64,000 bases of DNA from Cupriavidus taiwanensis LMG 19424 (lineage in GTDB: Bacteria; Pseudomonadota; Gammaproteobacteria; Burkholderiales; Burkholderiaceae), in NCBI RefSeq assembly GCF_000069785.1, contig NC_010530.1, positions 304,001 to 368,000 on the forward strand, given 5' to 3'. The notes beneath the pieces are model-generated. The model ran no database searches, was not told the origin of the DNA, and saw only the letters and a program-made list of their open reading frames with translations. Shown in pieces: positions 1 through 64,000 of the stretch. The first letter of the stretch is position 1; every line of letters starts with the position of its first letter. The translations under genes were made by a program, and so were the position numbers.

Positions 1-158
1 GCGCGGGCGTGGTGCAGCAGAACTATGTCGAGGCGTCCAACGTGAACGTGGTCGAGGAACTGGTCAGCATGATCCAGACGCAGCGCGCGTACGAGATCAA
101 CAGCAAGGCGGTGCAGGCCTCCGACCAGATGCTGCAGCGCCTGGCGCAACTGGGTTGA
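1..158 (+). CDS. flgG: Flagellar distal rod protein FlgG, C-terminal fragment
   Basis: The window opens inside this gene; about 51 C-terminal residues remain, ending in a TGA. The visible part contains [18 protein letters not shown] followed by [14 protein letters not shown], the conserved C-terminal signature shared by flagellar rod and hook proteins, in the version typical of FlgG. FlgG forms the distal rod that crosses the periplasm. The downstream order flgH-flgI-flgJ-flgK-flgL is the standard flg operon order and supports the call. The start codon lies outside the window. Confidence 0.93.
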
Positions 159-163
159 CTGTT

Positions 164-868
164 ATGAACATGGCCAACTTGCTTTCCCGCCTGGGCGCGC
201 GTGCGCTGGTTTGCCTGGCCGGCGTGGCAATGCTGGCCGCCAGCGGCTGCGCGCTGATGCCGCGCGAGCCGCTGGTGCAGATGCCGACCACGGCGCGCGC
301 CGAGCCGCGCCCGATAGGCCCGGCCTCGGGCTCGATCTTCCAGTCGTCGTACGCCGGCAATCCGCTGTTCGAGGACCGCCGCCCGCGCAACGTGGGCGAT
401 ATCCTGACCATCCTGATCACCGAGAACGTCAACGCCAGCAAGAACTCGGGCACCAACACCAGTCGCACCGGCAACGCCGCGCTGGCGTTCGACTCGGTGC
501 CGCGCGCGCTGGGCGGCCTGTTCGGCACCAGCCAGAACGCCAACATCAACGGCGCCAACACCATGAAGGCCAGCGGCGGCGCCAGCGCGGCCAATACCTT
601 CAACGGCACCATCACCGTGACCGTGCTGGAAGTGCTGGCCAACGGCAACCTGGTGGTCTCCGGCGAAAAGCAGATGGCGATCAACCAGGGCGCCGAGTTC
701 ATCCGTTTCTCGGGGGTGGTCAATCCCCGCACCATCACCGGCGACAACGCCGTGCTGTCGACGCAGGTCGCCGATGCGCGCATCGAATACACCGCCAAGG
801 GCGTGATCGACGAAGCGCAGAACATGGGCTGGCTGCAGCGCTTCTTCCTCAATGTTTCTCCGTTCTGA
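164..868 (+). CDS. flgH: Flagellar L-ring lipoprotein FlgH
   Basis: FlgH builds the L-ring, the outer-membrane bushing around the distal rod. The 234-residue product starts with a basic and hydrophobic signal peptide ending in a lipobox (LAASGC), so Cys about 26 should be lipidated after export. The FlgH core follows: a region around [20 protein letters not shown], then [12 protein letters not shown], and the C-terminal [14 protein letters not shown] segment. Length fits the family. I chose ATG 164, six bases after the flgG stop; a TTG at 155 would overlap flgG, and ATG 170 is also possible. The gene overlaps or nearly abuts flgI, consistent with one operon. Confidence 0.95.
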
Positions 869-875
869 CCGCGCC

Positions 876-2021
876 ATGTCTGCCCAGATGCTCGCTCGTT
901 TCCTGTCCCGCCTGCTGCGGCTGACCATGGTCAGCCTGGCGCTGGGCGTGGCCTTCGGCGCCTTCGCCACCGGTGCCAAGGCCGAGCGCCTGAAGAACCT
1001 GGCCACCTTCCAGGGCGTGCGCGACAACCCGCTGGTCGGCTACGGCCTGGTGGTGGGGCTGGATAACACCGGCGACCAGACCATGCAGACGCCGTTCACC
1101 ACGCAGAGCCTGACCAACATGCTCTCGCAGCTGGGGATCACGCTGCCCGCCGGCAAGAACATGCAGCTGAAGAACGTGGCGGCGGTCATGGTCACGGCTA
1201 CGCTGCCGGCGTTCGCGCAGCCCGGCAGCCAGCTGGACGTGGTGGTGTCGTCGATGGGCAATGCCAAGAGCCTGCGCGGCGGCACGCTGCTGATGACGCC
1301 GCTCAAGGGCGCCGACGGCCAGGTCTACGCGATCGCCCAGGGCAACATGCTGGTGGGCGGCGCGGGCGCTTCGGCCAACGGCAGCAAGGTGCAGATCAAC
1401 CAGCTGGCGGTGGGGCGCATCGCCAACGGCGCCATCGTCGAACGCGCGGTTGCGCCGTTCCAGCCCGATGGCGGCGTGCTCAACCTGGAGCTGAAGGACA
1501 CGGATTTCGGCACCGCCGAGCGCGTGGTCGAAGCCATCAACCGCAACATGGGCGGCGGCGTGGCCGCGGCGCTCGACGGGCGCGTGGTGCAGGTGCGCGC
1601 GCCGGCATCGCCGGCGGCGCGCGTGGGCTTCCTGGCCCGCATCGAGAATATCGACGTGACGCCGGCGAAGGCCGCGGCCAAGGTGATCCTGAACGCCCGC
1701 ACCGGCTCCATCGTGATGAACCAGGCCGTGACCGTGGAAGACTGCGCGGTGGCGCACGGCAACCTGTCGGTGGTGATCAACACGCAACCGGTGATCAGCC
1801 AGCCCGCGCCGTTCAGCGACGGCCAGACCGTGGTGGCGCCGGTGTCGCAGATCGACATGCGGCAGCAGGGCGGCTCGCTGCAGATCGTCAAGGCGGGCGC
1901 CTCGCTGGCCGCGGTGGTCAAGGGGCTTAACGCGCTGGGCGCGACCCCGGCCGACCTGCAGACCATCCTGGAAGCGATGCGTGCGGCGGGTGCGCTGCGC
2001 GCCGAGCTGGAAGTGATCTGA
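876..2021 (+). CDS. flgI: Flagellar P-ring protein FlgI
   Basis: FlgI forms the periplasmic P-ring in the peptidoglycan layer. The product (381 aa from ATG 876) has a long signal peptide ending near ATGAKA, followed by the highly conserved mature N-terminus [20 protein letters not shown] and [13 protein letters not shown]. The C-terminus contains the family-typical [22 protein letters not shown] and ends in an ALRAELEVI tail. An upstream ATG at 852 would overlap the end of flgH and add eight residues; ATG 876, seven bases after the flgH stop, gives a more normal signal peptide. There is no strong Shine-Dalgarno at either, so translation is probably coupled to flgH. Confidence 0.95.
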
Positions 2022-2023
2022 GC

Positions 2024-3082
2024 ATGAACGGCGGCATCAACGGTGGCGCACTGCCCGCGGCGGGCGCCGACCTGACCCAGCGCTTCGCGCTGGACACGCA
2101 AGGCTTCGAAGCCCTCAAGCACAGCGCGCGCGGTGGCGCCGACGCCAATACGCTGCACGCCGTCGCCAAGCAGTTCGAGGCGGTGTTCACGCAGATGGTG
2201 CTCAAGAGCATGCGCGACGCCACGCCGCAGGACGGCCTGTTCGACAACGAGCAGAGCAAGCTCTACCTGTCGATGATGGACCAGCAGCTGGCGCAGCAGA
2301 TGTCGTCGCGCGGCATCGGCCTGGCCGACGTGATGGTGCGCCAGCTGGCGCGCGCCACGGGCACCGCGATGCCGTCTGGCATGAACGCGCTGACGCCGGC
2401 CGAGGCCGGCAATGCCGCCGATGCCGAGATGGCCCGGCTGCTCGACAGCCGCGGCGCCGGCGCCATGTCAGCCGACGCGGCGGAGCAGGCCGACCTGCCC
2501 GCCATCGGCACCATCGTCGCGGGCCAGCAATGGAATCCCACCGCCGGCCTGCGCCAGTACCAGCCGCAGTCCTATGCGGACCGCGGCCAGGGCGAAGACC
2601 GGCTCGGCCGGCTGCCCGACGATGCACCGGCCCACGTGAGCGCCTTCGTCGCCCGCATGGCCGGCCCGGCGGAAGCCGCGTCCCGCGCCAGCGGCGTGCC
2701 GGCACGCCTGATCGTCGGGCAGGCCGCGCTGGAATCCGGCTGGGGCCAGCGCGAGATCACGCACGCCGACGGCTCGACTACGTTCAACGTGTTCGGCATC
2801 AAGGCCGGCCCCAGCTGGAAGGGCCGCGTTGCGGAAATCACCACCACCGAATACATCGACGGCCAGCCGCAGAAGGTGCGCGCGAAGTTCCGCGCCTATG
2901 GCTCGTACGACGAAGCCTGCGCCGACTATGCGCGCCTGCTGACGAGCAACCCGCGCTATGCGGGCGTGGTCAGCGCGGCGAACGCGGAGGACGCGGCGCA
3001 TGGTTTGCAGCGCGCAGGGTATGCCACGGATCCGTCGTACGGGCACAAGCTGGTGAAGATCATGAAGAAGGTGGCGGCGTAA
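2024..3082 (+). CDS. flgJ: Flagellar rod assembly protein / peptidoglycan hydrolase FlgJ
   Basis: FlgJ caps the growing rod and locally opens peptidoglycan. The 352-residue protein has the two-domain form found in beta- and gammaproteobacteria. An N-terminal rod-binding domain (about 40-110, including AVAKQFEAVFTQMVLKSMRD) is followed by a linker. A C-terminal glucosaminidase domain (about 200-350) contains ARLIVGQAALESGWG, in which the Glu of ALESGWG is the expected catalytic acid, and NVFGIKAG. The start lies two bases after the flgI stop. It has no signal peptide, as is usual because FlgJ is exported by the flagellar secretion apparatus. A 313-bp gap with a REP-like doublet separates it from flgK. 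Confidence 0.95.
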   Translation: MNGGINGGALPAAGADLTQRFALDTQGFEALKHSARGGADANTLHAVAKQFEAVFTQMVLKSMRDATPQDGLFDNEQSKLYLSMMDQQLAQQMSSRGIGLADVMVRQLARATGTAMPSGMNALTPAEAGNAADAEMARLLDSRGAGAMSADAAEQADLPAIGTIVAGQQWNPTAGLRQYQPQSYADRGQGEDRLGRLPDDAPAHVSAFVARMAGPAEAASRASGVPARLIVGQAALESGWGQREITHADGSTTFNVFGIKAGPSWKGRVAEITTTEYIDGQPQKVRAKFRAYGSYDEACADYARLLTSNPRYAGVVSAANAEDAAHGLQRAGYATDPSYGHKLVKIMKKVAA

Positions 3083-3140
3083 GACGCGGGGCTTCAGTTG
3101 CAATACGGCGGCTAACCGCAGCCGACACCGCACGAACCAG

Positions 3141-3267
3141 GCTCCCCTCGCCCGCCTGCGGGAGAGGGGTGGGGGAGAGGGCAAGAGCATCAACGAAGTG
3201 ACGCCCGTCGTCATTGCCACCGCCTGCCCTCTCCCCCGGCCCCTCTCCCGCAAGCGGGAGAGGGGAG
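3141..3267. repeat. REP/BIME-like inverted repeat doublet between flgJ and flgK
   Basis: Two GC-rich arms of about 41-42 bp (3141-3181 and 3226-3267) are near-perfect inverted copies of each other, separated by 44 bp. Each arm also folds on itself; the right arm contains CTCTCCCGC, a 2-base loop and GCGGGAGAG. This is the architecture of a paired REP/BIME element. It occupies the core of the 313-bp flgJ-flgK gap (3083-3395), in which I see no gene. It could stabilise or attenuate the flgH-J transcript before flgK. No T-tract follows, so it is not a classical terminator. Confidence 0.75.
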
Positions 3268-3395
3268 CAAACAGGCGGGGCCCAGCGAAGACTACTGCCA
3301 TAACTAAAGTCCCGCCCCCACCGAGCCGATAACTCCCAAATACCACCCCGCCGCCCCACACCGCGGCAGTCCCACCAATCCCGGACCAGAGCACC

Positions 3396-5315
3396 ATGTC
3401 TCTCTTCAGTATTGGCCTCTCCGGCCTGAACACCGCGCAGAACGCGCTGACGACGACGGGCCACAACTTTGCCAACTCGGCAACCGAAGGCTACTCGCGC
3501 CAGAACACCATCGTCGCGTCCGCCGGCGGCCAGTACACCAGCCAGGGCTTCTACGGCTTCGGCTCGAACACCACCACGGTGATCCGCGTCTATGACGAGT
3601 TCCTGACCGGCCAGCTGCGCGGCGCCACCTCGGCCAGCGCCTCGCTCGCGATGTACTCGGACCAGATCAGCCAGATCGACAACTTGCTGGCCGACCAGAA
3701 GGGTGGCCTGGCGCCGCTGATGCAGAAGTTCTTCGCCGCGGTGCAGGCCGTGGCCGACACACCTGCCGATCCGGCCGCGCGCCAGGGCATGCTGTCGGCG
3801 GGCCAGGCGCTGGTGGGCCAGGTGCGCTCGGCCAGCAACTACTTCAAGCAGCTGCAGGCCGGCGTCAACGAACAGGTGGGCACCGCCGTCACGCAGGTCA
3901 ACGCCTATACCAAGCAGATCGCCAACCTGAACCAGGAGATCACGCGCCTGAAGGCAGCCTCGGGCGGCCAGCCGCCCAACGACCTGCTCGACCAGCGCGA
4001 CCAGGCCGTGGCCGAGCTGACCAAGCTGGTCGGCGCCAAGGTGGTGGTGCAGGACAGCGGCACCTACAACGTCTTCGTCGGCAACGGCCAGCCGCTGGTG
4101 ATGGGCAATGACGCCTATGAGCTGAAGGCCGTGGCCTCGGTCGCCGACCCCAACCGCACCGTGGTGGCCTACACGCTGCCCACCGGCACCGTGATCGAGA
4201 GCGAGCCGGGTGCGCTCACCGGCGGCTCGCTGGGCGGCCTGCTGCAGTTCCGCACCGAAACCCTGGACCCGGCGCAAAGCGCGATTGGCCGCCTGTCGCT
4301 GGCGATCGGCGCGAGCTTCAATGCGCAGCACCAGCTCGGCATCGACCTGAACGGCGCCGCCGGCACCGACATGTTCAAGCTGGGCGGCGCCACCACCCTC
4401 CCCAACGCCAACAACACCGTCAAGACCACGGTCGCCACCGCCACCATCGACAATGCTTCGGCGCTGACCACCAGCGACTACAAGCTCCATTTCGACGGCA
4501 CCAACTACACGCTGACGCGCCTGTCCGACAACCAGCAGGTGGTCACGCCCGTGCCCGCCGGTGGCGCCACCTATCCGCTGCAGTTCAGCGCCGATGGCTT
4601 TACCGTCGAGATCAATGCGGCGATGGGCACCAACGATTCGTTCACGGTGCAGCCCACGCGCAACGCCGCCACCGGCTTCGACATGGCGATCAATGACCCG
4701 GCGAAGATCGCGGCGGCATCGCCGGCCTACATCGACGCGACCGCCGGCAACAAGGGCAACGCCACGGCGTCGCTGAGCAAGGTCGCGCCCGGATTCACGC
4801 TGCCGGCCGGCAAGATCACCGCCGAGTTCGACGGCACCAACTACATCTTCAAGGTCGGCGGCGTGGCCATGGCGCCGCAGCCAGTGGGCGTGCCCAACGG
4901 CAGCAACACCGACTTCACGCTCAACGGCCTGACCTTCAGCTTCGGCGGCACGCCCGCCGCCGGCGACAGCTTTACGCTGGGCAGCAACGCCGGCGCCGTC
5001 AAGGACAACGGCAACATGCTGGTGCTGGCCAAGCTGCAAAACGCCAAGACCATCGGTGGCGTGTCCAGCTTCAGCGAAGCCTATGCGCAGCTGGTCAACG
5101 ATGTCGGCACGCGCGCCAAGTCGGTCAAGATCGCCTCGGCGTCGCAGGACAGCATCACCACGCAGATCAAGACCGCGCAGCAATCGGTGTCCGGCGTCAA
5201 CATGGACGAGGAAACCGTGTCGATGCTGCGCTTCCAGCAGCTGTACCAGGCCAATGCGCGCGTGATCCAGACCGCCGGCACGCTGTTCGACACCATCATC
5301 GGCATCGGCCGCTAA
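3396..5315 (+). CDS. flgK: Flagellar hook-filament junction protein 1, FlgK (HAP1)
   Basis: FlgK is the first of two junction proteins joining the hook to the filament. The 639-residue product begins MSLFSIGLSGLNTAQNALTT, followed by a GHNFANSATEGYSRQ motif, the conserved N-terminal D0 helix of FlgK. It ends with MDEETVSMLRFQQLYQANAR and a VIQTAGTLFDTIIG segment, the matching C-terminal D0 helix. The middle (about 350-540) is a variable, Ala/Gly/Thr-rich domain that makes the protein longer than the 550-residue enteric form. Export is by the flagellar type III system, so no signal peptide is expected. flgL follows 37 bases downstream. Confidence 0.95.
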   Translation: MSLFSIGLSGLNTAQNALTTTGHNFANSATEGYSRQNTIVASAGGQYTSQGFYGFGSNTTTVIRVYDEFLTGQLRGATSASASLAMYSDQISQIDNLLADQKGGLAPLMQKFFAAVQAVADTPADPAARQGMLSAGQALVGQVRSASNYFKQLQAGVNEQVGTAVTQVNAYTKQIANLNQEITRLKAASGGQPPNDLLDQRDQAVAELTKLVGAKVVVQDSGTYNVFVGNGQPLVMGNDAYELKAVASVADPNRTVVAYTLPTGTVIESEPGALTGGSLGGLLQFRTETLDPAQSAIGRLSLAIGASFNAQHQLGIDLNGAAGTDMFKLGGATTLPNANNTVKTTVATATIDNASALTTSDYKLHFDGTNYTLTRLSDNQQVVTPVPAGGATYPLQFSADGFTVEINAAMGTNDSFTVQPTRNAATGFDMAINDPAKIAAASPAYIDATAGNKGNATASLSKVAPGFTLPAGKITAEFDGTNYIFKVGGVAMAPQPVGVPNGSNTDFTLNGLTFSFGGTPAAGDSFTLGSNAGAVKDNGNMLVLAKLQNAKTIGGVSSFSEAYAQLVNDVGTRAKSVKIASASQDSITTQIKTAQQSVSGVNMDEETVSMLRFQQLYQANARVIQTAGTLFDTIIGIGR

Positions 5316-5352
5316 GCGGCGCACCCATTCGCGTCAGAAGAGGTAACCCAAT

Positions 5353-6582
5353 ATGCGCGTTGCAAGCTCCACCCTGTACCAGCAAGGCCTGGCTTCGATG
5401 AACTACCAGCAGGGCGCGCTGATGCATATCCAGCAGCAGCTCGGCACCGGCCGCTCCATCCTGACCCCGTCGGACGATCCCGTCGGCGCTACCCGCGCGC
5501 TGGGCGTCAGCCAGGCGCAGGCGGTCAACGGACAGTACGCCACGTCCCGCAACCAGGCCAATATCGCGCTGGCGGCGGAAGAAAACGCGCTGGACTCCGT
5601 CACCACCATCACGCAGAACATCCACACCCTGCTGGTGCAGGCCGGCAACGGCACCATGAGCGATGCCGACCGCGGCTCGCTGGCGACCGCGCTGGAAGGC
5701 CTGTACAACCAGTTGCTGAGCCTGGCCAACTCCGACGACGGCAACGGCCAGTTCCTGTTCGGCGGCACCCGCTCCGGCAGCGCGCCATTCACGCAGAGCG
5801 CCGGCGCCAGCACCTACATCGGCGACAACGGCCAGCAACTGCTGCAGGTCGACGTGGCCCGCCAGATGCCCGCCGGCAACACCGGCCGCGAAGTCTTCAT
5901 GAGCGTTACCGGCGGCGCCGGCTACGTGGTCAAGGGCAACCCCGCCAATACCGGCACGGCCACCTTCGGCACGGTGTCCACCACCGATCCCAGCCACCCG
6001 CTGTACGGCCATGCGCTGCAGATGTCGTTCACGGCCAATGCCGCTGGCCAGATGGAATACACCATCACCGATACCTCGACCGGCGCCACTCCCGCCCCGG
6101 TGGTCGCCGGCCCGGTGATCTACAACTCGCCGGCACACGTCGACGTCGCGGGCTTCAGCTTCAACGTCACCGGCAACCCAAAGGCTGGCGACACCCTGAC
6201 CATGCAGCCGGCCAGCGAGGCCGGCACGGACATGTTCGCCAACCTGCAGACCGTGATCGACACGCTGCGCCAGCCCACCGCCGCCGATAACGACCGCGCC
6301 AACCTGGGCAACGTGCTGTCGACCGCCATGCGCCAGTTCTCCAACTCGCTCGACAACGTGCTGACCGTGCGCGCCTCGGTGGGCTCGCGCATGAACGAGC
6401 TGGATGCGCTGGACGACGTAGGCACCAACCGCGACCTGACGTATTCGCAGACGCTGTCCGGGCTGCAGGACCTGGACTACGCCAAGGCGATTACCGAGTA
6501 TTACCAGCGGCAAGTTGCGCTGCAGGGCGCGCAGCAGTCGTTTATGCAGATTCAGGGGATGAATCTGTTCAAGTATCTGTAA
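5353..6582 (+). CDS. flgL: Flagellar hook-filament junction protein 3, FlgL (HAP3)
   Basis: FlgL sits between FlgK and the flagellin filament. The 409-residue product starts MRVASSTLYQQGLASMNYQQ and continues with ILTPSDDPVGATRAL, the flagellin-type N-terminal helix. The C-terminal third has the coiled segment around VLTVRASVGSRMNELDAL and ends with YYQRQVALQGAQQSFMQIQG. The start is well set by AGAAGAGG about nine bases upstream of ATG 5353. The middle (about 170-290) is an enlarged variable domain. It is the last gene of the flg operon in this window; a weak hairpin follows, and the next gene is convergent. Confidence 0.95.
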   Translation: MRVASSTLYQQGLASMNYQQGALMHIQQQLGTGRSILTPSDDPVGATRALGVSQAQAVNGQYATSRNQANIALAAEENALDSVTTITQNIHTLLVQAGNGTMSDADRGSLATALEGLYNQLLSLANSDDGNGQFLFGGTRSGSAPFTQSAGASTYIGDNGQQLLQVDVARQMPAGNTGREVFMSVTGGAGYVVKGNPANTGTATFGTVSTTDPSHPLYGHALQMSFTANAAGQMEYTITDTSTGATPAPVVAGPVIYNSPAHVDVAGFSFNVTGNPKAGDTLTMQPASEAGTDMFANLQTVIDTLRQPTAADNDRANLGNVLSTAMRQFSNSLDNVLTVRASVGSRMNELDALDDVGTNRDLTYSQTLSGLQDLDYAKAITEYYQRQVALQGAQQSFMQIQGMNLFKYL

Positions 6583-6592
6583 GGGCGGGAAT

Positions 6593-6613
6593 GGCCGGCA
6601 TCTGTCGGCCTTT
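6593..6613 (+). terminator. Weak candidate terminator after flgL
   Basis: A GGCCG / CGGCC stem with an 8-base loop (6593-6597 with 6606-6610) is followed by only three T residues. It lies 10 bases after the flgL stop and before the convergent MerR-TPR gene, so position is right, but the stem and T-tract are both short. Confidence 0.35.
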
Positions 6614-6643
6614 GCTGTCCCCTCACCCCGGTTCAGGGCAGGC

Positions 6644-7465
6644 TCACCGCGAGCGATCCAGCTTCCGATACTGGTTGAAATGCCGAAGCGCCTTCTGGAT
6701 ATGCCCCAACTCCTGATGCAGGCGCGCGGCGTTGTAGTGCGCGTCGGAATCGCCCGGGGCAAGTTCGATGCTGCGCTCATAGGCAGCCAGGGCAGCCTGG
6801 GTTGCCCCGGTATCCTCCAGCGCGACGCCCAGGTTGAAGTGCAGCTCGGGCTCGTCCGGCAGCACGGCCAGCGCGGATTCATAGAGCAAGATGGCTTCGT
6901 CCAGCCGTTGCTGGTCGGCAAGCAGGCAGCCGAGGTTGAGGTAGGCGTCCAGCATCGCTGGATAATGAACCACCGCGCGCCGGTAAGCCGCTTCGGCGCC
7001 GCGGGCATCGGTCGGTTCCAGCCTGAGGCCCTCGGCAAGCGCGTCGTCGGCAGCGGCGTAGGCTGAGGCTTCCCGGGTCAAGGCCATGACGCGGACATCG
7101 GCGTCGTCTCGTGTGCCGAAGTCCATGAGCCGCTGGCCTGTTTCCACGATCCAGTCGCCGTGTCGGTCCCGGGCCGACACCTTGCCGCTGCATGCCGAAA
7201 TGCGTACCGCGGACAGGTGCCGGTCTGGCTTGAGCCGTTCGAGATGGCGCAGCGCGCGCAGGATGCGCGCGGGCCCGATATGCGCGCGGTGCAAGGAGTC
7301 GGCGGTGCGGATCAGCACCACGTCCTGGAAGGAAAAGACGTGTTCGCCGCGCGGGCCGCGCGTTGGCTGCACCAGGCCGGCTGCGACCAGGCTGCCGATC
7401 AGCCGCCTCGACACGCCCAGGCGCGCCTCGAGGTCTCGCGTGCTGAGCCCGCCGCCGCGCTTCAC
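6644..7465 (-). CDS. MerR-type HTH protein with TPR repeats, in the ku-ligD operon
   Basis: The 273-residue protein joins an N-terminal MerR-like winged helix (about 7-75: LSTRDLEARLGVSRRLIGSL, then GEHVFSFQDVVLIR) to a C-terminal TPR array (about 145-265: three TPR-like helix pairs such as MLDAYLNLGCLLADQQRLDE and PELHFNLGVALEDTGATQ). The HTH suggests DNA binding and the TPRs suggest a protein partner. It starts at a GTG that overlaps the TGA of ku as GTGA, so it is very probably translationally coupled to ku and co-transcribed with ligD-ku. No end-joining role for this fused protein can be read from sequence alone; a transcriptional regulator or an NHEJ accessory factor are both possible. 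Confidence 0.85.
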   Translation of the reverse strand: MKRGGGLSTRDLEARLGVSRRLIGSLVAAGLVQPTRGPRGEHVFSFQDVVLIRTADSLHRAHIGPARILRALRHLERLKPDRHLSAVRISACSGKVSARDRHGDWIVETGQRLMDFGTRDDADVRVMALTREASAYAAADDALAEGLRLEPTDARGAEAAYRRAVVHYPAMLDAYLNLGCLLADQQRLDEAILLYESALAVLPDEPELHFNLGVALEDTGATQAALAAYERSIELAPGDSDAHYNAARLHQELGHIQKALRHFNQYRKLDRSR

Positions 7466-8355
7466 GCTGATTTCTTAGTGGTCCGTCGGATCGGCGTGGG
7501 CTCGGCCGCCGCGCCGCGCCGGGCGGACTTGCGGGCCGGTGGGGCGGCTGCGGCAGCCTTGCCCTTGGCCGCGGCGGTCCCCTTCTTCGACAGGCTGGCG
7601 CGCAGCGCGTCCATCAGGTCGATCACCTGTCCGCCGGCGCCGTCTTCCACCGGCTCGGGCGCGACGATGTGCTTGCCGGCGATCTTTGCATCGATGGCGG
7701 CCAGGATCCTGGCCTTTTCCTCGTCCTTGTACTGGGTGGGGTCGTATTCTTCCTCGGAGGCCTGCTCGATCAGCTGAATCGCCAGCTTGAGCTCGGCCTC
7801 GGACACCGCCACCTCTTCGATATTCAGTTCGGCGATGTTGCGCACTTCATCCGCGAACAACAGCTGCTGGAACACCAGCCCGCCTTCCACCGGGCGGATC
7901 TGGACCACGTGGGACTTGCCCTTGGATGCCCATTTGGCGATGGCGCAGCGTCCGGTCCGCGACATGGCCTCGCGCAGCAGGCTGTAGGGCTTGCCGCCAC
8001 GCTTGTCGGGGGCGATGAAGTAGGCCTTGTCGTAGAAAAGCGGATCGACGCTTTGCTCCGGTATGAACGCGACGATATCGACCATATGGCTGGCGCTTTC
8101 TTCCAGTGCCTTGAGCTCGTCGGGCGCGAACGTGACAAAGCGGCCTTTCTCGAACTCGTAGCCCTTGATCATGTCGGCACGCTCGACAACCTTCTGGGTC
8201 TGTTCGGAGATGTACTGCTGCCTCACGCGCGAGCCGTCCTTGCTCAGCAGGTTGAAGCGCACGGCGGAACTGCTTTCGGTGGCGGTATAGAGCTTGACCG
8301 GTATCGACACCAGACCAAACGACAGCGACAGGGAAGCGAGCGAGCGGGCAGCCAT
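7462..8355 (-). CDS. ku: Ku protein, DNA-end-binding factor of bacterial NHEJ
   Basis: Bacterial Ku forms a homodimeric ring that threads onto double-strand break ends and recruits LigD. The 297-residue product begins MAARSLASLSLSFGLVSIPV followed by KLYTATE, the canonical N-terminal strand set. It carries EVERADMIKGYEF-like and DPTQYKDEEKARILAAIDAK segments typical of the C-terminal part of the ring. The tail after about residue 255 is rich in Lys, Arg and Ala, as in many bacterial Ku proteins, and probably aids DNA binding. ATG 8355 was chosen because GTGGAG lies six bases upstream; an in-frame GTG at 8367 has no better site. It lies 30 bases after ligD and overlaps the MerR-TPR gene. Confidence 0.94.
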   Translation of the reverse strand: MAARSLASLSLSFGLVSIPVKLYTATESSSAVRFNLLSKDGSRVRQQYISEQTQKVVERADMIKGYEFEKGRFVTFAPDELKALEESASHMVDIVAFIPEQSVDPLFYDKAYFIAPDKRGGKPYSLLREAMSRTGRCAIAKWASKGKSHVVQIRPVEGGLVFQQLLFADEVRNIAELNIEEVAVSEAELKLAIQLIEQASEEEYDPTQYKDEEKARILAAIDAKIAGKHIVAPEPVEDGAGGQVIDLMDALRASLSKKGTAAAKGKAAAAAPPARKSARRGAAAEPTPIRRTTKKSA

Positions 8356-8385
8356 TGGATACTCCACATTGGGTTGCGCCTGGAT

Positions 8386-10923
8386 TCAGCTTAAGCGTTC
8401 GATGGCCTCCGTCAAAGTCTGGCGTGTCTGCCAGTACGACTGCCAGGGGTCCGCCAGCTGGAAGCTCAGGTACTCGCGCGCATCGCGGATAGTCCACTGC
8501 GCGCCGCTTTTCAGCCTGGAAAGTTGTTCCCACGACACCGGCATGGACACGCCAAGGCCCGGCCGCGCACGTGCCGAGAACGCGGCGGCGGTGGTCTGCG
8601 AGAAGCCGTTGCGCAGGTAATCCACGAAGATGCGCCCCTTGCGGTTGGCGGCGCCGGAGCGGGCGGTGAAGCGCTGGGGCAGCGTGGCGGCCAGGTGCTT
8701 GACCGCCGCATGTGAAAACGCCTTCACTTCGTCGTAGGATCGCCGCGGTGCCAGCGGCACGACGACATGCAGGCCCTTGCCGCCGCTGGTCTTGAGCCAG
8801 CACTGCAGGCCCAGTTCGTCCAGCAGCGTGCGCACCAGCATGGCGGCTTCCAGCATGCTCTCCCACGCCACGCCTTCGCCGGGGTCCAGGTCGAAGATCA
8901 CCCGGTCCGGATGGTCGATATCGCGCGCGGTGGAATTCCAGGTGTGGAACTCCACCACGTTCATCTGGGCGGCCGCGACGATGGCTTCGGGCGAGTCGGC
9001 GGTCAGCAGGGCCGCGTGGCCGGGCCACAGCGAGACCGGCTGCTCGGTGAGGCCGGGCATGGCCGTCTCGGCATGCTTCTGGAAGAACGTGGGCGCGTCG
9101 ATGCCCTCCGGCGCGCGCACCAGTGAGAGCGGGCGATCCGCCAGGTGCGGCAGCATCACGGCGGCGACGCTCTCGTAGTAGCGCACCAGTTCCACCTTGG
9201 TAATACCTTTGGACCGGTCGATCACCCGCTCGGGATTGGTGACCTTGATGGCGGCAACGCCATGCGGCGTGACCGCGGTCTGCACCGGCTCGCGCCGGAT
9301 CGACTTGACCGTGTGGTCCGTGCGCAGCCCTTTGAATGACGCGTGGCGAACCTGCCCGTCCGGTGTCCACTCGGTGAACTCCACCTCAGCGACCAGCTTG
9401 GGCCGGACCCAGCGGACCACGGCAGGCCGTCGGCCGCCCCAGCGTCCGCTGCCGCGGGCCTCGGTCGCAAACGGACTGTCCTTCACTTTCAATGCCGCCA
9501 GGCGCTTGCGCAAGTCCGTGGCGGTGGCACTGTCCCAGCCGGTGCCCACGCCGCCCGCATAAACCAGGGCGCCATCCGCGTAGACGCCCAGATACAGCCT
9601 GCCCACCTCGGCGGCGGCGCCTTCGCGGTCCGAGAATCCGCCGATCACGAACTCCTGGCGCAGCTTGCATTTCGCCTTCAGCCAGCTCTGCGTGCGAGCC
9701 GAGACATAAGGGGAATCGGCGCGCTTGAAGATGAGGCCCTCCAGGCCGAGCCGGCATGCCGCCTGGAACATCTGCGCAGGCGGGGCGTCGAAGGCTTCGC
9801 TGAAGCGCACCCGCTCGGAGCGGCCGGCAACCAGTGCGGCGAGCTTCGCCCGGCGCTGCATCAGCGGCACCTCGCGCAGGTCGCGGCCTTCCCAGTAGGG
9901 CAGATCGAAGGCGAAGTACACGATCGCCTCATGGCGATGCCCGTCGATGGCGTTCTGCAACGCGTTGAAATCCGGCATGTCGTCGCGCAGCACGACGATC
10001 TCGCCATCCAGCCAGCCCTGCGAGATATCGAGCTTCTCGATTTCCGCCGCCAGCGAGATCAGCCTGCGCGTCCAGTCATGCCCGTTGCGGGTGAACAGCG
10101 TTGCCCGGGCATCGTCGATCCTTGCCAGGATCCGGTACCCGTCGAACTTGGTTTCGATGATCCAGCCGGTGCCGGAAGGGAGGGTGGGCGAGAGCGTGGC
10201 AAGCTGGGGCCGCAGCTTTGCCGGCAATGGCGCGCGCGGCGCATGCCGCATGGCTTGGTCCGGATCATCCTGGTCCGGGACGCCGGAGGCCTCGGGCACG
10301 GCGCCCAGCGGCCTGGCGATGACGCTGTCGGGCAGCGCGGCCAGGACATCGAATTCTGCCAGCGGACGCGCCCAGGCGTCGCGCTTCTTGAAGAGTATCC
10401 ATTGCTCGGACCTGTCGTCCGGTTTGGCGATGCGCACCAGTTCCCAGCGACCCGTCAGCTTTTCGCCGTGCAGGTCAAAGACCAGCTTGCCGGCGGCCAT
10501 GCCGTCATGCGGGTCGCCCACCGGCGTCCACGTGCCGCGGTCCCAGACGATCACCGACCCGGCGCCATACTGGTTCGGCGGGATCTCGCCTTCGAAGCCG
10601 GCATAGTCGAGCGGGTGGTCTTCGACATGGACGGCGATGCGCTTCTCGGCCGGGTCGTAGCACGGTCCCTTTGGCACCGCCCAGCTGAGCAGCACGCCGC
10701 CGAGCTCGAGCCGGAAATCGTAGTGCAGGCGCCTGGCCCAGTGCTTCTGGACGACGAACCGCAGCGGCCCCGCTTCCTGGCGCGGCCGGGGCGGCGCTGC
10801 CTTTCCGCTGGGTTCGGGCGTGACGCCGAAATTCCTCTTCTTGCTGTAACGCTCGAGGCCGCCAGCGGGCGCCGTGCCGCCATGCCTGGCGGCGACGGTA
10901 GCGCGGGGCTTGCGGCCTGCCAT
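8386..10923 (-). CDS. ligD: ATP-dependent DNA ligase LigD (phosphoesterase-ligase-polymerase)
   Basis: LigD processes, fills and seals breaks held by Ku. Domain order is phosphoesterase, ligase, polymerase, the Pseudomonas arrangement rather than the mycobacterial one. The N-terminal 3'-phosphoesterase domain (about 30-195) includes HWARRLHYDFRLELGG and AVPKGP. The central ligase (about 230-530) contains ETKFDGYR with the adenylated Lys, and later EGLIFKRADSPY. The C-terminal primase-polymerase (about 550-845) has the metal-binding DLDPGEG and the FQKHAE motif. ATG 10923 gives MAGRKPRATVAARHGG, a basic N-terminal tail; a GTG at 10983 is possible but less convincing. The product is 845 aa. It is the first gene of the ligD-ku-MerR/TPR operon. 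Confidence 0.94.
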   Translation of the reverse strand: MAGRKPRATVAARHGGTAPAGGLERYSKKRNFGVTPEPSGKAAPPRPRQEAGPLRFVVQKHWARRLHYDFRLELGGVLLSWAVPKGPCYDPAEKRIAVHVEDHPLDYAGFEGEIPPNQYGAGSVIVWDRGTWTPVGDPHDGMAAGKLVFDLHGEKLTGRWELVRIAKPDDRSEQWILFKKRDAWARPLAEFDVLAALPDSVIARPLGAVPEASGVPDQDDPDQAMRHAPRAPLPAKLRPQLATLSPTLPSGTGWIIETKFDGYRILARIDDARATLFTRNGHDWTRRLISLAAEIEKLDISQGWLDGEIVVLRDDMPDFNALQNAIDGHRHEAIVYFAFDLPYWEGRDLREVPLMQRRAKLAALVAGRSERVRFSEAFDAPPAQMFQAACRLGLEGLIFKRADSPYVSARTQSWLKAKCKLRQEFVIGGFSDREGAAAEVGRLYLGVYADGALVYAGGVGTGWDSATATDLRKRLAALKVKDSPFATEARGSGRWGGRRPAVVRWVRPKLVAEVEFTEWTPDGQVRHASFKGLRTDHTVKSIRREPVQTAVTPHGVAAIKVTNPERVIDRSKGITKVELVRYYESVAAVMLPHLADRPLSLVRAPEGIDAPTFFQKHAETAMPGLTEQPVSLWPGHAALLTADSPEAIVAAAQMNVVEFHTWNSTARDIDHPDRVIFDLDPGEGVAWESMLEAAMLVRTLLDELGLQCWLKTSGGKGLHVVVPLAPRRSYDEVKAFSHAAVKHLAATLPQRFTARSGAANRKGRIFVDYLRNGFSQTTAAAFSARARPGLGVSMPVSWEQLSRLKSGAQWTIRDAREYLSFQLADPWQSYWQTRQTLTEAIERLS

Positions 10924-11158
10924 GGCAATGCCCGGTGTGGTTGCGGGGATCAGCGGACCCGGGCGCGCGCGCAGGGCACCCACGCCGCGGCGTGACCCGA
11001 CCCATCGAGGGATACGACGTGGAGGTGCTGTCCGGCCATGGCGGTCTCCCCGGAGTGATGCGGCCAGTCTGCGCGCGCACGCGGACGCGGACTATCGGAA
11101 GCCGTCTGACAAGATGCGCGGCGAAGTGCATCTTGCGACAGGCGCGAGCCTTGCGCTA

Positions 11159-12340
11159 TCACCTGTCGAGCTGGCCCGACGCGGAGAACCGGTAGCGCCC
11201 TTCCATAAACCCAAGCCCGAACAGGCCCAGCACCGTGTCATAGTAGGTCGGGCCGCCTGGCCCCGGCGGTGCGCCCACAATCTTCTGCGCACGTGCCATC
11301 TGGGTGGCCAGAGCGGGCGAGCCAGCGGCCTGCAGGAACGGCAGCAGCGCGGCGGAGAAAGCGGGCGGTCCGATGCCTTCGACCTTGCCGCTTTCGGCGT
11401 ACATCTTCTCCGGCGGTGCCGCACGCCCTGCCAGGCGCGCCGCATTGGGCAGCAGCGCCTGCATGATCGCGCCCCACGTACTGTCTTGATCAGGCGTCAT
11501 GCCAGCCCACAGGTAGACCCGCACGGCGTCATAGCTGCTGACGTCTCCCTTGACCGGATCGCGCACGAATCCCTGCCGGCGCCCCCCGACGCGGTAGGCC
11601 GACCAGTCCGGCACGATGCCGGCATGGGACACCGCGCCGATCAGCCTGGCCACCTGTGCGGCCAGCTTGTCCCACGGGCCGGACGGGTCGAAGGCGGCGA
11701 GCCGGCGCAGCAGCGGTACCGGCAGATAGCTGGCATTGAGACGCCAGCGGCGCGAGCCGTCGGGGCCATCGTCGATAAACCCTTGCGGACCGGGCAGCAG
11801 CATCGGGCCGAAGCCGGGCAATGTCACCACCTCCTGCGCTGCCACCCGCCGCAGCAAGGCACGTGCCGCGTCAGCGTAGGAAGGGGCTTGCCACAGGCGC
11901 GCCGCCTCCGCCAGCGCGAACGCGAACCACAGGTCGGCATCGGCAGCCGGATTGCGGTCCAGCACGCCCCACGTGCCGTCGGCGCGCCGGCCCCACTGCC
12001 ATGCCGGCAGCTTGTCGTCCAGGCGACCATTGCCAAGGTGGGCGACGCTCCAGCGCCACAGACGGTCGAACGCATCGCGGTCATCGGCGACCAGCGCGAA
12101 CACCATGCCGTAGGACTGGCCCTCGGAGGTGCTTTGCAACGTGGGCGTGGAGTAGTCGATGACGCGCCCATCCGCCTGCACGAAGCGTTCCAGAAACTGC
12201 CGGTAGAGCGGCCAGCGGGATGCGCGCCGCGTGGCAGGCGGCGCGTGGGCGCGCGTCTCGGTGGGCCATGCGGCGGTCAGCGCGCTGGCGCCGAGCGCGC
12301 AGGCATAAGTCACGTAACGGCGGCGGGTTTGGTCGGTCAT
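11159..12340 (-). CDS. bcsZ: Glycoside hydrolase family 8 endoglucanase, BcsZ type
   Basis: BcsZ is a periplasmic endo-beta-1,4-glucanase that trims cellulose during its secretion. The 393-residue product has a basic N-terminus with an Arg-rich stretch (TRRRYVTYACALGAS) and a hydrophobic segment ending at RAHA, giving a Sec or possibly Tat signal peptide. The GH8 signature STSEGQSYGMVFALVADDRD (about 68-87) contains the expected catalytic Glu in SEGQSYGM. DADLWFAFALAEAARLW provides the second conserved acid, and SYDAVRVYLWAGM the C-terminal motif. No cellulose synthase genes are adjacent, so it is an orphan here. ATG 12340 was chosen for the signal peptide; the frame stays open upstream to 12400. 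Confidence 0.85.
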   Translation of the reverse strand: MTDQTRRRYVTYACALGASALTAAWPTETRAHAPPATRRASRWPLYRQFLERFVQADGRVIDYSTPTLQSTSEGQSYGMVFALVADDRDAFDRLWRWSVAHLGNGRLDDKLPAWQWGRRADGTWGVLDRNPAADADLWFAFALAEAARLWQAPSYADAARALLRRVAAQEVVTLPGFGPMLLPGPQGFIDDGPDGSRRWRLNASYLPVPLLRRLAAFDPSGPWDKLAAQVARLIGAVSHAGIVPDWSAYRVGGRRQGFVRDPVKGDVSSYDAVRVYLWAGMTPDQDSTWGAIMQALLPNAARLAGRAAPPEKMYAESGKVEGIGPPAFSAALLPFLQAAGSPALATQMARAQKIVGAPPGPGGPTYYDTVLGLFGLGFMEGRYRFSASGQLDR

Positions 12341-12526
12341 GGCGAACGGGGGCCGCCCATCGCGGCGCCCGGTTTCCGCAGAGTTTATGTCACAACGCAT
12401 TCAGGCCGGCGGGCGGCGCCAACCCTTTCCGGCTCCCGCTTGAGTTTCATTTCGATCGAGCATGGTGTTCCCGGCAACTGCGGAATTCGAGCCTCATAAC
12501 GCGGGGCGCCCCGACCCGTCCTGGGC

Positions 12527-13063
12527 TCAGCGCAGCACGCGATAGGACGACTGCACCAGTCCCGAGGGGAAGTGATGGCTCGACTCGAGCTTCAGGCTCA
12601 CGTCGCCCGGCAGCGCGCCGAACAATGGCCTGCCTGTCCCGATCAGCACCGGCACCGTGGTGACCACCATGTCGGCGATCAATCCGTCGCGAAGGAAGGA
12701 CTGCACCACCTGGCCGCCATCGACGTAGACGCGCCGCACGCCTTCCGCCTCCAGTTGCGCCATCGCGTCCGCGGGCGTGGCCTCCGAGAATCGCACCTTG
12801 CCTTGCAAGGCCTCGGGCACCGGCTTGCCGGCCAGTTGCCGGGATAGCACCACCACCGGACGGTCGTAGGCCCATTCGCCCATCGTGATGATCTTTTCAT
12901 AGCTGCCACGGCCCATCACGATCGCGTCCTTGTCGGCGATGAAGGCTGTGTAGCCATGGTCTTCAGCGGGGTCATCGCGCTCCAGGAGCCAGCCGATGTC
13001 GCCATCGGGGCGGGCGATGAAACCGTCAAGGCTGGTGGCAATGAAGACGTGTCCGGTGATCAT
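12527..13063 (-). CDS. Dihydrofolate reductase-fold family protein (RibD C-terminal type)
   Basis: A 178-residue soluble protein with the DHFR/RibD reductase fold. It contains VFIATSLDGFIARPDGDIGW at the N-terminus, DAIVMGRGSYEKI in the middle, VYVDGGQVVQSFL for the NADPH-binding region and PVLIGTGRPLFG near the C-terminus. These are hallmarks of the small stand-alone RibD_C group, whose substrates are mostly unknown; a true folate reductase role should not be assumed. ATG 13063 is supported by AGAGGA six bases upstream. It lies 79 bases downstream of the ABC-F gene's end on the same... opposite-facing neighbours are absent, so it may share a transcript with bcsZ. Confidence 0.82.
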   Translation of the reverse strand: MITGHVFIATSLDGFIARPDGDIGWLLERDDPAEDHGYTAFIADKDAIVMGRGSYEKIITMGEWAYDRPVVVLSRQLAGKPVPEALQGKVRFSEATPADAMAQLEAEGVRRVYVDGGQVVQSFLRDGLIADMVVTTVPVLIGTGRPLFGALPGDVSLKLESSHHFPSGLVQSSYRVLR

Positions 13064-13141
13064 GGAGATTCCTCTTGTTCTGTCGGCATCGAAATGGACC
13101 TGCAGGGGCGCATTGTAGGTCCACAAGTCAAGGTGCCGGCA

Positions 13142-14755
13142 TCACCATGGCTGCATGCGCCAGCCTTGTTCCGTCGCCACCAGCCGGTCCGTCAGGCCAA
13201 GGTTGTTCATGAACGCATCGTCGTGGGACACCACGACCAGCGCGCCCCGGTAGCCGCGCAACATGGCTTCCAGCGCCTGTGCCGAAGGCAGGTCCAGATG
13301 GTTGCTGGGCTCATCCAGCAATAGCAGCTGCGGAGGCGGATCGGCATACAGCACGCACGCCAGCGCCGCCTTGAGCCGCTCGCCGCCGCTGAGCGAGCCG
13401 CCGGGCACGGCAATCTTCCCGCTATCCAGGCCAAGGTGCGCAAGGCGCGTGCGCAGATCGCCTTCGCGAGCCGTCGGGTTTGCCGCCAGCATCTGCTCCA
13501 GCACGGTTCGCCGCGGGTCCAGGTTGGCCAGCCGCTGGTCCAGGTAGATGCCTTCCACCAGAAGCCTGCATGTGCCGGCCACAGGCTGCAGCTGACGCGC
13601 GAGCACCTTGAGCAAGGTCGACTTGCCGCTGCCATTGGGGCCGACCACACCCATGCGCTGCTGCCCCGTCAACGTGAGGCTGAGCTGGCGCGTGGCACCC
13701 TGGACCAAGGGCAGCGCCACGGCCTCCAGTTCCGCGACACGTTTTTGCGAAGCCAGCGCAACCGGCAGTTCATGCACCACGATGACCTGGTCGTTTCCAA
13801 GCCGCTGCGCGGCCTCGCGCACGCGCTCGGCCAGTTCAAGCCGGGTCTCGGCATGCTGCTGGCGCAGCTTGCCGGCCGAACTTTCGCTGCGTTCCTTTTG
13901 CCGGCCCAGCAGGATCCTGGCCTGGTTGGCCTCTTGTCCCTGCCGGTTGCCGCGGGCCTGGCGCCGCTCCAGGCGTTCGCGTTGCTCGCGCAGGGACTGC
14001 TCTTCGCGCCGGCGTTCGAGCTTGCGTTGTTCCAGTTGCTGGATCGCGGCCTGCCGCTCGCGCTCCTTGCATTGCGCGTAGAAGGTGTAGTTGCCCCCAT
14101 AGCTGCGCAGCCCCAGCGAAGACAACTCGACGACGCGCGCCATTGTGTCCAGCAAGTGCCGGTCATGGCTTACCACCAGCAGACCGCGCGGCCAACGCTG
14201 CAGTTGCTCGATCAGCGCCTGCTGGTTCGGCCGGTCAAGGTGATTGCTGGGCTCGTCCAGGATCAGGAAATCGGCATCCGACAACAGGGCGCCGATCAGC
14301 GCGACGCGCATGGCTTCGCCACCGCTGAGCACGCTGGCAGGCGTCGCGGCATCGAGATGGTCCAGGCCATTGCGCACCAGTTCGTCCTGCAACCGCAGGC
14401 GTACATCCCAGCGCTCGCCCACCGCATCGAAATCTTCGGGCGCGCTGCTGCCCGCCTCGATGCGTTCGAGCGCATCGAGTGTGGCCTGCGCACCGGCCAG
14501 GCCTGCCACCGTAGCGCCAGGCGCAGGCGATATCTGCTGGTCGAGGTAGTACACGCTCCCGGAGCGCGTGCAGCGCCCGCTGGCTGGCTGCAATTGTCCG
14601 GCCAGCAAGCGCGCCAGCACCGTCTTGCCGGCGCCATTGCGCCCGACCAGGCCGGTGGCACGCTGGTCGAACTGTTCGGTGAGGTCGGAGAAAAGCGTCC
14701 TGCCGTCGGGCAGAACATAGGACACGCCTTCCAGCGTGAGACAGGGTTGCGTCAT
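13142..14755 (-). CDS. ABC-F family ATPase (ribosome-associated type)
   Basis: The 537-residue protein has two fused ABC ATPase domains and no membrane segments, which defines ABC-F proteins, factors that act on the ribosome. The first domain has Walker A GLVGRNGAGKT and signature/Walker B LSGGEAMRVALIGALLSDAD followed by FLILDEPSNHLD. The second has GVVGPNGSGKST and LSGGERLKAALACVLY followed by LLLLDEPSNHLD. Between them (about 225-310) lies a long, highly charged Arg/Glu/Gln helix, the P-site tRNA-interaction linker region, longer than in EttA. It cannot be assigned to a resistance or housekeeping subfamily by reading alone. ATG 14755 gives MTQPCLTLEGVSYVL, a typical start. Confidence 0.9.
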   Translation of the reverse strand: MTQPCLTLEGVSYVLPDGRTLFSDLTEQFDQRATGLVGRNGAGKTVLARLLAGQLQPASGRCTRSGSVYYLDQQISPAPGATVAGLAGAQATLDALERIEAGSSAPEDFDAVGERWDVRLRLQDELVRNGLDHLDAATPASVLSGGEAMRVALIGALLSDADFLILDEPSNHLDRPNQQALIEQLQRWPRGLLVVSHDRHLLDTMARVVELSSLGLRSYGGNYTFYAQCKERERQAAIQQLEQRKLERRREEQSLREQRERLERRQARGNRQGQEANQARILLGRQKERSESSAGKLRQQHAETRLELAERVREAAQRLGNDQVIVVHELPVALASQKRVAELEAVALPLVQGATRQLSLTLTGQQRMGVVGPNGSGKSTLLKVLARQLQPVAGTCRLLVEGIYLDQRLANLDPRRTVLEQMLAANPTAREGDLRTRLAHLGLDSGKIAVPGGSLSGGERLKAALACVLYADPPPQLLLLDEPSNHLDLPSAQALEAMLRGYRGALVVVSHDDAFMNNLGLTDRLVATEQGWRMQPW

Positions 14756-14998
14756 GTGTCGATTCCAAGGATGCCAGGGACTCCCCCTGCTCATGGGGGG
14801 TAGGTGGGAGACTGGCCGTCATGAAGACGGCGGCATCAATGGCGCATGACGAGTACCTCGGTGATGGGGCTGGCCGCAATGTTAAAAGCATCCGCGGCGC
14901 GGCGCAATCTTGCGCAACGCGTACGGACGCTTGGTCAGGCGTCGTGTGGACGCTGGCCGCGCGTCTACGCCCGGCGGGCATAGGCGCAGCGGCAGCCT

Positions 14999-16021
14999 TC
15001 AGCTGGCGGTGCTTTCCTGCGCCGCGTCATATTTCCCCAGGCACGCCATGCCATTCAGCCGCGACCGCAGCAGCAGCGCCTGTTGCGCCTGCGCGGCGTT
15101 GGCGGCGTCGCCGCGCCAGGCCAGCAGGGGCGGTTCCTGCAGCGCGCGCCCGTAGGAGAAGGACAGCCGCCATGGCAGCGGCGCCAGGCGGTTCATGGCG
15201 TCGAGGTTGGCGGTGGCTTCGCTGGGAGTCTGTCCGCCGGACAGGAAGAAGATGCCCGGCACCGCCGCGGGCACGGTGCGCTTGAGCACCTGCACGGTGT
15301 GCATCGCGACCTCCGACGGTGGCGCGTGGCCGGCATCCTTGCCCGGCAGCACCATGCTGGGCTTGAGCAGCATGTGTTCCAGTGCCACACCGTAGCGGTG
15401 CAGGGCGTGGAAGACTTCATGCAGCACGGCCTCGGTCACCTGGGCGCAACGAGCCATCGAGTGGCCGCCATCCATCAGCACTTCGGGTTCGACGATCGGC
15501 ACCACGCCGGCCTGCTGGCAGATCGCGGCGTAGCGGGCCAGCGCTTCGGCGTTGGCCTGCACGGCGGCGAGACCGGGGAGGGTGTCGGACACGTTGTAGA
15601 CCGCGCGCCACTTGGCAAAACGCGCGCCTTGTTGCCGGTAGGCGGCCAGCCGCTTGCCCAGGCCGTCGAGGCCCTCGGTGATCTCGTCGCCGGGAGCGAG
15701 CGCCAGGGCGAGCTTGCCCTTGTCGACCTTGATGCCGGGCACGATGCCCTGGCGCGCGGCCAGTTCGGGCAAGGGCGTGCCGTCGTCCGCGCTCTGGCCC
15801 AGCGTTTCCTCGTAGAGGATCACGCCGCTGATGAACTCGCCCAGCCCCGGCGTGCCCAGCAGCAGTTGCCGCCATGCGCGCCGGTTTTCCTCGCTCGATT
15901 CCACGCCGATACGCTCGAACCGCTTGGCGATGGTCGGCCCGCTCTCGTCGGCGGCCAACAGGCCCTTGCCCGGCTGTGCCAGGGCATCCACGGTGGCTTG
16001 CAGTTCACTTGATGTGTCCAT
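14999..16021 (-). CDS. Class I fructose-bisphosphate aldolase
   Basis: The 340-residue enzyme cleaves fructose-1,6-bisphosphate to dihydroxyacetone phosphate and glyceraldehyde-3-phosphate through a Schiff base. It aligns by eye with the eukaryotic-type class I family: GKGLLAADESGPTIAKRFE near the N-terminus, GVILYEETL, VPIVEPEVLMDGGHS, and EHMLLKPSMVLPGKD, in which the Lys of LLKPSMV is the Schiff-base residue. FFLSGGQTPSEATANLDAMN and LSFSYGRALQ complete the C-terminal half. ATG 16021 follows GGAG by eight bases and gives MDTSSELQATVDALAQPGKG. It is divergent from ilvD, with 282 bp between the two starts. Confidence 0.93.
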   Translation of the reverse strand: MDTSSELQATVDALAQPGKGLLAADESGPTIAKRFERIGVESSEENRRAWRQLLLGTPGLGEFISGVILYEETLGQSADDGTPLPELAARQGIVPGIKVDKGKLALALAPGDEITEGLDGLGKRLAAYRQQGARFAKWRAVYNVSDTLPGLAAVQANAEALARYAAICQQAGVVPIVEPEVLMDGGHSMARCAQVTEAVLHEVFHALHRYGVALEHMLLKPSMVLPGKDAGHAPPSEVAMHTVQVLKRTVPAAVPGIFFLSGGQTPSEATANLDAMNRLAPLPWRLSFSYGRALQEPPLLAWRGDAANAAQAQQALLLRSRLNGMACLGKYDAAQESTAS

Positions 16022-16303
16022 GACGTTGCTCCGCGCAGGTGACATAAGCGCAAGCATTTCCCCGAAACGGCGATCGCGCAAGGGCGTCGGGCGCAAAGGG
16101 CGCGTGCCCATGGTGGCCGTCCGAACATTGCGCCCGGTTCTCGCGTGCCGGACGCCACGGGCGGGGCGGCATATCGTGCCCGGCCGGCTGTGGGATAATT
16201 GCCGCTTTGCCCACGGCGCAGCTCAAGAGGTTGATCGCACGGGCATGCCAGGGCCCTTATTCCCGCGGCCCGCTTCCTACCGCGATACTTCTAAAGCAAG
16301 ACC

Positions 16304-18163
16304 ATGCCCACATACCGTTCCAAAACCTCCACCGCCGGCCGCAACATGGCGGGGGCGCGCTCGCTGTGGCGCGCCACCGGCATGAAAGACGAAGACTTCT
16401 CCAAGCCCATCATCGCCGTGGTCAACTCCTTCACGCAGTTCGTGCCGGGGCACGTGCACCTGAAGGACCTGGGCCAGCTGGTTGCGCGTGAGATCGAGGC
16501 CGCGGGCGGCGTGGCCAAGGAGTTCAACACCATTGCGGTCGACGATGGCATCGCCATGGGCCACGATGGCATGCTGTATTCGCTGCCCAGCCGCGACATC
16601 ATTGCCGACTCGGTCGAATACATGGTCAACGCGCACTGCGCCGACGCCATGGTGTGCATCTCCAACTGCGACAAGATCACCCCGGGCATGCTGATGGCAG
16701 CGATGCGCCTGAACATCCCGGTGATCTTTGTCTCGGGCGGGCCGATGGAAGCCGGCAAGACGCGCCTGGCCAACCCCGTGACCAAGGCGATGGAGTTCAA
16801 GAAGCTGGACCTGGTCGACGCCATGGTGATCGCCGCCGACAGCGCGTATTCCGACGCCGACGTGGCCGAGGTGGAGCGTTCCGCCTGCCCGACCTGCGGC
16901 TCTTGCTCGGGCATGTTCACCGCCAACTCCATGAACTGCCTGACCGAGGCGCTGGGCCTGTCTCTGCCCGGCAACGGCACGGTGGTGGCCACGCACGCGG
17001 ACCGCGAGCAGTTGTTCAAGCGCGCCGGCCGCCGCATCGTCGAACTGGCGCGCCAGTACTACGAACAGGAAGACGCGCGCGTGCTGCCGCGCGCGGTAGG
17101 CTTCAAGGCGTTCGAGAATGCCATGACGCTGGACATCGCCATGGGCGGTTCCACCAACACCATCCTGCACCTGCTGGCGATCGCGCGCGAGGCGGAAATC
17201 GACTTCGACATGACCGACATCGACCGACTGTCGCGCGTGGTGCCGCAGCTGTGCAAGGTTGCGCCCAACACCAACAAGTACCACATCGAGGATGTGCACC
17301 GCGCCGGCGGCATCATGGCCATCCTGGGCGAACTGGAGCGCGCCGGCAAGCTGCACACCGACGTGCCCACCGTGCACGCCCCCACGCTGAAGGACGCCCT
17401 GGCGCAGTGGGACATCACCCGCACCCAGGACGAGGCCGTCAGGCAGTTCTACCTGGCCGGCCCGGCCGGCATCCCGACCCAGGTCGCGTTCAGCCAGAAC
17501 ACGCGCTGGCCCAGCCTGGACCTGGACCGCGCCGAAGGCTGCATCCGCTCCTACGAGCACGCCTTCTCCAAGGAAGGCGGCCTGGCGGTGCTGACCGGCA
17601 ACATCGCGCTCGACGGCTGCGTGGTGAAGACCGCCGGCGTCGACGAAAGCATTCTGGTGTTCGAGGGCACCGCCCACGTCACCGAATCGCAGGACGAAGC
17701 GGTCGAGAACATCCTCAACGACAAGGTCAAGGCCGGCGACGTGGTGATCGTACGCTACGAAGGGCCGAAGGGCGGCCCCGGCATGCAGGAAATGCTCTAC
17801 CCGACGAGCTACATCAAGTCCAAGGGGCTGGGCAAGGCCTGCGCGCTGCTGACCGACGGCCGCTTCTCCGGCGGCACCTCGGGCCTGTCCATCGGCCACT
17901 GCTCGCCCGAAGCCGCGGCCGGCGGCGCCATCGGCCTGGTGCAGGACGGCGACAAGATCCGCATCGACATTCCCAACCGCACTATCAACGTACTGGTCTC
18001 CGACGAGGAACTGGCACGCCGCCGCGAAGCGCAGAACGCCAAGGGCTGGAAACCGGCCAAGCCGCGTCCGCGCAAGGTGTCGGCGGCGCTGAAGGCGTAT
18101 GCCAAGCTGGTGATGTCGGCGGACAAGGGCGCGGTGCGGGATTTGTCGTTGCTGGATGATTGA
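16304..18163 (+). CDS. ilvD: Dihydroxy-acid dehydratase IlvD
   Basis: IlvD converts 2,3-dihydroxy-isovalerate and 2,3-dihydroxy-3-methylvalerate to the 2-keto acids of valine and isoleucine synthesis, using an Fe-S cluster. The 619-residue length matches the E. coli-type enzyme. It begins [20 protein letters not shown]. Cluster cysteines are visible in [18 protein letters not shown] and [19 protein letters not shown], and the C-terminus has the substrate-binding [16 protein letters not shown] with [10 protein letters not shown]. It is a single gene, not in an ilv cluster, followed by a strong terminator 38 bases after its stop. Confidence 0.96.
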
Positions 18164-18201
18164 TGCGAGGGGCGGGCTGGATGCCCGCTTGCGTCAAGGG
18201 G

Positions 18202-18228
18202 AAGCCGCTCTTTGGAGCGGCTTTTTTT
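18202..18228 (+). terminator. Rho-independent terminator of ilvD
   Basis: A perfect 9-bp stem AAGCCGCTC / GAGCGGCTT (18202-18210 with 18215-18223) with a TTTG loop runs directly into a run of T residues ending at 18228. It lies 38 bases after the ilvD stop, and the next gene downstream is functionally unrelated. Confidence 0.92.
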
Positions 18229-18261
18229 GTCAAGCGAAGCCGGGCAGACGCCCTCATGATG

Positions 18262-18310
18262 GTTTCTTTAATCTGATAAAAACATATATAAATATCATTT
18301 AATACATTGC
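18262..18310 (+). promoter_or_regulatory. AT-rich probable promoter region of the vgrG module
   Basis: About 49 bases of strongly AT-rich DNA, with ATAAAAACATATATAAATAT at its core, interrupt sequence that is otherwise about 65% GC. It lies after the ilvD terminator and 80-130 bases before vgrG. A -10-like TATAAA/TATATA is present, but I cannot fix a confident -35. AT-rich leaders are typical of H-NS-silenced acquired operons such as T6SS cargo modules. Confidence 0.4.
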
Positions 18311-18392
18311 TGATGGGATTCCGTGCCGTTTCGGGGCAGATTCGCATGTTCGCCCATCGGCGATTGCGCTGCTGCCCTGGTTGGACGGGAAA

Positions 18393-21281
18393 ATGGACCT
18401 TGCCACGCTCTATCAGCATCTTTTTTCTTCGCACCATCGCTTGTACTGGCTGGACGGCAGCTCGCCGGTCGAAGAACTTGCCGTCGAAGCCTGGATCGGC
18501 CGGGAAGGTGTCTCGATGCTGGCGGAATCACGCATCATCGCGCTCAGCGCCAATGCCGGCATCCCGCTCGACAGCTTGCTTGGACAGCGAGTCACGCTGG
18601 TTACCGCACTGGCGGGTGGAAGGCAGTCACGCCGCACCGGCTTGATCCGCCAGGCCGAGAAGCTTGGTGCCGACGGCAGCCTCGCGCGCTATCGCCTGAC
18701 CGTGATCCCCTGGCTGTGGCTGACCACGCAGCAGCGCCACAGCCAGGTGTTTCAGAACCGCACACTCGACAGCATCATCGAATCCGTTCTGCAGGACTAT
18801 GCGCCATATGCCCACTGGCGCTATGCGGCCGGAGCCGAAGCCCGCATCGCCGCGTTCGGAGAACGCGACCACATCGCGCAATTCCGCGAGACCGACTACC
18901 AATTCTTGTCGCGCCTGCTGGCTGAGGCCGGCCTCGGATATACCGTCGTGGAAGACGACGAATCTCCCTTCGGCCATGCCGTGTTGATCTTCGCCGACAG
19001 CGCGCAATTGCCGGAAGACCCCGAATCGGCGGCTGGCGGCGGTATCCGCTACCACCGCGCGCATAGCCAGGAATCGGCTGACGCGATCCAGCAGTTGATC
19101 TGTGAGACGCGTGCCGCGGTCGGCGGCGTGGCAGTGAGCGCCTGGGACCCCGAAGTAAAGCGCGCGATCCGGGCGCACGCGCCGGCGCGCTACGGCGTCT
19201 TTTCCGGCCGAGCTGTGAGCCCGGATCCCTATTTTTCAGTGAGCCTGTCGCTGGCGCCGGACACGGCCAGCGCACAGCGCGTCGCCGAACAGGTGATGGA
19301 GGCGATCGAAGTCCGCGCACAGGTGTTTACCGGCAGCGCCTCGGTGCGCTCGCTGCGTAGTGGCACCCGCCTGACCGTCACGGATTGCCCGCATCTGCCG
19401 CCACAGCAGGACGATACGGCAGGGTATCCGCTGCTGCTCGATGCGGTGGAGCACTGCGGCATCAACAACCTCGCCGTGGAAACGCGTGCCGCGCTCGCCG
19501 ACCGGATCGGGCCGCTGGAAGCGGCGTTGTGCTTCGAGTTGCCGCCGCCGGCACCGGATGCCACGGCGACCTCCGCCGGTCTGATGAGCAGCGTCTTCGA
19601 CGACGCGGCCGAGCGGCTGGTACCGACCAAATCCCTGCGGTCGGCCGCACGGGAACACGGCTATGCGGCGCTCTTTCGTGCCTTCGATGCGCGCCGCCCA
19701 TGGCGCGCCGCTGTGCTGGAGGGCGATTGTCCGCGCCTCTATAGCCGAGCTACCCCGCTGGGCGCCCATACCGCAATCGTGGTCGGCCCGGACGGCCAGA
19801 CCCAGGCCGATGGCAGCGCCGAACACCACGCCAGCCCACGCGGGCAAATCCGCGTGCGCTTCCCGTGGCAGCGCGGCGAGCGCGCCGACGACCGCAGCAG
19901 CCGCTGGATCCGCGTCGCGCAACGGCAAGCCGGGACCGGCATGGGCTGGCAATGGCTGCCGCGCATCGGCCAGGAGGTGCTGGTCAAGTTTGCGGACAAC
20001 GATATCGACCAGCCGTTCGTGATCGGCGCGCTGTACAACGGCCAGGGCGAAGCTGGCATCGTCCCTACGCCGGGCGGCAAGTCGATGGCAGCCACCACCT
20101 TCTCCCAGCCCTATGACGCCAGCGGCATCTATGCGATGGGCTCCGACACGCAGCCGAGCGCACAGGGCAATCTGGCCGGCGGCAACAGCCCGGCGTGGCA
20201 CGGCATGAGCGCTGACGCGGATGGTCATCGCAACGCCGCCGCGCTGACCGGGTTCAAGAGCCAGGAGCATGGCGGCAAGGGCTACAACCAGCTGGTGTTC
20301 GACGACACGGATGAGCAACTGCGCACGCAACTCGCCACGACGGAACAAGCCACGCAGCTCAATCTCGGCCACGTGATTCACCAGCAGGACAACCGCCGCG
20401 GCAGTTTCCGGGGCCAGGGGTTCGAGCTGTGCACCGATGGCTACGCCGCGGTCCGTGGCAGGGCTGGGCTGCTGTTGACGACCTATCGCGATGCCGTCAC
20501 CGGCCACGTGCTGCCGACCGGCGACAACGCCGCCGGTATCGCACTGCTGCGGCAGGCGGGCGATCTGGTCCGGACGCTCAGCGATGGCTCCGTCACGCAC
20601 CAGACCCGAGCCCTGTCGACCGGGACGGGCGACGAGGCGCCGCTTGTGAAGCAAGCCAAAGCGGCAGCCGGCATGGTCGATGGGCAATCGCTCGAAGCGG
20701 CAAGGGCGGATGCGGCTGGCGGCAATACCAGCACGCCGGGAAAGGTGCCGCATCAGGGCGAGCCAATGGTCCACCTCAACGGCAGGGCTGGCGTCGCTAT
20801 GGTGGCGGGCCAGGACTTGCAAATCGCCAATGGGGAAAGCGTCGTGCTCGCCAGCGGCCAGGACAACAATGTCGCCGTCGCGGGACAAGGCCGTGTCCAT
20901 GCGGGACAGGCGATCGGCGTGGCCGCAGGCTTGTCTTCGGCCGGCGACGGCAACGTCGGCATGCAACTGACCGCAGGCCAGGGCGATATCGATCTCCAGG
21001 CGCAGCACGATTTGCTGAAGCTGGCGGCGCGAGAGGACCTGACCATTGTGTCGGCCAACATGAATGTGGACATTGCCGCGGCCAAGCGGATTCGCATCGC
21101 GACCGCGGGCGGGGCAGCCATCACGATTGAGGGCGGCAATATCACCTTCGAATGTCCGGGGCCGATTACCTACAAGGCGGCGCAGAGGAAGTTCGAGGGG
21201 CCGTCAAACACCAACCGAGACCTTCCCCAAGTTCCCGATACGCCATCTTCTCTCGACGACGACTATCCGTTCTCCATTTGA
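18393..21281 (+). CDS. vgrG: Type VI secretion spike protein VgrG with DUF2345 extension
   Basis: VgrG trimers form the tip of the T6SS needle and carry effectors. The 962-residue product has the gp27-like N-terminal part (about 1-330, including RYRLTVIPWLWLTTQQRHSQ and an FRETDYQFLSRLLAEAGL segment). The gp5 OB-fold follows (about 460-550: GQIRVRFPWQRGERADD, then WIRVAQRQAGTGMGWQWLPR). A VgrG-associated domain lies at about 620-740 (LVFDDTDEQLRTQLATTEQA), and a C-terminal DUF2345 beta-helix at about 785-930 (VASGQDNNVAVAG-like repeats). Such C-terminal regions commonly dock effectors. ATG 18393 was chosen; an in-frame TTG at 18381 is weaker. The effector gene begins 19 bases downstream. No structural tss genes are present, so this is a stand-alone cargo locus. 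Confidence 0.93.
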   Translation: MDLATLYQHLFSSHHRLYWLDGSSPVEELAVEAWIGREGVSMLAESRIIALSANAGIPLDSLLGQRVTLVTALAGGRQSRRTGLIRQAEKLGADGSLARYRLTVIPWLWLTTQQRHSQVFQNRTLDSIIESVLQDYAPYAHWRYAAGAEARIAAFGERDHIAQFRETDYQFLSRLLAEAGLGYTVVEDDESPFGHAVLIFADSAQLPEDPESAAGGGIRYHRAHSQESADAIQQLICETRAAVGGVAVSAWDPEVKRAIRAHAPARYGVFSGRAVSPDPYFSVSLSLAPDTASAQRVAEQVMEAIEVRAQVFTGSASVRSLRSGTRLTVTDCPHLPPQQDDTAGYPLLLDAVEHCGINNLAVETRAALADRIGPLEAALCFELPPPAPDATATSAGLMSSVFDDAAERLVPTKSLRSAAREHGYAALFRAFDARRPWRAAVLEGDCPRLYSRATPLGAHTAIVVGPDGQTQADGSAEHHASPRGQIRVRFPWQRGERADDRSSRWIRVAQRQAGTGMGWQWLPRIGQEVLVKFADNDIDQPFVIGALYNGQGEAGIVPTPGGKSMAATTFSQPYDASGIYAMGSDTQPSAQGNLAGGNSPAWHGMSADADGHRNAAALTGFKSQEHGGKGYNQLVFDDTDEQLRTQLATTEQATQLNLGHVIHQQDNRRGSFRGQGFELCTDGYAAVRGRAGLLLTTYRDAVTGHVLPTGDNAAGIALLRQAGDLVRTLSDGSVTHQTRALSTGTGDEAPLVKQAKAAAGMVDGQSLEAARADAAGGNTSTPGKVPHQGEPMVHLNGRAGVAMVAGQDLQIANGESVVLASGQDNNVAVAGQGRVHAGQAIGVAAGLSSAGDGNVGMQLTAGQGDIDLQAQHDLLKLAAREDLTIVSANMNVDIAAAKRIRIATAGGAAITIEGGNITFECPGPITYKAAQRKFEGPSNTNRDLPQVPDTPSSLDDDYPFSI

Positions 21282-21300
21282 TCGACAGTGTAGGTGCCCA

Positions 21301-23478
21301 ATGCTGATAAGTCCTCCCTTTCTGCCACCACGAGTCGACAGCCAAACCGAGGAGCAATGGCTGGAAGCCGCCATGTCGGGTGGCGAGCCGGGCGACGGTG
21401 GCTATCCGGTGAGCTATAACCTGGGATGGCATGGTGGCGTGCATTTGCAAGCTCCAGCTCGTGGCAACGCAGGAATGGAACCTGTGCGCGCGATAGCCGA
21501 CGGGGTGGTCGTTTACCGCCGCGGCTCCAGCGAGCCGCCCGAAGCGCCGGCACCGGATGCTCCGCTGAACTATGGTGGCCGAACGAGCGACGGTGTCGTT
21601 GTCGTCCGCCATGAAACAGAAATTGGAGCGGAATTTCAGCAAAATATTCCAACGCGAGTAATTTTTTTTTCCGTATACATGCATCTGCACACGGTGCGCA
21701 GCACGGTACGGCAGGGTCGGCAGATTCTTCGAAAGGATGAGATAGGGCAGGCGGGTTACATCAAAGGTCAGCCGGGTCGCATTCATCTTGAGATCATCTG
21801 TGATGACGCGAATTTAATAAAACTTGTTGGAAGGGGTAGTGGGTTTGTCTCGAAAATTAGCGATGGCCGTAGCGATGCCGTGTTTGGTGAACTCTATTTT
21901 TATTTGGCCGAGACTGTTCGGGTGTATCCGCAACGTCCGCCGCTGAATCGGCCCTCGCCTTCAGACGGTTCACCGTTGGGCGAAAACCTGTTTGTCGGAT
22001 TGCGATACGCGGAGGGCGACGGCATGCAGTACAAGCGCGGGCATGCGTACGTGACAACGTATCGACAATCCGGTACTCCACTAGGCACTGCCCTGATTGA
22101 GCCAGATGCCGAGTACAACCTCTACCGTGATGCAAACAGTATTAGTGATGCGTACCCTGCTAACGCGCGGCCTGCACCGAGCGCAGTGTATGAACTTCTG
22201 CGCTTTGGACGGATAGTCGGCCCTGATCCGCTTGTTCCTGCAGACGTACCACACTGGCGGCAGATTCGTACGCCCGCCGGTACGGGTTGGGTCAATCTAA
22301 ACGCTCAGGGAGTCCGCAAGTTCAGCGATGCTGACTTCCCCCACTGGCGAGGTTGGCAACTGATCGAAGATACCGCCGATGGAAATAGCCTGTGCAATGC
22401 ACCTGAAATTCTTGGTCCGGCGGATTTCAATAGGGATGGATCGATCACTGCCGACGAAGCTCACACACGTTTGATCGCCCCGGAAGTTAAGGCATTTCTG
22501 AGACGCTTGATCTGCAAATTTCCGACTGAATGGGATGCGACTGCAATAGATGCCAGTTGGGGATGGTTGAAGACGAGAAGCCCCGCCAATCAGAATCCAA
22601 TGACAGATCGTCAGTTTGATAGATTGCGCGGACATATCGAGGCGCTCGCGTTTTGGAAAGAAGCCAATCTTCAGATTCCTCAACTTAATGCGGATGGTCA
22701 AATCACAGGAAGTGAAGCGCTAGCGAGGACGCATTGGCATTTCGATCCGCGCGAGTTCGTTCGGATATTTAGAAAGTGTGGATGGATGAGTCCTCTGGAA
22801 TTTTCGTTGGTTTACACGGATGCTTATCAAAAGAAGATCGGGTCACGACTTGATACGGCGAGAAATGCGCTAAGCCATGAGGTACGAGAACGCTACCGGA
22901 CTCAACTTAACAAGGTTGTTAGGAAATATCATTTGAATGCTTCTAGCTATCGTCTGGCTCACTTTCTCGGGCAGGGTGCAGAAGAGTCCAGGACCTTGAC
23001 GCTGATGTTCGAACGGAGAAGCGAAGCGAGTTGCAATCAGCTGTACAGTGGGAGATTGGGAAATGATCTTCTGGGAGATGCCTTTAGATACCGTGGAAGA
23101 GGAATGAAACAATTGACAGGTAAATATAATTACACCGAATATTGGGTGTACCGCGGGTGGATAGCTAGAGAATCTTTTGACAGAAGCTGGTGGGAACGGC
23201 GAGGAGTGGTTCGGAGGCCAGTCATCAGCAATCCAGATGTGCTGGCTACTGATGACTATGCGGTTATTGATGCAGGTGGTTGGTATTGGGCTGCGTCCCC
23301 TCATCGCGGAGAGCCCCATATGCTCAGCTCAATTAATCGGATGGTAAATTCGGGACGCCCTACGCGAGAGAATGTTCGGATGGTTACGCTTGCCATCAAT
23401 GGCGGTGAGACCGGTCTCGATAATCGCGAATTCCACACGGATAGAATTTATCGTGTGGTTGGTGATGAGGTGTATTAA
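21301..23478 (+). CDS. Candidate T6SS cell-wall effector: M23-like domain plus GH19-like lysozyme domain
   Basis: A 725-residue protein with no signal peptide, directly downstream of vgrG. Residues about 38-170 resemble an M23/LytM peptidase: GWHGGVHLQAP (H44, H48), VRAIADGVVVYRR, VYMHLHT (H128) and GRIHLEI (H162). The usual HxxxD Asp is His48, and the usual HxH first His is Arg160, so activity may be altered. An SH3-like stretch follows at about 315-360. An EF-hand loop DFNRDGSITADE lies at 375-386, and a weaker one at 461-472. Residues about 535-720 match GH19 chitinase/lysozymes: HFLGQGAEES with probable catalytic Glu562 and FRYRGRGMKQLTG. The frame remains open far into vgrG, but ATG 21301 is the sensible start. 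GC falls well below the neighbours. Its stop overlaps the next start (TAATG). Confidence 0.8.
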   Translation: MLISPPFLPPRVDSQTEEQWLEAAMSGGEPGDGGYPVSYNLGWHGGVHLQAPARGNAGMEPVRAIADGVVVYRRGSSEPPEAPAPDAPLNYGGRTSDGVVVVRHETEIGAEFQQNIPTRVIFFSVYMHLHTVRSTVRQGRQILRKDEIGQAGYIKGQPGRIHLEIICDDANLIKLVGRGSGFVSKISDGRSDAVFGELYFYLAETVRVYPQRPPLNRPSPSDGSPLGENLFVGLRYAEGDGMQYKRGHAYVTTYRQSGTPLGTALIEPDAEYNLYRDANSISDAYPANARPAPSAVYELLRFGRIVGPDPLVPADVPHWRQIRTPAGTGWVNLNAQGVRKFSDADFPHWRGWQLIEDTADGNSLCNAPEILGPADFNRDGSITADEAHTRLIAPEVKAFLRRLICKFPTEWDATAIDASWGWLKTRSPANQNPMTDRQFDRLRGHIEALAFWKEANLQIPQLNADGQITGSEALARTHWHFDPREFVRIFRKCGWMSPLEFSLVYTDAYQKKIGSRLDTARNALSHEVRERYRTQLNKVVRKYHLNASSYRLAHFLGQGAEESRTLTLMFERRSEASCNQLYSGRLGNDLLGDAFRYRGRGMKQLTGKYNYTEYWVYRGWIARESFDRSWWERRGVVRRPVISNPDVLATDDYAVIDAGGWYWAASPHRGEPHMLSSINRMVNSGRPTRENVRMVTLAINGGETGLDNREFHTDRIYRVVGDEVY

Positions 23479-24065
23479 TGAAAAGGACGCTCGCCCTGGT
23501 GCTATTAATGACGACGGGACTCAGCAATGCTGGTGCGTTGCCTGATGTAGTCATGTTCACTGGAGATTCGATACAAGTAGAGGTCCCTACTCGAGACTAT
23601 ACGAGGGTTGCCGAAAGCATATCGGCTGCTGGGTCCGATGCCGAGCATAGGGGCGTGTTGTTCGATATCGTGCTGACAAGGCGGCGCCCATTAGGAGGCA
23701 ACGAATCTGACACCGGAACCGTTTGCCGTAAAACCATTGCGGTTTGCCAATCGATCGGCCGGGGAGTGGTGCCTTATTGGCTTGATGTCAACGGTATTCT
23801 GCGCATTGGGAGCGCCACCGAGATTGTGCGGGAGATTTCGCTCTCGGGACGGCCTGCTTTCGAAGCGTTTCACCTATGTGCTTGGAATCAAAACGGCGTG
23901 AACATGCCGGTTGGAGGGCAATGTTATACATTGGTCCTGCCGCTCGAGAACAAAGTGGTGAGCCTTAGTTTTTTGTTGGGGCGGAATGTTGGTTGCCAGA
24001 AGTATGAAAGGTGCTGGCGCCAAGAACTGAAGAAGGCCCGGTGGATTGCCGGCAGGGTCAACTAA
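23478..24065 (+). CDS. Secreted hypothetical protein, candidate immunity partner of the upstream effector
   Basis: No family is recognised. The 195-residue product begins MKRTLALVLLMTTGLSNAGA, a clear Sec signal peptide with a probable cut after SNA, so it should be periplasmic. The mature part holds seven Cys residues (for example CRKTIAVC, CAWNQNGVNMPVGGQC and CQKYERC), suggesting disulfides. The start overlaps the effector stop by one base (TAATG), so the two are coupled. Periplasmic location, tight coupling and shared low GC are what is known for immunity proteins against peptidoglycan-cutting T6SS effectors. The immunity role is inferred from that context only. Confidence 0.7.
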   Translation: MKRTLALVLLMTTGLSNAGALPDVVMFTGDSIQVEVPTRDYTRVAESISAAGSDAEHRGVLFDIVLTRRRPLGGNESDTGTVCRKTIAVCQSIGRGVVPYWLDVNGILRIGSATEIVREISLSGRPAFEAFHLCAWNQNGVNMPVGGQCYTLVLPLENKVVSLSFLLGRNVGCQKYERCWRQELKKARWIAGRVN

Positions 24066-24099
24066 TAGAGAAGTCTCTGTAAGCGTCAGTACGTCACCC

Positions 24100-24987
24100 C
24101 TACCCCCGCAACACCTGCACCACCAACGCAAACGCCGGCGACGGCTGCCGCCTGCTCGGGTAGTACAAATGGTAGCCATTGAACTTCGGACACCAGTCCT
24201 CCAGCACGCGCACCAGCCGGCCGGCTTCGATATGCGGCATCAGTTCATCCTCGGGCAGCAGCGTGATCCCCAACCCGGCGAGCGCCGCGTCCACCTGCGG
24301 CTGCGTGGTATTGAAGATCAGCGGCCCGTCCACGCGCACGTTCACCTGGCGGCCGCGCCGCTCGAAGTCCCAGACGTATAGGCCCCCGGAGGTGGGCATG
24401 CGCTGGTTGATGCAGCGGTGCGCCATCAGGTCTTTCGGGGTCTTCGGCGGCGGATGGGCGGCGAAGTAGGCGGGCGATGCCACCACCGCCATGCGCAGCG
24501 GTGGGCCGATGGGTACGGCGATCATGTCCTTGTCGATGGTGTTGCCCAGCCGCACGCCGGCGTCGAAGCGGTCTGCCACGATGTCACGGAAGCCGTAGTT
24601 GACGTCGAACTCCAGCTTGATGTCCGGATATTCCTGCAGCAGCGGCGTGAGCCTGGGCAGCAGGATGGTGTGCAGCACGTTGTCGCCGCAGGTGATGCGG
24701 ACCGTGCCGGCGGGCTTGTCGCGCAAGGCGGTCAGGGCATCGAGCTCGGCCTCGATTTCGTCGAAGCGGTGGCCGATGGCCTGCATCAGCCGTTCGCCCG
24801 CCGCGGTGGGCGAGACGCTGCGCGTGGTGCGGGTCAGCAGCCGGATCCGCAGCCGTTCCTCCAGGCCGCGCACGGCCTGGCTCAGCGCTGACTGCGTGAC
24901 GCCCAGCGAGGCGGCGGCCCGCGTAAAGCTGCCTTCGCGCGCCACCGTCACGAAAGCCAGCAGGTCGTTGAGATTGCGTCGGACCAT
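24100..24987 (-). CDS. LysR-family transcriptional regulator
   Basis: The 295-residue protein has the LysR winged helix at about 5-64 (LNDLLAFVTVAREGSFTRAA, then ASLGVTQSALSQAVRGLE) and an effector-binding domain from about 90, including GTVRITCGDNVLHTILLPRL. The segment GGLYVWDFERRGRQVNVRVDG is typical of the group near toluate/aromatic LysR proteins that act next to oxidoreductases or exporters. ATG 24987 gives MVRRNLNDLLAFV; the frame is open to 25041 but those extra residues are not LysR-like. It is divergent from the MFS gene, and its promoter carries a motif repeated before the hydroxylase operon. Confidence 0.9.
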   Translation of the reverse strand: MVRRNLNDLLAFVTVAREGSFTRAAASLGVTQSALSQAVRGLEERLRIRLLTRTTRSVSPTAAGERLMQAIGHRFDEIEAELDALTALRDKPAGTVRITCGDNVLHTILLPRLTPLLQEYPDIKLEFDVNYGFRDIVADRFDAGVRLGNTIDKDMIAVPIGPPLRMAVVASPAYFAAHPPPKTPKDLMAHRCINQRMPTSGGLYVWDFERRGRQVNVRVDGPLIFNTTQPQVDAALAGLGITLLPEDELMPHIEAGRLVRVLEDWCPKFNGYHLYYPSRRQPSPAFALVVQVLRG

Positions 24988-25007
24988 GCGTCGGACTCCA
25001 TCGGCAT

Positions 25008-25038
25008 ATTGATTAGTGCTACTTATAACCTCTTTAAG
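25008..25038. promoter_or_regulatory. Candidate LysR operator, copy 1 (lysR/MFS intergenic)
   Basis: A 31-bp sequence built of ATTGATTAGT, then CTTATA, then CTTTAAG matches 25 of 31 positions with the copy at 29371-29401. It lies 21 bases upstream of the lysR start and about 180 bases upstream of the MFS start, where a LysR-type autoregulatory site would sit. An inverted repeat AGTGCT / AGCACT (25015-25020 and 25037-25042) overlaps it. Confidence 0.55.
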
Positions 25039-25220
25039 CACTCATTAGCTAGTCACGGGCGCGTCCACGCGCGAAGATGGGTGCGACGAAGAGGCCGGGA
25101 ACCCGGCTTCGCCCATTGCCGCTTCCGGCACATTTTCCCGCATACCGCGCTCGGGCCACGCAGCTCAGGATGATCAAGGAGCCGCGCGGGGTCGTGCGCG
25201 TATCCAGATCTTCCAACTGC

Positions 25221-26456
25221 ATGACAACCCGACTCTGTGACGCCCCCGTGGGCGCGACCCTCCCTGCGCACGATGCCGAACGCCAGCCCGCCCATTGGGG
25301 TGGCGTGTTCGCGATGACGCTGTGCGTGTTTGCGCTGATTGCCTCGGAATTCATGCCGGTCAGCCTGCTGACGCCCATGGCCGCCGACCTGCATGTCACC
25401 GAAGGCCGGGCGGGCCAAGGCATCGCGATCTCCGGCGCCTTTGCGGTGATGACCAGCCTGTTTATCGCCGCGCTGGCGGGCAGCATGAACCGCAAGACGC
25501 TGCTGCTGGGGCTGACGGCACTGATGGCCGTCTCCGGCGCGGTGATCGCGCTGGCGCCCGACTACCTTGCGTACATGGCGGGCCGTGCGCTGATCGGCGT
25601 GGTCGTCGGCGGCTTCTGGTCGATGTCGGCGGCGACGGCGATGCGACTGGTTCCGCCGGGGCAGGTGCCGCGCGCGCTGGCAATCTTCAACGGCGGCAAC
25701 GCGCTGGCCACGGTAGTGGCCGCGCCGCTGGGCAGCTACCTGGGCGCGGTGATCGGCTGGCGCGGCGCGTTCTTCTGCCTGGTGCCGGTGGCGCTGATCG
25801 CTTTCGCGTGGCAGTGGGTCAGCTTGCCGGCGATGCCGGTGGCGGCGCGCGGCAGCGGCTCAGTCAATGGCTCAAGCAACGGCTTGCGGCTGCTGCGCCA
25901 GCCGCCGGTGGTGCTGGGCATGCTCGGTGCCAGCGTTTTCTTCATGGGGCAGTTCACGCTGTTCACCTACGTGCGGCCGTTCCTCGAGACGGTGACGCGG
26001 GTGGATGCGTCGTCGCTGTCGCTGATCCTGCTGGTGATCGGGATTGCGGGGTTCATCGGCACCATGGCTATCGGCGCGGCGCTCCGGCGCGGGTTCTACG
26101 CCACCATGGTGGCTATACCGGTCTTGATGGCCGGGATTGCGTTGGCGCTGATTGCATTCGGTGGCCAGACTGCCGCGACGGTCGCGTTGCTGGGACTGTG
26201 GGGGTTTGTGGCCACCGCGGCGCCCGTGGGTTGGTGGGCCTGGGTCGCCAGGACCTTCCCGAACGATGCCGAGGCCGGTGGTGGCCTGCTGGTGGCGGTG
26301 GTCCAGCTTGCCATCGCGCTGGGCTCTACCGTCGGTGGCCTGCTGTTTGACCGCGGCGGTTATCAAAGCACCTTCGTCGCCAGCGCGGCGCTGCTGGGGG
26401 TCGCCGCATGGCTGACCTGGCTGACCGCGCGCGCCGCAGCGGCGCGGGCCGCCTGA
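25221..26456 (+). CDS. MFS transporter, DHA1-type exporter
   Basis: A 411-residue inner-membrane protein with about twelve hydrophobic helices. Family features include SEFMPVSLLTPMAADLHVTE in helix 1 and its loop, GRALIGVVVGGFWSMSAATA with the DHA1 motif region, and PLGSYLGAVIGWRGAFFCLV at helices 5-6. This pattern matches the sugar/nucleoside and drug efflux DHA1 group (AraJ/NepI-like); the substrate cannot be read. ATG 25221 gives a short cytoplasmic N-terminus. Upstream ATGs exist at 25170 and 25077 but add residues with no family likeness. Divergent from lysR and convergent with the hydroxylase operon. Confidence 0.88.
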   Translation: MTTRLCDAPVGATLPAHDAERQPAHWGGVFAMTLCVFALIASEFMPVSLLTPMAADLHVTEGRAGQGIAISGAFAVMTSLFIAALAGSMNRKTLLLGLTALMAVSGAVIALAPDYLAYMAGRALIGVVVGGFWSMSAATAMRLVPPGQVPRALAIFNGGNALATVVAAPLGSYLGAVIGWRGAFFCLVPVALIAFAWQWVSLPAMPVAARGSGSVNGSSNGLRLLRQPPVVLGMLGASVFFMGQFTLFTYVRPFLETVTRVDASSLSLILLVIGIAGFIGTMAIGAALRRGFYATMVAIPVLMAGIALALIAFGGQTAATVALLGLWGFVATAAPVGWWAWVARTFPNDAEAGGGLLVAVVQLAIALGSTVGGLLFDRGGYQSTFVASAALLGVAAWLTWLTARAAAARAA

Positions 26457-26507
26457 CGCGCATCGCGTGCACGGCGGACCGCCGCGACCATGGTCGCGGC
26501 GCCTTGC

Positions 26508-28799
26508 CTATGCCACCTTGCGCACCGGCAGGCTGCGCACGCGCTTGCCGGTGGCGGCGAAGATCGCATTGCAGAGCGCGGGCGCAACGGGCGGCACCGG
26601 CGGCTCGCCCACGCCGCCCGGCGGCAGGTCATGGTTGTCGTTGACCAGGTGGGTGCGGATCACGCGCGGCGAGGCATGGTGGCGCAGCACTTCGTAATCG
26701 TGGAAGTTGCTCTGCAGCACGCGTCCCTTGTCGAAGGTGATCTCGCTCGCCAGTGCCAGGCTCAGGCCCATGATGGCGCCGCCTTCCATCTGCGCCCGGA
26801 TGCGGTCCGGGTGGATTTGCGGGCCGCAGTCCATCGCCATGTCCACTGACACCACGCGCACCTCGCCCTTCGTATCGACCGCCACCTCGACCACGGTGGC
26901 GGTGTAGCTCATAAAGCTGTAGCAGAACGCCAGGCCCAGCCCGTGGCCCTTGGGCAGCTTGCGGCCCCAGCCCGCGCCGCGGGTGGCGGCCTCGATCACC
27001 CCGCGCAGGCGGCCGGTGTCGTACGGATAGCGTTCGGGCGATTCGGTGTAGTTCCAGGTATCGGCCAGCGTGCCAGGGTCGATCTTGCGCGCGGGTCCGA
27101 TCAGGTCGAGTGCGAACTCCCGGTGGTCCTTGCCGGCGCGGTGCGCCAGCTCGGCGATAAAGCACTGGGCTGCGAACGCGTGCGGAATATTGGCCACCGA
27201 GCGGAACCAGCCGATGCGCGCATGCGCCGGCACTTCGGCGGTTTCCACGCGCACGTTGTCGATGCGGTAGGGCATGTTGATCGCCGACATGGCCGACTCG
27301 AACATCTGCTGGCCTTTCGCGCCCTCGGTGAACAGCGAGGCGATGGTCGGCGCGGCGCTGCGGTGCAGCCACGACTTGACCTGGCCCTGCCTGTCGACGA
27401 CAGCCTCCAGGCGCTCGGCCGAGACCGTGTGCAGGTAGTCGTGGCGGATGTCGTCGTCGCGCGTCCAGACCAGCTTGACCGGCGTGCCCTCGGGCATCGC
27501 CTGCGCGACGATGGCGGCCTCGTCGACAAAATCCGGCTTGGACTTGCGGCCAAAGCCGCCGCCCAGCAGCAGCACGTTCACCCTGACGTTGCCGGGCTGG
27601 AGCTCCAGGCGTTTGGCCACGGCCGCCTGCGCGGCAACCGGGTTCTGGATCGAGGTCCAGACCTCGGCGCTGCCGCCCCGGATCCGCACGGTGGCCACCG
27701 GCGGCTCCATCGACGCGTGGGCCAGGTGCGGCACGTAGTAGTCGGCGGCAAGGCGCTCGGCGGGCGGCGCCTGGTCCCAGGCGCGCTGCGCATCGCCCTG
27801 GTTGCGCACCGCCTTGCCCGGCGCACGTGACGCGGCCTCGAGCGTGCGGCGATACGCCACAGATTCGTAGCCGCCGTTGGGGCCGTCGTCCCATTCGATT
27901 TCCAGCGCGGCGCGGCCCTGCATGGCTGCCCAGGTATTGCGCGCGACCACCGCCACGCCGCCCAGCGGCTGGAAGGCGGGTGCGCCCTGGAAGGCGGGGA
28001 TTTCCACCACCTTCAAGACGCCGGGCAGCGCCAGCGCCTTGCGGCTGTCCACCCGGCGCAGCTTGCCGCCCACCACGGGCGGGCGCGCCACCACGGCGTA
28101 CACCATGCCGGGCAGGCGCAGGTCCATGCCATAGGTGGCGCGGCCCGTGCCGATGGCTTCCTGGTCGACTGGCCGTACCGCGTTCTTGCCGATATAGCGG
28201 AACCCGGTTCGGGGCTTGAGCCGCAGCGCATCGCCCTTGGGCACAGGCTGGCGCGCTGCGTCGGCGGCCAGCTCGCCGAAGCCGAGGCGGCGTCCGCTGG
28301 GCTGGTGAACGACTTCGTGCTGCACGGCCCGGACCTCGGACACCGGCACGGACCAGCGCGAAGCTGCAGCCGCTTCCAGCATGTGGCGCGCCGCCGCGCC
28401 GACGCGCCGCATCGGCATCAGGAAATGCCGCACGCTGCGCGAGCCGTCGACGTTCTGGTTGCCGTAGCGGGTCTCGTCGGCTTCGGCCTGGACCACCTTG
28501 ACGCGCTCCCAGCGGGCCTCCATCTCATCGGCCACCATCATCGGCAGGCTGGTGCGCACGCCGGTGCCCATCTCGGCGCGATGGGCCACGATGGTGACGG
28601 TACCGTCCGCGCCAATCGAGACGAACGCCAGCGGGTCGTCCACGGTGCCGCCAGGCATGCTGTCAGCACCAAACTTCTTCGGGGCCGGATCCGCGGCGCG
28701 GGCGACGGTCACCAGGCCGCCGCTGGTCACGGCCAGCGTCATCAGGCCTAGGCTGCCGCGCAGGAATTCGCGGCGCGAAAGTCGAGCAATCCCGTCCAT
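26508..28799 (-). CDS. Molybdenum hydroxylase large subunit (isoquinoline 1-oxidoreductase beta-like)
   Basis: The 763-residue molybdopterin-binding subunit belongs to the xanthine oxidase family, in the IorB-like periplasmic branch. It starts with a twin-arginine signal (SRREFLRGSLGLMTLAVTSG). The family landmarks are YGMDLRLPGMVYAVVARPP, LLGGGFGRKSKPDFVDEA, ARIGWFRSVANIPHAFA and the C-terminal GGVGEPPVPPVAPALCNAI, which holds the conserved active-site Glu (GEP). These enzymes hydroxylate N-heterocycles or aldehydes; the exact substrate is unknown. ATG 28799 directly follows the TAA of the small subunit, with AAGGAGG upstream. No FAD subunit or cytochrome subunit is adjacent, which fits the two-subunit type. 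Confidence 0.9.
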   Translation of the reverse strand: MDGIARLSRREFLRGSLGLMTLAVTSGGLVTVARAADPAPKKFGADSMPGGTVDDPLAFVSIGADGTVTIVAHRAEMGTGVRTSLPMMVADEMEARWERVKVVQAEADETRYGNQNVDGSRSVRHFLMPMRRVGAAARHMLEAAAASRWSVPVSEVRAVQHEVVHQPSGRRLGFGELAADAARQPVPKGDALRLKPRTGFRYIGKNAVRPVDQEAIGTGRATYGMDLRLPGMVYAVVARPPVVGGKLRRVDSRKALALPGVLKVVEIPAFQGAPAFQPLGGVAVVARNTWAAMQGRAALEIEWDDGPNGGYESVAYRRTLEAASRAPGKAVRNQGDAQRAWDQAPPAERLAADYYVPHLAHASMEPPVATVRIRGGSAEVWTSIQNPVAAQAAVAKRLELQPGNVRVNVLLLGGGFGRKSKPDFVDEAAIVAQAMPEGTPVKLVWTRDDDIRHDYLHTVSAERLEAVVDRQGQVKSWLHRSAAPTIASLFTEGAKGQQMFESAMSAINMPYRIDNVRVETAEVPAHARIGWFRSVANIPHAFAAQCFIAELAHRAGKDHREFALDLIGPARKIDPGTLADTWNYTESPERYPYDTGRLRGVIEAATRGAGWGRKLPKGHGLGLAFCYSFMSYTATVVEVAVDTKGEVRVVSVDMAMDCGPQIHPDRIRAQMEGGAIMGLSLALASEITFDKGRVLQSNFHDYEVLRHHASPRVIRTHLVNDNHDLPPGGVGEPPVPPVAPALCNAIFAATGKRVRSLPVRKVA

Positions 28800-29270
28800 T
28801 TACTGGCCTCCTTGCGCCAGGCGGCCGGCCGCCTGCCGGATCGCGGCACGGATGCGCGGATAGGTGCCGCAGCGGCAGATGTTGCCGCTCATGGCTTCGT
28901 CGATCTGCCGGTCGGTCGGCGCCGGCGTGGTCTTGAGCAGGCTGACCGCGGTCATGATCTGCCCGGCCTGGCAATAGCCGCACTGGGCCACGTTATGCTG
29001 GATCCACGCCTGCTGCACTGCCTGGCCTACGCGGTCGCTTTCCATGCCTTCGATGGTGGCGACGGATCGTCCCGCGACGGCCGACACCGGCGTCACGCAG
29101 GCGCGGATCGCGGTGCCATCCACGTGCACGGTGCAGGCGCCGCACAGCGCCATGCCGCAGCCGAACTTGGTGCCGGTCATTCCCAGTTCATCGCGCAACG
29201 CCCACAGCAGCGGCATCTCGCCGGGCACGTCGACGTCCTTGGGCTGGCCGTTGACCTGGAATCTAGTCAT
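28800..29270 (-). CDS. Molybdenum hydroxylase [2Fe-2S] subunit (isoquinoline 1-oxidoreductase alpha-like)
   Basis: The 156-residue electron-transfer subunit carries two [2Fe-2S] clusters. The N-terminal plant-type ferredoxin cluster is seen as [18 protein letters not shown], with a further Cys in AIRACVTPV. The C-terminal cluster is seen as [11 protein letters not shown] and [15 protein letters not shown]. It has no signal peptide of its own and probably rides out with the Tat-tagged large subunit. ATG 29270 is preceded by AAGGAG at a good distance. The large subunit gene starts immediately after its stop. A 31-bp motif shared with the lysR promoter lies about 100 bases upstream. Confidence 0.92.
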
Positions 29271-29370
29271 GGGGAAACTCCTTGTGAAGACCATGGCACG
29301 GTGTCATGCCGATGGGCGCGGTTGCGCGGCTCGTGTCAGGCCAACATTGTCGTCAAGATCGCCGTGCTGG

Positions 29371-29401
29371 ATTGATTAGTACGGCTTATAGGCCCTTTAA
29401 G
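29371..29401. promoter_or_regulatory. Candidate LysR operator, copy 2 (upstream of the hydroxylase operon)
   Basis: A 31-bp sequence containing ATTGATTAGT, CTTATA and CTTTAAG at the same spacing as the site at 25008-25038 (25 of 31 identical). It lies about 100 bases upstream of the [2Fe-2S] subunit start and overlaps the last bases of the diguanylate cyclase gene. The shared motif links the LysR regulator to the hydroxylase operon. Confidence 0.55.
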
Positions 29402-31137
29402 TTCCGGTGATGCGAGGCAACGTTGCCCGACTCATGCGCCACCACCTGGTTGCGGCCGTTGGCCTTGGCTGCATACAGGCGCCGGTCGGCGGCCATCAGC
29501 AGGGCATCGAGACTGCCCGGCACGCCCGGCGCGCTCCCGGCCACGCCGAACGAGGCGGTGAAGCGCATGGGCTCGTTACAAAGCGCATCGGCTGCCGGAT
29601 CGCAGCGCAGCCGCTCCAGCCTTTGCCTCAGGTTCCCGGCCACCGCGGCGGCATCGTCGACGCCGGTCCCCGGCAGCAGTACCGCGAATTCCTCGCCGCC
29701 AAGCCGCGCGGGCAGGTCGTCCTTGCGCACGCCGCTGCGCAGCGCGGCAGCCACCGCGCGCAGCACCACGTCTCCGCTGGCATGTCCCCAGCGATCATTG
29801 ATGGCCTTGAAATGGTCGATGTCCAGCATCACCACGGCGATTGGCCGCTGTTCCGCCGCGCAGCGCGCCGCTTCGGCCGCGAACCGCGCGGCGAAGACAC
29901 GGCGGTTGGCCAGCCCGGTCAGCGCGTCGGTTTCCGCCAGGGTGCGCAGCGCCTCGCCGCGCGCCAGATAGTGCCGGAACAGGCTGTGCACGACCGCGAG
30001 CGTGGCACAAAGCAGGATGCCCAGCGCGGCCGCGCCCGCGCCAATGACGCCGCTCAGCCGTGCGGCGCCGGCCAGCCACAGCTGGTTCACCGGAATCTCG
30101 TCGACCATCGCCAGCCCGCCATTGCGGAGCCGGCGGAACATCAGGTCGTTGCCGCCGCCGCTCACGCTGGTCAACAGGCCGGCATCGGCGTGGAAGACCG
30201 CGTCCAGCGTCGCGGCTGGCCATGGCCCGGACAGCGCCGCCTGCATGGTTTCGCCGGCGCGCACATTGCGCGCGCTGGCGCCGATCAGCCTGCCTTCCCG
30301 GTCGACCAGGTAGCTGCTGGCGTCGGGGAAGGGGGCGGCGCTGAGCTGGTCATCCAGACTGCGCTGGGGCAGTTCGAGGATGGCCACGCCCCGCAAATCG
30401 CTGCCGGCATAGACTGGCACGCTCAGGAACAAGGAGACCTGGTCGCGCTCGGACGTGGCCGGCGCGATGCGCCATTGCACCTGTCGGCCAGGGTTGCGTG
30501 CGGGCAGGCTGTCGTGGAAGTAGGGGGCGGCGGCAAGGCGGTGCACGGCCGGTGCGACCTGCTGTGGCGGAATCGAGGGGTAGGCCGTCAGCACGCCGTT
30601 GCGCGAGACATAGGCGATGCGCCGCCGTATCCCGGATTCCTGCGGCGCCGCGCTCAGCAGATGGCTGAGCGAGCGCGCCACGTCTACGTCGGCCGCGAGC
30701 CGCGCTTCGTTCCGCTCGAAGCCCTCCAGCCCGCTCAGCGCCGCGGCGCCAACGCCGTACACCGCCGCCGCGTCATGCGCGGGCACCGGCCACACCGGCT
30801 CGTCGCGACGCGCCAGCGTGGCGCGCAGCGCTGCATCCGGCCTGCCAGGCGTGCTTGCCTGGATCTGCAGCAGGTGTTCCGCGAAATTCCGCACACCGAG
30901 CAAGCGCTCGGCCTCGCGTTGCAGCAGCGCATCCATGCTCTGCGCGCGCACCGCCTGCATATGCCGCAGGGTTTCGATCTCGCGGTCCTGCGACAGCTGC
31001 AGCCCCCGCCACAGAAGCAGCACGAGCAGCATGACGGACAGCGAGAACGACGCCACGACGAAGCGGTGCGGCCGGCTGGCCAGCAGCTGCCAGGCGTGCC
31101 CGGATAACCGATGGAGCGTCGGCAAGAGGCGGGTCAT
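29386..31137 (-). CDS. Membrane diguanylate cyclase with periplasmic sensor domain (GGDEF)
   Basis: The 583-residue protein makes the second messenger c-di-GMP. A transmembrane helix (about 27-45, FVVASFSLSVMLLVLLLW) leads into a periplasmic region of about 300 residues with dCache-like features, then a second helix (about 350-375). The cytoplasmic GGDEF domain covers about 395-565. It has DALTGLANRR, VVMLDIDHFKAINDRWGHASG and an intact active site GGEEF. The inhibitory I-site RKDD lies exactly five residues before GGEEF, so product feedback is expected. No EAL domain is present. It is upstream of the hydroxylase genes on the same strand but probably unrelated to them. Confidence 0.92.
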   Translation of the reverse strand: MTRLLPTLHRLSGHAWQLLASRPHRFVVASFSLSVMLLVLLLWRGLQLSQDREIETLRHMQAVRAQSMDALLQREAERLLGVRNFAEHLLQIQASTPGRPDAALRATLARRDEPVWPVPAHDAAAVYGVGAAALSGLEGFERNEARLAADVDVARSLSHLLSAAPQESGIRRRIAYVSRNGVLTAYPSIPPQQVAPAVHRLAAAPYFHDSLPARNPGRQVQWRIAPATSERDQVSLFLSVPVYAGSDLRGVAILELPQRSLDDQLSAAPFPDASSYLVDREGRLIGASARNVRAGETMQAALSGPWPAATLDAVFHADAGLLTSVSGGGNDLMFRRLRNGGLAMVDEIPVNQLWLAGAARLSGVIGAGAAALGILLCATLAVVHSLFRHYLARGEALRTLAETDALTGLANRRVFAARFAAEAARCAAEQRPIAVVMLDIDHFKAINDRWGHASGDVVLRAVAAALRSGVRKDDLPARLGGEEFAVLLPGTGVDDAAAVAGNLRQRLERLRCDPAADALCNEPMRFTASFGVAGSAPGVPGSLDALLMAADRRLYAAKANGRNQVVAHESGNVASHHRNLKGL

Positions 31138-31212
31138 GCTGGCGCCGGCATGGGCTTTTGCCGCGGCTGCGCGGACGCCGGCATCAGCATCCGACCGCAG
31201 TGCGCAGGCGCT

Positions 31213-32868
31213 TCAGCCCTCGCCGCGCTGCTGTGTGGCTGGCGTGGCGGGGGATGCATGCCATTGGTCGGCCGGCACCGTCACCGGCTCCTTCGGTTGC
31301 AGCACGAAATGCGGCGACATGATCTGGACGTTGTGGCGATTGAACTCGTCCTGGATCGCCGCGTGCAGCGTGGACAGGGCGAAGAAGCGGCGGCGCGGGT
31401 CTTCGATGGCGAAGAACAGCTCGTATTCGACGTAGAAGTCCGACAGCCCGCGCTGGAGCACGAAGGGCGCGGTGGCCGGGTCCAGCCCGGGCACTTCGCG
31501 CACGGCATTGAGCAGCATCGCATGGACCTGGCGCCACGGGGTGTCATAGCCGATCGTCACCGCCGTAGACAGCAGGGCCGCGCCGCCCTGGTGGATGTCG
31601 CCGGAGCGCGAATAGTTGTGGACGGCGCTGCCGACCACGACGGCGTTCGGCAGCGTCACCTGCTCCCGGCGCAGGTTGACCAGCCGGACCGACAGCGGAC
31701 CCAGGCTCTCGACCCATCCCACGGTATCGCCGATGCTGACCATGTCGCCCACGCGCAGCGCGCGCGCATACACCAGCACCATGCCGCTCATCAGCTGGTT
31801 TACGACATTGGCCGAGCCAAGGGTCAGCATGAAGCCGAGCAGTACGGAAACGCCCTTGAACACGTCGCTCTGCGACCCGGGAATGTAGGGATAGGCAAAG
31901 GTAAAGCCCAGCGCCCATACCAGCACCGTGGCCAGGCGGCGCGTCGCGGGCACCGTCTCCGGATGCAGGCCGGGCACCGTGAGGTTGCCGCGCTCGGTGG
32001 CCGTGAACACGCTCGACACCACCGCCTGCACGCCACGCGTGATGAACAGGATGATGGCGACCACCAGCACGCCCGGAATGGCGCCGACCGCGGCGCTGCC
32101 GATGCCTTCCAGCAGCCGCCACAGGTAGGCGCCCATGCGCTCGCCCAGCGGGTGCGTCAGCGGAAACTGCAGCAGCGCGAATTCCAGCCAGACAAAGGCC
32201 ACCAGCGCGAACAGCGCCACCGCCAGGATGCGTACGATGCGGTCGGTCAGCTGGTAGAGCGCGGCGGTCCAGTCGAAGCCGTTTGCGGTGCGCGCCTTCA
32301 GGTGCCGCTGCAGCGAGGCGTCCACCACGCGCCCCAGCAGGCGCCGGGTCTTCGTCAGCGCCCAGCCCAGCAATACCGCGACCGCCAGCGCGCCGCCAGC
32401 GCGCAAGGTGCCGCGAATCAGCGTGGGCCAGTGCTGTTGCTGGCGGCGGGCGGCGACGGCATGGCCGACGTGATCGACCGTCTGCCGGACCAGCGCCTCG
32501 AGCGAGGCGGCCTTGTCCTCGGGATCGCGGTCACCTTCCACCACGGCCAGCAGCAGCCGCTCGCCGATATAGATGGCTTCGCCGTGCTGGCCGGCAAGCT
32601 CCCCCGGGCTGGTGCGCACGGGCTGGCGCAGGTCGGACGGGGTCAGGGCTTCGAAGCGGTCGTGCGCGCGCCGGGCGCGCACTTCCGGCGTGACGCCTGC
32701 GAGCGTTGCGCGCAGCACCACGATCGGGCGATTCATCAGGCGGACTTCGGCCGGCGCGGCTTCTGCTTCGGCGGCGGGATCGGGCGCGGCCCGGGCCGCG
32801 GCGATACCGAGCCACAGCAGGATGGCCAGCGCCAGCAGCCGCCGCATCAGCAAGAACACCATCGTCAT
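31213..32868 (-). CDS. MscS-like mechanosensitive ion channel with large N-terminal region
   Basis: The 551-residue protein is longer than E. coli MscS (286 aa). It begins with a signal peptide (FLLMRRLLALAILLWLG, ending near AARA), followed by a periplasmic region of about 100 residues, then several membrane helices from about 150. The MscS core is visible at about 350-520: the pore-lining helix VLLGFMLTLGSANVVNQLMS, the beta domain with ALRVGDMVSIGDTVGWVESL, and VTLPNAVVVGSAVHNYSRSG. The C-terminal alpha-beta domain ends near PHFVLQPKEPVT. ATG 32868 was chosen for the signal peptide. It may protect against osmotic downshift; no ligand-binding domain is recognised. Confidence 0.88.
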   Translation of the reverse strand: MTMVFLLMRRLLALAILLWLGIAAARAAPDPAAEAEAAPAEVRLMNRPIVVLRATLAGVTPEVRARRAHDRFEALTPSDLRQPVRTSPGELAGQHGEAIYIGERLLLAVVEGDRDPEDKAASLEALVRQTVDHVGHAVAARRQQQHWPTLIRGTLRAGGALAVAVLLGWALTKTRRLLGRVVDASLQRHLKARTANGFDWTAALYQLTDRIVRILAVALFALVAFVWLEFALLQFPLTHPLGERMGAYLWRLLEGIGSAAVGAIPGVLVVAIILFITRGVQAVVSSVFTATERGNLTVPGLHPETVPATRRLATVLVWALGFTFAYPYIPGSQSDVFKGVSVLLGFMLTLGSANVVNQLMSGMVLVYARALRVGDMVSIGDTVGWVESLGPLSVRLVNLRREQVTLPNAVVVGSAVHNYSRSGDIHQGGAALLSTAVTIGYDTPWRQVHAMLLNAVREVPGLDPATAPFVLQRGLSDFYVEYELFFAIEDPRRRFFALSTLHAAIQDEFNRHNVQIMSPHFVLQPKEPVTVPADQWHASPATPATQQRGEG

Positions 32869-33381
32869 CCGACGCTCGTGGGGTTTGGGAAACGGCGGTG
32901 CCACCGCCGCGTGCGTTCCCCATCCATGCGGGCCGGGGACAGAGTTGCATGCATGGTTACAGCTTGCGTTTTATCGCGGAAGTGAAATTTTTCGGCGGCG
33001 AGCTTTAGAAAAATCGGTGGCTGCGCCGTGGCGCGCCGGGTAACTGTCGGGGCTGGAACCGGTACGCGGGACGACGGCCGCATTCGCGCGGGCATGTTGC
33101 TGTTGTGGGGCGTCGCCGCGACCGTGCGCAATCTGCTGGCCGGCCGCCAGGTGGCCCGCTTCGAGCGCTCAGGTGGCGACCATGCCGTCGTGCAAATCAG
33201 AATGAAATGCCGTCTAATTGCCTGCGTGGCCGGCCCACCGACCCCGCGGCGTTGCTGTCAAAACAGGCTGTCGTCGCCTAGTATGGATGCGCATGGCACT
33301 CGGCCGGTCCGCGTTTTCACCAGGCCTCGACGTGGGCTTCCGGCCGTGCCACGGCAGTTCTACGTCTGCAGGAGGGAATCC
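32869..33381. other. Intergenic region between the MscS-like gene and the patatin gene
   Basis: These 513 bases separate two divergent genes. A frame continuous with the patatin gene is open from 33028, and an ATG occurs at 33283, but that extension has no family likeness and lacks a ribosome binding site. I find no RNA gene, repeat or convincing promoter pair; promoters for both flanking genes must lie here. Confidence 0.5.
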
Positions 33382-34449
33382 TTGGACGAGTCGGCTCCGG
33401 ACCGTTTCCAGATCCTCGCGCTCTCGGGCGGCGGCTTTCGCGGTCTGTACACGGCCAGGCTGCTTGCCGATTTCGAGGAGGAGATCGGCGCCCCGATTGC
33501 GACCCGCTTCGACCTGATCGCCGGGACCTCGATCGGCGGGGTCATTGCGCTGGCCCTGGCGCTGGAGCTGCCGGCCAGCCGCATCGTGGATCTGCTGACG
33601 CGGCACGGCGAGCAGATCTTCCAGCGGCGCTGGTCGCTTGCCGGCATCTGGCGCGCCCCGTTCGGCTCGCGCCGCCTGCTCGAGCTGCTTGGCGCCGAGC
33701 ACCTCTTCGGCGACCGCCTGCTGGGTGCCTGCGCGCATCGGGTGGTCATACCCGCCATCAACTATTCCACCGGCCGGCCGCAGATCTTCAAGACGCCGCA
33801 TCACGTCAATTTCAAGCGCGACCACAAATTTCGCATCGTCGATATCGCGATGGCAACCAGCGCCGCGCCGGCCTACTTCGCGCGCTATACGTTCAACCAT
33901 AACCAGTTCGTCGACGGCGGGCTTTACGCCAATGCCCCGGGCCTGCTGGCCGTGCACGAAGCGCAATACTCGCTGCTTCGGTCTCCCGCCGATGTGCACG
34001 TCATGGCGATCGGAACGATGTCGTCAAAATTCACCGTGAACCCGCGCCGCAATCGCGAGGGCGGCACCTACGACTGGGGCGGCATCAATCCCGCCAACAT
34101 GCCCAGGCGCTTGTTCGGCCTGTCGATATCGGTCCAGGAAGCGCTGAGCGACTTCATGCTGTCGCACCTGCTGCCCGGGCGCTACGTGCTGGTCGACGAT
34201 GATCTCACCGACCAGCGCGCCCGTGCGGTCGGCATGGACAAGGCCGACCAGGCGGCCAGGGAGGTGCTGCTGGGCGCGGCCTCGGAGCGGTCGAAGATCT
34301 GCATCGGCAGCCGGGAGTTCCAGCCGTTCCTGCGGCATCTCGCGCCGGCGCCGACGTTCTTCTACGGCGAGAACGAGAATGCGGCCACGTTCTCGCGCCG
34401 GCTCCCAGGGGGCACGGCGCGGGTGCACATGGTGTCGCCGACGCGATAG
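33382..34449 (+). CDS. Patatin-like phospholipase, CapV-like (orphan)
   Basis: From TTG 33382 the product is 355 residues and starts just before the catalytic core, DRFQILALSGGGFRGLYTAR. The oxyanion motif is GGGFRG, the nucleophile Ser lies in GTSIGG (about residue 50), and the catalytic Asp in DGGLYANAP (about 180). This core, with RFDLIAGTSIGGVIALALAL, closely resembles CapV, the cyclic-nucleotide-activated phospholipase of CBASS anti-phage systems, and the length is right. No CD-NTase, E1/E2 or JAB gene is nearby. The TTG start is chosen because GCAGGAGGG lies just upstream; an ATG at 33283 would add a tail with no family match. It is convergent, six bases from the receiver-like gene. Confidence 0.85.
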   Translation: MDESAPDRFQILALSGGGFRGLYTARLLADFEEEIGAPIATRFDLIAGTSIGGVIALALALELPASRIVDLLTRHGEQIFQRRWSLAGIWRAPFGSRRLLELLGAEHLFGDRLLGACAHRVVIPAINYSTGRPQIFKTPHHVNFKRDHKFRIVDIAMATSAAPAYFARYTFNHNQFVDGGLYANAPGLLAVHEAQYSLLRSPADVHVMAIGTMSSKFTVNPRRNREGGTYDWGGINPANMPRRLFGLSISVQEALSDFMLSHLLPGRYVLVDDDLTDQRARAVGMDKADQAAREVLLGAASERSKICIGSREFQPFLRHLAPAPTFFYGENENAATFSRRLPGGTARVHMVSPTR

Positions 34450-34455
34450 CGCAGC

Positions 34456-34965
34456 TTATGCAAGCGCGTGGAAGGGGCGCCGAAAGCCGGCCGGCGCGAT
34501 GTCAGGCACAGGTTGAGCCGCCGCGGGCGGGGCCGGCGCAGCAAGCGGCAGGTCCAGCAGTGCGCGCACGTCCCGTTCGATTGCCGCGAGCGAGGCGGAG
34601 CGGCACAGGGTGCGGGCAAAGCGCGCGTCCAGGCCTGGCGGCAGGCGCAGCCACATGTTTTCCGAGATCAGCAGCAGGCGCCGCGGCCTGAGCACGAGGC
34701 TGGCCAGCCGCAGCTGGTTCCAGCCCGCGGCAAGGTCCGGGGGCATGCCGAACACCAGCAACGCCGGTGCCGGCAGGCGCAGGTTGCGCGCCGCCAGCGC
34801 ATCGGTCTCCAGCGCTTCCACCTGGCCAATGCCCGGTATCTCGCCGAGCAGGCGCGACACGCCGTGCCGGTACATGGGCATGTCGTCGATGACCACGGCA
34901 TGCGCCGCGCGGCCGTCTTCCAGCACCTGCGACAGGGCCGGCGTTCCACGGTGAGTCCAGCTCAT
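34456..34965 (-). CDS. Receiver-like protein lacking the phospho-acceptor Asp
   Basis: A 169-residue protein that looks like a NarL-type receiver domain standing alone. The acidic pair is present in AHAVVIDDMPMYRHGVSRLL (about 25-45). Where the phosphorylated Asp should be, the strand reads ALLVFGMPPDL, so Asp is replaced by Phe. RRLLLISENMW fits the switch Ser/Thr strand, and the expected Lys strand reads LCRSAS. No DNA-binding domain follows; the C-terminus is an Ala/Pro-rich tail. ATG 34965 is set by GGAGG five bases upstream, although the frame stays open to 35145. The role is unknown; it may be a phosphorylation-independent binding partner. Confidence 0.65.
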   Translation of the reverse strand: MSWTHRGTPALSQVLEDGRAAHAVVIDDMPMYRHGVSRLLGEIPGIGQVEALETDALAARNLRLPAPALLVFGMPPDLAAGWNQLRLASLVLRPRRLLLISENMWLRLPPGLDARFARTLCRSASLAAIERDVRALLDLPLAAPAPPAAAQPVPDIAPAGFRRPFHALA

Positions 34966-35157
34966 CTCTACCTCCATTTGTCTGGCGATGGCTGCATGGC
35001 CAGCGCTTTTCATCGGAACCAGCAAAGGGGATGCCAGCACCGCAAGGCGCGAATCGGCGCTACCGGGGCGGCGCCAGGAGCCAGCCGCGGCACGGGTTTG
35101 CGGCGAGGGGCCCGATGCGGTCATGTCCGCGCGCGCGGTGGGCACCAGGCCGGCAGG

Positions 35158-35183
35158 CGTTACGTGTAACGTAACGTGTTACG
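35158..35183. promoter_or_regulatory. Candidate operator with paired TTAC/GTAA half-sites
   Basis: A 26-bp region contains two adjacent 12-mers, TTACGTGTAACG and TAACGTGTTACG, identical at 10 of 12 positions and each nearly palindromic. Such GTTAC/GTAAC symmetry is typical of TetR-type operators. It lies about 195 bases upstream of the receiver-like gene and just past the 3' end of the PPTase gene, in a 251-bp gap that holds no other recognisable feature. Confidence 0.4.
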
Positions 35184-35216
35184 CCGCCGGAACCCCCGGG
35201 CGAATGGCAACGCCGC

Positions 35217-36002
35217 TCAGCAGCCGTGGCGCGTGACGCTTGCGTCCGGCAGCGATACGGCCAGCGCCGCCCGGAAGGCTGCCCCGACCTCCAGGTCCAC
35301 ACAGGTCCACCCTGACAAGGCGGTGCCATGGTGCGAAGCCCGCCAGCGGCCCGCGCCGCGGCCCCGGTCGTCTTCCGTCGTGTACGCGGTGGGATCGGCC
35401 GCCAGGCCGGTGCCGAGCGCCTTCAGTAGTGCCTCCTTGCGCGTCCACAGGCTTAGCAGGGCGTCGGCCGAACCGGTCCGCGCGCGCGCGAGTGCCTGCG
35501 CTTCCTGCGCCGAAAATATGCCGCGTCCAAGTCCGGGGACGTCATGTCCGCCGCCACGCCGTTCCACATCCACGCCGAGGCAGCAATCCAGGGCAAACGC
35601 CAGCAGCGCCGTGCCGTCGGTCTGAGACACGCTGAATGCCAGCCCTGCTTGCGGCCATTGCAGCACCGGCTTGCCGAATGCCGTAACGGCAAAGCGCAGC
35701 GCTTCGGGCTGGCAGCGCAGATAGCCGCCGATCAGCCAGCGCAGCAGACCGCGCCGCGCGATATAGGCATTGCAGTGCCTGGGGTGCCGGTAGGCCAGGG
35801 CGCGCGCGCGCTCGTCCGGCGCAAGCGTTTGGGCCAGCCGCGCGCACGCCGGATTGACCTGCGCGTCATCCAGCATCCATACCTGTACGGCGCCGTCCGG
35901 CAACGCCAGCCGCTGCGGTTCGGGCAGTACCAGCGGCGCGGCAGCTTGCGCGTGCCGTGCGGCCAGGCCGTCATGCTGCATGCCAGGCACGGTCCGAGGC
36001 AT
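35217..36002 (-). CDS. 4'-phosphopantetheinyl transferase (Sfp type)
   Basis: A 261-residue enzyme that moves the phosphopantetheine arm of CoA onto a carrier-protein Ser. The Sfp-type signatures are clear: the Mg-binding LGVDVERRG (about 150) and LWTRKEALLKALGTGL (about 200). FSVSQTDGTALLAFA stands at the expected FNxSH-like strand. The start ATG 36002 overlaps the stop of the upstream A-T-TE gene as ATGA, so the two are coupled. The obvious client is the carrier domain of that neighbour. The frame remains open far upstream, but that part is antisense-like noise inside the A-T-TE gene. Confidence 0.9.
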   Translation of the reverse strand: MPRTVPGMQHDGLAARHAQAAAPLVLPEPQRLALPDGAVQVWMLDDAQVNPACARLAQTLAPDERARALAYRHPRHCNAYIARRGLLRWLIGGYLRCQPEALRFAVTAFGKPVLQWPQAGLAFSVSQTDGTALLAFALDCCLGVDVERRGGGHDVPGLGRGIFSAQEAQALARARTGSADALLSLWTRKEALLKALGTGLAADPTAYTTEDDRGRGAGRWRASHHGTALSGWTCVDLEVGAAFRAALAVSLPDASVTRHGC

Positions 36003-39000
36003 CACGCGTGCGCAAGCCCCTCGTCCAGGATCGCCGCCACCGCCTGCAGGTTCGGTTCTTGGACCAGGTCGAAATGGCTGCAAGGCACCTCCGCAATGGT
36101 CAGGCCGCCGAGCGCGACGCGCCGCCACAGCGACAGCGGGTCGCCGCGCTGCTGCTGCCGGATGGCGGCGCGCAGGTAGAGCACCGGGCCGGCGTGATAC
36201 GGCCGCGGCCGATAGGTCGTCATGGCGCGGCCCATGGTTTCGCGCACCAGCCGCAGCGCCGGCGGCAGCGATTCGGTAAAGGCATCGGGCCGGCATGTGA
36301 TGCGGTCGCGGCGCATGCCCACGCCTTCGGCGGCGCGGCGCAGTGCGTACCGCAGGTAGCGCAGGCGCTGTGCCGCCGTCACCGCGCGCAGCTTGCGCAA
36401 CTGCCAGGCGGGATAGTTCCAGCAGTAGCGCATCCAGGTGCGCCATGGCAGGAAATGCTCGCAGACATAGGTGTCGAGCAGGCACAGCAGCTCGACGCGC
36501 TCACCCGCGCGGGACAGTTGTTGCGCCATCTCGTACGCGACCAGCCCGCCGAAGGAGTAGCCGGCCAGCGCGTACGGGCCGCTCGGCTGCAAGCTGCGTA
36601 TCTGTTCGATGTAGCTGGCCGCCATATCCTCGACGCGCCGCTGGGTCGGCTGTTCGCCGTCGAGGCCGCGTGCCTGCAGGCCGTAGACCGGGCGCGAAGT
36701 CCGCAGCGCATTGACCATGCCCCAGCACTCCATCACCGAGCCGCTCGCGCCATGCACCAGGAACAGCGGCGAGCCGGTGCCGCCGCGTATGGGCACCAGG
36801 TTGGGCGAAGGCCGCGGACACGCGGCCTCTTCGATCGCCGCGGCCAGGCCCGCAATGGTGGGCGCGAACAGCATCGTGGCCAGTGGAATCGTGCGTCCGG
36901 TGGATTGGTGCACGTCGGCCAGCAGGCGTGCGGCCAGCAGCGAATGTCCGCCGAGGTCGAAGAAATTGTCGTCGCGGCCGATCGGGGCGAAATCGAACAG
37001 TCGTTCCCACAGGGCCTGCAAATGGCGCTCCAGTTGCTCACGCGATGCGCCGGGGGCGGGCAATTCGCGCGCGGCCAGGTTCAGCGCCGGATGATGGCGG
37101 ATGGCGTCGAGGCAGCCGGGATTGCGCAACGCCGCGGCATTGCCCACCGGCAGGCCGTTGACGGCATTGCGTGCTGCCGCTTCGGAGAGTTTGCCGTTAT
37201 GCGTGGCCGGCAGCTCGGGTACGGCTAGGATGCGGTCGGGCACATGCGTGGGCGAGGCGCGGCGCGCCAGGTCGCGGCGCACGCGGGCGGCCAGCGCGCC
37301 GGTCAGCGCGACGCCATCCTGCAGGACCAGCAGCAGCACCATGCGCTGGTCGTACCGCTCAGCGTGGGTGCGGTCGGGCGGTGCCGTGTGCGCGCGCTGC
37401 TCGACCACCATCGCCTCGCGGATCTCCGGGATATCGCGCAGCACCCGGTAGATCTCGCCCGGTCCGACATTGACGCCGCGGACATTGAGCACGCCGTCGG
37501 AGCGGCCATGCAGCCGCGCCGTCCCTTCGGGCGGGAATTCGATCCGGTCGCCGTGGGTCCACACCCCCGCGTTGGCCGAGAAGTAGGCCTTGTGGAAGCC
37601 CTTGCCGTCCACGTCGCCATAGAAGCCGAGCGGACGCGACGGGAACGGGTTCGCGCACACCAGATCGCCGATCCCGCTGGTGGGCGCGCCGTGTTCCCAC
37701 GCCTGCACATCGAGCGCCAGGCTCTTGCATTGGGCTTCACCCGCATAGACCGGCAGGTTCGGGTTGCCCAGCACAAAGCAGCCGAGGATGTCGGTGCCGC
37801 CGCAGATCGACTGCAGCGGCAGCGGCTTGACGTGATCGCGCACCCATTCGAACTGCGCGTCGAACAGCACCGATCCGGTCGACATCATCGCGCGCAGGGC
37901 GCCCAGGTCGAACTGCTGGCCGGGCACCAGTCCCGCGTCCTCGCACATCTTCAGGTAGGCGGGACTGGTGCCGAACACCGTGACACGCTCGTCCGCGACC
38001 AGCCGCCACAATGCGTCGACCGTGGCGATCGGGCCGTCATAGGTGACGATCTCCACCCCCGAGGCCAGCGACGACAGCTGCCAGTTCCACATCATCCACG
38101 CACAGGTGGTATGGAAATACAGGCGATCGCCGGGCCGGAGATCGGAGTGCAGGCGGTGCTCCTTCAGGTGCTCCAGCAGGCTGCCGCCGGCGCCGTGCAC
38201 GATGCACTTGGGCTTGCCGGTGGTGCCGGACGAAAACATGATGAAGAGCGGATGGTTGAACGGAAAGCGACGCCAGGCAAAGTGCCCGGCGTCGCCGCGG
38301 CGGATCAGTTCGCCCAGCGCATGGACGGGCTGGCCGACGGTGGCCGGCAATACACCGTCGTCGAGCTGGACGATGCCCTCCAGAGACGGCAGCGCGGCCG
38401 CCAGGCCGGCGACGTTGTCCGCCAGCGAGAGGCCGGTGTCGAAGGGGCGCTGCGCGGTATGGGCAAGCAGCAGCCGCGGCGCCAGTGGCGCGAAGCGATC
38501 GAGCAGGGTCTCGACGCTCATCTCGGCCGCTGCGGTCGACAGCGTTGCGCCGAGCGCGGTCACGGCCAGTGCCGCAACCACGGCTTGCGCGTCGTTGCGC
38601 ATCACCGCGACCACGCGATCCCCTTCGCGCAGACCCAGTTGCGACAAGGCATGTGCCGCGCGCGCGACGCGGTCGCGCAGCTCGCCGCGGGTCAGCCGTT
38701 CGCGCCGGCCATCGGCGTGGCAGGCGGTCAGCGCCGGTGCGTCGGGCCCCGCAACCTCCAGCCCGAGCAGGTTTTCAGCATAGTTCAGCAGCACGTTCGG
38801 GAAGAAGCGGGCATGCTCGCAGTCGTCGCCGACGCAGACCGGCTCGGGGCTGCCCGACCACGCCAGCCCCTGCGACCACTGCAGGAAGCAGCGCCAGAAT
38901 GTCCGGTATTCCCGTACCGAGAAATCGTGCAGCGCGCCGTAGCGGTGGAAGGACTGCCCGGTGCTCGCCTGCAGGGCCGCCGTGAACGCGGTCATCTGCG

Positions 39001-39097
39001 ACGCCACGGCGCGCTCGGGCGAGCTGCTGTAGATTGGAGTGCGACCCTGGTTGACGCTCGGGCAGAACGAGGCGTCCAACAAATAAAATCGATCCAT
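36002..39097 (-). CDS. Single-module adenylation-carrier-thioesterase protein (acetoacetyl-CoA synthetase-like A domain)
   Basis: A 1031-residue, three-domain protein. The A domain (about 1-640) has AMP-binding FIMFSSGTTGKPKC and resembles acetoacetyl-CoA synthetases in layout (SICGGTDILGCFVLGNPNLP, then VCANPFPSRPLGFYGD), not amino-acid NRPS domains. A carrier domain (about 665-745) holds DDNFFDLGGHSLLAARL, with Ser about 718 as the phosphopantetheine site. A type I thioesterase follows (about 765-1031) with the nucleophile in AGYSFGGLVAYEMA and His in CSHFDLV. There is no condensation or ketosynthase domain. AGGAGC precedes ATG 39097. It is coupled to a PPTase. It probably activates, tethers and releases or dimerises a small acid; the product is unknown. 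Confidence 0.9.
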   Translation of the reverse strand: MDRFYLLDASFCPSVNQGRTPIYSSSPERAVASQMTAFTAALQASTGQSFHRYGALHDFSVREYRTFWRCFLQWSQGLAWSGSPEPVCVGDDCEHARFFPNVLLNYAENLLGLEVAGPDAPALTACHADGRRERLTRGELRDRVARAAHALSQLGLREGDRVVAVMRNDAQAVVAALAVTALGATLSTAAAEMSVETLLDRFAPLAPRLLLAHTAQRPFDTGLSLADNVAGLAAALPSLEGIVQLDDGVLPATVGQPVHALGELIRRGDAGHFAWRRFPFNHPLFIMFSSGTTGKPKCIVHGAGGSLLEHLKEHRLHSDLRPGDRLYFHTTCAWMMWNWQLSSLASGVEIVTYDGPIATVDALWRLVADERVTVFGTSPAYLKMCEDAGLVPGQQFDLGALRAMMSTGSVLFDAQFEWVRDHVKPLPLQSICGGTDILGCFVLGNPNLPVYAGEAQCKSLALDVQAWEHGAPTSGIGDLVCANPFPSRPLGFYGDVDGKGFHKAYFSANAGVWTHGDRIEFPPEGTARLHGRSDGVLNVRGVNVGPGEIYRVLRDIPEIREAMVVEQRAHTAPPDRTHAERYDQRMVLLLVLQDGVALTGALAARVRRDLARRASPTHVPDRILAVPELPATHNGKLSEAAARNAVNGLPVGNAAALRNPGCLDAIRHHPALNLAARELPAPGASREQLERHLQALWERLFDFAPIGRDDNFFDLGGHSLLAARLLADVHQSTGRTIPLATMLFAPTIAGLAAAIEEAACPRPSPNLVPIRGGTGSPLFLVHGASGSVMECWGMVNALRTSRPVYGLQARGLDGEQPTQRRVEDMAASYIEQIRSLQPSGPYALAGYSFGGLVAYEMAQQLSRAGERVELLCLLDTYVCEHFLPWRTWMRYCWNYPAWQLRKLRAVTAAQRLRYLRYALRRAAEGVGMRRDRITCRPDAFTESLPPALRLVRETMGRAMTTYRPRPYHAGPVLYLRAAIRQQQRGDPLSLWRRVALGGLTIAEVPCSHFDLVQEPNLQAVAAILDEGLAHA

Positions 39098-39342
39098 CCG
39101 ATGCTCCTGAGAGACCGGTGCACGCCGTTCGAAGTGACGGCGTGTTCATGGGGTCGAGATTAATGCCTGCCAGAATCTGGTCTGTGCGTCATCGCACGCA
39201 TGTCTGGCAGACCACCGTGGCCAAGACGCCGCGCTGTGCCGCGCGGCGTGATGAAATCGACGCGGGCAGCGCGGGGACGCCGCCCCGCCATGGGTCTCGC
39301 CAGTGCCGGCAAGCGTTTTTGACCCTGTGGTAAGGTGGGCGA

Positions 39343-39843
39343 ATGGTTTCAGGAAACAGCCATGGGCGAGGCGCAAGCGCCACCCATGGGGTGCCAGGAG
39401 AGTCATGCAGCGTGAGTAACGGGAAGGAAGCGCCGCGGCGCGCACGCCGGGCCGACCAGGTCTCCCTCAGCCGGGCCTTGCGCCTGAGCGTGCCCGCGGA
39501 AGCCAGGCCCGCCCCGGTCAACCGCAGGGACTGGCTGCGGCAGCGCAAGGAGGCCTTGCAGGCGGAACGTGCCGCGGCCAGGCAAAGGCGCAACCTGCTG
39601 CGGGCCGAGATCCTCTCGGCCGCGCAGGACATTGCCCGCGAAGAACGCACCGCCGCGCGCCTGGAGTCGGAGCGCCTGAAGGCCGAAGCGAAGGCCGAGC
39701 GCACGTACGCGCGCGAAGACGAGCGCGCCGCTGCCAGGTTCGAGCGCGGCCAAGCGAAGCGCACGGCTTCCAAAGGGAAAACGCTGGCCAGGGAAAAAAG
39801 CAAGCTGGTCTCTTACGCCGACCTGCTGCGGATGGGCAAGTGA
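39343..39843 (+). CDS. Hypothetical charged, coiled-coil protein
   Basis: No family recognised. The 166-residue product is dominated from about residue 60 to 160 by Arg, Lys, Glu and Ala in a pattern that predicts a long helix or coiled coil (ALQAERAAARQRRNLLRAEI and ARLESERLKAEAKAERTYAR). The first 55 residues look disordered. AAGGTGG lies five bases before ATG 39343, which supports a real gene. No signal peptide or membrane segment is present. The opposite strand also has a long open frame here, but its composition is not protein-like. Convergent with the next gene, 41 bases away, with GC-rich hairpins between. Confidence 0.55.
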   Translation: MVSGNSHGRGASATHGVPGESCSVSNGKEAPRRARRADQVSLSRALRLSVPAEARPAPVNRRDWLRQRKEALQAERAAARQRRNLLRAEILSAAQDIAREERTAARLESERLKAEAKAERTYAREDERAAARFERGQAKRTASKGKTLAREKSKLVSYADLLRMGK

Positions 39844-39884
39844 GCGCGCCGGCGCTCGCAATCGCCGGCGCCTGCCGGCGCTGA

Positions 39885-40382
39885 CTAGCGGATCCTGTCG
39901 AAGCCGCTGGCGGCCCAGCGCTCGGCGCTGTCGCGCGTCAGGCGGAAGTCGGGCCGCACCTTGATGGTGGCCAGCACCTCGCCAAAGGCATCCTCGGCCG
40001 TGAGCGTGCCGAAGGGCTCGAACTCGTCGGGCGTGATGGCGAGTTTCACGGTCACGCTGCCGGCTTCGGCCTCGATGCTGACCTGCTTGTTCAGTTGCGC
40101 GTGCAGCTGCTGCTCGTGGCGCCGGATCACTTCCGAGGCGGTCTTGACCAGGGTCTGGTGCGCGGTCGCATCCAGCGGCTTGGGGTCCACCTTGTTGCGG
40201 CCCATGGTCCAGGGCCCGACCAGCGCCGGCTCGGCGCTGCCGTCGCGGATCATCTCCACCGCCCAGCCTTCTCCGTCCTCGTTCTTGATCACGCGGGCGG
40301 TCCAGCCCTTGTCGCGCCACAGGCGCGGTTCGTGGATGGCTGGGACTTCGTGCCCGGGCAGCGCGTCTTCGGTGTGTGGCAT
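39885..40382 (-). CDS. Conserved-looking hypothetical protein
   Basis: A 165-residue soluble protein without signal peptide or membrane helices. I do not recognise a named domain. Protein-like features include WRDKGWTARVIKNEDGEGWA near the N-terminus, GPWTMGRNKVDPKPLDATAH, and VSIEAEAGSVTVKLAITPDE in the second half. The mix of alternating hydrophobic strands and acidic turns suggests an alpha-beta fold. ATG 40382 was preferred to a TTG one codon upstream. It lies 82 bases downstream of the AraC-acetamidase fusion on the same strand and could be in its transcript, but no functional link is visible. Confidence 0.65.
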   Translation of the reverse strand: MPHTEDALPGHEVPAIHEPRLWRDKGWTARVIKNEDGEGWAVEMIRDGSAEPALVGPWTMGRNKVDPKPLDATAHQTLVKTASEVIRRHEQQLHAQLNKQVSIEAEAGSVTVKLAITPDEFEPFGTLTAEDAFGEVLATIKVRPDFRLTRDSAERWAASGFDRIR

Positions 40383-40464
40383 CAATCTCGTGGTACGGGT
40401 CGGGGAACCCGCGAGAATACTATAGGGCCCGGCAGCAGGCCCGCGCGCCCTCCGCCGCAGACCC

Positions 40465-42876
40465 TCACGACCGCGTAAATAATGCCTTCCTGATGATGGC
40501 GTGGACGCCCCAGTTGCCGTTGACCACCTGCGTGATGCCGAAATCCACCGCCACCGAGATCAGCGTGACCGCCTCGTCCTCGCTCAGCCCCTTGACGGTC
40601 ATCAGGAAGCGGCGCGTCTTGCGGAAGGCATCGCGCATGGCGTCGTCCAGCGTGGACTTCAGGTAGATGTGGCTTTGCGCCATCTGGCCCAGCTCGGTCA
40701 GGTGGTTGGGCGAGCTGAAGCCATGCAGGATCCATTCGTCGGCGGTCTCCACCAGCGGATAGCTCAGGTCCGCGAACGGCGCGCCGCGCTCGATCAGGGT
40801 GCTCTTGTGCAGGATCAGCTGGAAGTCGCCGGTCAGCGAGCATTCGATGGCGGTGCCGCACAGTTCGGAATCGCCCTGCGAGGCATGTGGATCGCCGATC
40901 GACAGCAGCGCGCCCGGCACCGCCACTTTCAGGTAGACGCTGGCACCGCGCGTGACGCGCCAGTTGTCCAGGTTGCCGGCGAAGCTGGAGGGCGGGATCG
41001 AGTCGATCAGCCCGTCCTGCGCCGGCGCGACGGCGATCACGCCGAAGTGCGGACGGATTGGGATCTCGATATCGCGCAGCACGTCGTGGTTCTTGACGAT
41101 GGTGTCGTGGTCGACCGGAACGCCGGGATAGTCGATGGTGGGATGCAGCACGCCGAACGGATCGCGCTGCGGCGTCCAGCGGAAGCTGTAGACGGCGCGG
41201 GCGCAGCCGTCGGCGCGTTCGCAGTCGATCTCGAACACTGTCACCACCTCGCGCTCGCGCGGCTCGGTCAGCATGTCGCGGTAGTGGAAGCCCCACCACG
41301 TCGCGGCGTTGCTGCCGAAGGCGCGGCCGGCAAAGCGCGGGTTGGCGCACGGACGCGGGCGCACGTCGAGGATGCGCACCTCGAGCACGTCGCCGGGCAT
41401 GGCGCCGCGCACCGCGACCGGGCCGGTGCAGATATGCACGCCGAAACCCTCGCCGGCGCCGCGTCCGTAGACCGAGGCGTCGATGGGGCCGGCGCCGCGG
41501 CGGTCGACGTTCTTCTGCTCGGCGGTCCAGTGGAACACGCTTTCCGCGCCGGGGTCGCCGTCGATCATGCGCTCGCGGTCGTCCGAGGCATGCTGGGTCA
41601 GCGTTTCGATGGTGACGGTGTCGCCCGACATCACTTCCAGCACGGGCGGCAGCTCGTGGCTCAGGTAGCCCCAGTGCACGGTCTTGTCGGTGGCCTGCAG
41701 CCAGTGGTGCCGGCCTTCCGGGCGGGCCGCGTGCGAGCGGGCCTGGGTGATGGGCACAACGGACGGCGCGGGCAGCGCGCGTGCGCGCGCAATGTCGTTG
41801 GCCGGGGCGCGCTGCTGCGCGGGACCACGCCTGGCATCCGGCGGCAGCCCGCGCGACACGTTCAGCGGCGGGCGCTGCGCGGGCATGCCCACGGCCTGCT
41901 CGCGGTACGCGCGCGGCGAGATCCCGAACTGCTCGCGAAACGCGTGGCTGAAGTGCGAGGGATCGTTGAAGCCCCAGCGATAGCAGATGTCGGAGACCGA
42001 CAGCTTGTCGTACTGCGCATTGGCCAGGTCGGCGCGGCATCGTTCCAGCCGGCTGGTGCGCAGGTAGGCGGAAAAGCTGCTGCCGGATTTCTCGAACAGC
42101 TTCTGCAGGTAGCGGGCCGACATGTGTTCGTCGGCGGCGATGGCGGCGAGGCTCAGCTCGGGCTCGGCCAGGCGCGCATCGATGCGGCTGCAGACCCGCG
42201 CGAACACCGCCGCGCGCGACGGCGTCATGTCCGCCGGCGCGCTCGGCTGGTTGTCCGCCAGGGCCGCGCCCAGGCAGGCGACGATGGTGCTGTCGAAGGG
42301 CTGCACCGCGCGGTCGTCGGCGGACACCAGGGTGTCGATGCTGGCCGCCATGGACTGCAGCAGGCGCGCAAACAATTCCGCCGCATCGCCGCCCAGCACC
42401 AGCGCGGAGCGCGGCAATGGCGCGGTGATGCGCGCGTTCAGCAAGGCCTGGCCGATATGCACGGTCAACAGCCGGAACGCGGTGGTCAGCGCCACCTTGC
42501 GCGCCGCGTGTTCGGGCACGCAGACCACCTGGCCGGGACGCAGCGGCTCGCGCAGGTCCGGGCTGGCGAGGTGCGCTTCGCCCTCGGTCAGCATCAGCAG
42601 CATCAGGCCGCGGCCGTCACCGGCGGTGATCGCCAGTGTCTGCGGCACCGACGCGATGCAGGTCAGTCCGATGCCGGCGGGGGTGGTGCGCGACTGGATC
42701 GTGCCGTGCAGGGTGTGGTCGGCGCACAGGCTTTCGCACTGCAGGCGCGCGGCCCTGAGTTCGTCGCGCCATGCGGCGCCGCGCCGGTTGCGCGGATACG
42801 CTTCGGTGGAAAAACGCTGCAGATGCAATGGTGCCTCCCTGGCGTCTGACTGCCACAGCGCAGGCGCGGCGGACAT
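40465..42876 (-). CDS. Fusion of AraC-family regulator and acetamidase/formamidase
   Basis: One uninterrupted 803-residue frame joins two normally separate proteins. Residues about 15-200 form an AraC-type ligand-binding region (AraC_binding_2-like). Residues about 220-325 form the double HTH: LSLAAIAADEHMSARYLQKL and ISDICYRWGFND-like SDICYRWGFNDPSHFSHAFR. After a linker rich in Pro, Arg and Ala, residues about 392-803 are an FmdA/AmdA-type amidase, with TDKTVHWGYLSHELPPVLEV, the metal/substrate motif LLSIGDPHASQGDSE and the C-terminal AVDFGITQVVNGNWG. Both halves keep family motifs. The enzyme would hydrolyse a short amide to ammonia and acid. It is the last gene after an acetamidase and two XapX genes, so it may sense and process the same amide. 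Confidence 0.85.
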   Translation of the reverse strand: MSAAPALWQSDAREAPLHLQRFSTEAYPRNRRGAAWRDELRAARLQCESLCADHTLHGTIQSRTTPAGIGLTCIASVPQTLAITAGDGRGLMLLMLTEGEAHLASPDLREPLRPGQVVCVPEHAARKVALTTAFRLLTVHIGQALLNARITAPLPRSALVLGGDAAELFARLLQSMAASIDTLVSADDRAVQPFDSTIVACLGAALADNQPSAPADMTPSRAAVFARVCSRIDARLAEPELSLAAIAADEHMSARYLQKLFEKSGSSFSAYLRTSRLERCRADLANAQYDKLSVSDICYRWGFNDPSHFSHAFREQFGISPRAYREQAVGMPAQRPPLNVSRGLPPDARRGPAQQRAPANDIARARALPAPSVVPITQARSHAARPEGRHHWLQATDKTVHWGYLSHELPPVLEVMSGDTVTIETLTQHASDDRERMIDGDPGAESVFHWTAEQKNVDRRGAGPIDASVYGRGAGEGFGVHICTGPVAVRGAMPGDVLEVRILDVRPRPCANPRFAGRAFGSNAATWWGFHYRDMLTEPREREVVTVFEIDCERADGCARAVYSFRWTPQRDPFGVLHPTIDYPGVPVDHDTIVKNHDVLRDIEIPIRPHFGVIAVAPAQDGLIDSIPPSSFAGNLDNWRVTRGASVYLKVAVPGALLSIGDPHASQGDSELCGTAIECSLTGDFQLILHKSTLIERGAPFADLSYPLVETADEWILHGFSSPNHLTELGQMAQSHIYLKSTLDDAMRDAFRKTRRFLMTVKGLSEDEAVTLISVAVDFGITQVVNGNWGVHAIIRKALFTRS

Positions 42877-42925
42877 GGCGGTCCGCCGCGCTGCGCAACG
42901 TTGCTGGCGAAGGCCCGGCGATGCC

Positions 42926-43117
42926 TTAGCCGATCAGCAGCTGCCCCCGCATCGCGGCTACCAGGACAAAGCCGGCGAAGGTGCCGAAGATGGCGAAGAT
43001 GCCGCCCAGCACGTTCGGGGCCGGTATCGGCGCCCGTACCGCAGTGTAAAGAAGACCCGTCACCAGGCCAACGGCCGCGGCCTGCAGTTCAGTACTGCCC
43101 AATGCGATTTCCACCAT
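42926..43117 (-). CDS. XapX-domain small membrane protein, copy 2
   Basis: A 63-residue protein with two hydrophobic helices around the XapX signature APIPAPNVLGGIFAIFGTFA. XapX proteins are small inner-membrane proteins of unknown function, often near amidase or nitrogen-metabolism genes. ATG 43117 is supported by GGGGGA just upstream; an ATG at 43135 is also open. It follows the first XapX gene by 31 bases and precedes the AraC-acetamidase fusion. Confidence 0.8.
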   Translation of the reverse strand: MVEIALGSTELQAAAVGLVTGLLYTAVRAPIPAPNVLGGIFAIFGTFAGFVLVAAMRGQLLIG

Positions 43118-43148
43118 GTCATTCCCCCAACGCATGAGTTGCGGTGAT

Positions 43149-43358
43149 TCAGCGGCTTGCCGGCGGCCGCCCGAAGGCGATGGTCCGGCGCCACGCGTGC
43201 ACGATCAGGTAGCCGATGTACGTGAACAGGATCGCGCAGATCCCGCCGGTGACATTCGGCGCCGGAATCGGCAGGTTGAGCCAGGAATACAGCGTGCCGG
43301 TCACCAGCCCGACCACCAGCGCGACCAGTTCGTTGCGGCCTATGTAGACGTATTGCAT
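43149..43358 (-). CDS. XapX-domain small membrane protein, copy 1
   Basis: A 69-residue protein with two hydrophobic segments and the signature NLPIPAPNVTGGICAILFTY. It is clearly homologous to the neighbouring 63-residue protein but diverged, so an old tandem duplication is likely. GGAG lies seven bases before ATG 43358. It sits 26 bases after the acetamidase gene, which suggests co-expression with it. A role in amide or ammonia passage would be a guess. Confidence 0.82.
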   Translation of the reverse strand: MQYVYIGRNELVALVVGLVTGTLYSWLNLPIPAPNVTGGICAILFTYIGYLIVHAWRRTIAFGRPPASR

Positions 43359-43384
43359 GCGTGATCTCCGTGGAAGTTGCCGGC

Positions 43385-44410
43385 TCAGCCCCTGGCCTTG
43401 GGCGGGAAGATGGTGCGCGGCATGGTGCAGTGGATGCCCTGGGTGCCGTCGACCACCTGCGTCACGCCGAAGTCCGCCGACACGCTCATCAGCGAGTAGG
43501 CATCGTCGCGCGACAGGCCCTGCTGTTCGGTCAGCAGGTGGATCATGTCGCGGGCCGCGTTCCTGCCGGCTTCGTCGAGGTCTTCATGGAAGCCGTGCAC
43601 GACCCAGCAGTCCGGCGTCTCCAGCAGCGGCGAGGGGAAATGGAAGTCCTTGCGCAGCACGATCTGGAACAGCACGTTCAGCGAGGCCTCGATGGCGGTG
43701 CCGCTGATTTCGCCGTCGCCTTGCGAGATATGCGGGTCCCCGATCGAGAACAGCGCACCGTCGACCTGCACCGGGTAGTACATGGTCGCGCCCGCGCCGA
43801 TGCGCCAGTTGTCGATATTGCCGCCGTGCAGTCCTGGCTCGACGGTGGTGACGCGGCCGCGCGCGTCGGGCGCGACGCCCGCGGTGCCCAGGTGGGGCCG
43901 CACGGGAACGCGCACGCCGGCCAGCGCCGGCTGGCGGCAGCATTCGCGCTCGTCGACCACCTTGCCGGGAATGGTCAGCTTGCCGGGATAGTCGTAGGCG
44001 TAGAGCGCATGCGCGGTGTTGGAGGGCTGGTCCAGCTCGTAGATGGTGACGCGCTCCTTCTCGAACTCCTTGTACAGCTGGCCCCAGCTCGCGGCGACAT
44101 TGGCGCCGAAGCGGAAGCGCGGAATCATCTGCAGGTAGCGCACTTCCAGCACATCGCCCGGCTTCGCATCCTCGACATAGATCGGGCCGGTCATGATGTG
44201 CACGCCCGGGTGGCGGTCGTCGTGCGGGACCTTGCGGTAAATCTCGCGGATGGCGTCGTCCATCATCAGGTCGGGGGCATCGCCGGCGTGGTGGGTCACC
44301 GCTTCGGCGCGGATCAGGTCGCCGCTCTTCACGGTGAGCGCGGGCGCCTGGGTGGCATCGAAGTAGCCCCAGTGGATGGTCTCGGGGCGGGCGGGCAGGT
44401 CGTGCAGCAT
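43385..44410 (-). CDS. Acetamidase/formamidase family protein
   Basis: A 341-residue stand-alone FmdA/AmdA-type amidase. It hydrolyses formamide, acetamide or a similar short amide to ammonia and the acid. Motifs are TIHWGYFDATQAPALTVKSG at the N-terminus, GVHIMTGPIYVEDAKPGDVL, and the central SIGDPHISQGDGEISGTAIE, with conserved Asp, His and Gln of GDPHxxQGDGE. The C-terminus reads SADFGVTQVVDGTQGIHCTM. AAGGAG precedes ATG 44410. It is first in a minus-strand operon with two XapX genes and the AraC-acetamidase fusion, whose enzyme half is its paralogue. Confidence 0.9.
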   Translation of the reverse strand: MLHDLPARPETIHWGYFDATQAPALTVKSGDLIRAEAVTHHAGDAPDLMMDDAIREIYRKVPHDDRHPGVHIMTGPIYVEDAKPGDVLEVRYLQMIPRFRFGANVAASWGQLYKEFEKERVTIYELDQPSNTAHALYAYDYPGKLTIPGKVVDERECCRQPALAGVRVPVRPHLGTAGVAPDARGRVTTVEPGLHGGNIDNWRIGAGATMYYPVQVDGALFSIGDPHISQGDGEISGTAIEASLNVLFQIVLRKDFHFPSPLLETPDCWVVHGFHEDLDEAGRNAARDMIHLLTEQQGLSRDDAYSLMSVSADFGVTQVVDGTQGIHCTMPRTIFPPKARG

Positions 44411-44663
44411 GGTGGTCTCCTTGGTTTTTTTTCCGCCGTATCCACGACCGCATCCACAGCCGTTCAGCGGGTGAGCGGCTGGCTTCGACGAGGCGGTTCG
44501 GGATACTGGCGATGCGTGGCAGGCGGGTGGGGCCTGTTGCCGCCGGCGAGGCTTGCGTCGCCGCGGTGAGTCAATACTAGGGATGGCGCGTGCGCGGGCA
44601 GTAGGGCGATTCCCCCCAAACTCTTGTGTTGCCGCGCACTAAGGTAAACCCGCTGTACGCCGC

Positions 44664-44803
44664 AAATGCCGTTCGGTGTAGGGATCCATCACTACCGTCA
44701 TTCCCGCGCAGGCGGGAATCCAGCGTCTTTCACGTCCCCTCCGGGGAGAAAGTCACTGGGTTCCCGCCTGCGCGGGAACGACGTCGTTAACTGAACGGCA
44801 TTT
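44664..44803. mobile_element. MITE-like element with terminal inverted repeats and flanking duplication
   Basis: A 140-bp non-coding element bounded by perfect 11-bp inverted repeats, AAATGCCGTTC (44664-44674) and GAACGGCATTT (44793-44803). Immediately outside, the 11-bp direct repeat CTGTACGCCGC occurs at 44653-44663 and 44804-44814, as a target duplication would. Inside, a second inverted pair of about 29 bp (44697-44725 and 44754-44782, three mismatches) carries TTCCCGCGCAGGCGGGAA, a core common in intergenic repeats of these bacteria. No transposase is encoded. Confidence 0.65.
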
Positions 44804-44852
44804 CTGTACGCCGCCGCCATCTGGCTGGCGGCGGTCGAGTGTTAATTTTTGA

Positions 44853-44867
44853 TTGACACCGTGTCAA
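44853..44867. promoter_or_regulatory. Palindromic operator candidate upstream of the CoA transferase
   Basis: TTGACAC-C-GTGTCAA is a perfect 7-bp inverted repeat around one base, in an AT-richer stretch about 100 bases before the CoA-transferase start. It contains a consensus -35 hexamer TTGACA, so a repressor bound here could block transcription. The cognate regulator is not identifiable. Confidence 0.4.
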
Positions 44868-44969
44868 CGATCCATGGAATTGTCGACCAGGCCTTGACAG
44901 TGCAAAATCCGGGCGAAGCCCGGGCCGATCCATCGCCTGCCCGAGAGACACACACAAGGAGATCGCCGC

Positions 44970-46184
44970 ATGGCTGATATCAACAATTCCCCGCGCCTGC
45001 CGCTGGCGGGCGTGCGCGTGCTGGACCTGTCCCGCGTGCTGGCCGGACCGATGTGCACGCAGGCGCTGGGCGACCTGGGCGCGGAGGTGATCAAGGTCGA
45101 ACACCCCGGCCGCGGCGACGATACGCGCGACTGGGGCTTGCGCGTGGGCACGCGCAATACGGCCTACTTCAACAGCGCCAACCGCAACAAGCAGTCCATC
45201 GGCATCGACCTGCAGCAGCCCGAAGGCCAGCGCATCGTGCGCGAGCTGGCGGCCAAGTGCGACGTGCTGGTGCAGAACTTCAAGTTCGGCGGCATCGACA
45301 AGATGGGGCTGGGCTACGAGGCGCTGAAGGCGATCAACCCGGGCCTGGTCTATTGCTCGATCACCGGCTACCGCAGCAACGGCCCCGAGGCGACCCGTCC
45401 CGGCTACGACCTGGTGGTGCAGGGCGAGGCCGGCCTGATGGCGCTGAATGGCGAGGAGGGCCAGGGGCCGCTGAAGTTCGGCACCGCGGTGGTGGACATG
45501 TTCACCGGCATGTATTCGGCGCAGGCCGTGCTGGCCGCGCTGTACGACCGCCAGCGCACCGGCCAGGGCCGCCACGTGGAAATGGCGCTGTACGACTGCG
45601 GCCTGATGATCACGGCCTACTACGGCCTGGAGGCGCTGCTGATGGGCGAGGACCCGCCCAAGTACGGCAACGCCCATCCGTCGATCGTCCCTTACGGCGT
45701 GTTCGACGCGGCCGATGGCCCGCTGGTGATCACGGTCGGCAACAACGCGCAGTTCCAGCGCTTCTGCAACGAGGTGATCGAGCGCCCGGACCTGGCCGCC
45801 GACGAGCGCTTCGCCACCAATACCGGCCGCTCGGCCAACCGCCAGGCGCTGCTGCCGGAACTGCGCGCCGAACTGGCGCGCCGCCCGCGCGAGCTGCTGC
45901 TGGCGCGCCTGAGCGCCGCCGGCATTCCGTGCGGCGAGGTGCTGGGGCTGCTCGAGGCGCTGCGCTCGCGGCGCTCGGCCGAAGCCGGCCTGCTGGCAGA
46001 GCTGCCCAATCCGGAAACCGGCCGTGTGGAAGTGCTGGCGCCGCCGTACCGGCTCGATGGCGAGCGCGTGCCGGTGCGCGCCGCGCCGCCGCTGCTGTCG
46101 CAGGATACGGAGCGCGTGCTGGGCGACCTGCTCGGCATGGATGCCGGGCAGGTGGCTGCGCTGAAGGCTGCGGGGGTGGTGTAA
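44970..46184 (+). CDS. CaiB/BaiF-type (family III) CoA transferase
   Basis: A 404-residue enzyme that transfers CoA between an acyl-CoA and a carboxylic acid. Family III marks are LAGVRVLDLSRVLAGPMCTQ, LGDLGAEVIKVEHPGRGDDT, and NRNKQSIGIDLQQPEGQRIV. DVLVQNFKFGGIDKMGLGYE includes the region before the catalytic Asp, and PGYDLVVQGEAGLMALNGEE contains the expected catalytic Asp in GYD. AAGGAG precedes ATG 44970 by eight bases. The substrate cannot be read. It stands alone, convergent with the histidine kinase. Confidence 0.9.
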   Translation: MADINNSPRLPLAGVRVLDLSRVLAGPMCTQALGDLGAEVIKVEHPGRGDDTRDWGLRVGTRNTAYFNSANRNKQSIGIDLQQPEGQRIVRELAAKCDVLVQNFKFGGIDKMGLGYEALKAINPGLVYCSITGYRSNGPEATRPGYDLVVQGEAGLMALNGEEGQGPLKFGTAVVDMFTGMYSAQAVLAALYDRQRTGQGRHVEMALYDCGLMITAYYGLEALLMGEDPPKYGNAHPSIVPYGVFDAADGPLVITVGNNAQFQRFCNEVIERPDLAADERFATNTGRSANRQALLPELRAELARRPRELLLARLSAAGIPCGEVLGLLEALRSRRSAEAGLLAELPNPETGRVEVLAPPYRLDGERVPVRAAPPLLSQDTERVLGDLLGMDAGQVAALKAAGVV

Positions 46185-46222
46185 GGGCCGGCGCACGCCG
46201 CCGGTGGCTGGCCGGCGTGGTG

Positions 46223-47560
46223 CTACGCCGCGTCAGCCTGCTGTGGCTCCGGCCATTTTGCCTTGCGCGGAAAGCGCATGTCGAACTCGGTAAACACGTG
46301 TTCCTCGGAGCGGCAGCTGATGCCCGCGCCCCAGCTGCCCAGCACCTTCTGGCAAAACGCCAGCCCGATGCCGGTGCCGCGATGCGCGGGGTAGGAGAAG
46401 AACGGCTGGAACATCCGCGCCAGCACCTGCGGCGGCACGCCCGTGGCGGTGTCGCGGAACACCACGTGGACCGCATCGGGTTCGACCTCGCAGCGGATAT
46501 GGATGGTGCCCTTGCCCGCGCGCCGGATCGCTTCCAGCGCGTTCTTCAGCAGGTTGGTCGTGACCAGGCCGAACAGCTGCGCGTTGCCCATCACGTAGGC
46601 GGGGCCGGGCAGGTCGACCGTGACCCGTTCCATGTCGCCCGCTTCGAACGGAAAGCGGCCGACGGCGTCGCGGATCACCTCGCCCACCTCGAACAGTGCC
46701 TGCGTGGCGTTTTCCGGGTTCTTCGAGTTGGCCACCAGCAGCTCGATGCTGTTGCTGATATGGGCCAGGTCTGACTCCATCCGGGCCACCGCCTGCATCA
46801 GGCCGTCGCGCTGCGGCGTGTCCTGGTCCAGCGCCGACGGCAGCCGGGCCTTCAGGCCGCGCGCGGTCATGGCCAGGCTGGTCAGCGGCGTGCGCAGCTC
46901 GTGCGCGACGGTCGCCAGCGCCGCGGCCATGCCGCGCCGCTTCTGCTCGGCCAGCAGCTGGCGGTCCATCTTGATCACCACCAGTACCGCGATCACGAAG
47001 CCGATCACCGGCAACTGCAGCAGGATAGGCTCCCACGGGATGCCGCCCATGGAATTGCCCGCCAGCACAAACAGCGCAATTGCCGCCGCCGCGCCCGCGA
47101 ACAGGGCAATGGTGGCGAACGCGGTGTTGAAGTGATACAGGATCACCACGGCGATGATCACCGATTCGGCCCACACCATCGAGCCGCCGTTCTCCAGGTA
47201 GAAAAAGATGAAGGCGAACGGCAGGCCTACCGTGATTGCAAAGAGCGCATAGGGCGGCAGCCAGCGCCGGCCCGAGAATGCCGAGGCGAACAGCAGCGGC
47301 ACGAACAGCGCGGTGCAGGCCAGCCGCAGCCACAGGTTTTCATAGGGCTGCGGGAACACATAGGACCAGATCACGTAGTACAGCGGGTGCCCCACCACGC
47401 CCAGCGCGCCCACCATCTGGATCCGCCGCAGGCGGATGACGCTTTCCTCGTCCAGCAGCGTGGCCCGCGCGGCGGTCTCGAACACGGCCTGCCACGCCTT
47501 GCGGGCCAGCCCGGCAAGGGTGGTGCGGCTGTCTTCCGCTTGCGCTACCTTTGCATCCAT
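46223..47560 (-). CDS. Membrane sensor histidine kinase, LqsS/CqsS-like
   Basis: A 445-residue kinase with about six hydrophobic helices in residues 50-210, little periplasmic exposure and no HAMP or PAS domain, followed by a kinase core. The phospho-His lies in ATVAHELRTPLTSLA (about 230). ATP-binding boxes are NLLKNALEAIRRAG, FRDTATGVPP and GTGIGLAFCQKVLG. Unlike Vibrio CqsS it lacks a C-terminal receiver domain, so it resembles Legionella LqsS. It lies 52 bases after cqsA on the same strand; the two probably form signal maker and receptor. The response regulator is not in the window. ATG 47560 was kept as the first methionine. Confidence 0.87.
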   Translation of the reverse strand: MDAKVAQAEDSRTTLAGLARKAWQAVFETAARATLLDEESVIRLRRIQMVGALGVVGHPLYYVIWSYVFPQPYENLWLRLACTALFVPLLFASAFSGRRWLPPYALFAITVGLPFAFIFFYLENGGSMVWAESVIIAVVILYHFNTAFATIALFAGAAAAIALFVLAGNSMGGIPWEPILLQLPVIGFVIAVLVVIKMDRQLLAEQKRRGMAAALATVAHELRTPLTSLAMTARGLKARLPSALDQDTPQRDGLMQAVARMESDLAHISNSIELLVANSKNPENATQALFEVGEVIRDAVGRFPFEAGDMERVTVDLPGPAYVMGNAQLFGLVTTNLLKNALEAIRRAGKGTIHIRCEVEPDAVHVVFRDTATGVPPQVLARMFQPFFSYPAHRGTGIGLAFCQKVLGSWGAGISCRSEEHVFTEFDMRFPRKAKWPEPQQADAA

Positions 47561-47612
47561 CTTTCAGGACTACTCCTCGCGGATGCCTGCGATCGGCCCG
47601 CTTGTGGGATTT

Positions 47613-48863
47613 TCAGGACTTGCGCCGGGCCCGGCGCGTCGAGGACCACTCTTCCAGCCGGACTTCATCGCGGATGCTGGCGAGCACGCCGACCAGGCGG
47701 TCGATTTCGTTGGCGCCAAGTTTCGCATGCAGCGTAAGTCGCATCAATGCCCGGTTTTTCGGCGTGGCCGGCGCACAGAATACCGCGCCGAAGATGCCGC
47801 GCCGCTGCAGCGCGTCGCGCAGCACCTTCACCTGCGGTTCGCTGCCGGCTTCCAGCCCGATAATCTGCTCGGAGCCCTCGCTGATGTTGTAGCCCAGTGC
47901 GGAAATCGCGGCCCGGGTCTCGCGGGTGATCGCATGCAGGCGCGCGCGGCGCTCGTCCGCGGTGGCAATGAAGTCCGTGACCGCATCGAACCACGCAATC
48001 TCGTGGCGCAGCAGCCCGGAGCTGAAGATGGCCGGGCGCGATTCCACCGCGAAGAAATCCTTGAAGGCTGTGGAGCAGGCCACGTAGCCCGCGCGCCCGG
48101 CAAAGGCCTTGGCCAGCGACGCGGTGCGGAAATGCACACGCTCCGACAGCCCCAGCGCCGGCACCAGCCCTCCGCCACGCGGGCCATGGGTGCCCAGCGA
48201 GTGCGATTCGTCCACCACCAGCACGCAGCCGGACGCTTCGGCCAGTTCGACATAGTCCACCAGCGGCGCCACGCTGCCGGTGGTGCTGTAGACCGAATCC
48301 ACCATGATCACGCCGGGGCCGAATCGCTCCAGCTGGCGGCGCACGTGCTCGCAATCGTTATGGCGCACCGGCACCGCCTGCGCGCCCGCGGCGATGATGC
48401 CTTCCCACAGCGAGGCATGGCCGTTCATATCGATATAGACCGGAATGCCGGGGCCGGCGATGCACTGCACCAGGCCAACGTTGGCGGCCCAGCCGGACTG
48501 GGCGATCAGCCCGTCCTCGGCCTGCATCAGGTCGGCGATCTTGCGCTCGACCCGACGCTGCGGCGTATCGCCGTGCATGAACACGGACGACATCAGCAGC
48601 TCCGGCGCGTCATTGCCGAAGGCCCGCATCTGCGCCTGCGCCAGCGAGGCTTCGCCCAGCAGGCACAGGTAGTCGTTGCTGCTCAGGTGCAGCGCGTCGG
48701 GGCCGGGCGTCAGCCCGTGCAGCAGGTGGTCCCCGCCCCAGAGCTTGCCCATCCGCTCTTCGAAATGCTGTGCCATCCGCGTGGTGATCCAGGGCGGCAG
48801 GGTCGGGGCCTTGTTGCGGGAGGCGGGGTGGCGGAATTGCACAGGCTCGGCTTCGGAGAGCAT
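47613..48863 (-). CDS. cqsA: Alpha-hydroxyketone autoinducer synthase CqsA/LqsA type
   Basis: A 416-residue PLP enzyme of the alpha-oxoamine synthase family. It condenses an acyl-CoA with an amino-acid-derived donor to make CAI-1/LAI-1-like alpha-hydroxyketone signals. Motifs are LHLSSNDYLCLLG, SGWAANVGLVQCIAG, VVDESHSLGTHGPRGGG (PLP-binding Asp) and RTASLAKAFAGRAGYV, in which the Lys forms the PLP Schiff base. The TASLAK-FA-RAG pattern is typical of CqsA rather than of BioF or Kbl. ATG 48863, with GAAGGA upstream, gives a normal length; the frame is open to 49085. The adjacent LqsS-like kinase strengthens the assignment. Confidence 0.88.
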   Translation of the reverse strand: MLSEAEPVQFRHPASRNKAPTLPPWITTRMAQHFEERMGKLWGGDHLLHGLTPGPDALHLSSNDYLCLLGEASLAQAQMRAFGNDAPELLMSSVFMHGDTPQRRVERKIADLMQAEDGLIAQSGWAANVGLVQCIAGPGIPVYIDMNGHASLWEGIIAAGAQAVPVRHNDCEHVRRQLERFGPGVIMVDSVYSTTGSVAPLVDYVELAEASGCVLVVDESHSLGTHGPRGGGLVPALGLSERVHFRTASLAKAFAGRAGYVACSTAFKDFFAVESRPAIFSSGLLRHEIAWFDAVTDFIATADERRARLHAITRETRAAISALGYNISEGSEQIIGLEAGSEPQVKVLRDALQRRGIFGAVFCAPATPKNRALMRLTLHAKLGANEIDRLVGVLASIRDEVRLEEWSSTRRARRKS

Positions 48864-49335
48864 CGGTCGTCCTTCAACAGTCAGATGAGAATGGGAGGGA
48901 ATCGGCAAGGCTTGCATGGCGACTGCGCCAAAGCCAGCCGCCCATGCGTGGGGGGTGCCGGGCGCAACGTTCCCCTGGCAGCGCGCCGGGTGCCGGCATG
49001 TCGTGGAACGCGGTTTATGTAGCGACCACTGTGCCAGTCTTAGCCAAGGATTGTGACGGGACTTCCACCAATCCAGCGTCTGCATGCAGACTAGATGGAC
49101 GGGAGGAGTCGGTCACGCGGCAGCGCAAGGGAGGGAGGGTTCAGCAGGGGTTTTCGCACTGAACGTGCTTGATAAAGCACTTGTGCGGGGCGCGATGCCG
49201 GGCGCTGGGCGGCCCGGGGCGCTGTCATGCGAGGTCGTGGCTGGCTGCCGCGCGGCGCTGGCGGCCGCGCGTCGTGAAGGGGGGCGGCCGTTGTGCGCGC
49301 GCTGGCCGCCCCGCCGTAGTGCAAGGATCCGGCAC
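48864..49335. other. Intergenic region upstream of cqsA
   Basis: These 472 bases lie between the 3' end of the acyl-CoA dehydrogenase gene and cqsA, both on the minus strand. I see no credible gene, repeat or terminator. A less GC-rich stretch around 49010-49085 is the likeliest place for the cqsA promoter. Confidence 0.45.
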
Positions 49336-50514
49336 TCAGCCTGCGCCGGCAGCCTCCAGCGCGGCGCCGCGCGCTTCCAGGGTACGGCGGGCAATATTGA
49401 GCTGGTGGATCTGCGTGGTGCCTTCATACAGCCGGAACAGCCGCACATCGCGATAAAAGCGCTCGGCCACGGTGCGCGCCATATAGCCGCTGCCGCCGAA
49501 CACCTGCACCGCCCTGTCCGCCACGCGGCCGGCCATTTCCGAGGCGAACAGCTTGCACATCGACGCCTCCATGGTCACGTCCTCGCCAGCGTCGCGCTTG
49601 CGCGCGGTCTCGAGCACCAGCGCGCGGGCGGCATGCAGCTCCGTGTTGCTGTCGGCAATCATCTGCTGCACCAGCTGGTAATCGGCAATCGGCTGGCCGA
49701 ACTGGCGGCGCTGCGCCGCATAGCGAACCATCTCGTCGACCAGCCGGATCGCCGGCCCCACGCACAGCCCGGCCAGGTTGATGCGCTGCTTGTTCAGCGC
49801 CTTCATTGCGGTCTTGAAGCCCACATTGGGTTTGCCGCCGACGATCGCGCTGGCCGGCACGCGGCAGTCCTTCAGGTAGACGTCGCCCACGGGCGAGCCG
49901 TGCTGGCCCATCTTGCGTTCGGGCTCGCTGGTGCTCAGGCCCGGCGTGCCGCGCTCGACCAGGAAGGCACTGATGCCGTGCGCGCCCGGCGTGCCGGGGT
50001 CGGTGCGGGCGAATACGGTGAACAGGTCGGCGATCGGCGCATTGGTGATAAAGCACTTGCTGCCGTTCAGCACGTAATGGTCGCCGTCCTGCCTGGCCGT
50101 GGTCTGCAGCGCGGTGGCATCGGAACCGGCTTCCGGTTCGGTCAGCGCGAAGCAGCCGGTGACCTTGCCGGAGGCCAGCTGCGGCAGGTAGCGCTGGCGC
50201 TGCGCCTCGGTGCCGTCGGCCACCAGCGATTCCGCGGCGATGCCGGTGTTGCCGCCGAAGCGGGCGCGGAACACCGTGGCCGCCTGCGACACCTCGATGT
50301 TCACCTGCGCCAGCTCTTCGGTGGTCAGGCCGGCGCCGCCGTAGGCCTCCGGAATGCTGTGGCCGAACAGGCCGAGGCGGCGCATCTGCTCGACCACGGG
50401 CTCGGGGATGACATCGGTCTGGTCGATCTGCGCCTCGAGCGGGATGCAGGTTTCCAGCACGAAGCGGCGAAGTTCGGCAAGCAGTGCTTGCTGGCGGGCG
50501 GAGTCGCGGATCAT
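49336..50514 (-). CDS. Acyl-CoA dehydrogenase family protein
   Basis: A 392-residue flavoenzyme that introduces a 2,3-double bond in an acyl-CoA. It carries GCFALTEPEAGSDATALQTT, the FAD/substrate motif, and NGSKCFITNAPIADLFTVFA. NIEV, INLAGLCVGPAIRL and RRQFGQPIADYQLVQQMIAD cover the C-terminal helical domain, and VFGGSGYMARTVAERFYRDV with LYEGTTQIHQLNIARR closes it. The catalytic Glu is expected in the YEGT segment. ATG 50514 was taken because upstream residues are not family-like. It is 41 bases after the Bug-protein gene, so they may be co-transcribed and act on the same imported acid. Confidence 0.9.
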   Translation of the reverse strand: MIRDSARQQALLAELRRFVLETCIPLEAQIDQTDVIPEPVVEQMRRLGLFGHSIPEAYGGAGLTTEELAQVNIEVSQAATVFRARFGGNTGIAAESLVADGTEAQRQRYLPQLASGKVTGCFALTEPEAGSDATALQTTARQDGDHYVLNGSKCFITNAPIADLFTVFARTDPGTPGAHGISAFLVERGTPGLSTSEPERKMGQHGSPVGDVYLKDCRVPASAIVGGKPNVGFKTAMKALNKQRINLAGLCVGPAIRLVDEMVRYAAQRRQFGQPIADYQLVQQMIADSNTELHAARALVLETARKRDAGEDVTMEASMCKLFASEMAGRVADRAVQVFGGSGYMARTVAERFYRDVRLFRLYEGTTQIHQLNIARRTLEARGAALEAAGAG

Positions 50515-50555
50515 GGAGGGGTTCCGGTGGTGGATGGAGGGTGGTGGGGGCGCGG

Positions 50556-51554
50556 CTACTGTGCCGTGATGCCGGCGGTCTTCAGCACGCCGGTCCATTT
50601 CTTCGTTTCGGCATCGAGGAAGCGGTCGAACTCGGCCGCGGATTGCGGGCCGAGGTCCATGCCGAGTTCGCCCAGGCGGCGCGCGGTCGCAGCGTCGGCG
50701 GTGGCGCGCGCGGCGGCGTCGGCCAGCTTGCGCACCACCGCGTCCGGCGTGCCCTGCGGCGCCACCAGCCCGAACCACCCGCCCACTGCATAGCCAGGCA
50801 GCGGCGCCGCCTCGGCCACAGTGGGCACGTCCGGCAGCACCGGCGTGCGTTTGGACGAGGTCACGGCCAGCGCGCGCAGCTTGCCGCTCTGCACCTGCTG
50901 GCGCGCAATGGCGGAGGTCAGCGCCATCATCGAGACGCGCGCGCCCAGCAGGTCGCTCAGGGCCTCGGGCTGGCCCTTGTAGGGCACGTGGGTCAGCTTG
51001 ACGTGCGTCATCTGCGCCAGCAACTCCGCCGACAGGTGGTTCGAGGTGCCGATGCCCGCGCTGGCATAGGTCAGCGTGCCCGGCTGCTTGCGCGCGGCGT
51101 CGAGCAGTTGCGGCAGCGTGCGCAGCGGCGACGAGGCCGGCACCACGATCACGTTGGGCACCGCGCCGATGCCGGCCACGGCGCGGAAGTCCTTGCCGCC
51201 CTTGCCCTGGATCGACGGGTTGAGCAGCGGGCCAACCACGTAGCTGGGGCTGACCGCCAGCAGCGTGTAGCCGTCGGCAGGAGACCTGGCGACAAGGTCG
51301 GCGCCGATGGCGCCGCCGGCGCCGGTCTTGTTCTCGACGATCACCGGTTGCTGCAGCACCTTGGCCATGTTCTCGGCCGTGATGCGGGTGACCGAGTCGA
51401 CCACGCCGCCCGCCGAGAACGGCACGATGATCCGCACCGGGCGGTCCGGGAAGCGCGCCGCGTCGTCGGCGGCGGCCAGCGTCGCCGCGGGCGTCAGCGC
51501 GGCGCAGGCCAGCATGCCGGCAGCGAGCCGGCGCAACGGGTAAAAGGCATCCAT
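50556..51554 (-). CDS. Bug-family tripartite tricarboxylate transporter binding protein
   Basis: A 332-residue periplasmic solute-binding protein with a signal peptide (LRRLAAGMLACAALTPAATL, cut near AAA). Bug features are PDRPVRIIVPFSAGGVVDSV, VENKTGAGGAIGADLVARSP, LTHVPYKGQPEALSDLLGAR and LPDVPTVAEAAPLPGY. Such proteins bind carboxylates for TctAB-type transporters, but no tctA/tctB genes are adjacent, as is common for the many orphan bug genes of Cupriavidus and Bordetella. AAGGAG precedes ATG 51554. It lies between the IclR regulator and the acyl-CoA dehydrogenase. Confidence 0.92.
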   Translation of the reverse strand: MDAFYPLRRLAAGMLACAALTPAATLAAADDAARFPDRPVRIIVPFSAGGVVDSVTRITAENMAKVLQQPVIVENKTGAGGAIGADLVARSPADGYTLLAVSPSYVVGPLLNPSIQGKGGKDFRAVAGIGAVPNVIVVPASSPLRTLPQLLDAARKQPGTLTYASAGIGTSNHLSAELLAQMTHVKLTHVPYKGQPEALSDLLGARVSMMALTSAIARQQVQSGKLRALAVTSSKRTPVLPDVPTVAEAAPLPGYAVGGWFGLVAPQGTPDAVVRKLADAAARATADAATARRLGELGMDLGPQSAAEFDRFLDAETKKWTGVLKTAGITAQ

Positions 51555-51696
51555 CTTGTCTCCTTGGTTGCCTGCGCCCGGGACGTTGCCGGGCGCGAGG
51601 TCGGTCTCATGCAGGCCTCTGGCGGGCCGCTGGTCCTTGGCCCTGCCGGCGGCATTGCCGGCAGGCTGCGCTGGCGCGCCGCTGTCCCGTGAGGGG

Positions 51697-52536
51697 TCAG
51701 CGCGCGCAGCTCAGTTCGATCTGCCGCACCGCTTCGCGCAGCCGCGGCGCCACCTCGCGCTCCAGCAGGTTGTCGCGATTGCGCGATGCCGCGATGGTGC
51801 AGTTCAGCGCGAACGGGTCCTCGTGCAGCGACTGGCGCAACGGCGCCGCGATCGCATGGATCTCGGGCCGCCATTCGCCGCGGCTCAGGCAATAGCCGTG
51901 CGCGCGGAAATGCTTCTGGTCCTCCGTCCACATCTGGCGCTCCTGGCTGAAGCGCTGCGGGTCTTCGACCCGCAGCCGGTTCAGCAGCGCCGTGCGCTCG
52001 TCCGCGCTGCACGCCAGCAGCACCGCGCGGCCGATGGCACTGGCCAGCAGCGGGCGCGTGCTGCCGATGTCCGGCTGGTAGAAGTTGCCCGGATCCAATC
52101 GGCAACTGTCCACGTAGACCACCGACAGGCGCTCGCGCATGCCCAGGTTCACGGTGCAGCCAGTCTCGCGCGCGATGGCCTCCATATAGGGCCGGGCCAC
52201 CTGGCGGATCGCCAGACCGGCCAGCATCGGGTAAGCCAGCGCCAGCACGCCCGCGCCGAGCCGGTACTTCTGGTTGCCGGGCACGCGGCTGAGAAAACCC
52301 AGCAGCCCCAGCGTGTACGTGAGCCGCGATACCGTCGCCTTGGGCAGCCCGGTGCGCGCCACGATGTCCTGGTTGCCCAGCACCGGGCTGGACGGCGTAA
52401 AGGCGCGCAGCACCTCGAGCCCGCGCGACAGGTTGGTGGCGAACTGGCGATCGGTGGCGAGGGCGTCCTCGCTGGCCAGGCCGGGCAGGGGTTCCGGGTT
52501 GCGGTCCATGCTGTGCGGTGGTTGCTTGGGTTCCAT
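51697..52536 (-). CDS. IclR-family transcriptional regulator
   Basis: A 279-residue regulator. The N-terminal winged helix (about 28-90) reads ATNLSRGLEVLRAFTPSSPV, then IVARTGLPKATVSRLTYTLG. The C-terminal effector domain contains TGCTVNLGMRERLSVVYVDS and RPLLASAIGRAVLLACSADE, with a conserved ASAIGRA loop. It is divergent from the CoA-transferase gene, 124 bases apart, and upstream of the Bug and acyl-CoA dehydrogenase genes. It probably controls this small acid-catabolic locus. ATG 52536 was chosen; ATG 52509 is a shorter alternative. Confidence 0.9.
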   Translation of the reverse strand: MEPKQPPHSMDRNPEPLPGLASEDALATDRQFATNLSRGLEVLRAFTPSSPVLGNQDIVARTGLPKATVSRLTYTLGLLGFLSRVPGNQKYRLGAGVLALAYPMLAGLAIRQVARPYMEAIARETGCTVNLGMRERLSVVYVDSCRLDPGNFYQPDIGSTRPLLASAIGRAVLLACSADERTALLNRLRVEDPQRFSQERQMWTEDQKHFRAHGYCLSRGEWRPEIHAIAAPLRQSLHEDPFALNCTIAASRNRDNLLEREVAPRLREAVRQIELSCAR

Positions 52537-52660
52537 GCTGGGATCCGGAAATGGGGGCGTCACTGTTGTAGCACGACAGTTCCGCACAGCGAAACCGTAC
52601 TTGCGCCCCGGCCGGCCGCCTGCCACCTTGCAGCGGACAACCTTGCCGCCGGAGACCCGC

Positions 52661-53896
52661 ATGCCAGACACCAACGCACAGCCTGTATCGCCCGAAGCAC
52701 CGGGCAACGGCCCGCTTGCCGGGTTGCGCATCCTCGACATGGCCACCGTGGTGGCGGCGCCGTTTTCCGCCACGCTGTGCGCCGACATGGGCGCCGAGGT
52801 GGTCAAGCTGGAACTGCCCGACGGCAGCGATCCGCTGCGCGGACTCGAGCCCGTCACCAGGGACCACGCGCTGTACTGGAAAGTGACCAACCGCGGCAAG
52901 CGCGGCATCTCGCTGGACGTGCGCACGCCGCGCGGCCGCGAGATCTTCCTGCGCCTGCTGCCGCGCTTCGACGTGCTGGTGGAGAATTTCCGCACCGGCA
53001 CGCTGGCGCGCTGGGGACTCGATCTTGAAACGCTGCACGCGGCCAACCCCAGGCTGATCGTGCTGCGGCTGACCGGCTTCGGCCAGACCGGGCCGGATGC
53101 GACGCGCCCGGGGTTTGCCCGCATCTTCGAAGCCAGGAGCGGCTTCACCAATCTCGCAGGCACGGCACAGAGCGGGCCAATGCATATGAACTACCCGGTA
53201 GGCGACATGATCGCCGGCCTGTTTGGCGCCTTCGCCATCGCCACCGCGGTGGCGGAGCAGCGCGCCAGGCCAGCCCAGCCCGGCCGCGAGATCGACCTGG
53301 CCGCCACCGAGGCACTGTTCCGCCTGCTGGATCCGCTCGCCATCGAATACGAACAGCTCGGCCATGTGCGCCAGCGCGCCGGCAACCGCACCACCTACGC
53401 CGCGCCGTCCAACATGTACCGCACGGCGGACGACACCTGGGTCACCGTGGTGGCCTCTTCCGATGCCACCTTCCGCCGGCTGGCCGAAGCCATGGGCGCA
53501 CCGCAACTGGCCCAGGCACCGGAGTACGCCACCAACGCCGGCCGCGTGCGCCATATCGAAGCCCTCGACGGCTGCATCGCCGAGTGGTTCGCCGCGCAGC
53601 CCTACGCCGCCGCCGCGGCGCGGCTGGAACAATGCCAGGTGCCGTTCAGCAAGGTGTTCAGCATCGCCGATATCGTCGAAGACCCGCAGATGGTGGCGCG
53701 CCAGGCCATCGTGCGGCTGCCCGATGCAGACCTGGGCACGGTGCCGGCGCCTTGCGTGGTGCCGCGGTTTTCGGGCTACGCGCCGCCGTCACCGCGTACC
53801 GGGCCGGATGTGGGGGAACACAATGCGGAGGTGTATGGGGAGTTGGGTATTGGGAAGGAAGCGTTGGCGCGGTTGCGGGAAGAGGGGGTGGTTTGA
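52661..53896 (+). CDS. CaiB/BaiF-type (family III) CoA transferase, second copy
   Basis: A 411-residue family III CoA transferase. It has LAGLRILDMATVVAAPFSAT, CADMGAEVVKLELPDGSDPL, RGKRGISLDVRTPRGREIFL, DVLVENFRTGTLARWGLDLE and RPGFARIFEARSGFTNLAGT. In place of the usual GYD motif it reads GFARIFEARSG, so the catalytic Asp position appears altered or shifted. GGAG precedes ATG 52661 by six bases; the frame is open upstream into the iclR gene. Its neighbours suggest activation of an imported carboxylic acid that is then oxidised by the acyl-CoA dehydrogenase. Confidence 0.9.
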   Translation: MPDTNAQPVSPEAPGNGPLAGLRILDMATVVAAPFSATLCADMGAEVVKLELPDGSDPLRGLEPVTRDHALYWKVTNRGKRGISLDVRTPRGREIFLRLLPRFDVLVENFRTGTLARWGLDLETLHAANPRLIVLRLTGFGQTGPDATRPGFARIFEARSGFTNLAGTAQSGPMHMNYPVGDMIAGLFGAFAIATAVAEQRARPAQPGREIDLAATEALFRLLDPLAIEYEQLGHVRQRAGNRTTYAAPSNMYRTADDTWVTVVASSDATFRRLAEAMGAPQLAQAPEYATNAGRVRHIEALDGCIAEWFAAQPYAAAAARLEQCQVPFSKVFSIADIVEDPQMVARQAIVRLPDADLGTVPAPCVVPRFSGYAPPSPRTGPDVGEHNAEVYGELGIGKEALARLREEGVV

Positions 53897-53990
53897 CATA
53901 GCCGTACTGCGGCGAGAAGTCATCCTCGCTGAATGCCCGTGGCGCAGGCCAGGCGATGTTGCGCGAAGTGGCGGCCGCGTACTTGCTCCG

Positions 53991-54050
53991 GGCTTGCAAC
54001 TCCCCCGCTTGCAACTCCCCGGCTTGCAACTCCCCGGCTTGCAACTCCCC
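53991..54050. repeat. Four tandem copies of a 15-bp unit
   Basis: The unit GGCTTGCAACTCCCC is repeated four times head to tail at 53991, 54006, 54021 and 54036, with one base changed in the second copy. A fifth, diverged unit (GGCTTGCAACCCCC, 54098-54111) ends three bases before the start codon of the MltF-like gene. The array fills the gap between the CoA transferase and that gene and could vary in copy number. Confidence 0.85.
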
Positions 54051-54114
54051 ATTTGGCGCCTAGACTCCATATGGGCAAACCGCGCGCTTGCTTGCGCGGC
54101 TTGCAACCCCCGCC

Positions 54115-55662
54115 ATGTCCGCTGTCCGCCCTTCCCGTTGGCTGGCAGGCCTCCTTGTGTCTGGCCTGATGGGCGCGCTCAGCCTTTGCGGGCCGGCTGC
54201 CCTGGCCCAGCAAAAAGCGCCATCGCAAAATCCGCCAGCCGCGGCATCGGCCCCTGCCGCTACCGCTGCGACAGGCCAGGACACTCCCGCGAAGCCGCGC
54301 GGCCTGAACCTTGCCAACAAGCCCCGTACCGGCGACTTCGACGTGATGCTCAAGAGCCGCGTCATCCGCGTACTCGTGCCGTACAGCCGCACGCTTTACT
54401 TCAGCGACAAGGGCCGCGAGCGCGGACTGACCGCGGAGCTGGTGCGTGACTTCGAGCGCTACCTGAACAAGAAATACGCCGACCAGCTCGGCAAGCGCCC
54501 GCTGACCATCATCATCATCCCGACCACGCGCGACCGGCTGCTGCCCGACCTGATGGCAGGGCTTGGCGATATCGCCGCCGGCAACCTGACCGAGACCGAA
54601 AGCAGGCTGAAGCAGGTGGACTTCACCGCGCCGCGCGACCGCAAGCCGGTGCGCGAACTGGTGATCACGGGGCCCAAGGCGCCGCCGTTGCAGCGCCTCG
54701 ACGATCTCGCCGGAAAAACCGTGCACGTACGGCGCGCCAGCAGCTATTTCGAAAGCCTGACCGTGCTGAACGACGGCCTGCGCCGCGCCGGCAAGGCGCC
54801 GATCAAGCTGGTCATGCTGCCCGACGCGCTCGAGGACGAGGACGCGCTCGAGATGCTCAACGCGGGCGTGCTGCAGATCCTGGTGGTCGATGACTGGAAG
54901 GCCGCGACGTGGGCGCAGATCCTGCCCAACATCAAGGTGCGCGAAGACCTGGCCGTGCGCGAAGGCAGCTATACCGGCTGGGCCTACCGCAAGAACAGCC
55001 CGCAGCTGCGGCAGGCGATCGAAGACTTCTACGTCAACTTCGTCAAGAAGCAGGGCGGTGCGGAGTACCGGCTCAAGCAGACCATGCTGCGCATCAAGCA
55101 GATCAAGAACAATACCGACGATGCTGAGTACAAGCGCTTCCAGCAGACCATCGCCTTCTTCGAGAAGTACGGCAAGGACTATGGCTTCGATCCGCTGATG
55201 CTGGCCGCGCAGGGTTTCCAGGAATCCCAGCTGAACCAGGACGCACGCAGCCATGTCGGCGCGGTCGGCATCATGCAGATCATGCCGGCCACCGGCAAGG
55301 AACTGAATGTCGGCAACATCCGGATCGCCGAAGCCAATGTCCACGCCGGCGCCAAGTACATGGACCGGCTGATGACGAAGTACTTCCCCGACGCGCATTT
55401 CTCGGAGGCGAACCGGCCGCTGTTCGCCTTTGCCAGCTATAACGCCGGGCCGGGCAATATCGCCAAGATGCGCAAGGAAGCGGCGGCGCGCGGGCTGGAT
55501 CCCGACAAGTGGTTCAACAATGTCGAGATCGTGGTGGCCGAGAAGATCGGCATCGAGACCACCACCTATGTGCGCAATATCTACAAGTACTACGCGGCGT
55601 ACCGGCTGATGCAGGACATGCAGGCGTCGCGCGAGCGCGCGATCAGGCAGGTGCAGAAATAG
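54115..55662 (+). CDS. MltF-like membrane-bound lytic transglycosylase
   Basis: A 515-residue periplasmic enzyme that cleaves the MurNAc-GlcNAc bond of peptidoglycan. A signal peptide (about 1-35, ending LAQQ) and an Ala/Pro-rich linker precede a solute-binding-protein-like domain (about 70-310: RVIRVLVPYSRTLYFSDKGR, DIAAGNLTETESRLKQVDFT). The C-terminal SLT domain (about 345-490) has AAQGFQESQLNQDARSHVGA with the catalytic Glu, GIMQIMPATGKEL and FAFASYNAGPGNIAKMRKEA. This SBP-SLT layout is that of MltF. ATG 54115 gives a clean signal peptide. No typical ribosome binding site is present; a diverged tandem-repeat unit abuts the start. Confidence 0.9.
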   Translation: MSAVRPSRWLAGLLVSGLMGALSLCGPAALAQQKAPSQNPPAAASAPAATAATGQDTPAKPRGLNLANKPRTGDFDVMLKSRVIRVLVPYSRTLYFSDKGRERGLTAELVRDFERYLNKKYADQLGKRPLTIIIIPTTRDRLLPDLMAGLGDIAAGNLTETESRLKQVDFTAPRDRKPVRELVITGPKAPPLQRLDDLAGKTVHVRRASSYFESLTVLNDGLRRAGKAPIKLVMLPDALEDEDALEMLNAGVLQILVVDDWKAATWAQILPNIKVREDLAVREGSYTGWAYRKNSPQLRQAIEDFYVNFVKKQGGAEYRLKQTMLRIKQIKNNTDDAEYKRFQQTIAFFEKYGKDYGFDPLMLAAQGFQESQLNQDARSHVGAVGIMQIMPATGKELNVGNIRIAEANVHAGAKYMDRLMTKYFPDAHFSEANRPLFAFASYNAGPGNIAKMRKEAAARGLDPDKWFNNVEIVVAEKIGIETTTYVRNIYKYYAAYRLMQDMQASRERAIRQVQK

Positions 55663-56908
55663 CGGCCGGAACCGCCATCGCCGGCGCGCTTCCCAGCGCC
55701 TGGTCCACAACCCCCGCCACCATGTCCGCCGTCACCGCCGACAAGGTCCACCCCAAATGCCCGTGGCCGGTGTTGTAGAAGATGCAGGCCGCGCGGCCGC
55801 GACCCACGCGCGGCAGCATGTCGGGCATCATCGGCCGCAGCCCGGCCCACGGCACCACGCTGCGCGTGCTGACGCCGGGGAAGCACTGCTGCACCCAGTC
55901 CACCAGCGGGCGGATGCGGTCGGCGCGGATATCGCGGTTGGTGCCGTTGAACTCGGCGGTGCCGGCGACGCGGAAGCGGTCGTCGCCGAGGCGGCTGGTG
56001 ACGAGCTTGGTTTCGTCGTCGAGCAGGCTCACCGTCGGCGCCGCCGCGCGGCTCGCGTCGTCGGCCAGGTTGACGGTGATCGAATAGCCCTTGACCGGAT
56101 AGATGTTGACGCGGTCGCCCAGCCCGGCCGCCAGCGCGCGGCTTGCCGTGCCTGCGCAGATCACGGCGCCGTCGAAGGTGGAGGTGGCCGTGTCGGCGCC
56201 ATCCTGCACGGTGACGGTGGCGCGCTTGCCGTCTGTTTTTACTGCACGCACGTCCTGGCCGTAGAGGCAGCGCACGCCCAGGCGCGCAATGGCCGCGGCC
56301 AGGCCGCTGGTGAACTTGTGGATGTCGCCGGTGGAATCGCTTTCGGTGAAGTAGCCGCCGTAGTACGACCCCGCCAGCGTCGGCTCGATCGCGCGCATTT
56401 CCTGCGGGGTCACGGCGCGCCGCTCCAGTCCGCCTTGCGCCAGCAGCGCGGAGACCCGGCCGGCATGCTCGAAGCCGGCGCGGTCGCGGTAGATATGGAG
56501 GATGCCGGCCCGCTTCAGGTCGAAGTCGATGCCTTCCTGCGCCGCCCACGCAAACAGGTGCTCGCGCGCGGCGATGGCCAGGCGAGCGGTCTCGATGGTG
56601 TTGCGGCGATAGTGGGGAATCGACGCGATGAACTCGGCGAACCACGACAGCTTGTGCCAGCTGGGCCGGGGATTGATCAGCAGCGGCGCATCGTTGCGCA
56701 GCATCCACTTCATCCCCTTGACGAGCGTGGACCAGTGGGTCCAGACCTCGGCGTTGGAAGCGGAGAGCTGCCCGCCGTTGGCGAACGAGGTCTCCATGGC
56801 GGCGTAGCGGTGCCGCTCGAACAGCGTGACGGAGAATCCGCGCCGGGCGAGCGCGTAGGCGGTGGTGACACCAGTGATGCCACCGCCGATGACAGCGATT
56901 GTCTTCAT
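55643..56908 (-). CDS. FAD-dependent D-amino acid dehydrogenase (DadA-like)
   Basis: A 421-residue DAO-family oxidoreductase. It begins MKTIAVIGGGITGVTTAYAL, the FAD-binding GxGxxG region. It has FERHRYAAMETSFANGGQLS, typical of DadA, then HKLSWFAEFIASIPHYRRNT and AGTASRALAAGLGDRVNIYP. The C-terminal FAD segment reads FYNTGHGHLGWTLSAVTADM. DadA enzymes deaminate D-amino acids (D-Ala) to keto acids; glycine or related small amino acids are plausible here, because a tandem glycine riboswitch lies directly upstream. ATG 56908 was chosen; the frame is open into the riboswitch. Convergent with the transglycosylase gene, overlapping its end by about 20 bases. Confidence 0.9.
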   Translation of the reverse strand: MKTIAVIGGGITGVTTAYALARRGFSVTLFERHRYAAMETSFANGGQLSASNAEVWTHWSTLVKGMKWMLRNDAPLLINPRPSWHKLSWFAEFIASIPHYRRNTIETARLAIAAREHLFAWAAQEGIDFDLKRAGILHIYRDRAGFEHAGRVSALLAQGGLERRAVTPQEMRAIEPTLAGSYYGGYFTESDSTGDIHKFTSGLAAAIARLGVRCLYGQDVRAVKTDGKRATVTVQDGADTATSTFDGAVICAGTASRALAAGLGDRVNIYPVKGYSITVNLADDASRAAAPTVSLLDDETKLVTSRLGDDRFRVAGTAEFNGTNRDIRADRIRPLVDWVQQCFPGVSTRSVVPWAGLRPMMPDMLPRVGRGRAACIFYNTGHGHLGWTLSAVTADMVAGVVDQALGSAPAMAVPAAISAPA

Positions 56909-56942
56909 GATCTGCAGGATCCAGGAACGTCGAAGGGTAGGA

Positions 56943-56968
56943 GTCCGCACGCGACATGCGTGGCGGAC
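56943..56968 (-). promoter_or_regulatory. Hairpin in the riboswitch expression platform
   Basis: Between the second glycine aptamer and the dadA-like start, GTCCGC-ACGC pairs with GCGT-G-GCGGAC around a 5-base loop, a 10-bp stem with one bulge. No U-run follows, so control is not a simple intrinsic terminator. A CUCCU run just after it could pair with a ribosome binding site. Confidence 0.45.
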
Positions 56969-56972
56969 GCCC

Positions 56973-57183
56973 CCTCTGTTCTGGACCTGAGAGATTCGCG
57001 GCGCCTTGCCGCGGGGGCGGGGCGCGCTTGCTCCTTCGGTATGCCGGGCGGACGATGGCGTCCGGCATTCTTCAGAGTGCACTGACGGGTGATGCCGGTC
57101 CTTTTGCCTGAGAGTTTCCGGGGCGGTTGCTCCTTCGGCGCCGTGCGCGGCGGGCGCCGCGACAGTCTCTCCCTGCATCACGC
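56973..57183 (-). promoter_or_regulatory. Tandem glycine riboswitch (two gcvT-type aptamers)
   Basis: Read on the minus strand, aptamer I (about 57183-57089) begins GGGAGAGACTG, contains CGCCGAAGGAGCAA and ends CTCTCAGGCAAAAGGACC. Its ends pair through TGATGC/GCATCA. Aptamer II (about 57077-56973) has ACCGAAGGAGCAAGC and ATCTCTCAGGTCCAGAACAG, closed by CTCTG/CAGAG. Both GAAGGAGCAA and CTCTCAGG elements are the conserved core of the glycine aptamer. The two are joined by a linker of about 11 bases, as in the known cooperative tandem form. The element lies 65 bases upstream of the dadA-like gene. Confidence 0.92.
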
Positions 57184-57361
57184 TGGCTGGAGGCCAGTCG
57201 GGGCAATGTAGTGACAAGGCTCCGTATTGGATATGCGGGTTAACACCGATGCATATGGATATGACCGTGCAAGGCGCGTCGCTATGTCGCATCGGCCCGC
57301 GGCTTGCGGCCCCATAAAATGTCAGCGCCCGCTAGCAGGGAGGTCCGGGGAGGAGCGCCTG

Positions 57362-59698
57362 ATGCTGCGCAGGCGTAGCGAGCCCATAACGACGACAACA
57401 AGGTATTCCGTGAAGAAACATCGCATTGCACTGGCCGCTTCGGCAGTGCTGATGGGCCCCGCCGTGGCCGCTGCCCAAGGGGTGGAGGCAGCCGTGGGGG
57501 CGCCCGCGCCGCTGCAGGAGGTGGTGGTATCGGCCCGCCCCGACCGTGCCGAGACGCCGGCGATCCCGCCCAACACGCCGGCGCCGGCGTATGGCATCAG
57601 CAGCACGCGCATGGCCGACTTCAACGTGGTCAATACCGAGGACGCGCTCAAGTACGCGCCCAACCTCGCCGTGCGCAAGCGCTTTATCGGCGATATGAAT
57701 TCGATCATCTCGGTGCGCAGCACCAGTTCGCGCCAGTCGGCGCGCGGGCTGGTCTATGCGGACGGGCTGCTGCTGTCCAACCTGCTCGGCTCGGACTTCA
57801 GCTTCCCGCCGCGCTGGTCGCTGGTCAATGCCGCCGAGATCGAGCGCATGGACGTGCTGTACGGGCCGTATTCGGCGCTGTATCCCGGCAATTCGCTGGG
57901 CGCGACGGTGCTGATTACCACGCGCACGCCGGAGAAGTTCGAGGGCGATGCCAGCGTGCAGCTGTTCACGCAGCGCTTCGGCCTGTACGGCACCCACGAC
58001 AACTTCAACGGGGTGCATGCCAATGCCTATGTGGGCGATCGTGTCGGCCCGTTCTCGTGGCTGGTCAGCGTGGACCGGCAGGACAGCAAGAGCCAGCCGC
58101 TCAGCTTCTATACCGCGTCGCGCTCGACGCGGCCCGCTGGTGCGGCGGACACGCCGGTTTCCGGCGCCTATTTCGACCAGGACCAGAGCGGGCGCGACCG
58201 CGTGGTGATGGGCGTGAACAGCGAGGGCGTCACGCACACGGTGCAGGACCAGCTCAAGCTCAAGCTCGGCTACGACATCACCAGCACGCTGCAGGCGCAG
58301 TTCACCGCCGCCTACTGGCAGCAGGACCGCTCCAACACCACCGGCAGCTACCTGCGCGATGCCAATGGCAATGTGGTGTCCGGCGGCCCGGTGAACATCG
58401 GCGGCTACCAGTACGTGATTCCGGCCAATGCCTTTGCGCCGGGCAACGGCGAGGACGCGCGCTGGCTGTACGGCCTGTCGCTGCGCACGCGCAACCAGAC
58501 CGGCTGGAATTTTTCCGGCGTGGCGTCGCTGTTCGACGTCAGCAAGGACGTGAGCCGCAGCGCCAACACCGTCGCCAACGGACCGGGCACGGTGACGTAT
58601 GGCGACGGCACCGGCTGGCGCACGCTCGACCTGAAGGCCGACTACCGCCCGCAGCAGTTGCAGGGCGGGCACTGGGTCACGTTCGGCTACCACTACGACA
58701 ACTACCGGCTGACCAATACCACCTACAACACCTCGGACTGGCGCGCGGCCACCATCACCGCGTTCAACAACGCCTTCACCGGCAAGACCGAGACCCAGGC
58801 GCTCTACGCGCAGGACGCCTGGTACTTTGCCGAGGACTGGAAGCTGATCCCGGGTGTGCGCTACGAACACTGGCGCGCCTATGACGGCAGCCGCAGCGAG
58901 CCTGGCGTGGACATCGGCTATCCGGTGCGCAGCGAATCCAACTGGTCGCCCAAGCTGGCGCTGGAGAAGGCGTTCGGGCAGGACTGGCTGGGCCGGCTGT
59001 CGCTGGGCCAGGCCTATCGCTACCCGACCGTGAGCGAGCTGTTCCAGGGCCGCATTACCGGCACTTCGCTGATCAACAACGATCCCAACCTGCGGCCGGA
59101 ACGCTCGTTTTCGAAGGACCTGACCTTCGAGCGCACGGTGGAGGCGTCGAACTTCCGCGTTTCGCTGTATGAGGACGATATCCGCGATGCGCTGGTCAGC
59201 CAGACCAACACCACGGTGTTTCCTACCGTCACCAGCTTCCAGAATGTCGACCGGGTGCGCACGCGCGGCATCGAACTGGCCTACGACGGGCGCGATGTGC
59301 TGGTGAGCGGATTCGACCTGTCGGCCAGCGGCGCCTACAACCATTCGAAAACGCTGGAGAACGCCAACAACCCGGCCTCGGTGGACAAGTATTTCTATCG
59401 CATCCCGAAGTGGCGCGCCAACCTGGTTGGCACCTATCGCTTCACGCCGGCATGGGCCGGCACGCTGGCGATGACCTATTCGGGCCGGCAGTACAATACG
59501 CTCGACAATTCGGATACCAACCCCGACACCTTCGGCGGCACCAGCAGCTTCCTGACCTTCGACGTCAAGGTGACCTACAAGCCCGCGCGCAATGTGCGGC
59601 TCGGGCTTGGCATCGACAACCTCACCGACCAGCGCTATTACGTCTACCACCCGTACCCGGGCCGGACGTTCTACGCCGAGGCGAAACTTTCCTTCTGA
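57362..59698 (+). CDS. TonB-dependent outer-membrane receptor
   Basis: A 778-residue outer-membrane transporter. A signal peptide (KKHRIALAASAVLMGPAVAAA) is followed by the TonB box region (PLQEVVVSARPDRAET, about 55-70). The plug domain (about 85-205) contains EDALKYAPNLAVRKRF, IISVRSTSSRQSARGLVYAD and IERMDVLYGPYSALYPGNSL. A 22-strand beta-barrel ends in the aromatic YVYHPYPGRTFYAEAKLSF. ATG 57362 has GGGGAGGAGCG upstream; a GTG at 57410 that starts directly at the signal peptide is a fair alternative. It heads an operon with an Asp-box protein and a thioredoxin-like protein; the ligand is unknown. Confidence 0.92.
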   Translation: MLRRRSEPITTTTRYSVKKHRIALAASAVLMGPAVAAAQGVEAAVGAPAPLQEVVVSARPDRAETPAIPPNTPAPAYGISSTRMADFNVVNTEDALKYAPNLAVRKRFIGDMNSIISVRSTSSRQSARGLVYADGLLLSNLLGSDFSFPPRWSLVNAAEIERMDVLYGPYSALYPGNSLGATVLITTRTPEKFEGDASVQLFTQRFGLYGTHDNFNGVHANAYVGDRVGPFSWLVSVDRQDSKSQPLSFYTASRSTRPAGAADTPVSGAYFDQDQSGRDRVVMGVNSEGVTHTVQDQLKLKLGYDITSTLQAQFTAAYWQQDRSNTTGSYLRDANGNVVSGGPVNIGGYQYVIPANAFAPGNGEDARWLYGLSLRTRNQTGWNFSGVASLFDVSKDVSRSANTVANGPGTVTYGDGTGWRTLDLKADYRPQQLQGGHWVTFGYHYDNYRLTNTTYNTSDWRAATITAFNNAFTGKTETQALYAQDAWYFAEDWKLIPGVRYEHWRAYDGSRSEPGVDIGYPVRSESNWSPKLALEKAFGQDWLGRLSLGQAYRYPTVSELFQGRITGTSLINNDPNLRPERSFSKDLTFERTVEASNFRVSLYEDDIRDALVSQTNTTVFPTVTSFQNVDRVRTRGIELAYDGRDVLVSGFDLSASGAYNHSKTLENANNPASVDKYFYRIPKWRANLVGTYRFTPAWAGTLAMTYSGRQYNTLDNSDTNPDTFGGTSSFLTFDVKVTYKPARNVRLGLGIDNLTDQRYYVYHPYPGRTFYAEAKLSF

Positions 59699-59723
59699 GC
59701 ACGTGAACACGCTGACCAACACC

Positions 59724-60950
59724 ATGCCAGGCGCCCGCCGCGCTGTCCGCCTGATCGCTGCGGGACTGATGGCTTGCGCTACGCTGGCGTCGGCCACCGC
59801 GGCCGCGCAGGCGCATGGCAGCCACGCCGGCCACGGCGGCCAGGCCAAGCCGAAAGCGAGCGAGCTGGGCACCGGTGCCGCCTTCGACCGCGACGGCAAG
59901 CTGTGGATTGCCTACAAGGACGGCCAGCATGTCGCGGTGCGTGCGTCGGCGGACTACGGTCGCAGCTTCAGCGCGGCGCGGCATGTCAATGCCGCGCCGG
60001 AGCCGGTCGCCGCCGATCACGAAAGCCGCCCCAAGGTGGCCACCGGGCCCGACGGGCAGGTCTACATCTCCTGGACCCAGCCGCTGCCCACGCCATGGAC
60101 CGGCTTTATCCGCTTTGCGCGCTCCACCGACGGCGGCAAGAGCTTTGCCGAGCCGCTGACGGTGCATGCCAACCGCGACCAGATCGCACACCGCTTCGAC
60201 GCCCTCGCGGTGGACCCGGCCGGGCGCGTCTTCGTCAGCTGGATCGACAAGCGCGACGTGGCCGCCGCCGAGGCGCGCAAGCAGCCGTATGCCGGCGCCG
60301 CGATCTACTACGCCGTGTCGGACGACCACGGCAAGACCTTCCAGGGCGACTACAAGATTGCCGATCAATCTTGCGAATGCTGCCGCATCGCGCTGTCGCC
60401 CACGCCCGACGGCGGGATGCTGGCGCTGTGGCGCCATGTGTTCCCGCCCAACGCGCGCGACCACGCGCTGGCGCTGCTGGGTTCCGATGGCAAGGCCACG
60501 CCGACGCAGCGCGCCACCTTCGACGACTGGCGCATCGACGCGTGCCCGCACCACGGCCCTGGCGCTTCCGTCGCGCCCGACGGCACGGTGCACATGGTGT
60601 GGTTCAGCATGCGCGCGGGCAAGCCGACGGTTTCGGTGGGGCGCTGGCGCGACGGCAAGCTGCAGGCGCAACACGCGCTCGATGATCCGCGGGCACAGCA
60701 TGCCGATATCGTCGCGCTGAACGACAACGACATCGCGGTGGTGTGGAAATCGTTCGACGGCCAGCAGACGCGGCTTTCCGCCATGCTGTCGCACGATGGC
60801 GGCAAGTCCTGGCAGACGCGCAAGCTGGCCGGCACCGAGCGCGATTCCGACCAGCCGCACCTGCTGCAGCACGCCGGCCGCGCCTACGTGCTATGGCGCA
60901 CCGAGACCGAGGGCTTCCAGGTCTTCGCGCTCGGGCAGGAGGGCGCATGA
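59724..60950 (+). CDS. Secreted Asp-box (sialidase-fold) protein with Cys-rich motifs
   Basis: A 408-residue exported protein with a signal peptide (RRAVRLIAAGLMACATLASA, cut near AAA) and a His-rich mature start (HGSHAGHGG). Asp-box turns mark a beta-propeller: SADYGRSF (about 73), STDGGKSF (133), SDDHGKTF (198) and SHDGGKSW (355). The Arg/Glu/Tyr residues of true sialidases are not evident, so glycosidase activity is doubtful. SCECCRIALSP (about 215) and DACPHHGPG (about 272) provide close Cys and His residues that look like a metal or heme site. ATG 59724 was chosen; a GTG at 59703 is possible. It overlaps the next gene and follows the TonB receptor. Confidence 0.8.
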   Translation: MPGARRAVRLIAAGLMACATLASATAAAQAHGSHAGHGGQAKPKASELGTGAAFDRDGKLWIAYKDGQHVAVRASADYGRSFSAARHVNAAPEPVAADHESRPKVATGPDGQVYISWTQPLPTPWTGFIRFARSTDGGKSFAEPLTVHANRDQIAHRFDALAVDPAGRVFVSWIDKRDVAAAEARKQPYAGAAIYYAVSDDHGKTFQGDYKIADQSCECCRIALSPTPDGGMLALWRHVFPPNARDHALALLGSDGKATPTQRATFDDWRIDACPHHGPGASVAPDGTVHMVWFSMRAGKPTVSVGRWRDGKLQAQHALDDPRAQHADIVALNDNDIAVVWKSFDGQQTRLSAMLSHDGGKSWQTRKLAGTERDSDQPHLLQHAGRAYVLWRTETEGFQVFALGQEGA

Positions 60951-61453
60951 TGCGATCGCGCCGCCAACTGCTTGCCGCCGCGGCTACCGCGTGCGCGCTG
61001 CTACTCGGCACCGCCAACGCCGCCGATCCCGCCAATCGTGTCGCCGTGTTCGATTCCGCCAACGCCGCGCGCATCGCCGCCAGCCAGCAGGGCAAGCCCT
61101 TCGTGCTGGTGGTGTGGTCGCTGGATTGCGTCTATTGCAAGCGCAATTTCGACGCGCTCGGCAAGCTGCGTGCGAAGCATCCCGAGCTGCGCGTGGTCAC
61201 GCTGTCCACGGACAGCGTCGAGTCCTTGCCACAGGTGCGGCAGGTGCTCGATCGCGTCAGGCTGGCGCGCAATGCATGGGTGTTCGGGCACGAGCCCCAG
61301 GAACGCCTGCGCTATGCGGTCGACCCGGACTGGATGGGCGAAATGCCGCGCACCTACTTCTATCGCGCCGACGGGCAGCGGCAGGGCGTGTCCGGCGTGA
61401 TCGGCGACGCCGACTGGGCACGGCACCTGCGCTGGGCCGGCATCGCGGGCTGA
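60947..61453 (+). CDS. Periplasmic thioredoxin-like protein
   Basis: A 168-residue protein with a twin-Arg-containing signal peptide (RSRRQLLAAAATACALLLGT, cut near ANA). The thioredoxin-type active site reads VWSLDCVYCKRNFDALGKL, a CxxC (CVYC) at about residue 60-63. LRVVTLSTDSVESLPQVRQV and a conserved cis-Pro region MPRTYFYRADG follow, as in TlpA/ResA-like proteins. AGGAGG precedes ATG 60947, which overlaps the Asp-box gene stop (ATGA). It may reduce or assemble the Cys-rich site of that neighbour; this is inference from the operon. Confidence 0.85.
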   Translation: MMRSRRQLLAAAATACALLLGTANAADPANRVAVFDSANAARIAASQQGKPFVLVVWSLDCVYCKRNFDALGKLRAKHPELRVVTLSTDSVESLPQVRQVLDRVRLARNAWVFGHEPQERLRYAVDPDWMGEMPRTYFYRADGQRQGVSGVIGDADWARHLRWAGIAG

Positions 61454-61460
61454 GACTGCC

Positions 61461-61485
61461 GCGGCGCCAGCCCGGCGCCGCCTTC
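61461..61485. terminator. Candidate terminator between convergent genes
   Basis: A perfect 8-bp stem GCGGCGCC / GGCGCCGC (61461-61468 with 61474-61481) with loop AGCCC lies seven bases after the thioredoxin-like gene stop and before the convergent DUF3597 gene. The following CTTCT is a poor T-tract, so efficiency is uncertain. Confidence 0.45.
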
Positions 61486-61496
61486 TACGTCATCAA

Positions 61497-61973
61497 TCAG
61501 GACAGTTCCTTCGGCAGCTTGCCGCCGTTGGCGGCCAGTTCCTGCATCAGGCGCTTGTGCAGCCACACGTTCATCGCCGCGGAATCGTTCATGTCGCCGG
61601 TGTAGTGCAGCTCGCGTGCCAGTTCCTTCCGGTGTTCCAGGCTGCTGTCGATGCCGAGCGCCTTCATCGTATCGACGATGGACGTGCGCCAGTTCAGCGT
61701 CTGCCCGCTTTGCTGCGCCATCCGGTCCATGATGGCCTCGACATCGACGCCCGACAGCGGCGCGGATTGCGCCCCGGCCGGCGACCCGGCGGTGCCCTGG
61801 ACGTTGCCCGCGGGCGCCGCGCCGGTGCCGGCAGTTGGCGCAGTGCCGGCTGGCGCGCCCGCTGAAGTTGGCGTTCCGGCGGCGGGTGGCGTGCCGGCAG
61901 TGGTCGCCGTGGTGGTTGCTGCGGGCTTGTCCTTGCCCAGCAGCTTGTTGAGGATGTCCTTGAAGATGCTCAT
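61497..61973 (-). CDS. DUF3597-like small protein
   Basis: A 158-residue soluble protein. It starts MSIFKDILNKLLGKDKPAAT, followed by a long low-complexity Ala/Thr/Gly/Pro linker (about 20-75). The conserved C-terminal domain has VDVEAIMDRMAQQSGQTLNW, then RTSIVDTMKALGIDSSLEHR and KELARELHYTGDMNDSAAMN, as in DUF3597 proteins, and resembles peptidoglycan-binding or LysM-associated small domains. The function is unknown. AGGAG precedes ATG 61973 by eight bases. The frame is open to 62228 but without protein-like sequence. Confidence 0.82.
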   Translation of the reverse strand: MSIFKDILNKLLGKDKPAATTTATTAGTPPAAGTPTSAGAPAGTAPTAGTGAAPAGNVQGTAGSPAGAQSAPLSGVDVEAIMDRMAQQSGQTLNWRTSIVDTMKALGIDSSLEHRKELARELHYTGDMNDSAAMNVWLHKRLMQELAANGGKLPKELS

Positions 61974-62199
61974 GGCGGGCTCCTGAAGGGTGAACGGGGC
62001 AGCAAGCCCTTGCAGGTTCCGGGCCACCGTCGCGGCGCGTTGCCGCGGCGCCTGTAACCCAGCCCGTCCGCCGCATCGTTTGTAAATGGTGCATGTAGCG
62101 GGTTCGGCTTCCACCCGACGACCGCTGGCATCGGCCAAGTGCCGTGTCCTTTGCACCGTTGCAAGAAGGCCGTGAGGCACCGCGCGGTGGCGGCCGATA

Positions 62200-63189
62200 T
62201 CAATCCGGCTTGATACCGGCCCGCGCAATGATCGGCCGCCAGCGCTGCTGCTCCTGCGCGATGAAGCGCGAGAACTCCGCCGGCGTGCCGCCCACCACGA
62301 TGGCCGCGTCCGCGCTCAGGCGTTCGACCGAGCTCTGGCTCTTCACGGCTTTCATGGTGGCGTCGGCCAGCTTGTCGGCGGCGGCCTGCGGCAGCGAGGC
62401 CGGCGCCAGCAGGCCATACCACTGTGTCATCTCGAAGCCGGGATAGCCTTGCTCGGCCACCGTGGGCACGTCGGGCAACTGCGCGATGCGCTGGGTCGTG
62501 CCGGTGGCGATGCAGCGCACCTTGCCGGCCTTGATGAACTGCAGGATCGCCGGTGCCCCGACCGCGGCGGCGTCGAGCCGGCCGGACAGCAGGTCGGTGA
62601 TCTGCGGGCCGCTGCCGCGGTACGGCACGTGGGTGATGAAGGTGCCGGTGGCGGCCTTCAGGTATTCGAAGGCCAGGTGGCCGGCGCTGCCGTTGCCGGC
62701 CGAACCATAGTTCAGCTTGCCGGGCTTGCTCTTGGCCAGCGCCACGAATTCCTTCAGGTTCTTCGCGGGCACGTCGGGATGGACCACGTACAGGCTCGGC
62801 ACCTTGGACAGCAGCGAGATCGCGCGGAAGTCCTTGACCGGGTCGTACGGCAGCTTCGGGAAGATGAAGGGATTGACCGCCAGCGTGCCGATATGGCCGA
62901 GGATCAGCGTGTGGTTGTCATCGGCGCGCGCGACCTCGCCCATCGCGATATTGCCGGCGGCGCCCGGCTTGTTTTCGACGAACACGGACACGCCGAGCAG
63001 CTTGGTCAGCTCCGCCGCGGTCGAACGCGCGACGATCTCGGAACTGCCGCCTGGCGCGAACGGCACCACCAGCCGGATGGGCTTGGCCGGCCACGCCTGG
63101 GCGCGGGCGAGCGAGGGCGCCAGCGCGCACGCGCCCAGCGCGGCGCTGGCCTTGAGCAGTTGGCGGCGAATGGGATTGGCTGCGGTCAT
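62200..63189 (-). CDS. Bug-family tripartite tricarboxylate transporter binding protein
   Basis: A 329-residue periplasmic binding protein. The signal peptide (IRRQLLKASAALGACALAPS, cut near ARA) is followed by PAKPIRLVVPFAPGGSSEIV, VENKPGAAGNIAMGEVARAD and LPYDPVKDFRAISLLSKVPS. THVPYRGSGPQITDLLSGRL, LPDVPTVAEQGYPGFEMTQW and GLLAPASLP complete the Bug pattern. AGGAG precedes ATG 63189 by six bases. No transporter membrane genes are near. A second bug gene lies 56 bases upstream on the same strand; the two share low identity by eye and so are probably not a recent duplication. Confidence 0.92.
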   Translation of the reverse strand: MTAANPIRRQLLKASAALGACALAPSLARAQAWPAKPIRLVVPFAPGGSSEIVARSTAAELTKLLGVSVFVENKPGAAGNIAMGEVARADDNHTLILGHIGTLAVNPFIFPKLPYDPVKDFRAISLLSKVPSLYVVHPDVPAKNLKEFVALAKSKPGKLNYGSAGNGSAGHLAFEYLKAATGTFITHVPYRGSGPQITDLLSGRLDAAAVGAPAILQFIKAGKVRCIATGTTQRIAQLPDVPTVAEQGYPGFEMTQWYGLLAPASLPQAAADKLADATMKAVKSQSSVERLSADAAIVVGGTPAEFSRFIAQEQQRWRPIIARAGIKPD

Positions 63190-63245
63190 GCTTGTCTCCT
63201 GGGGTTGCGGTAGCCGGGCCGCGAAGCGGCAGGGTGGCTGCGTGG

Positions 63246-64000
63246 TTATTCGGGCCGGATGTTGCCGTCGCGGATGACCTTGGCCCATAGCCGCGCCTGC
63301 CCGTCGATGAACTGTCGCGCTTGCGCCGGCGGTGCCGCCACGACTTCGCCACCAAGCTCGGCCACGCGCTGCCGAATCTCGGCGCTGGTCATCACCTTCT
63401 GCAGCGCGTCGGCAAGCCTGGCGGCGATCGGATCCGGGGTCGCGGCGGGGAGGAAGGCCGCGTTCCATTCATACACCTCGTAGCTGGCCACGCCGGCTTC
63501 CTGCATGGTCGGCACCGCGGGCAGCGCCGGGGTGCGGGCCCGGCTGGTCACCGCCAGCGGCTTGAGCTTGCCGGCCTGGATGTGCTGCAGGCTCGAGGCC
63601 ACGTTGGCAAAGAACAGCGGCACCTGTCCGGCAATGACGTCGGTCATGGCCGGGCCGCCGCCCTTGTAGGGCACGTGCAGCAGGTCGACCTCGGCGCGCT
63701 GCTCGAACAGCACGCCGGCCAGATGCTGCGCCGAGCCGTTGCCCGACGACGCAAAGGCAACCGAGCCCGGCTTCTGCCTGGCCATGGCGACGACATCGCT
63801 GACCTTGCCCGCCGGAAAGCTTGCAGTGGCGACCAGCACATTGGGATAGCGCGCCAGCACGCCGACCGGCCGGAACGCCTTGTCCGGATCGTAGGGCAGG
63901 CGCGGATAGAGGCTGGGATTCACGGCGTAGGACGAGGCATCGACCATCACCGTGTAGCCGTCGGGCGCGGCCTTGGCGACGTAGGCCGCGCCGATCTGCC
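63246..64000 (-). CDS. Bug-family binding protein, N-terminus cut by window edge
   Basis: The gene runs off the right end; 250 C-terminal residues are visible and the frame stays open to the last base (QIGAAYVAKAAPDGYTVMVD at the edge). Bug features are PSLYPRLPYDPDKAFRPVGV, GSVAFASSGNGSAQHLAGVL, LLHVPYKGGGPAMTDVIAGQ and LPAVPTMQEAGVASYEVYEW. The signal peptide and first part of the ligand pocket lie outside the window. Probably co-transcribed with the downstream bug gene. Confidence 0.9.
   Translation of the reverse strand, partial: QIGAAYVAKAAPDGYTVMVDASSYAVNPSLYPRLPYDPDKAFRPVGVLARYPNVLVATASFPAGKVSDVVAMARQKPGSVAFASSGNGSAQHLAGVLFEQRAEVDLLHVPYKGGGPAMTDVIAGQVPLFFANVASSLQHIQAGKLKPLAVTSRARTPALPAVPTMQEAGVASYEVYEWNAAFLPAATPDPIAARLADALQKVMTSAEIRQRVAELGGEVVAAPPAQARQFIDGQARLWAKVIRDGNIRPE

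Follow-up and report, generated by a model that had tools for sequence, protein, structure and literature searches.

The analysed window, a stretch of 64,000 nucleotides of Cupriavidus taiwanensis LMG 19424, contains on its minus strand an operon with the gene order amidase, xapX, xapX and fusion, the fusion being the last gene. The latter is a single minus-strand frame in which an AraC-type regulator is joined by a loose linker to a complete FmdA/AmdA-type amidase. The features are listed below, with residues numbered in the 803-residue frame.

43385..44410, minus strand: separate type A amidase, first operon gene, 341 aa (FmdA_AmdA, 1.1e-31)
43147..43358, minus strand: xapX 1, small membrane-type protein, 69 aa (TIGR03510 XapX, 1.6e-19)
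42926..43117, minus strand: xapX 2, 63 aa (TIGR03510 XapX, 3.3e-16)
40465..42828, minus strand: AraC-amidase fusion CDS, probable TTG start at 42828, 787 aa
42876, minus strand: ATG start of the longer frame of the same fusion, 803 aa, as given by the first-pass annotation
42241..42705, minus strand: cupin-type sensor/dimerisation domain of the fusion, residues ~58-212
41887..42213, minus strand: AraC-type DNA-binding domain (double HTH) of the fusion, residues ~222-330
41719..41886, minus strand: fusion linker, residues ~331-386, of low model confidence and variable length
40465..41718, minus strand: FmdA/AmdA-type amidase domain of the fusion, residues 387-803
41593..41595, minus strand: codon of Gln428, a fusion-specific replacement of a His

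The single frame of the first-pass annotation was retained, but its ATG start was judged unlikely and the TTG codon was preferred. The regulator half matched HTH_18 with 80.8 bits (threshold 33.6) as well as the AraC fold, and the fusion has the cupin-type N-terminal domain of AraC/XylS regulators. The best NCBIfam match of this half was FeaR (NF007243), with 115.4 bits over residues 84-328, which is below the equivalog cut-off of 199. FeaR-kind regulators share with the fusion the cupin-like N-terminal domain and the double HTH, but they stop after the HTH whereas the fusion goes on with an amidase of about 415 residues. This second half matched PF03069 (FmdA/AmdA amidases) with 91.5 bits, the gathering score being 27. 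In addition, the fusion and the partner amidase scored 55.9 and 65.2 bits, respectively, with the FmdA equivalog NF045496, both below its cut-off of 500. The partner, preceded by the ribosome-binding site AAGGAG, shares about 35% identity with the fused half. In public annotation the fusion protein goes under one of two names, 'acetamidase/formamidase family protein' or 'AraC family transcriptional regulator'. A search for regulatory RNA in 40000-46500 gave no Rfam match that reached the gathering score, and no tRNA was found in the 64-kb window.

Distribution and ancestry of the fusion

Altogether 53 full-length fusions, including that of the window, were aligned. They come from alpha-, beta- and gammaproteobacteria, their identity falls to about 46%, and 29 of them are less than 95% alike in the amidase part. 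The fusion is thus an old, conserved family spanning three classes, and the AraC regulator-amidase fusion recognised in the first-pass annotation is real. Its description there as uncommon holds insofar as a full-length copy was present in only 2 of 399 genomes sampled from the order, but it does not suit a family of such age and spread. Within Cupriavidus, 16 of 60 genomes hold a full-length fusion, and the scan of named genomes and plasmids detected it in Paraburkholderia, Pandoraea, Burkholderia, Variovorax, Thiomonas, Pseudomonas, Nitrincola, Methylophaga, Bradyrhizobium, Caballeronia, Novosphingobium and rhizobia.

It was also considered that a sequencing error or frameshift could have merged two adjacent genes, as the annotation of the Rhizobium johnstonii fusion as two CDS would seem to favour. 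However, 53 full-length fusions read through, more than half of them less than 95% alike, and the linker, which is 48 to 92 residues long in 48 fusions, always keeps the frame despite its 15 different lengths. This refutes a frameshift or annotation artefact as the account of the family, and for the protein studied here such an origin is extremely improbable; the orthologue comparison that the first-pass annotation had called for revealed no frameshift at the junction. In the predicted structure of the fusion the linker had a pLDDT below 50 at residues 330-385. The two R. johnstonii CDS lie in different frames and cover the fusion at 6451-8860 of that locus.

In the amidase tree of 62 sequences, the fusions (30) fell on one side of a branch supported by 93/94 and by 92% of 200 bootstraps, a value of 93/94 being short of the tree program's star; 62 of 94 rows were used, after dropping 32 near copies, and plasmid-borne fusions were left out. 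As the fusion amidases stand on one side of this unstarred branch, a single origin of the family appears likely from the sequences. In the same tree, the fused halves adjoin the stand-alone amidases of type B. To look for an unfused ancestor beside a type B amidase, a profile of the AraC half was run, and it gave no match at an E-value of 1e-3 in ten regions around stand-alone type B amidases (L110-L119) nor in L105. AraC-only relatives were present in two other loci, L068 and L069, neither of which holds a matching amidase; that of L068, from Acinetobacter puyangensis (7965-8933), has 323 aa and a profile E-value of 2e-80. Partly broken remnants of the fusion gene were observed in the Cupriavidus loci L106, L107 and L108 and also in genomes G046 and G047. 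The type A amidase was not found in the genomes with remnants, except for a piece in G047, and this association points to repeated loss of the operon. Among the matches listed from the open-licence literature, none described such an AraC-amidase fusion.

Candidate operator of the amidase operon

The region upstream of the type A amidase (44411-44969) contains three elements of interest, all on the strand of the operon.

44623..44649, minus strand: candidate operator GTTTACCTTAGTGCGCGGCAACACAAG, with the conserved core GTGCG-N7-ACAAG at 44623-44639
44599..44611, minus strand: second conserved element AATCGCCCTACTG, read by eye from a gap-free alignment of 14 loci
44574..44579, minus strand: -10-like TAGTAT, read by eye

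The block upstream of the type A amidase could be aligned without gaps in 14 loci from four genera and two further genomes. Each of 20 xapX-type fusion loci contained a single copy of the strict form of the site, in every case upstream of the amidase and in the same orientation, and none was found in the 45 other stretches scanned (1.06 Mb in all); two further xapX loci end before the place of the site. As the strict pattern was drawn from these loci, the scan measures specificity and not the rate of discovery. In the 60 Cupriavidus genomes, the strict site gave 12 matches in 12 genomes and the reversed control none. All 12 hold the type A amidase, one of them in part; the fusion-bearing genomes of the genus without the strict site are G003, G025, G028, G038 and G049. 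The long form of the site has one match in the genome of the window, and the relaxed core had 2 matches there, compared with 7 for the reversed control pattern, which restricts useful searches to the longer site or a weighted motif.

In Methylophaga and Nitrincola the core precedes the type B amidase, and in Thiomonas-like genomes it precedes the importer genes, with unchanged spacing in both cases. A weight matrix was built from ten sites and tested on the 300 bases preceding the partner operon in 20 held-out loci. The best upstream site ranked first in its whole locus in 9/20 loci, among the top three in 15/20 and among the top ten in 16/20, compared with at most 3 first and at most 4 top-three ranks for 200 column-permuted matrices; these counts exclude L052 and L127, for which the stretch does not reach the operon start, the sites of several loci had been seen before the 300-bp regions were fixed, and two of the loci, L100 and L101, are nearly identical. 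The held-out loci without a good site were L058, L102, L125, L126 (rank 6) and L128. The fusion is the sole regulator known as common to the operator-bearing loci. The conserved block together with the held-out motif result therefore makes it very likely that the fusion regulates its own operon through the candidate operator. Control of the adjacent amidase operon, as the first-pass annotation had supposed, agrees with the place of the fusion as last gene of that operon and of the candidate within the upstream region that it had proposed for binding tests (44411-44969).

An inverted-repeat element (cgttcccgcgcaggcgggaa ... ttcccgcctgcgcgggaatgacg) lies upstream of the candidate operator, at 44695-44780, and is lacking in the upstream sequences aligned from L025 and L032. 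On the plus strand, a gene for a family III CoA-transferase (44970-46184) is divergent from the operon, with the operator region between them; it was not found at that place in L027 and L028.

The amidase half and the proposed switch

Conservation of the amidase core, claimed in the first-pass annotation from the window alone, extends to the family. Residues N635, D637, D662, H664, Q667, D669, E671 and E678 are kept in 53/53 aligned and 12/12 added fusions, and each of these eight positions is also found in 30/30 canonical PF03069 members, from which we infer that the shared residues are catalytic. Counting all the core positions examined, eleven were kept in 12/12 added fusions and ten of the eleven in 53/53. 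In five Cupriavidus genomes the fused amidase had a dN/dS ratio of 0.047, the partner amidase one of 0.043 and the HTH one of about 0.052; in ten genomes the ratios of the fused amidase, HTH, cupin part and linker were 0.061, 0.095, 0.25 and 0.31, respectively. The kept core and this constraint favour a working active site in the amidase half, as judged from the alignments.

Residue 428 is Gln in 63/65 fusions (52/53 aligned and 11/12 added), and residue 429 is His in 53/53. By contrast, residue 428 is His in 60/60 stand-alone amidases, namely 20/20 of type B, 31/31 of type A and 9/9 further partners. The type B enzymes are related to the acetamidase 3b9t of Methylobacillus flagellatus ('twin-arginine translocation pathway signal protein'), which differs from the fusion in standing alone and in being exported, according to its name; an export-like RRxF motif is present in some type B amidases and absent from others. 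In addition, Ala takes the place of Gly at residue 615 in 51/53 and 9/12 fusions. The family-wide Gln428 speaks for an altered site in the fused amidase. The segment with residue 428 has no counterpart in 30 aligned canonical family members, and no active-site description usable for placing this residue was found in the open-licence literature.

A separate amidase accompanies the fusion in 50 of 56 loci, within the stretch fetched. Four of the six loci without it (L026, L031, L051 and L054) are cut by contig ends, and L031 shows a piece of the partner; L127 has a partner piece at the edge of the stretch. In L102 no separate amidase gene lies within 14 kb. The partners are of two types, A being about 35-38% and B about 55-64% identical to the fused half. 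Because the partner is of two distant types and the fused type is constant, the fused half does not simply substitute for the partner.

The neighbours of the fusion loci point to amides as the substrate class. Genes for the alpha and beta subunits of nitrile hydratase, its accessory proteins and a UrtA-type binding protein are found in Pseudomonas typographi, nitrile hydratase genes lie beside the Caballeronia fusion of L122, and polar amino-acid/amide-type ABC importers and RidA are also among the neighbours. NitR and other AraC-family regulators serve nitrile/amide genes, and members of the family have been described beside nitrilase genes (PMC8955678) and upstream of an amide-induced amidase gene (PMC11573777); in these descriptions regulator and enzyme are separate genes, while here they form one protein.

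We consider that the fusion probably controls amide-using genes while sensing or consuming their compound. It would bind GTGCG-N7-ACAAG upstream of the amidase gene, a step supported by comparison, and would activate the operon amidase-xapX-xapX-fusion, activation rather than repression being suggested by membership of the AraC family and by a site that adjoins a -10-like element. The cupin domain, whose fold is evident, would dimerise and may bind a ligand. The tethered amidase would bind the inducing amide and probably hydrolyse it slowly, so that the switch would both read its own signal and help to end it, and the separate amidase would carry the bulk of the turnover. The substrate would be a small amide, in some species nitrile-derived. 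We are rather confident that the amidase half takes part in signal handling, as binder or as hydrolase, and within that role signal-ending turnover is somewhat likelier than binding alone. The whole reading, in which an AraC-family switch controls its own amide-catabolic operon and its amidase half reads or hydrolyses the inducer, is held with modest confidence; the cupin domain could instead be the sole sensor.

GabR/MocR regulators consist of a GntR HTH fused to an aminotransferase fold. By analogy only, they resemble the fusion, with its AraC HTH and amidase fold, in joining an enzyme-derived domain to an HTH protein whose target genes deal with the same class of substrate; in them the enzyme domain replaces the sensor whereas the fusion has the cupin domain as well. 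Following this precedent, the amidase half might be a ligand-binding domain without turnover. The nearly constant presence of a separate amidase and the replacements at residues 428 and 615 would agree with it. However, all core residues are kept in 65/65 fusions, non-catalytic binders often losing some, and the constraint on the amidase half equals that of the working partner, so that we regard pure binding as unlikely. A plain bifunctional protein, with the cupin domain as sensor and the amidase as a second pathway enzyme tethered for co-expression, would in turn account for the strong constraint, for an AraC architecture complete with its own cupin domain, and for L102, where the fusion has no local separate amidase. 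But a second amidase would be redundant in nearly all loci, the linked arrangement has been maintained across three classes, and Gln428 is fixed in fusions only; this alternative seems more doubtful still.

The amide-responsive switch may be carried further. As a tentative proposal, which we see as possible rather than probable, the transcription factor would destroy its own inducer in cis, and His428Gln would slow the turnover and so act as a built-in timer. Firing would then be proportional to the amide supply and self-resetting, and circuit and operator would have travelled together across three proteobacterial classes. When a regulator contains a domain derived from an enzyme, this domain usually takes the place of the sensor. 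Here a complete amidase under strong constraint has joined a regulator with a sensor fold of its own, and it persists across three classes next to a separate enzyme of the same kind. Should the amidase half prove active, the family would be a clean test case for signal-consuming regulators. With its defined candidate operator and target operon, the family also provides a regulator that could be put to use in amide and nitrile catabolism.

The family also gives a handle on XapX, a small membrane protein for which we know of no assigned role; no relevant title on XapX, or on fused or trigger enzymes, was among those listed from the open-licence literature. Of the 56 fusion loci, 22 hold a pair of xapX genes but lack an importer, counted as ABC permease-ATPase, 18 have the importer without xapX, 16 lack both and none combines the two, a pattern confounded by kinship. 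XapX might be an amide channel in place of the ABC importer. Elsewhere in the window, a minus-strand frame of 1031 aa (36002-39097) appears by eye to comprise acyl-CoA synthetase, carrier and thioesterase domains.
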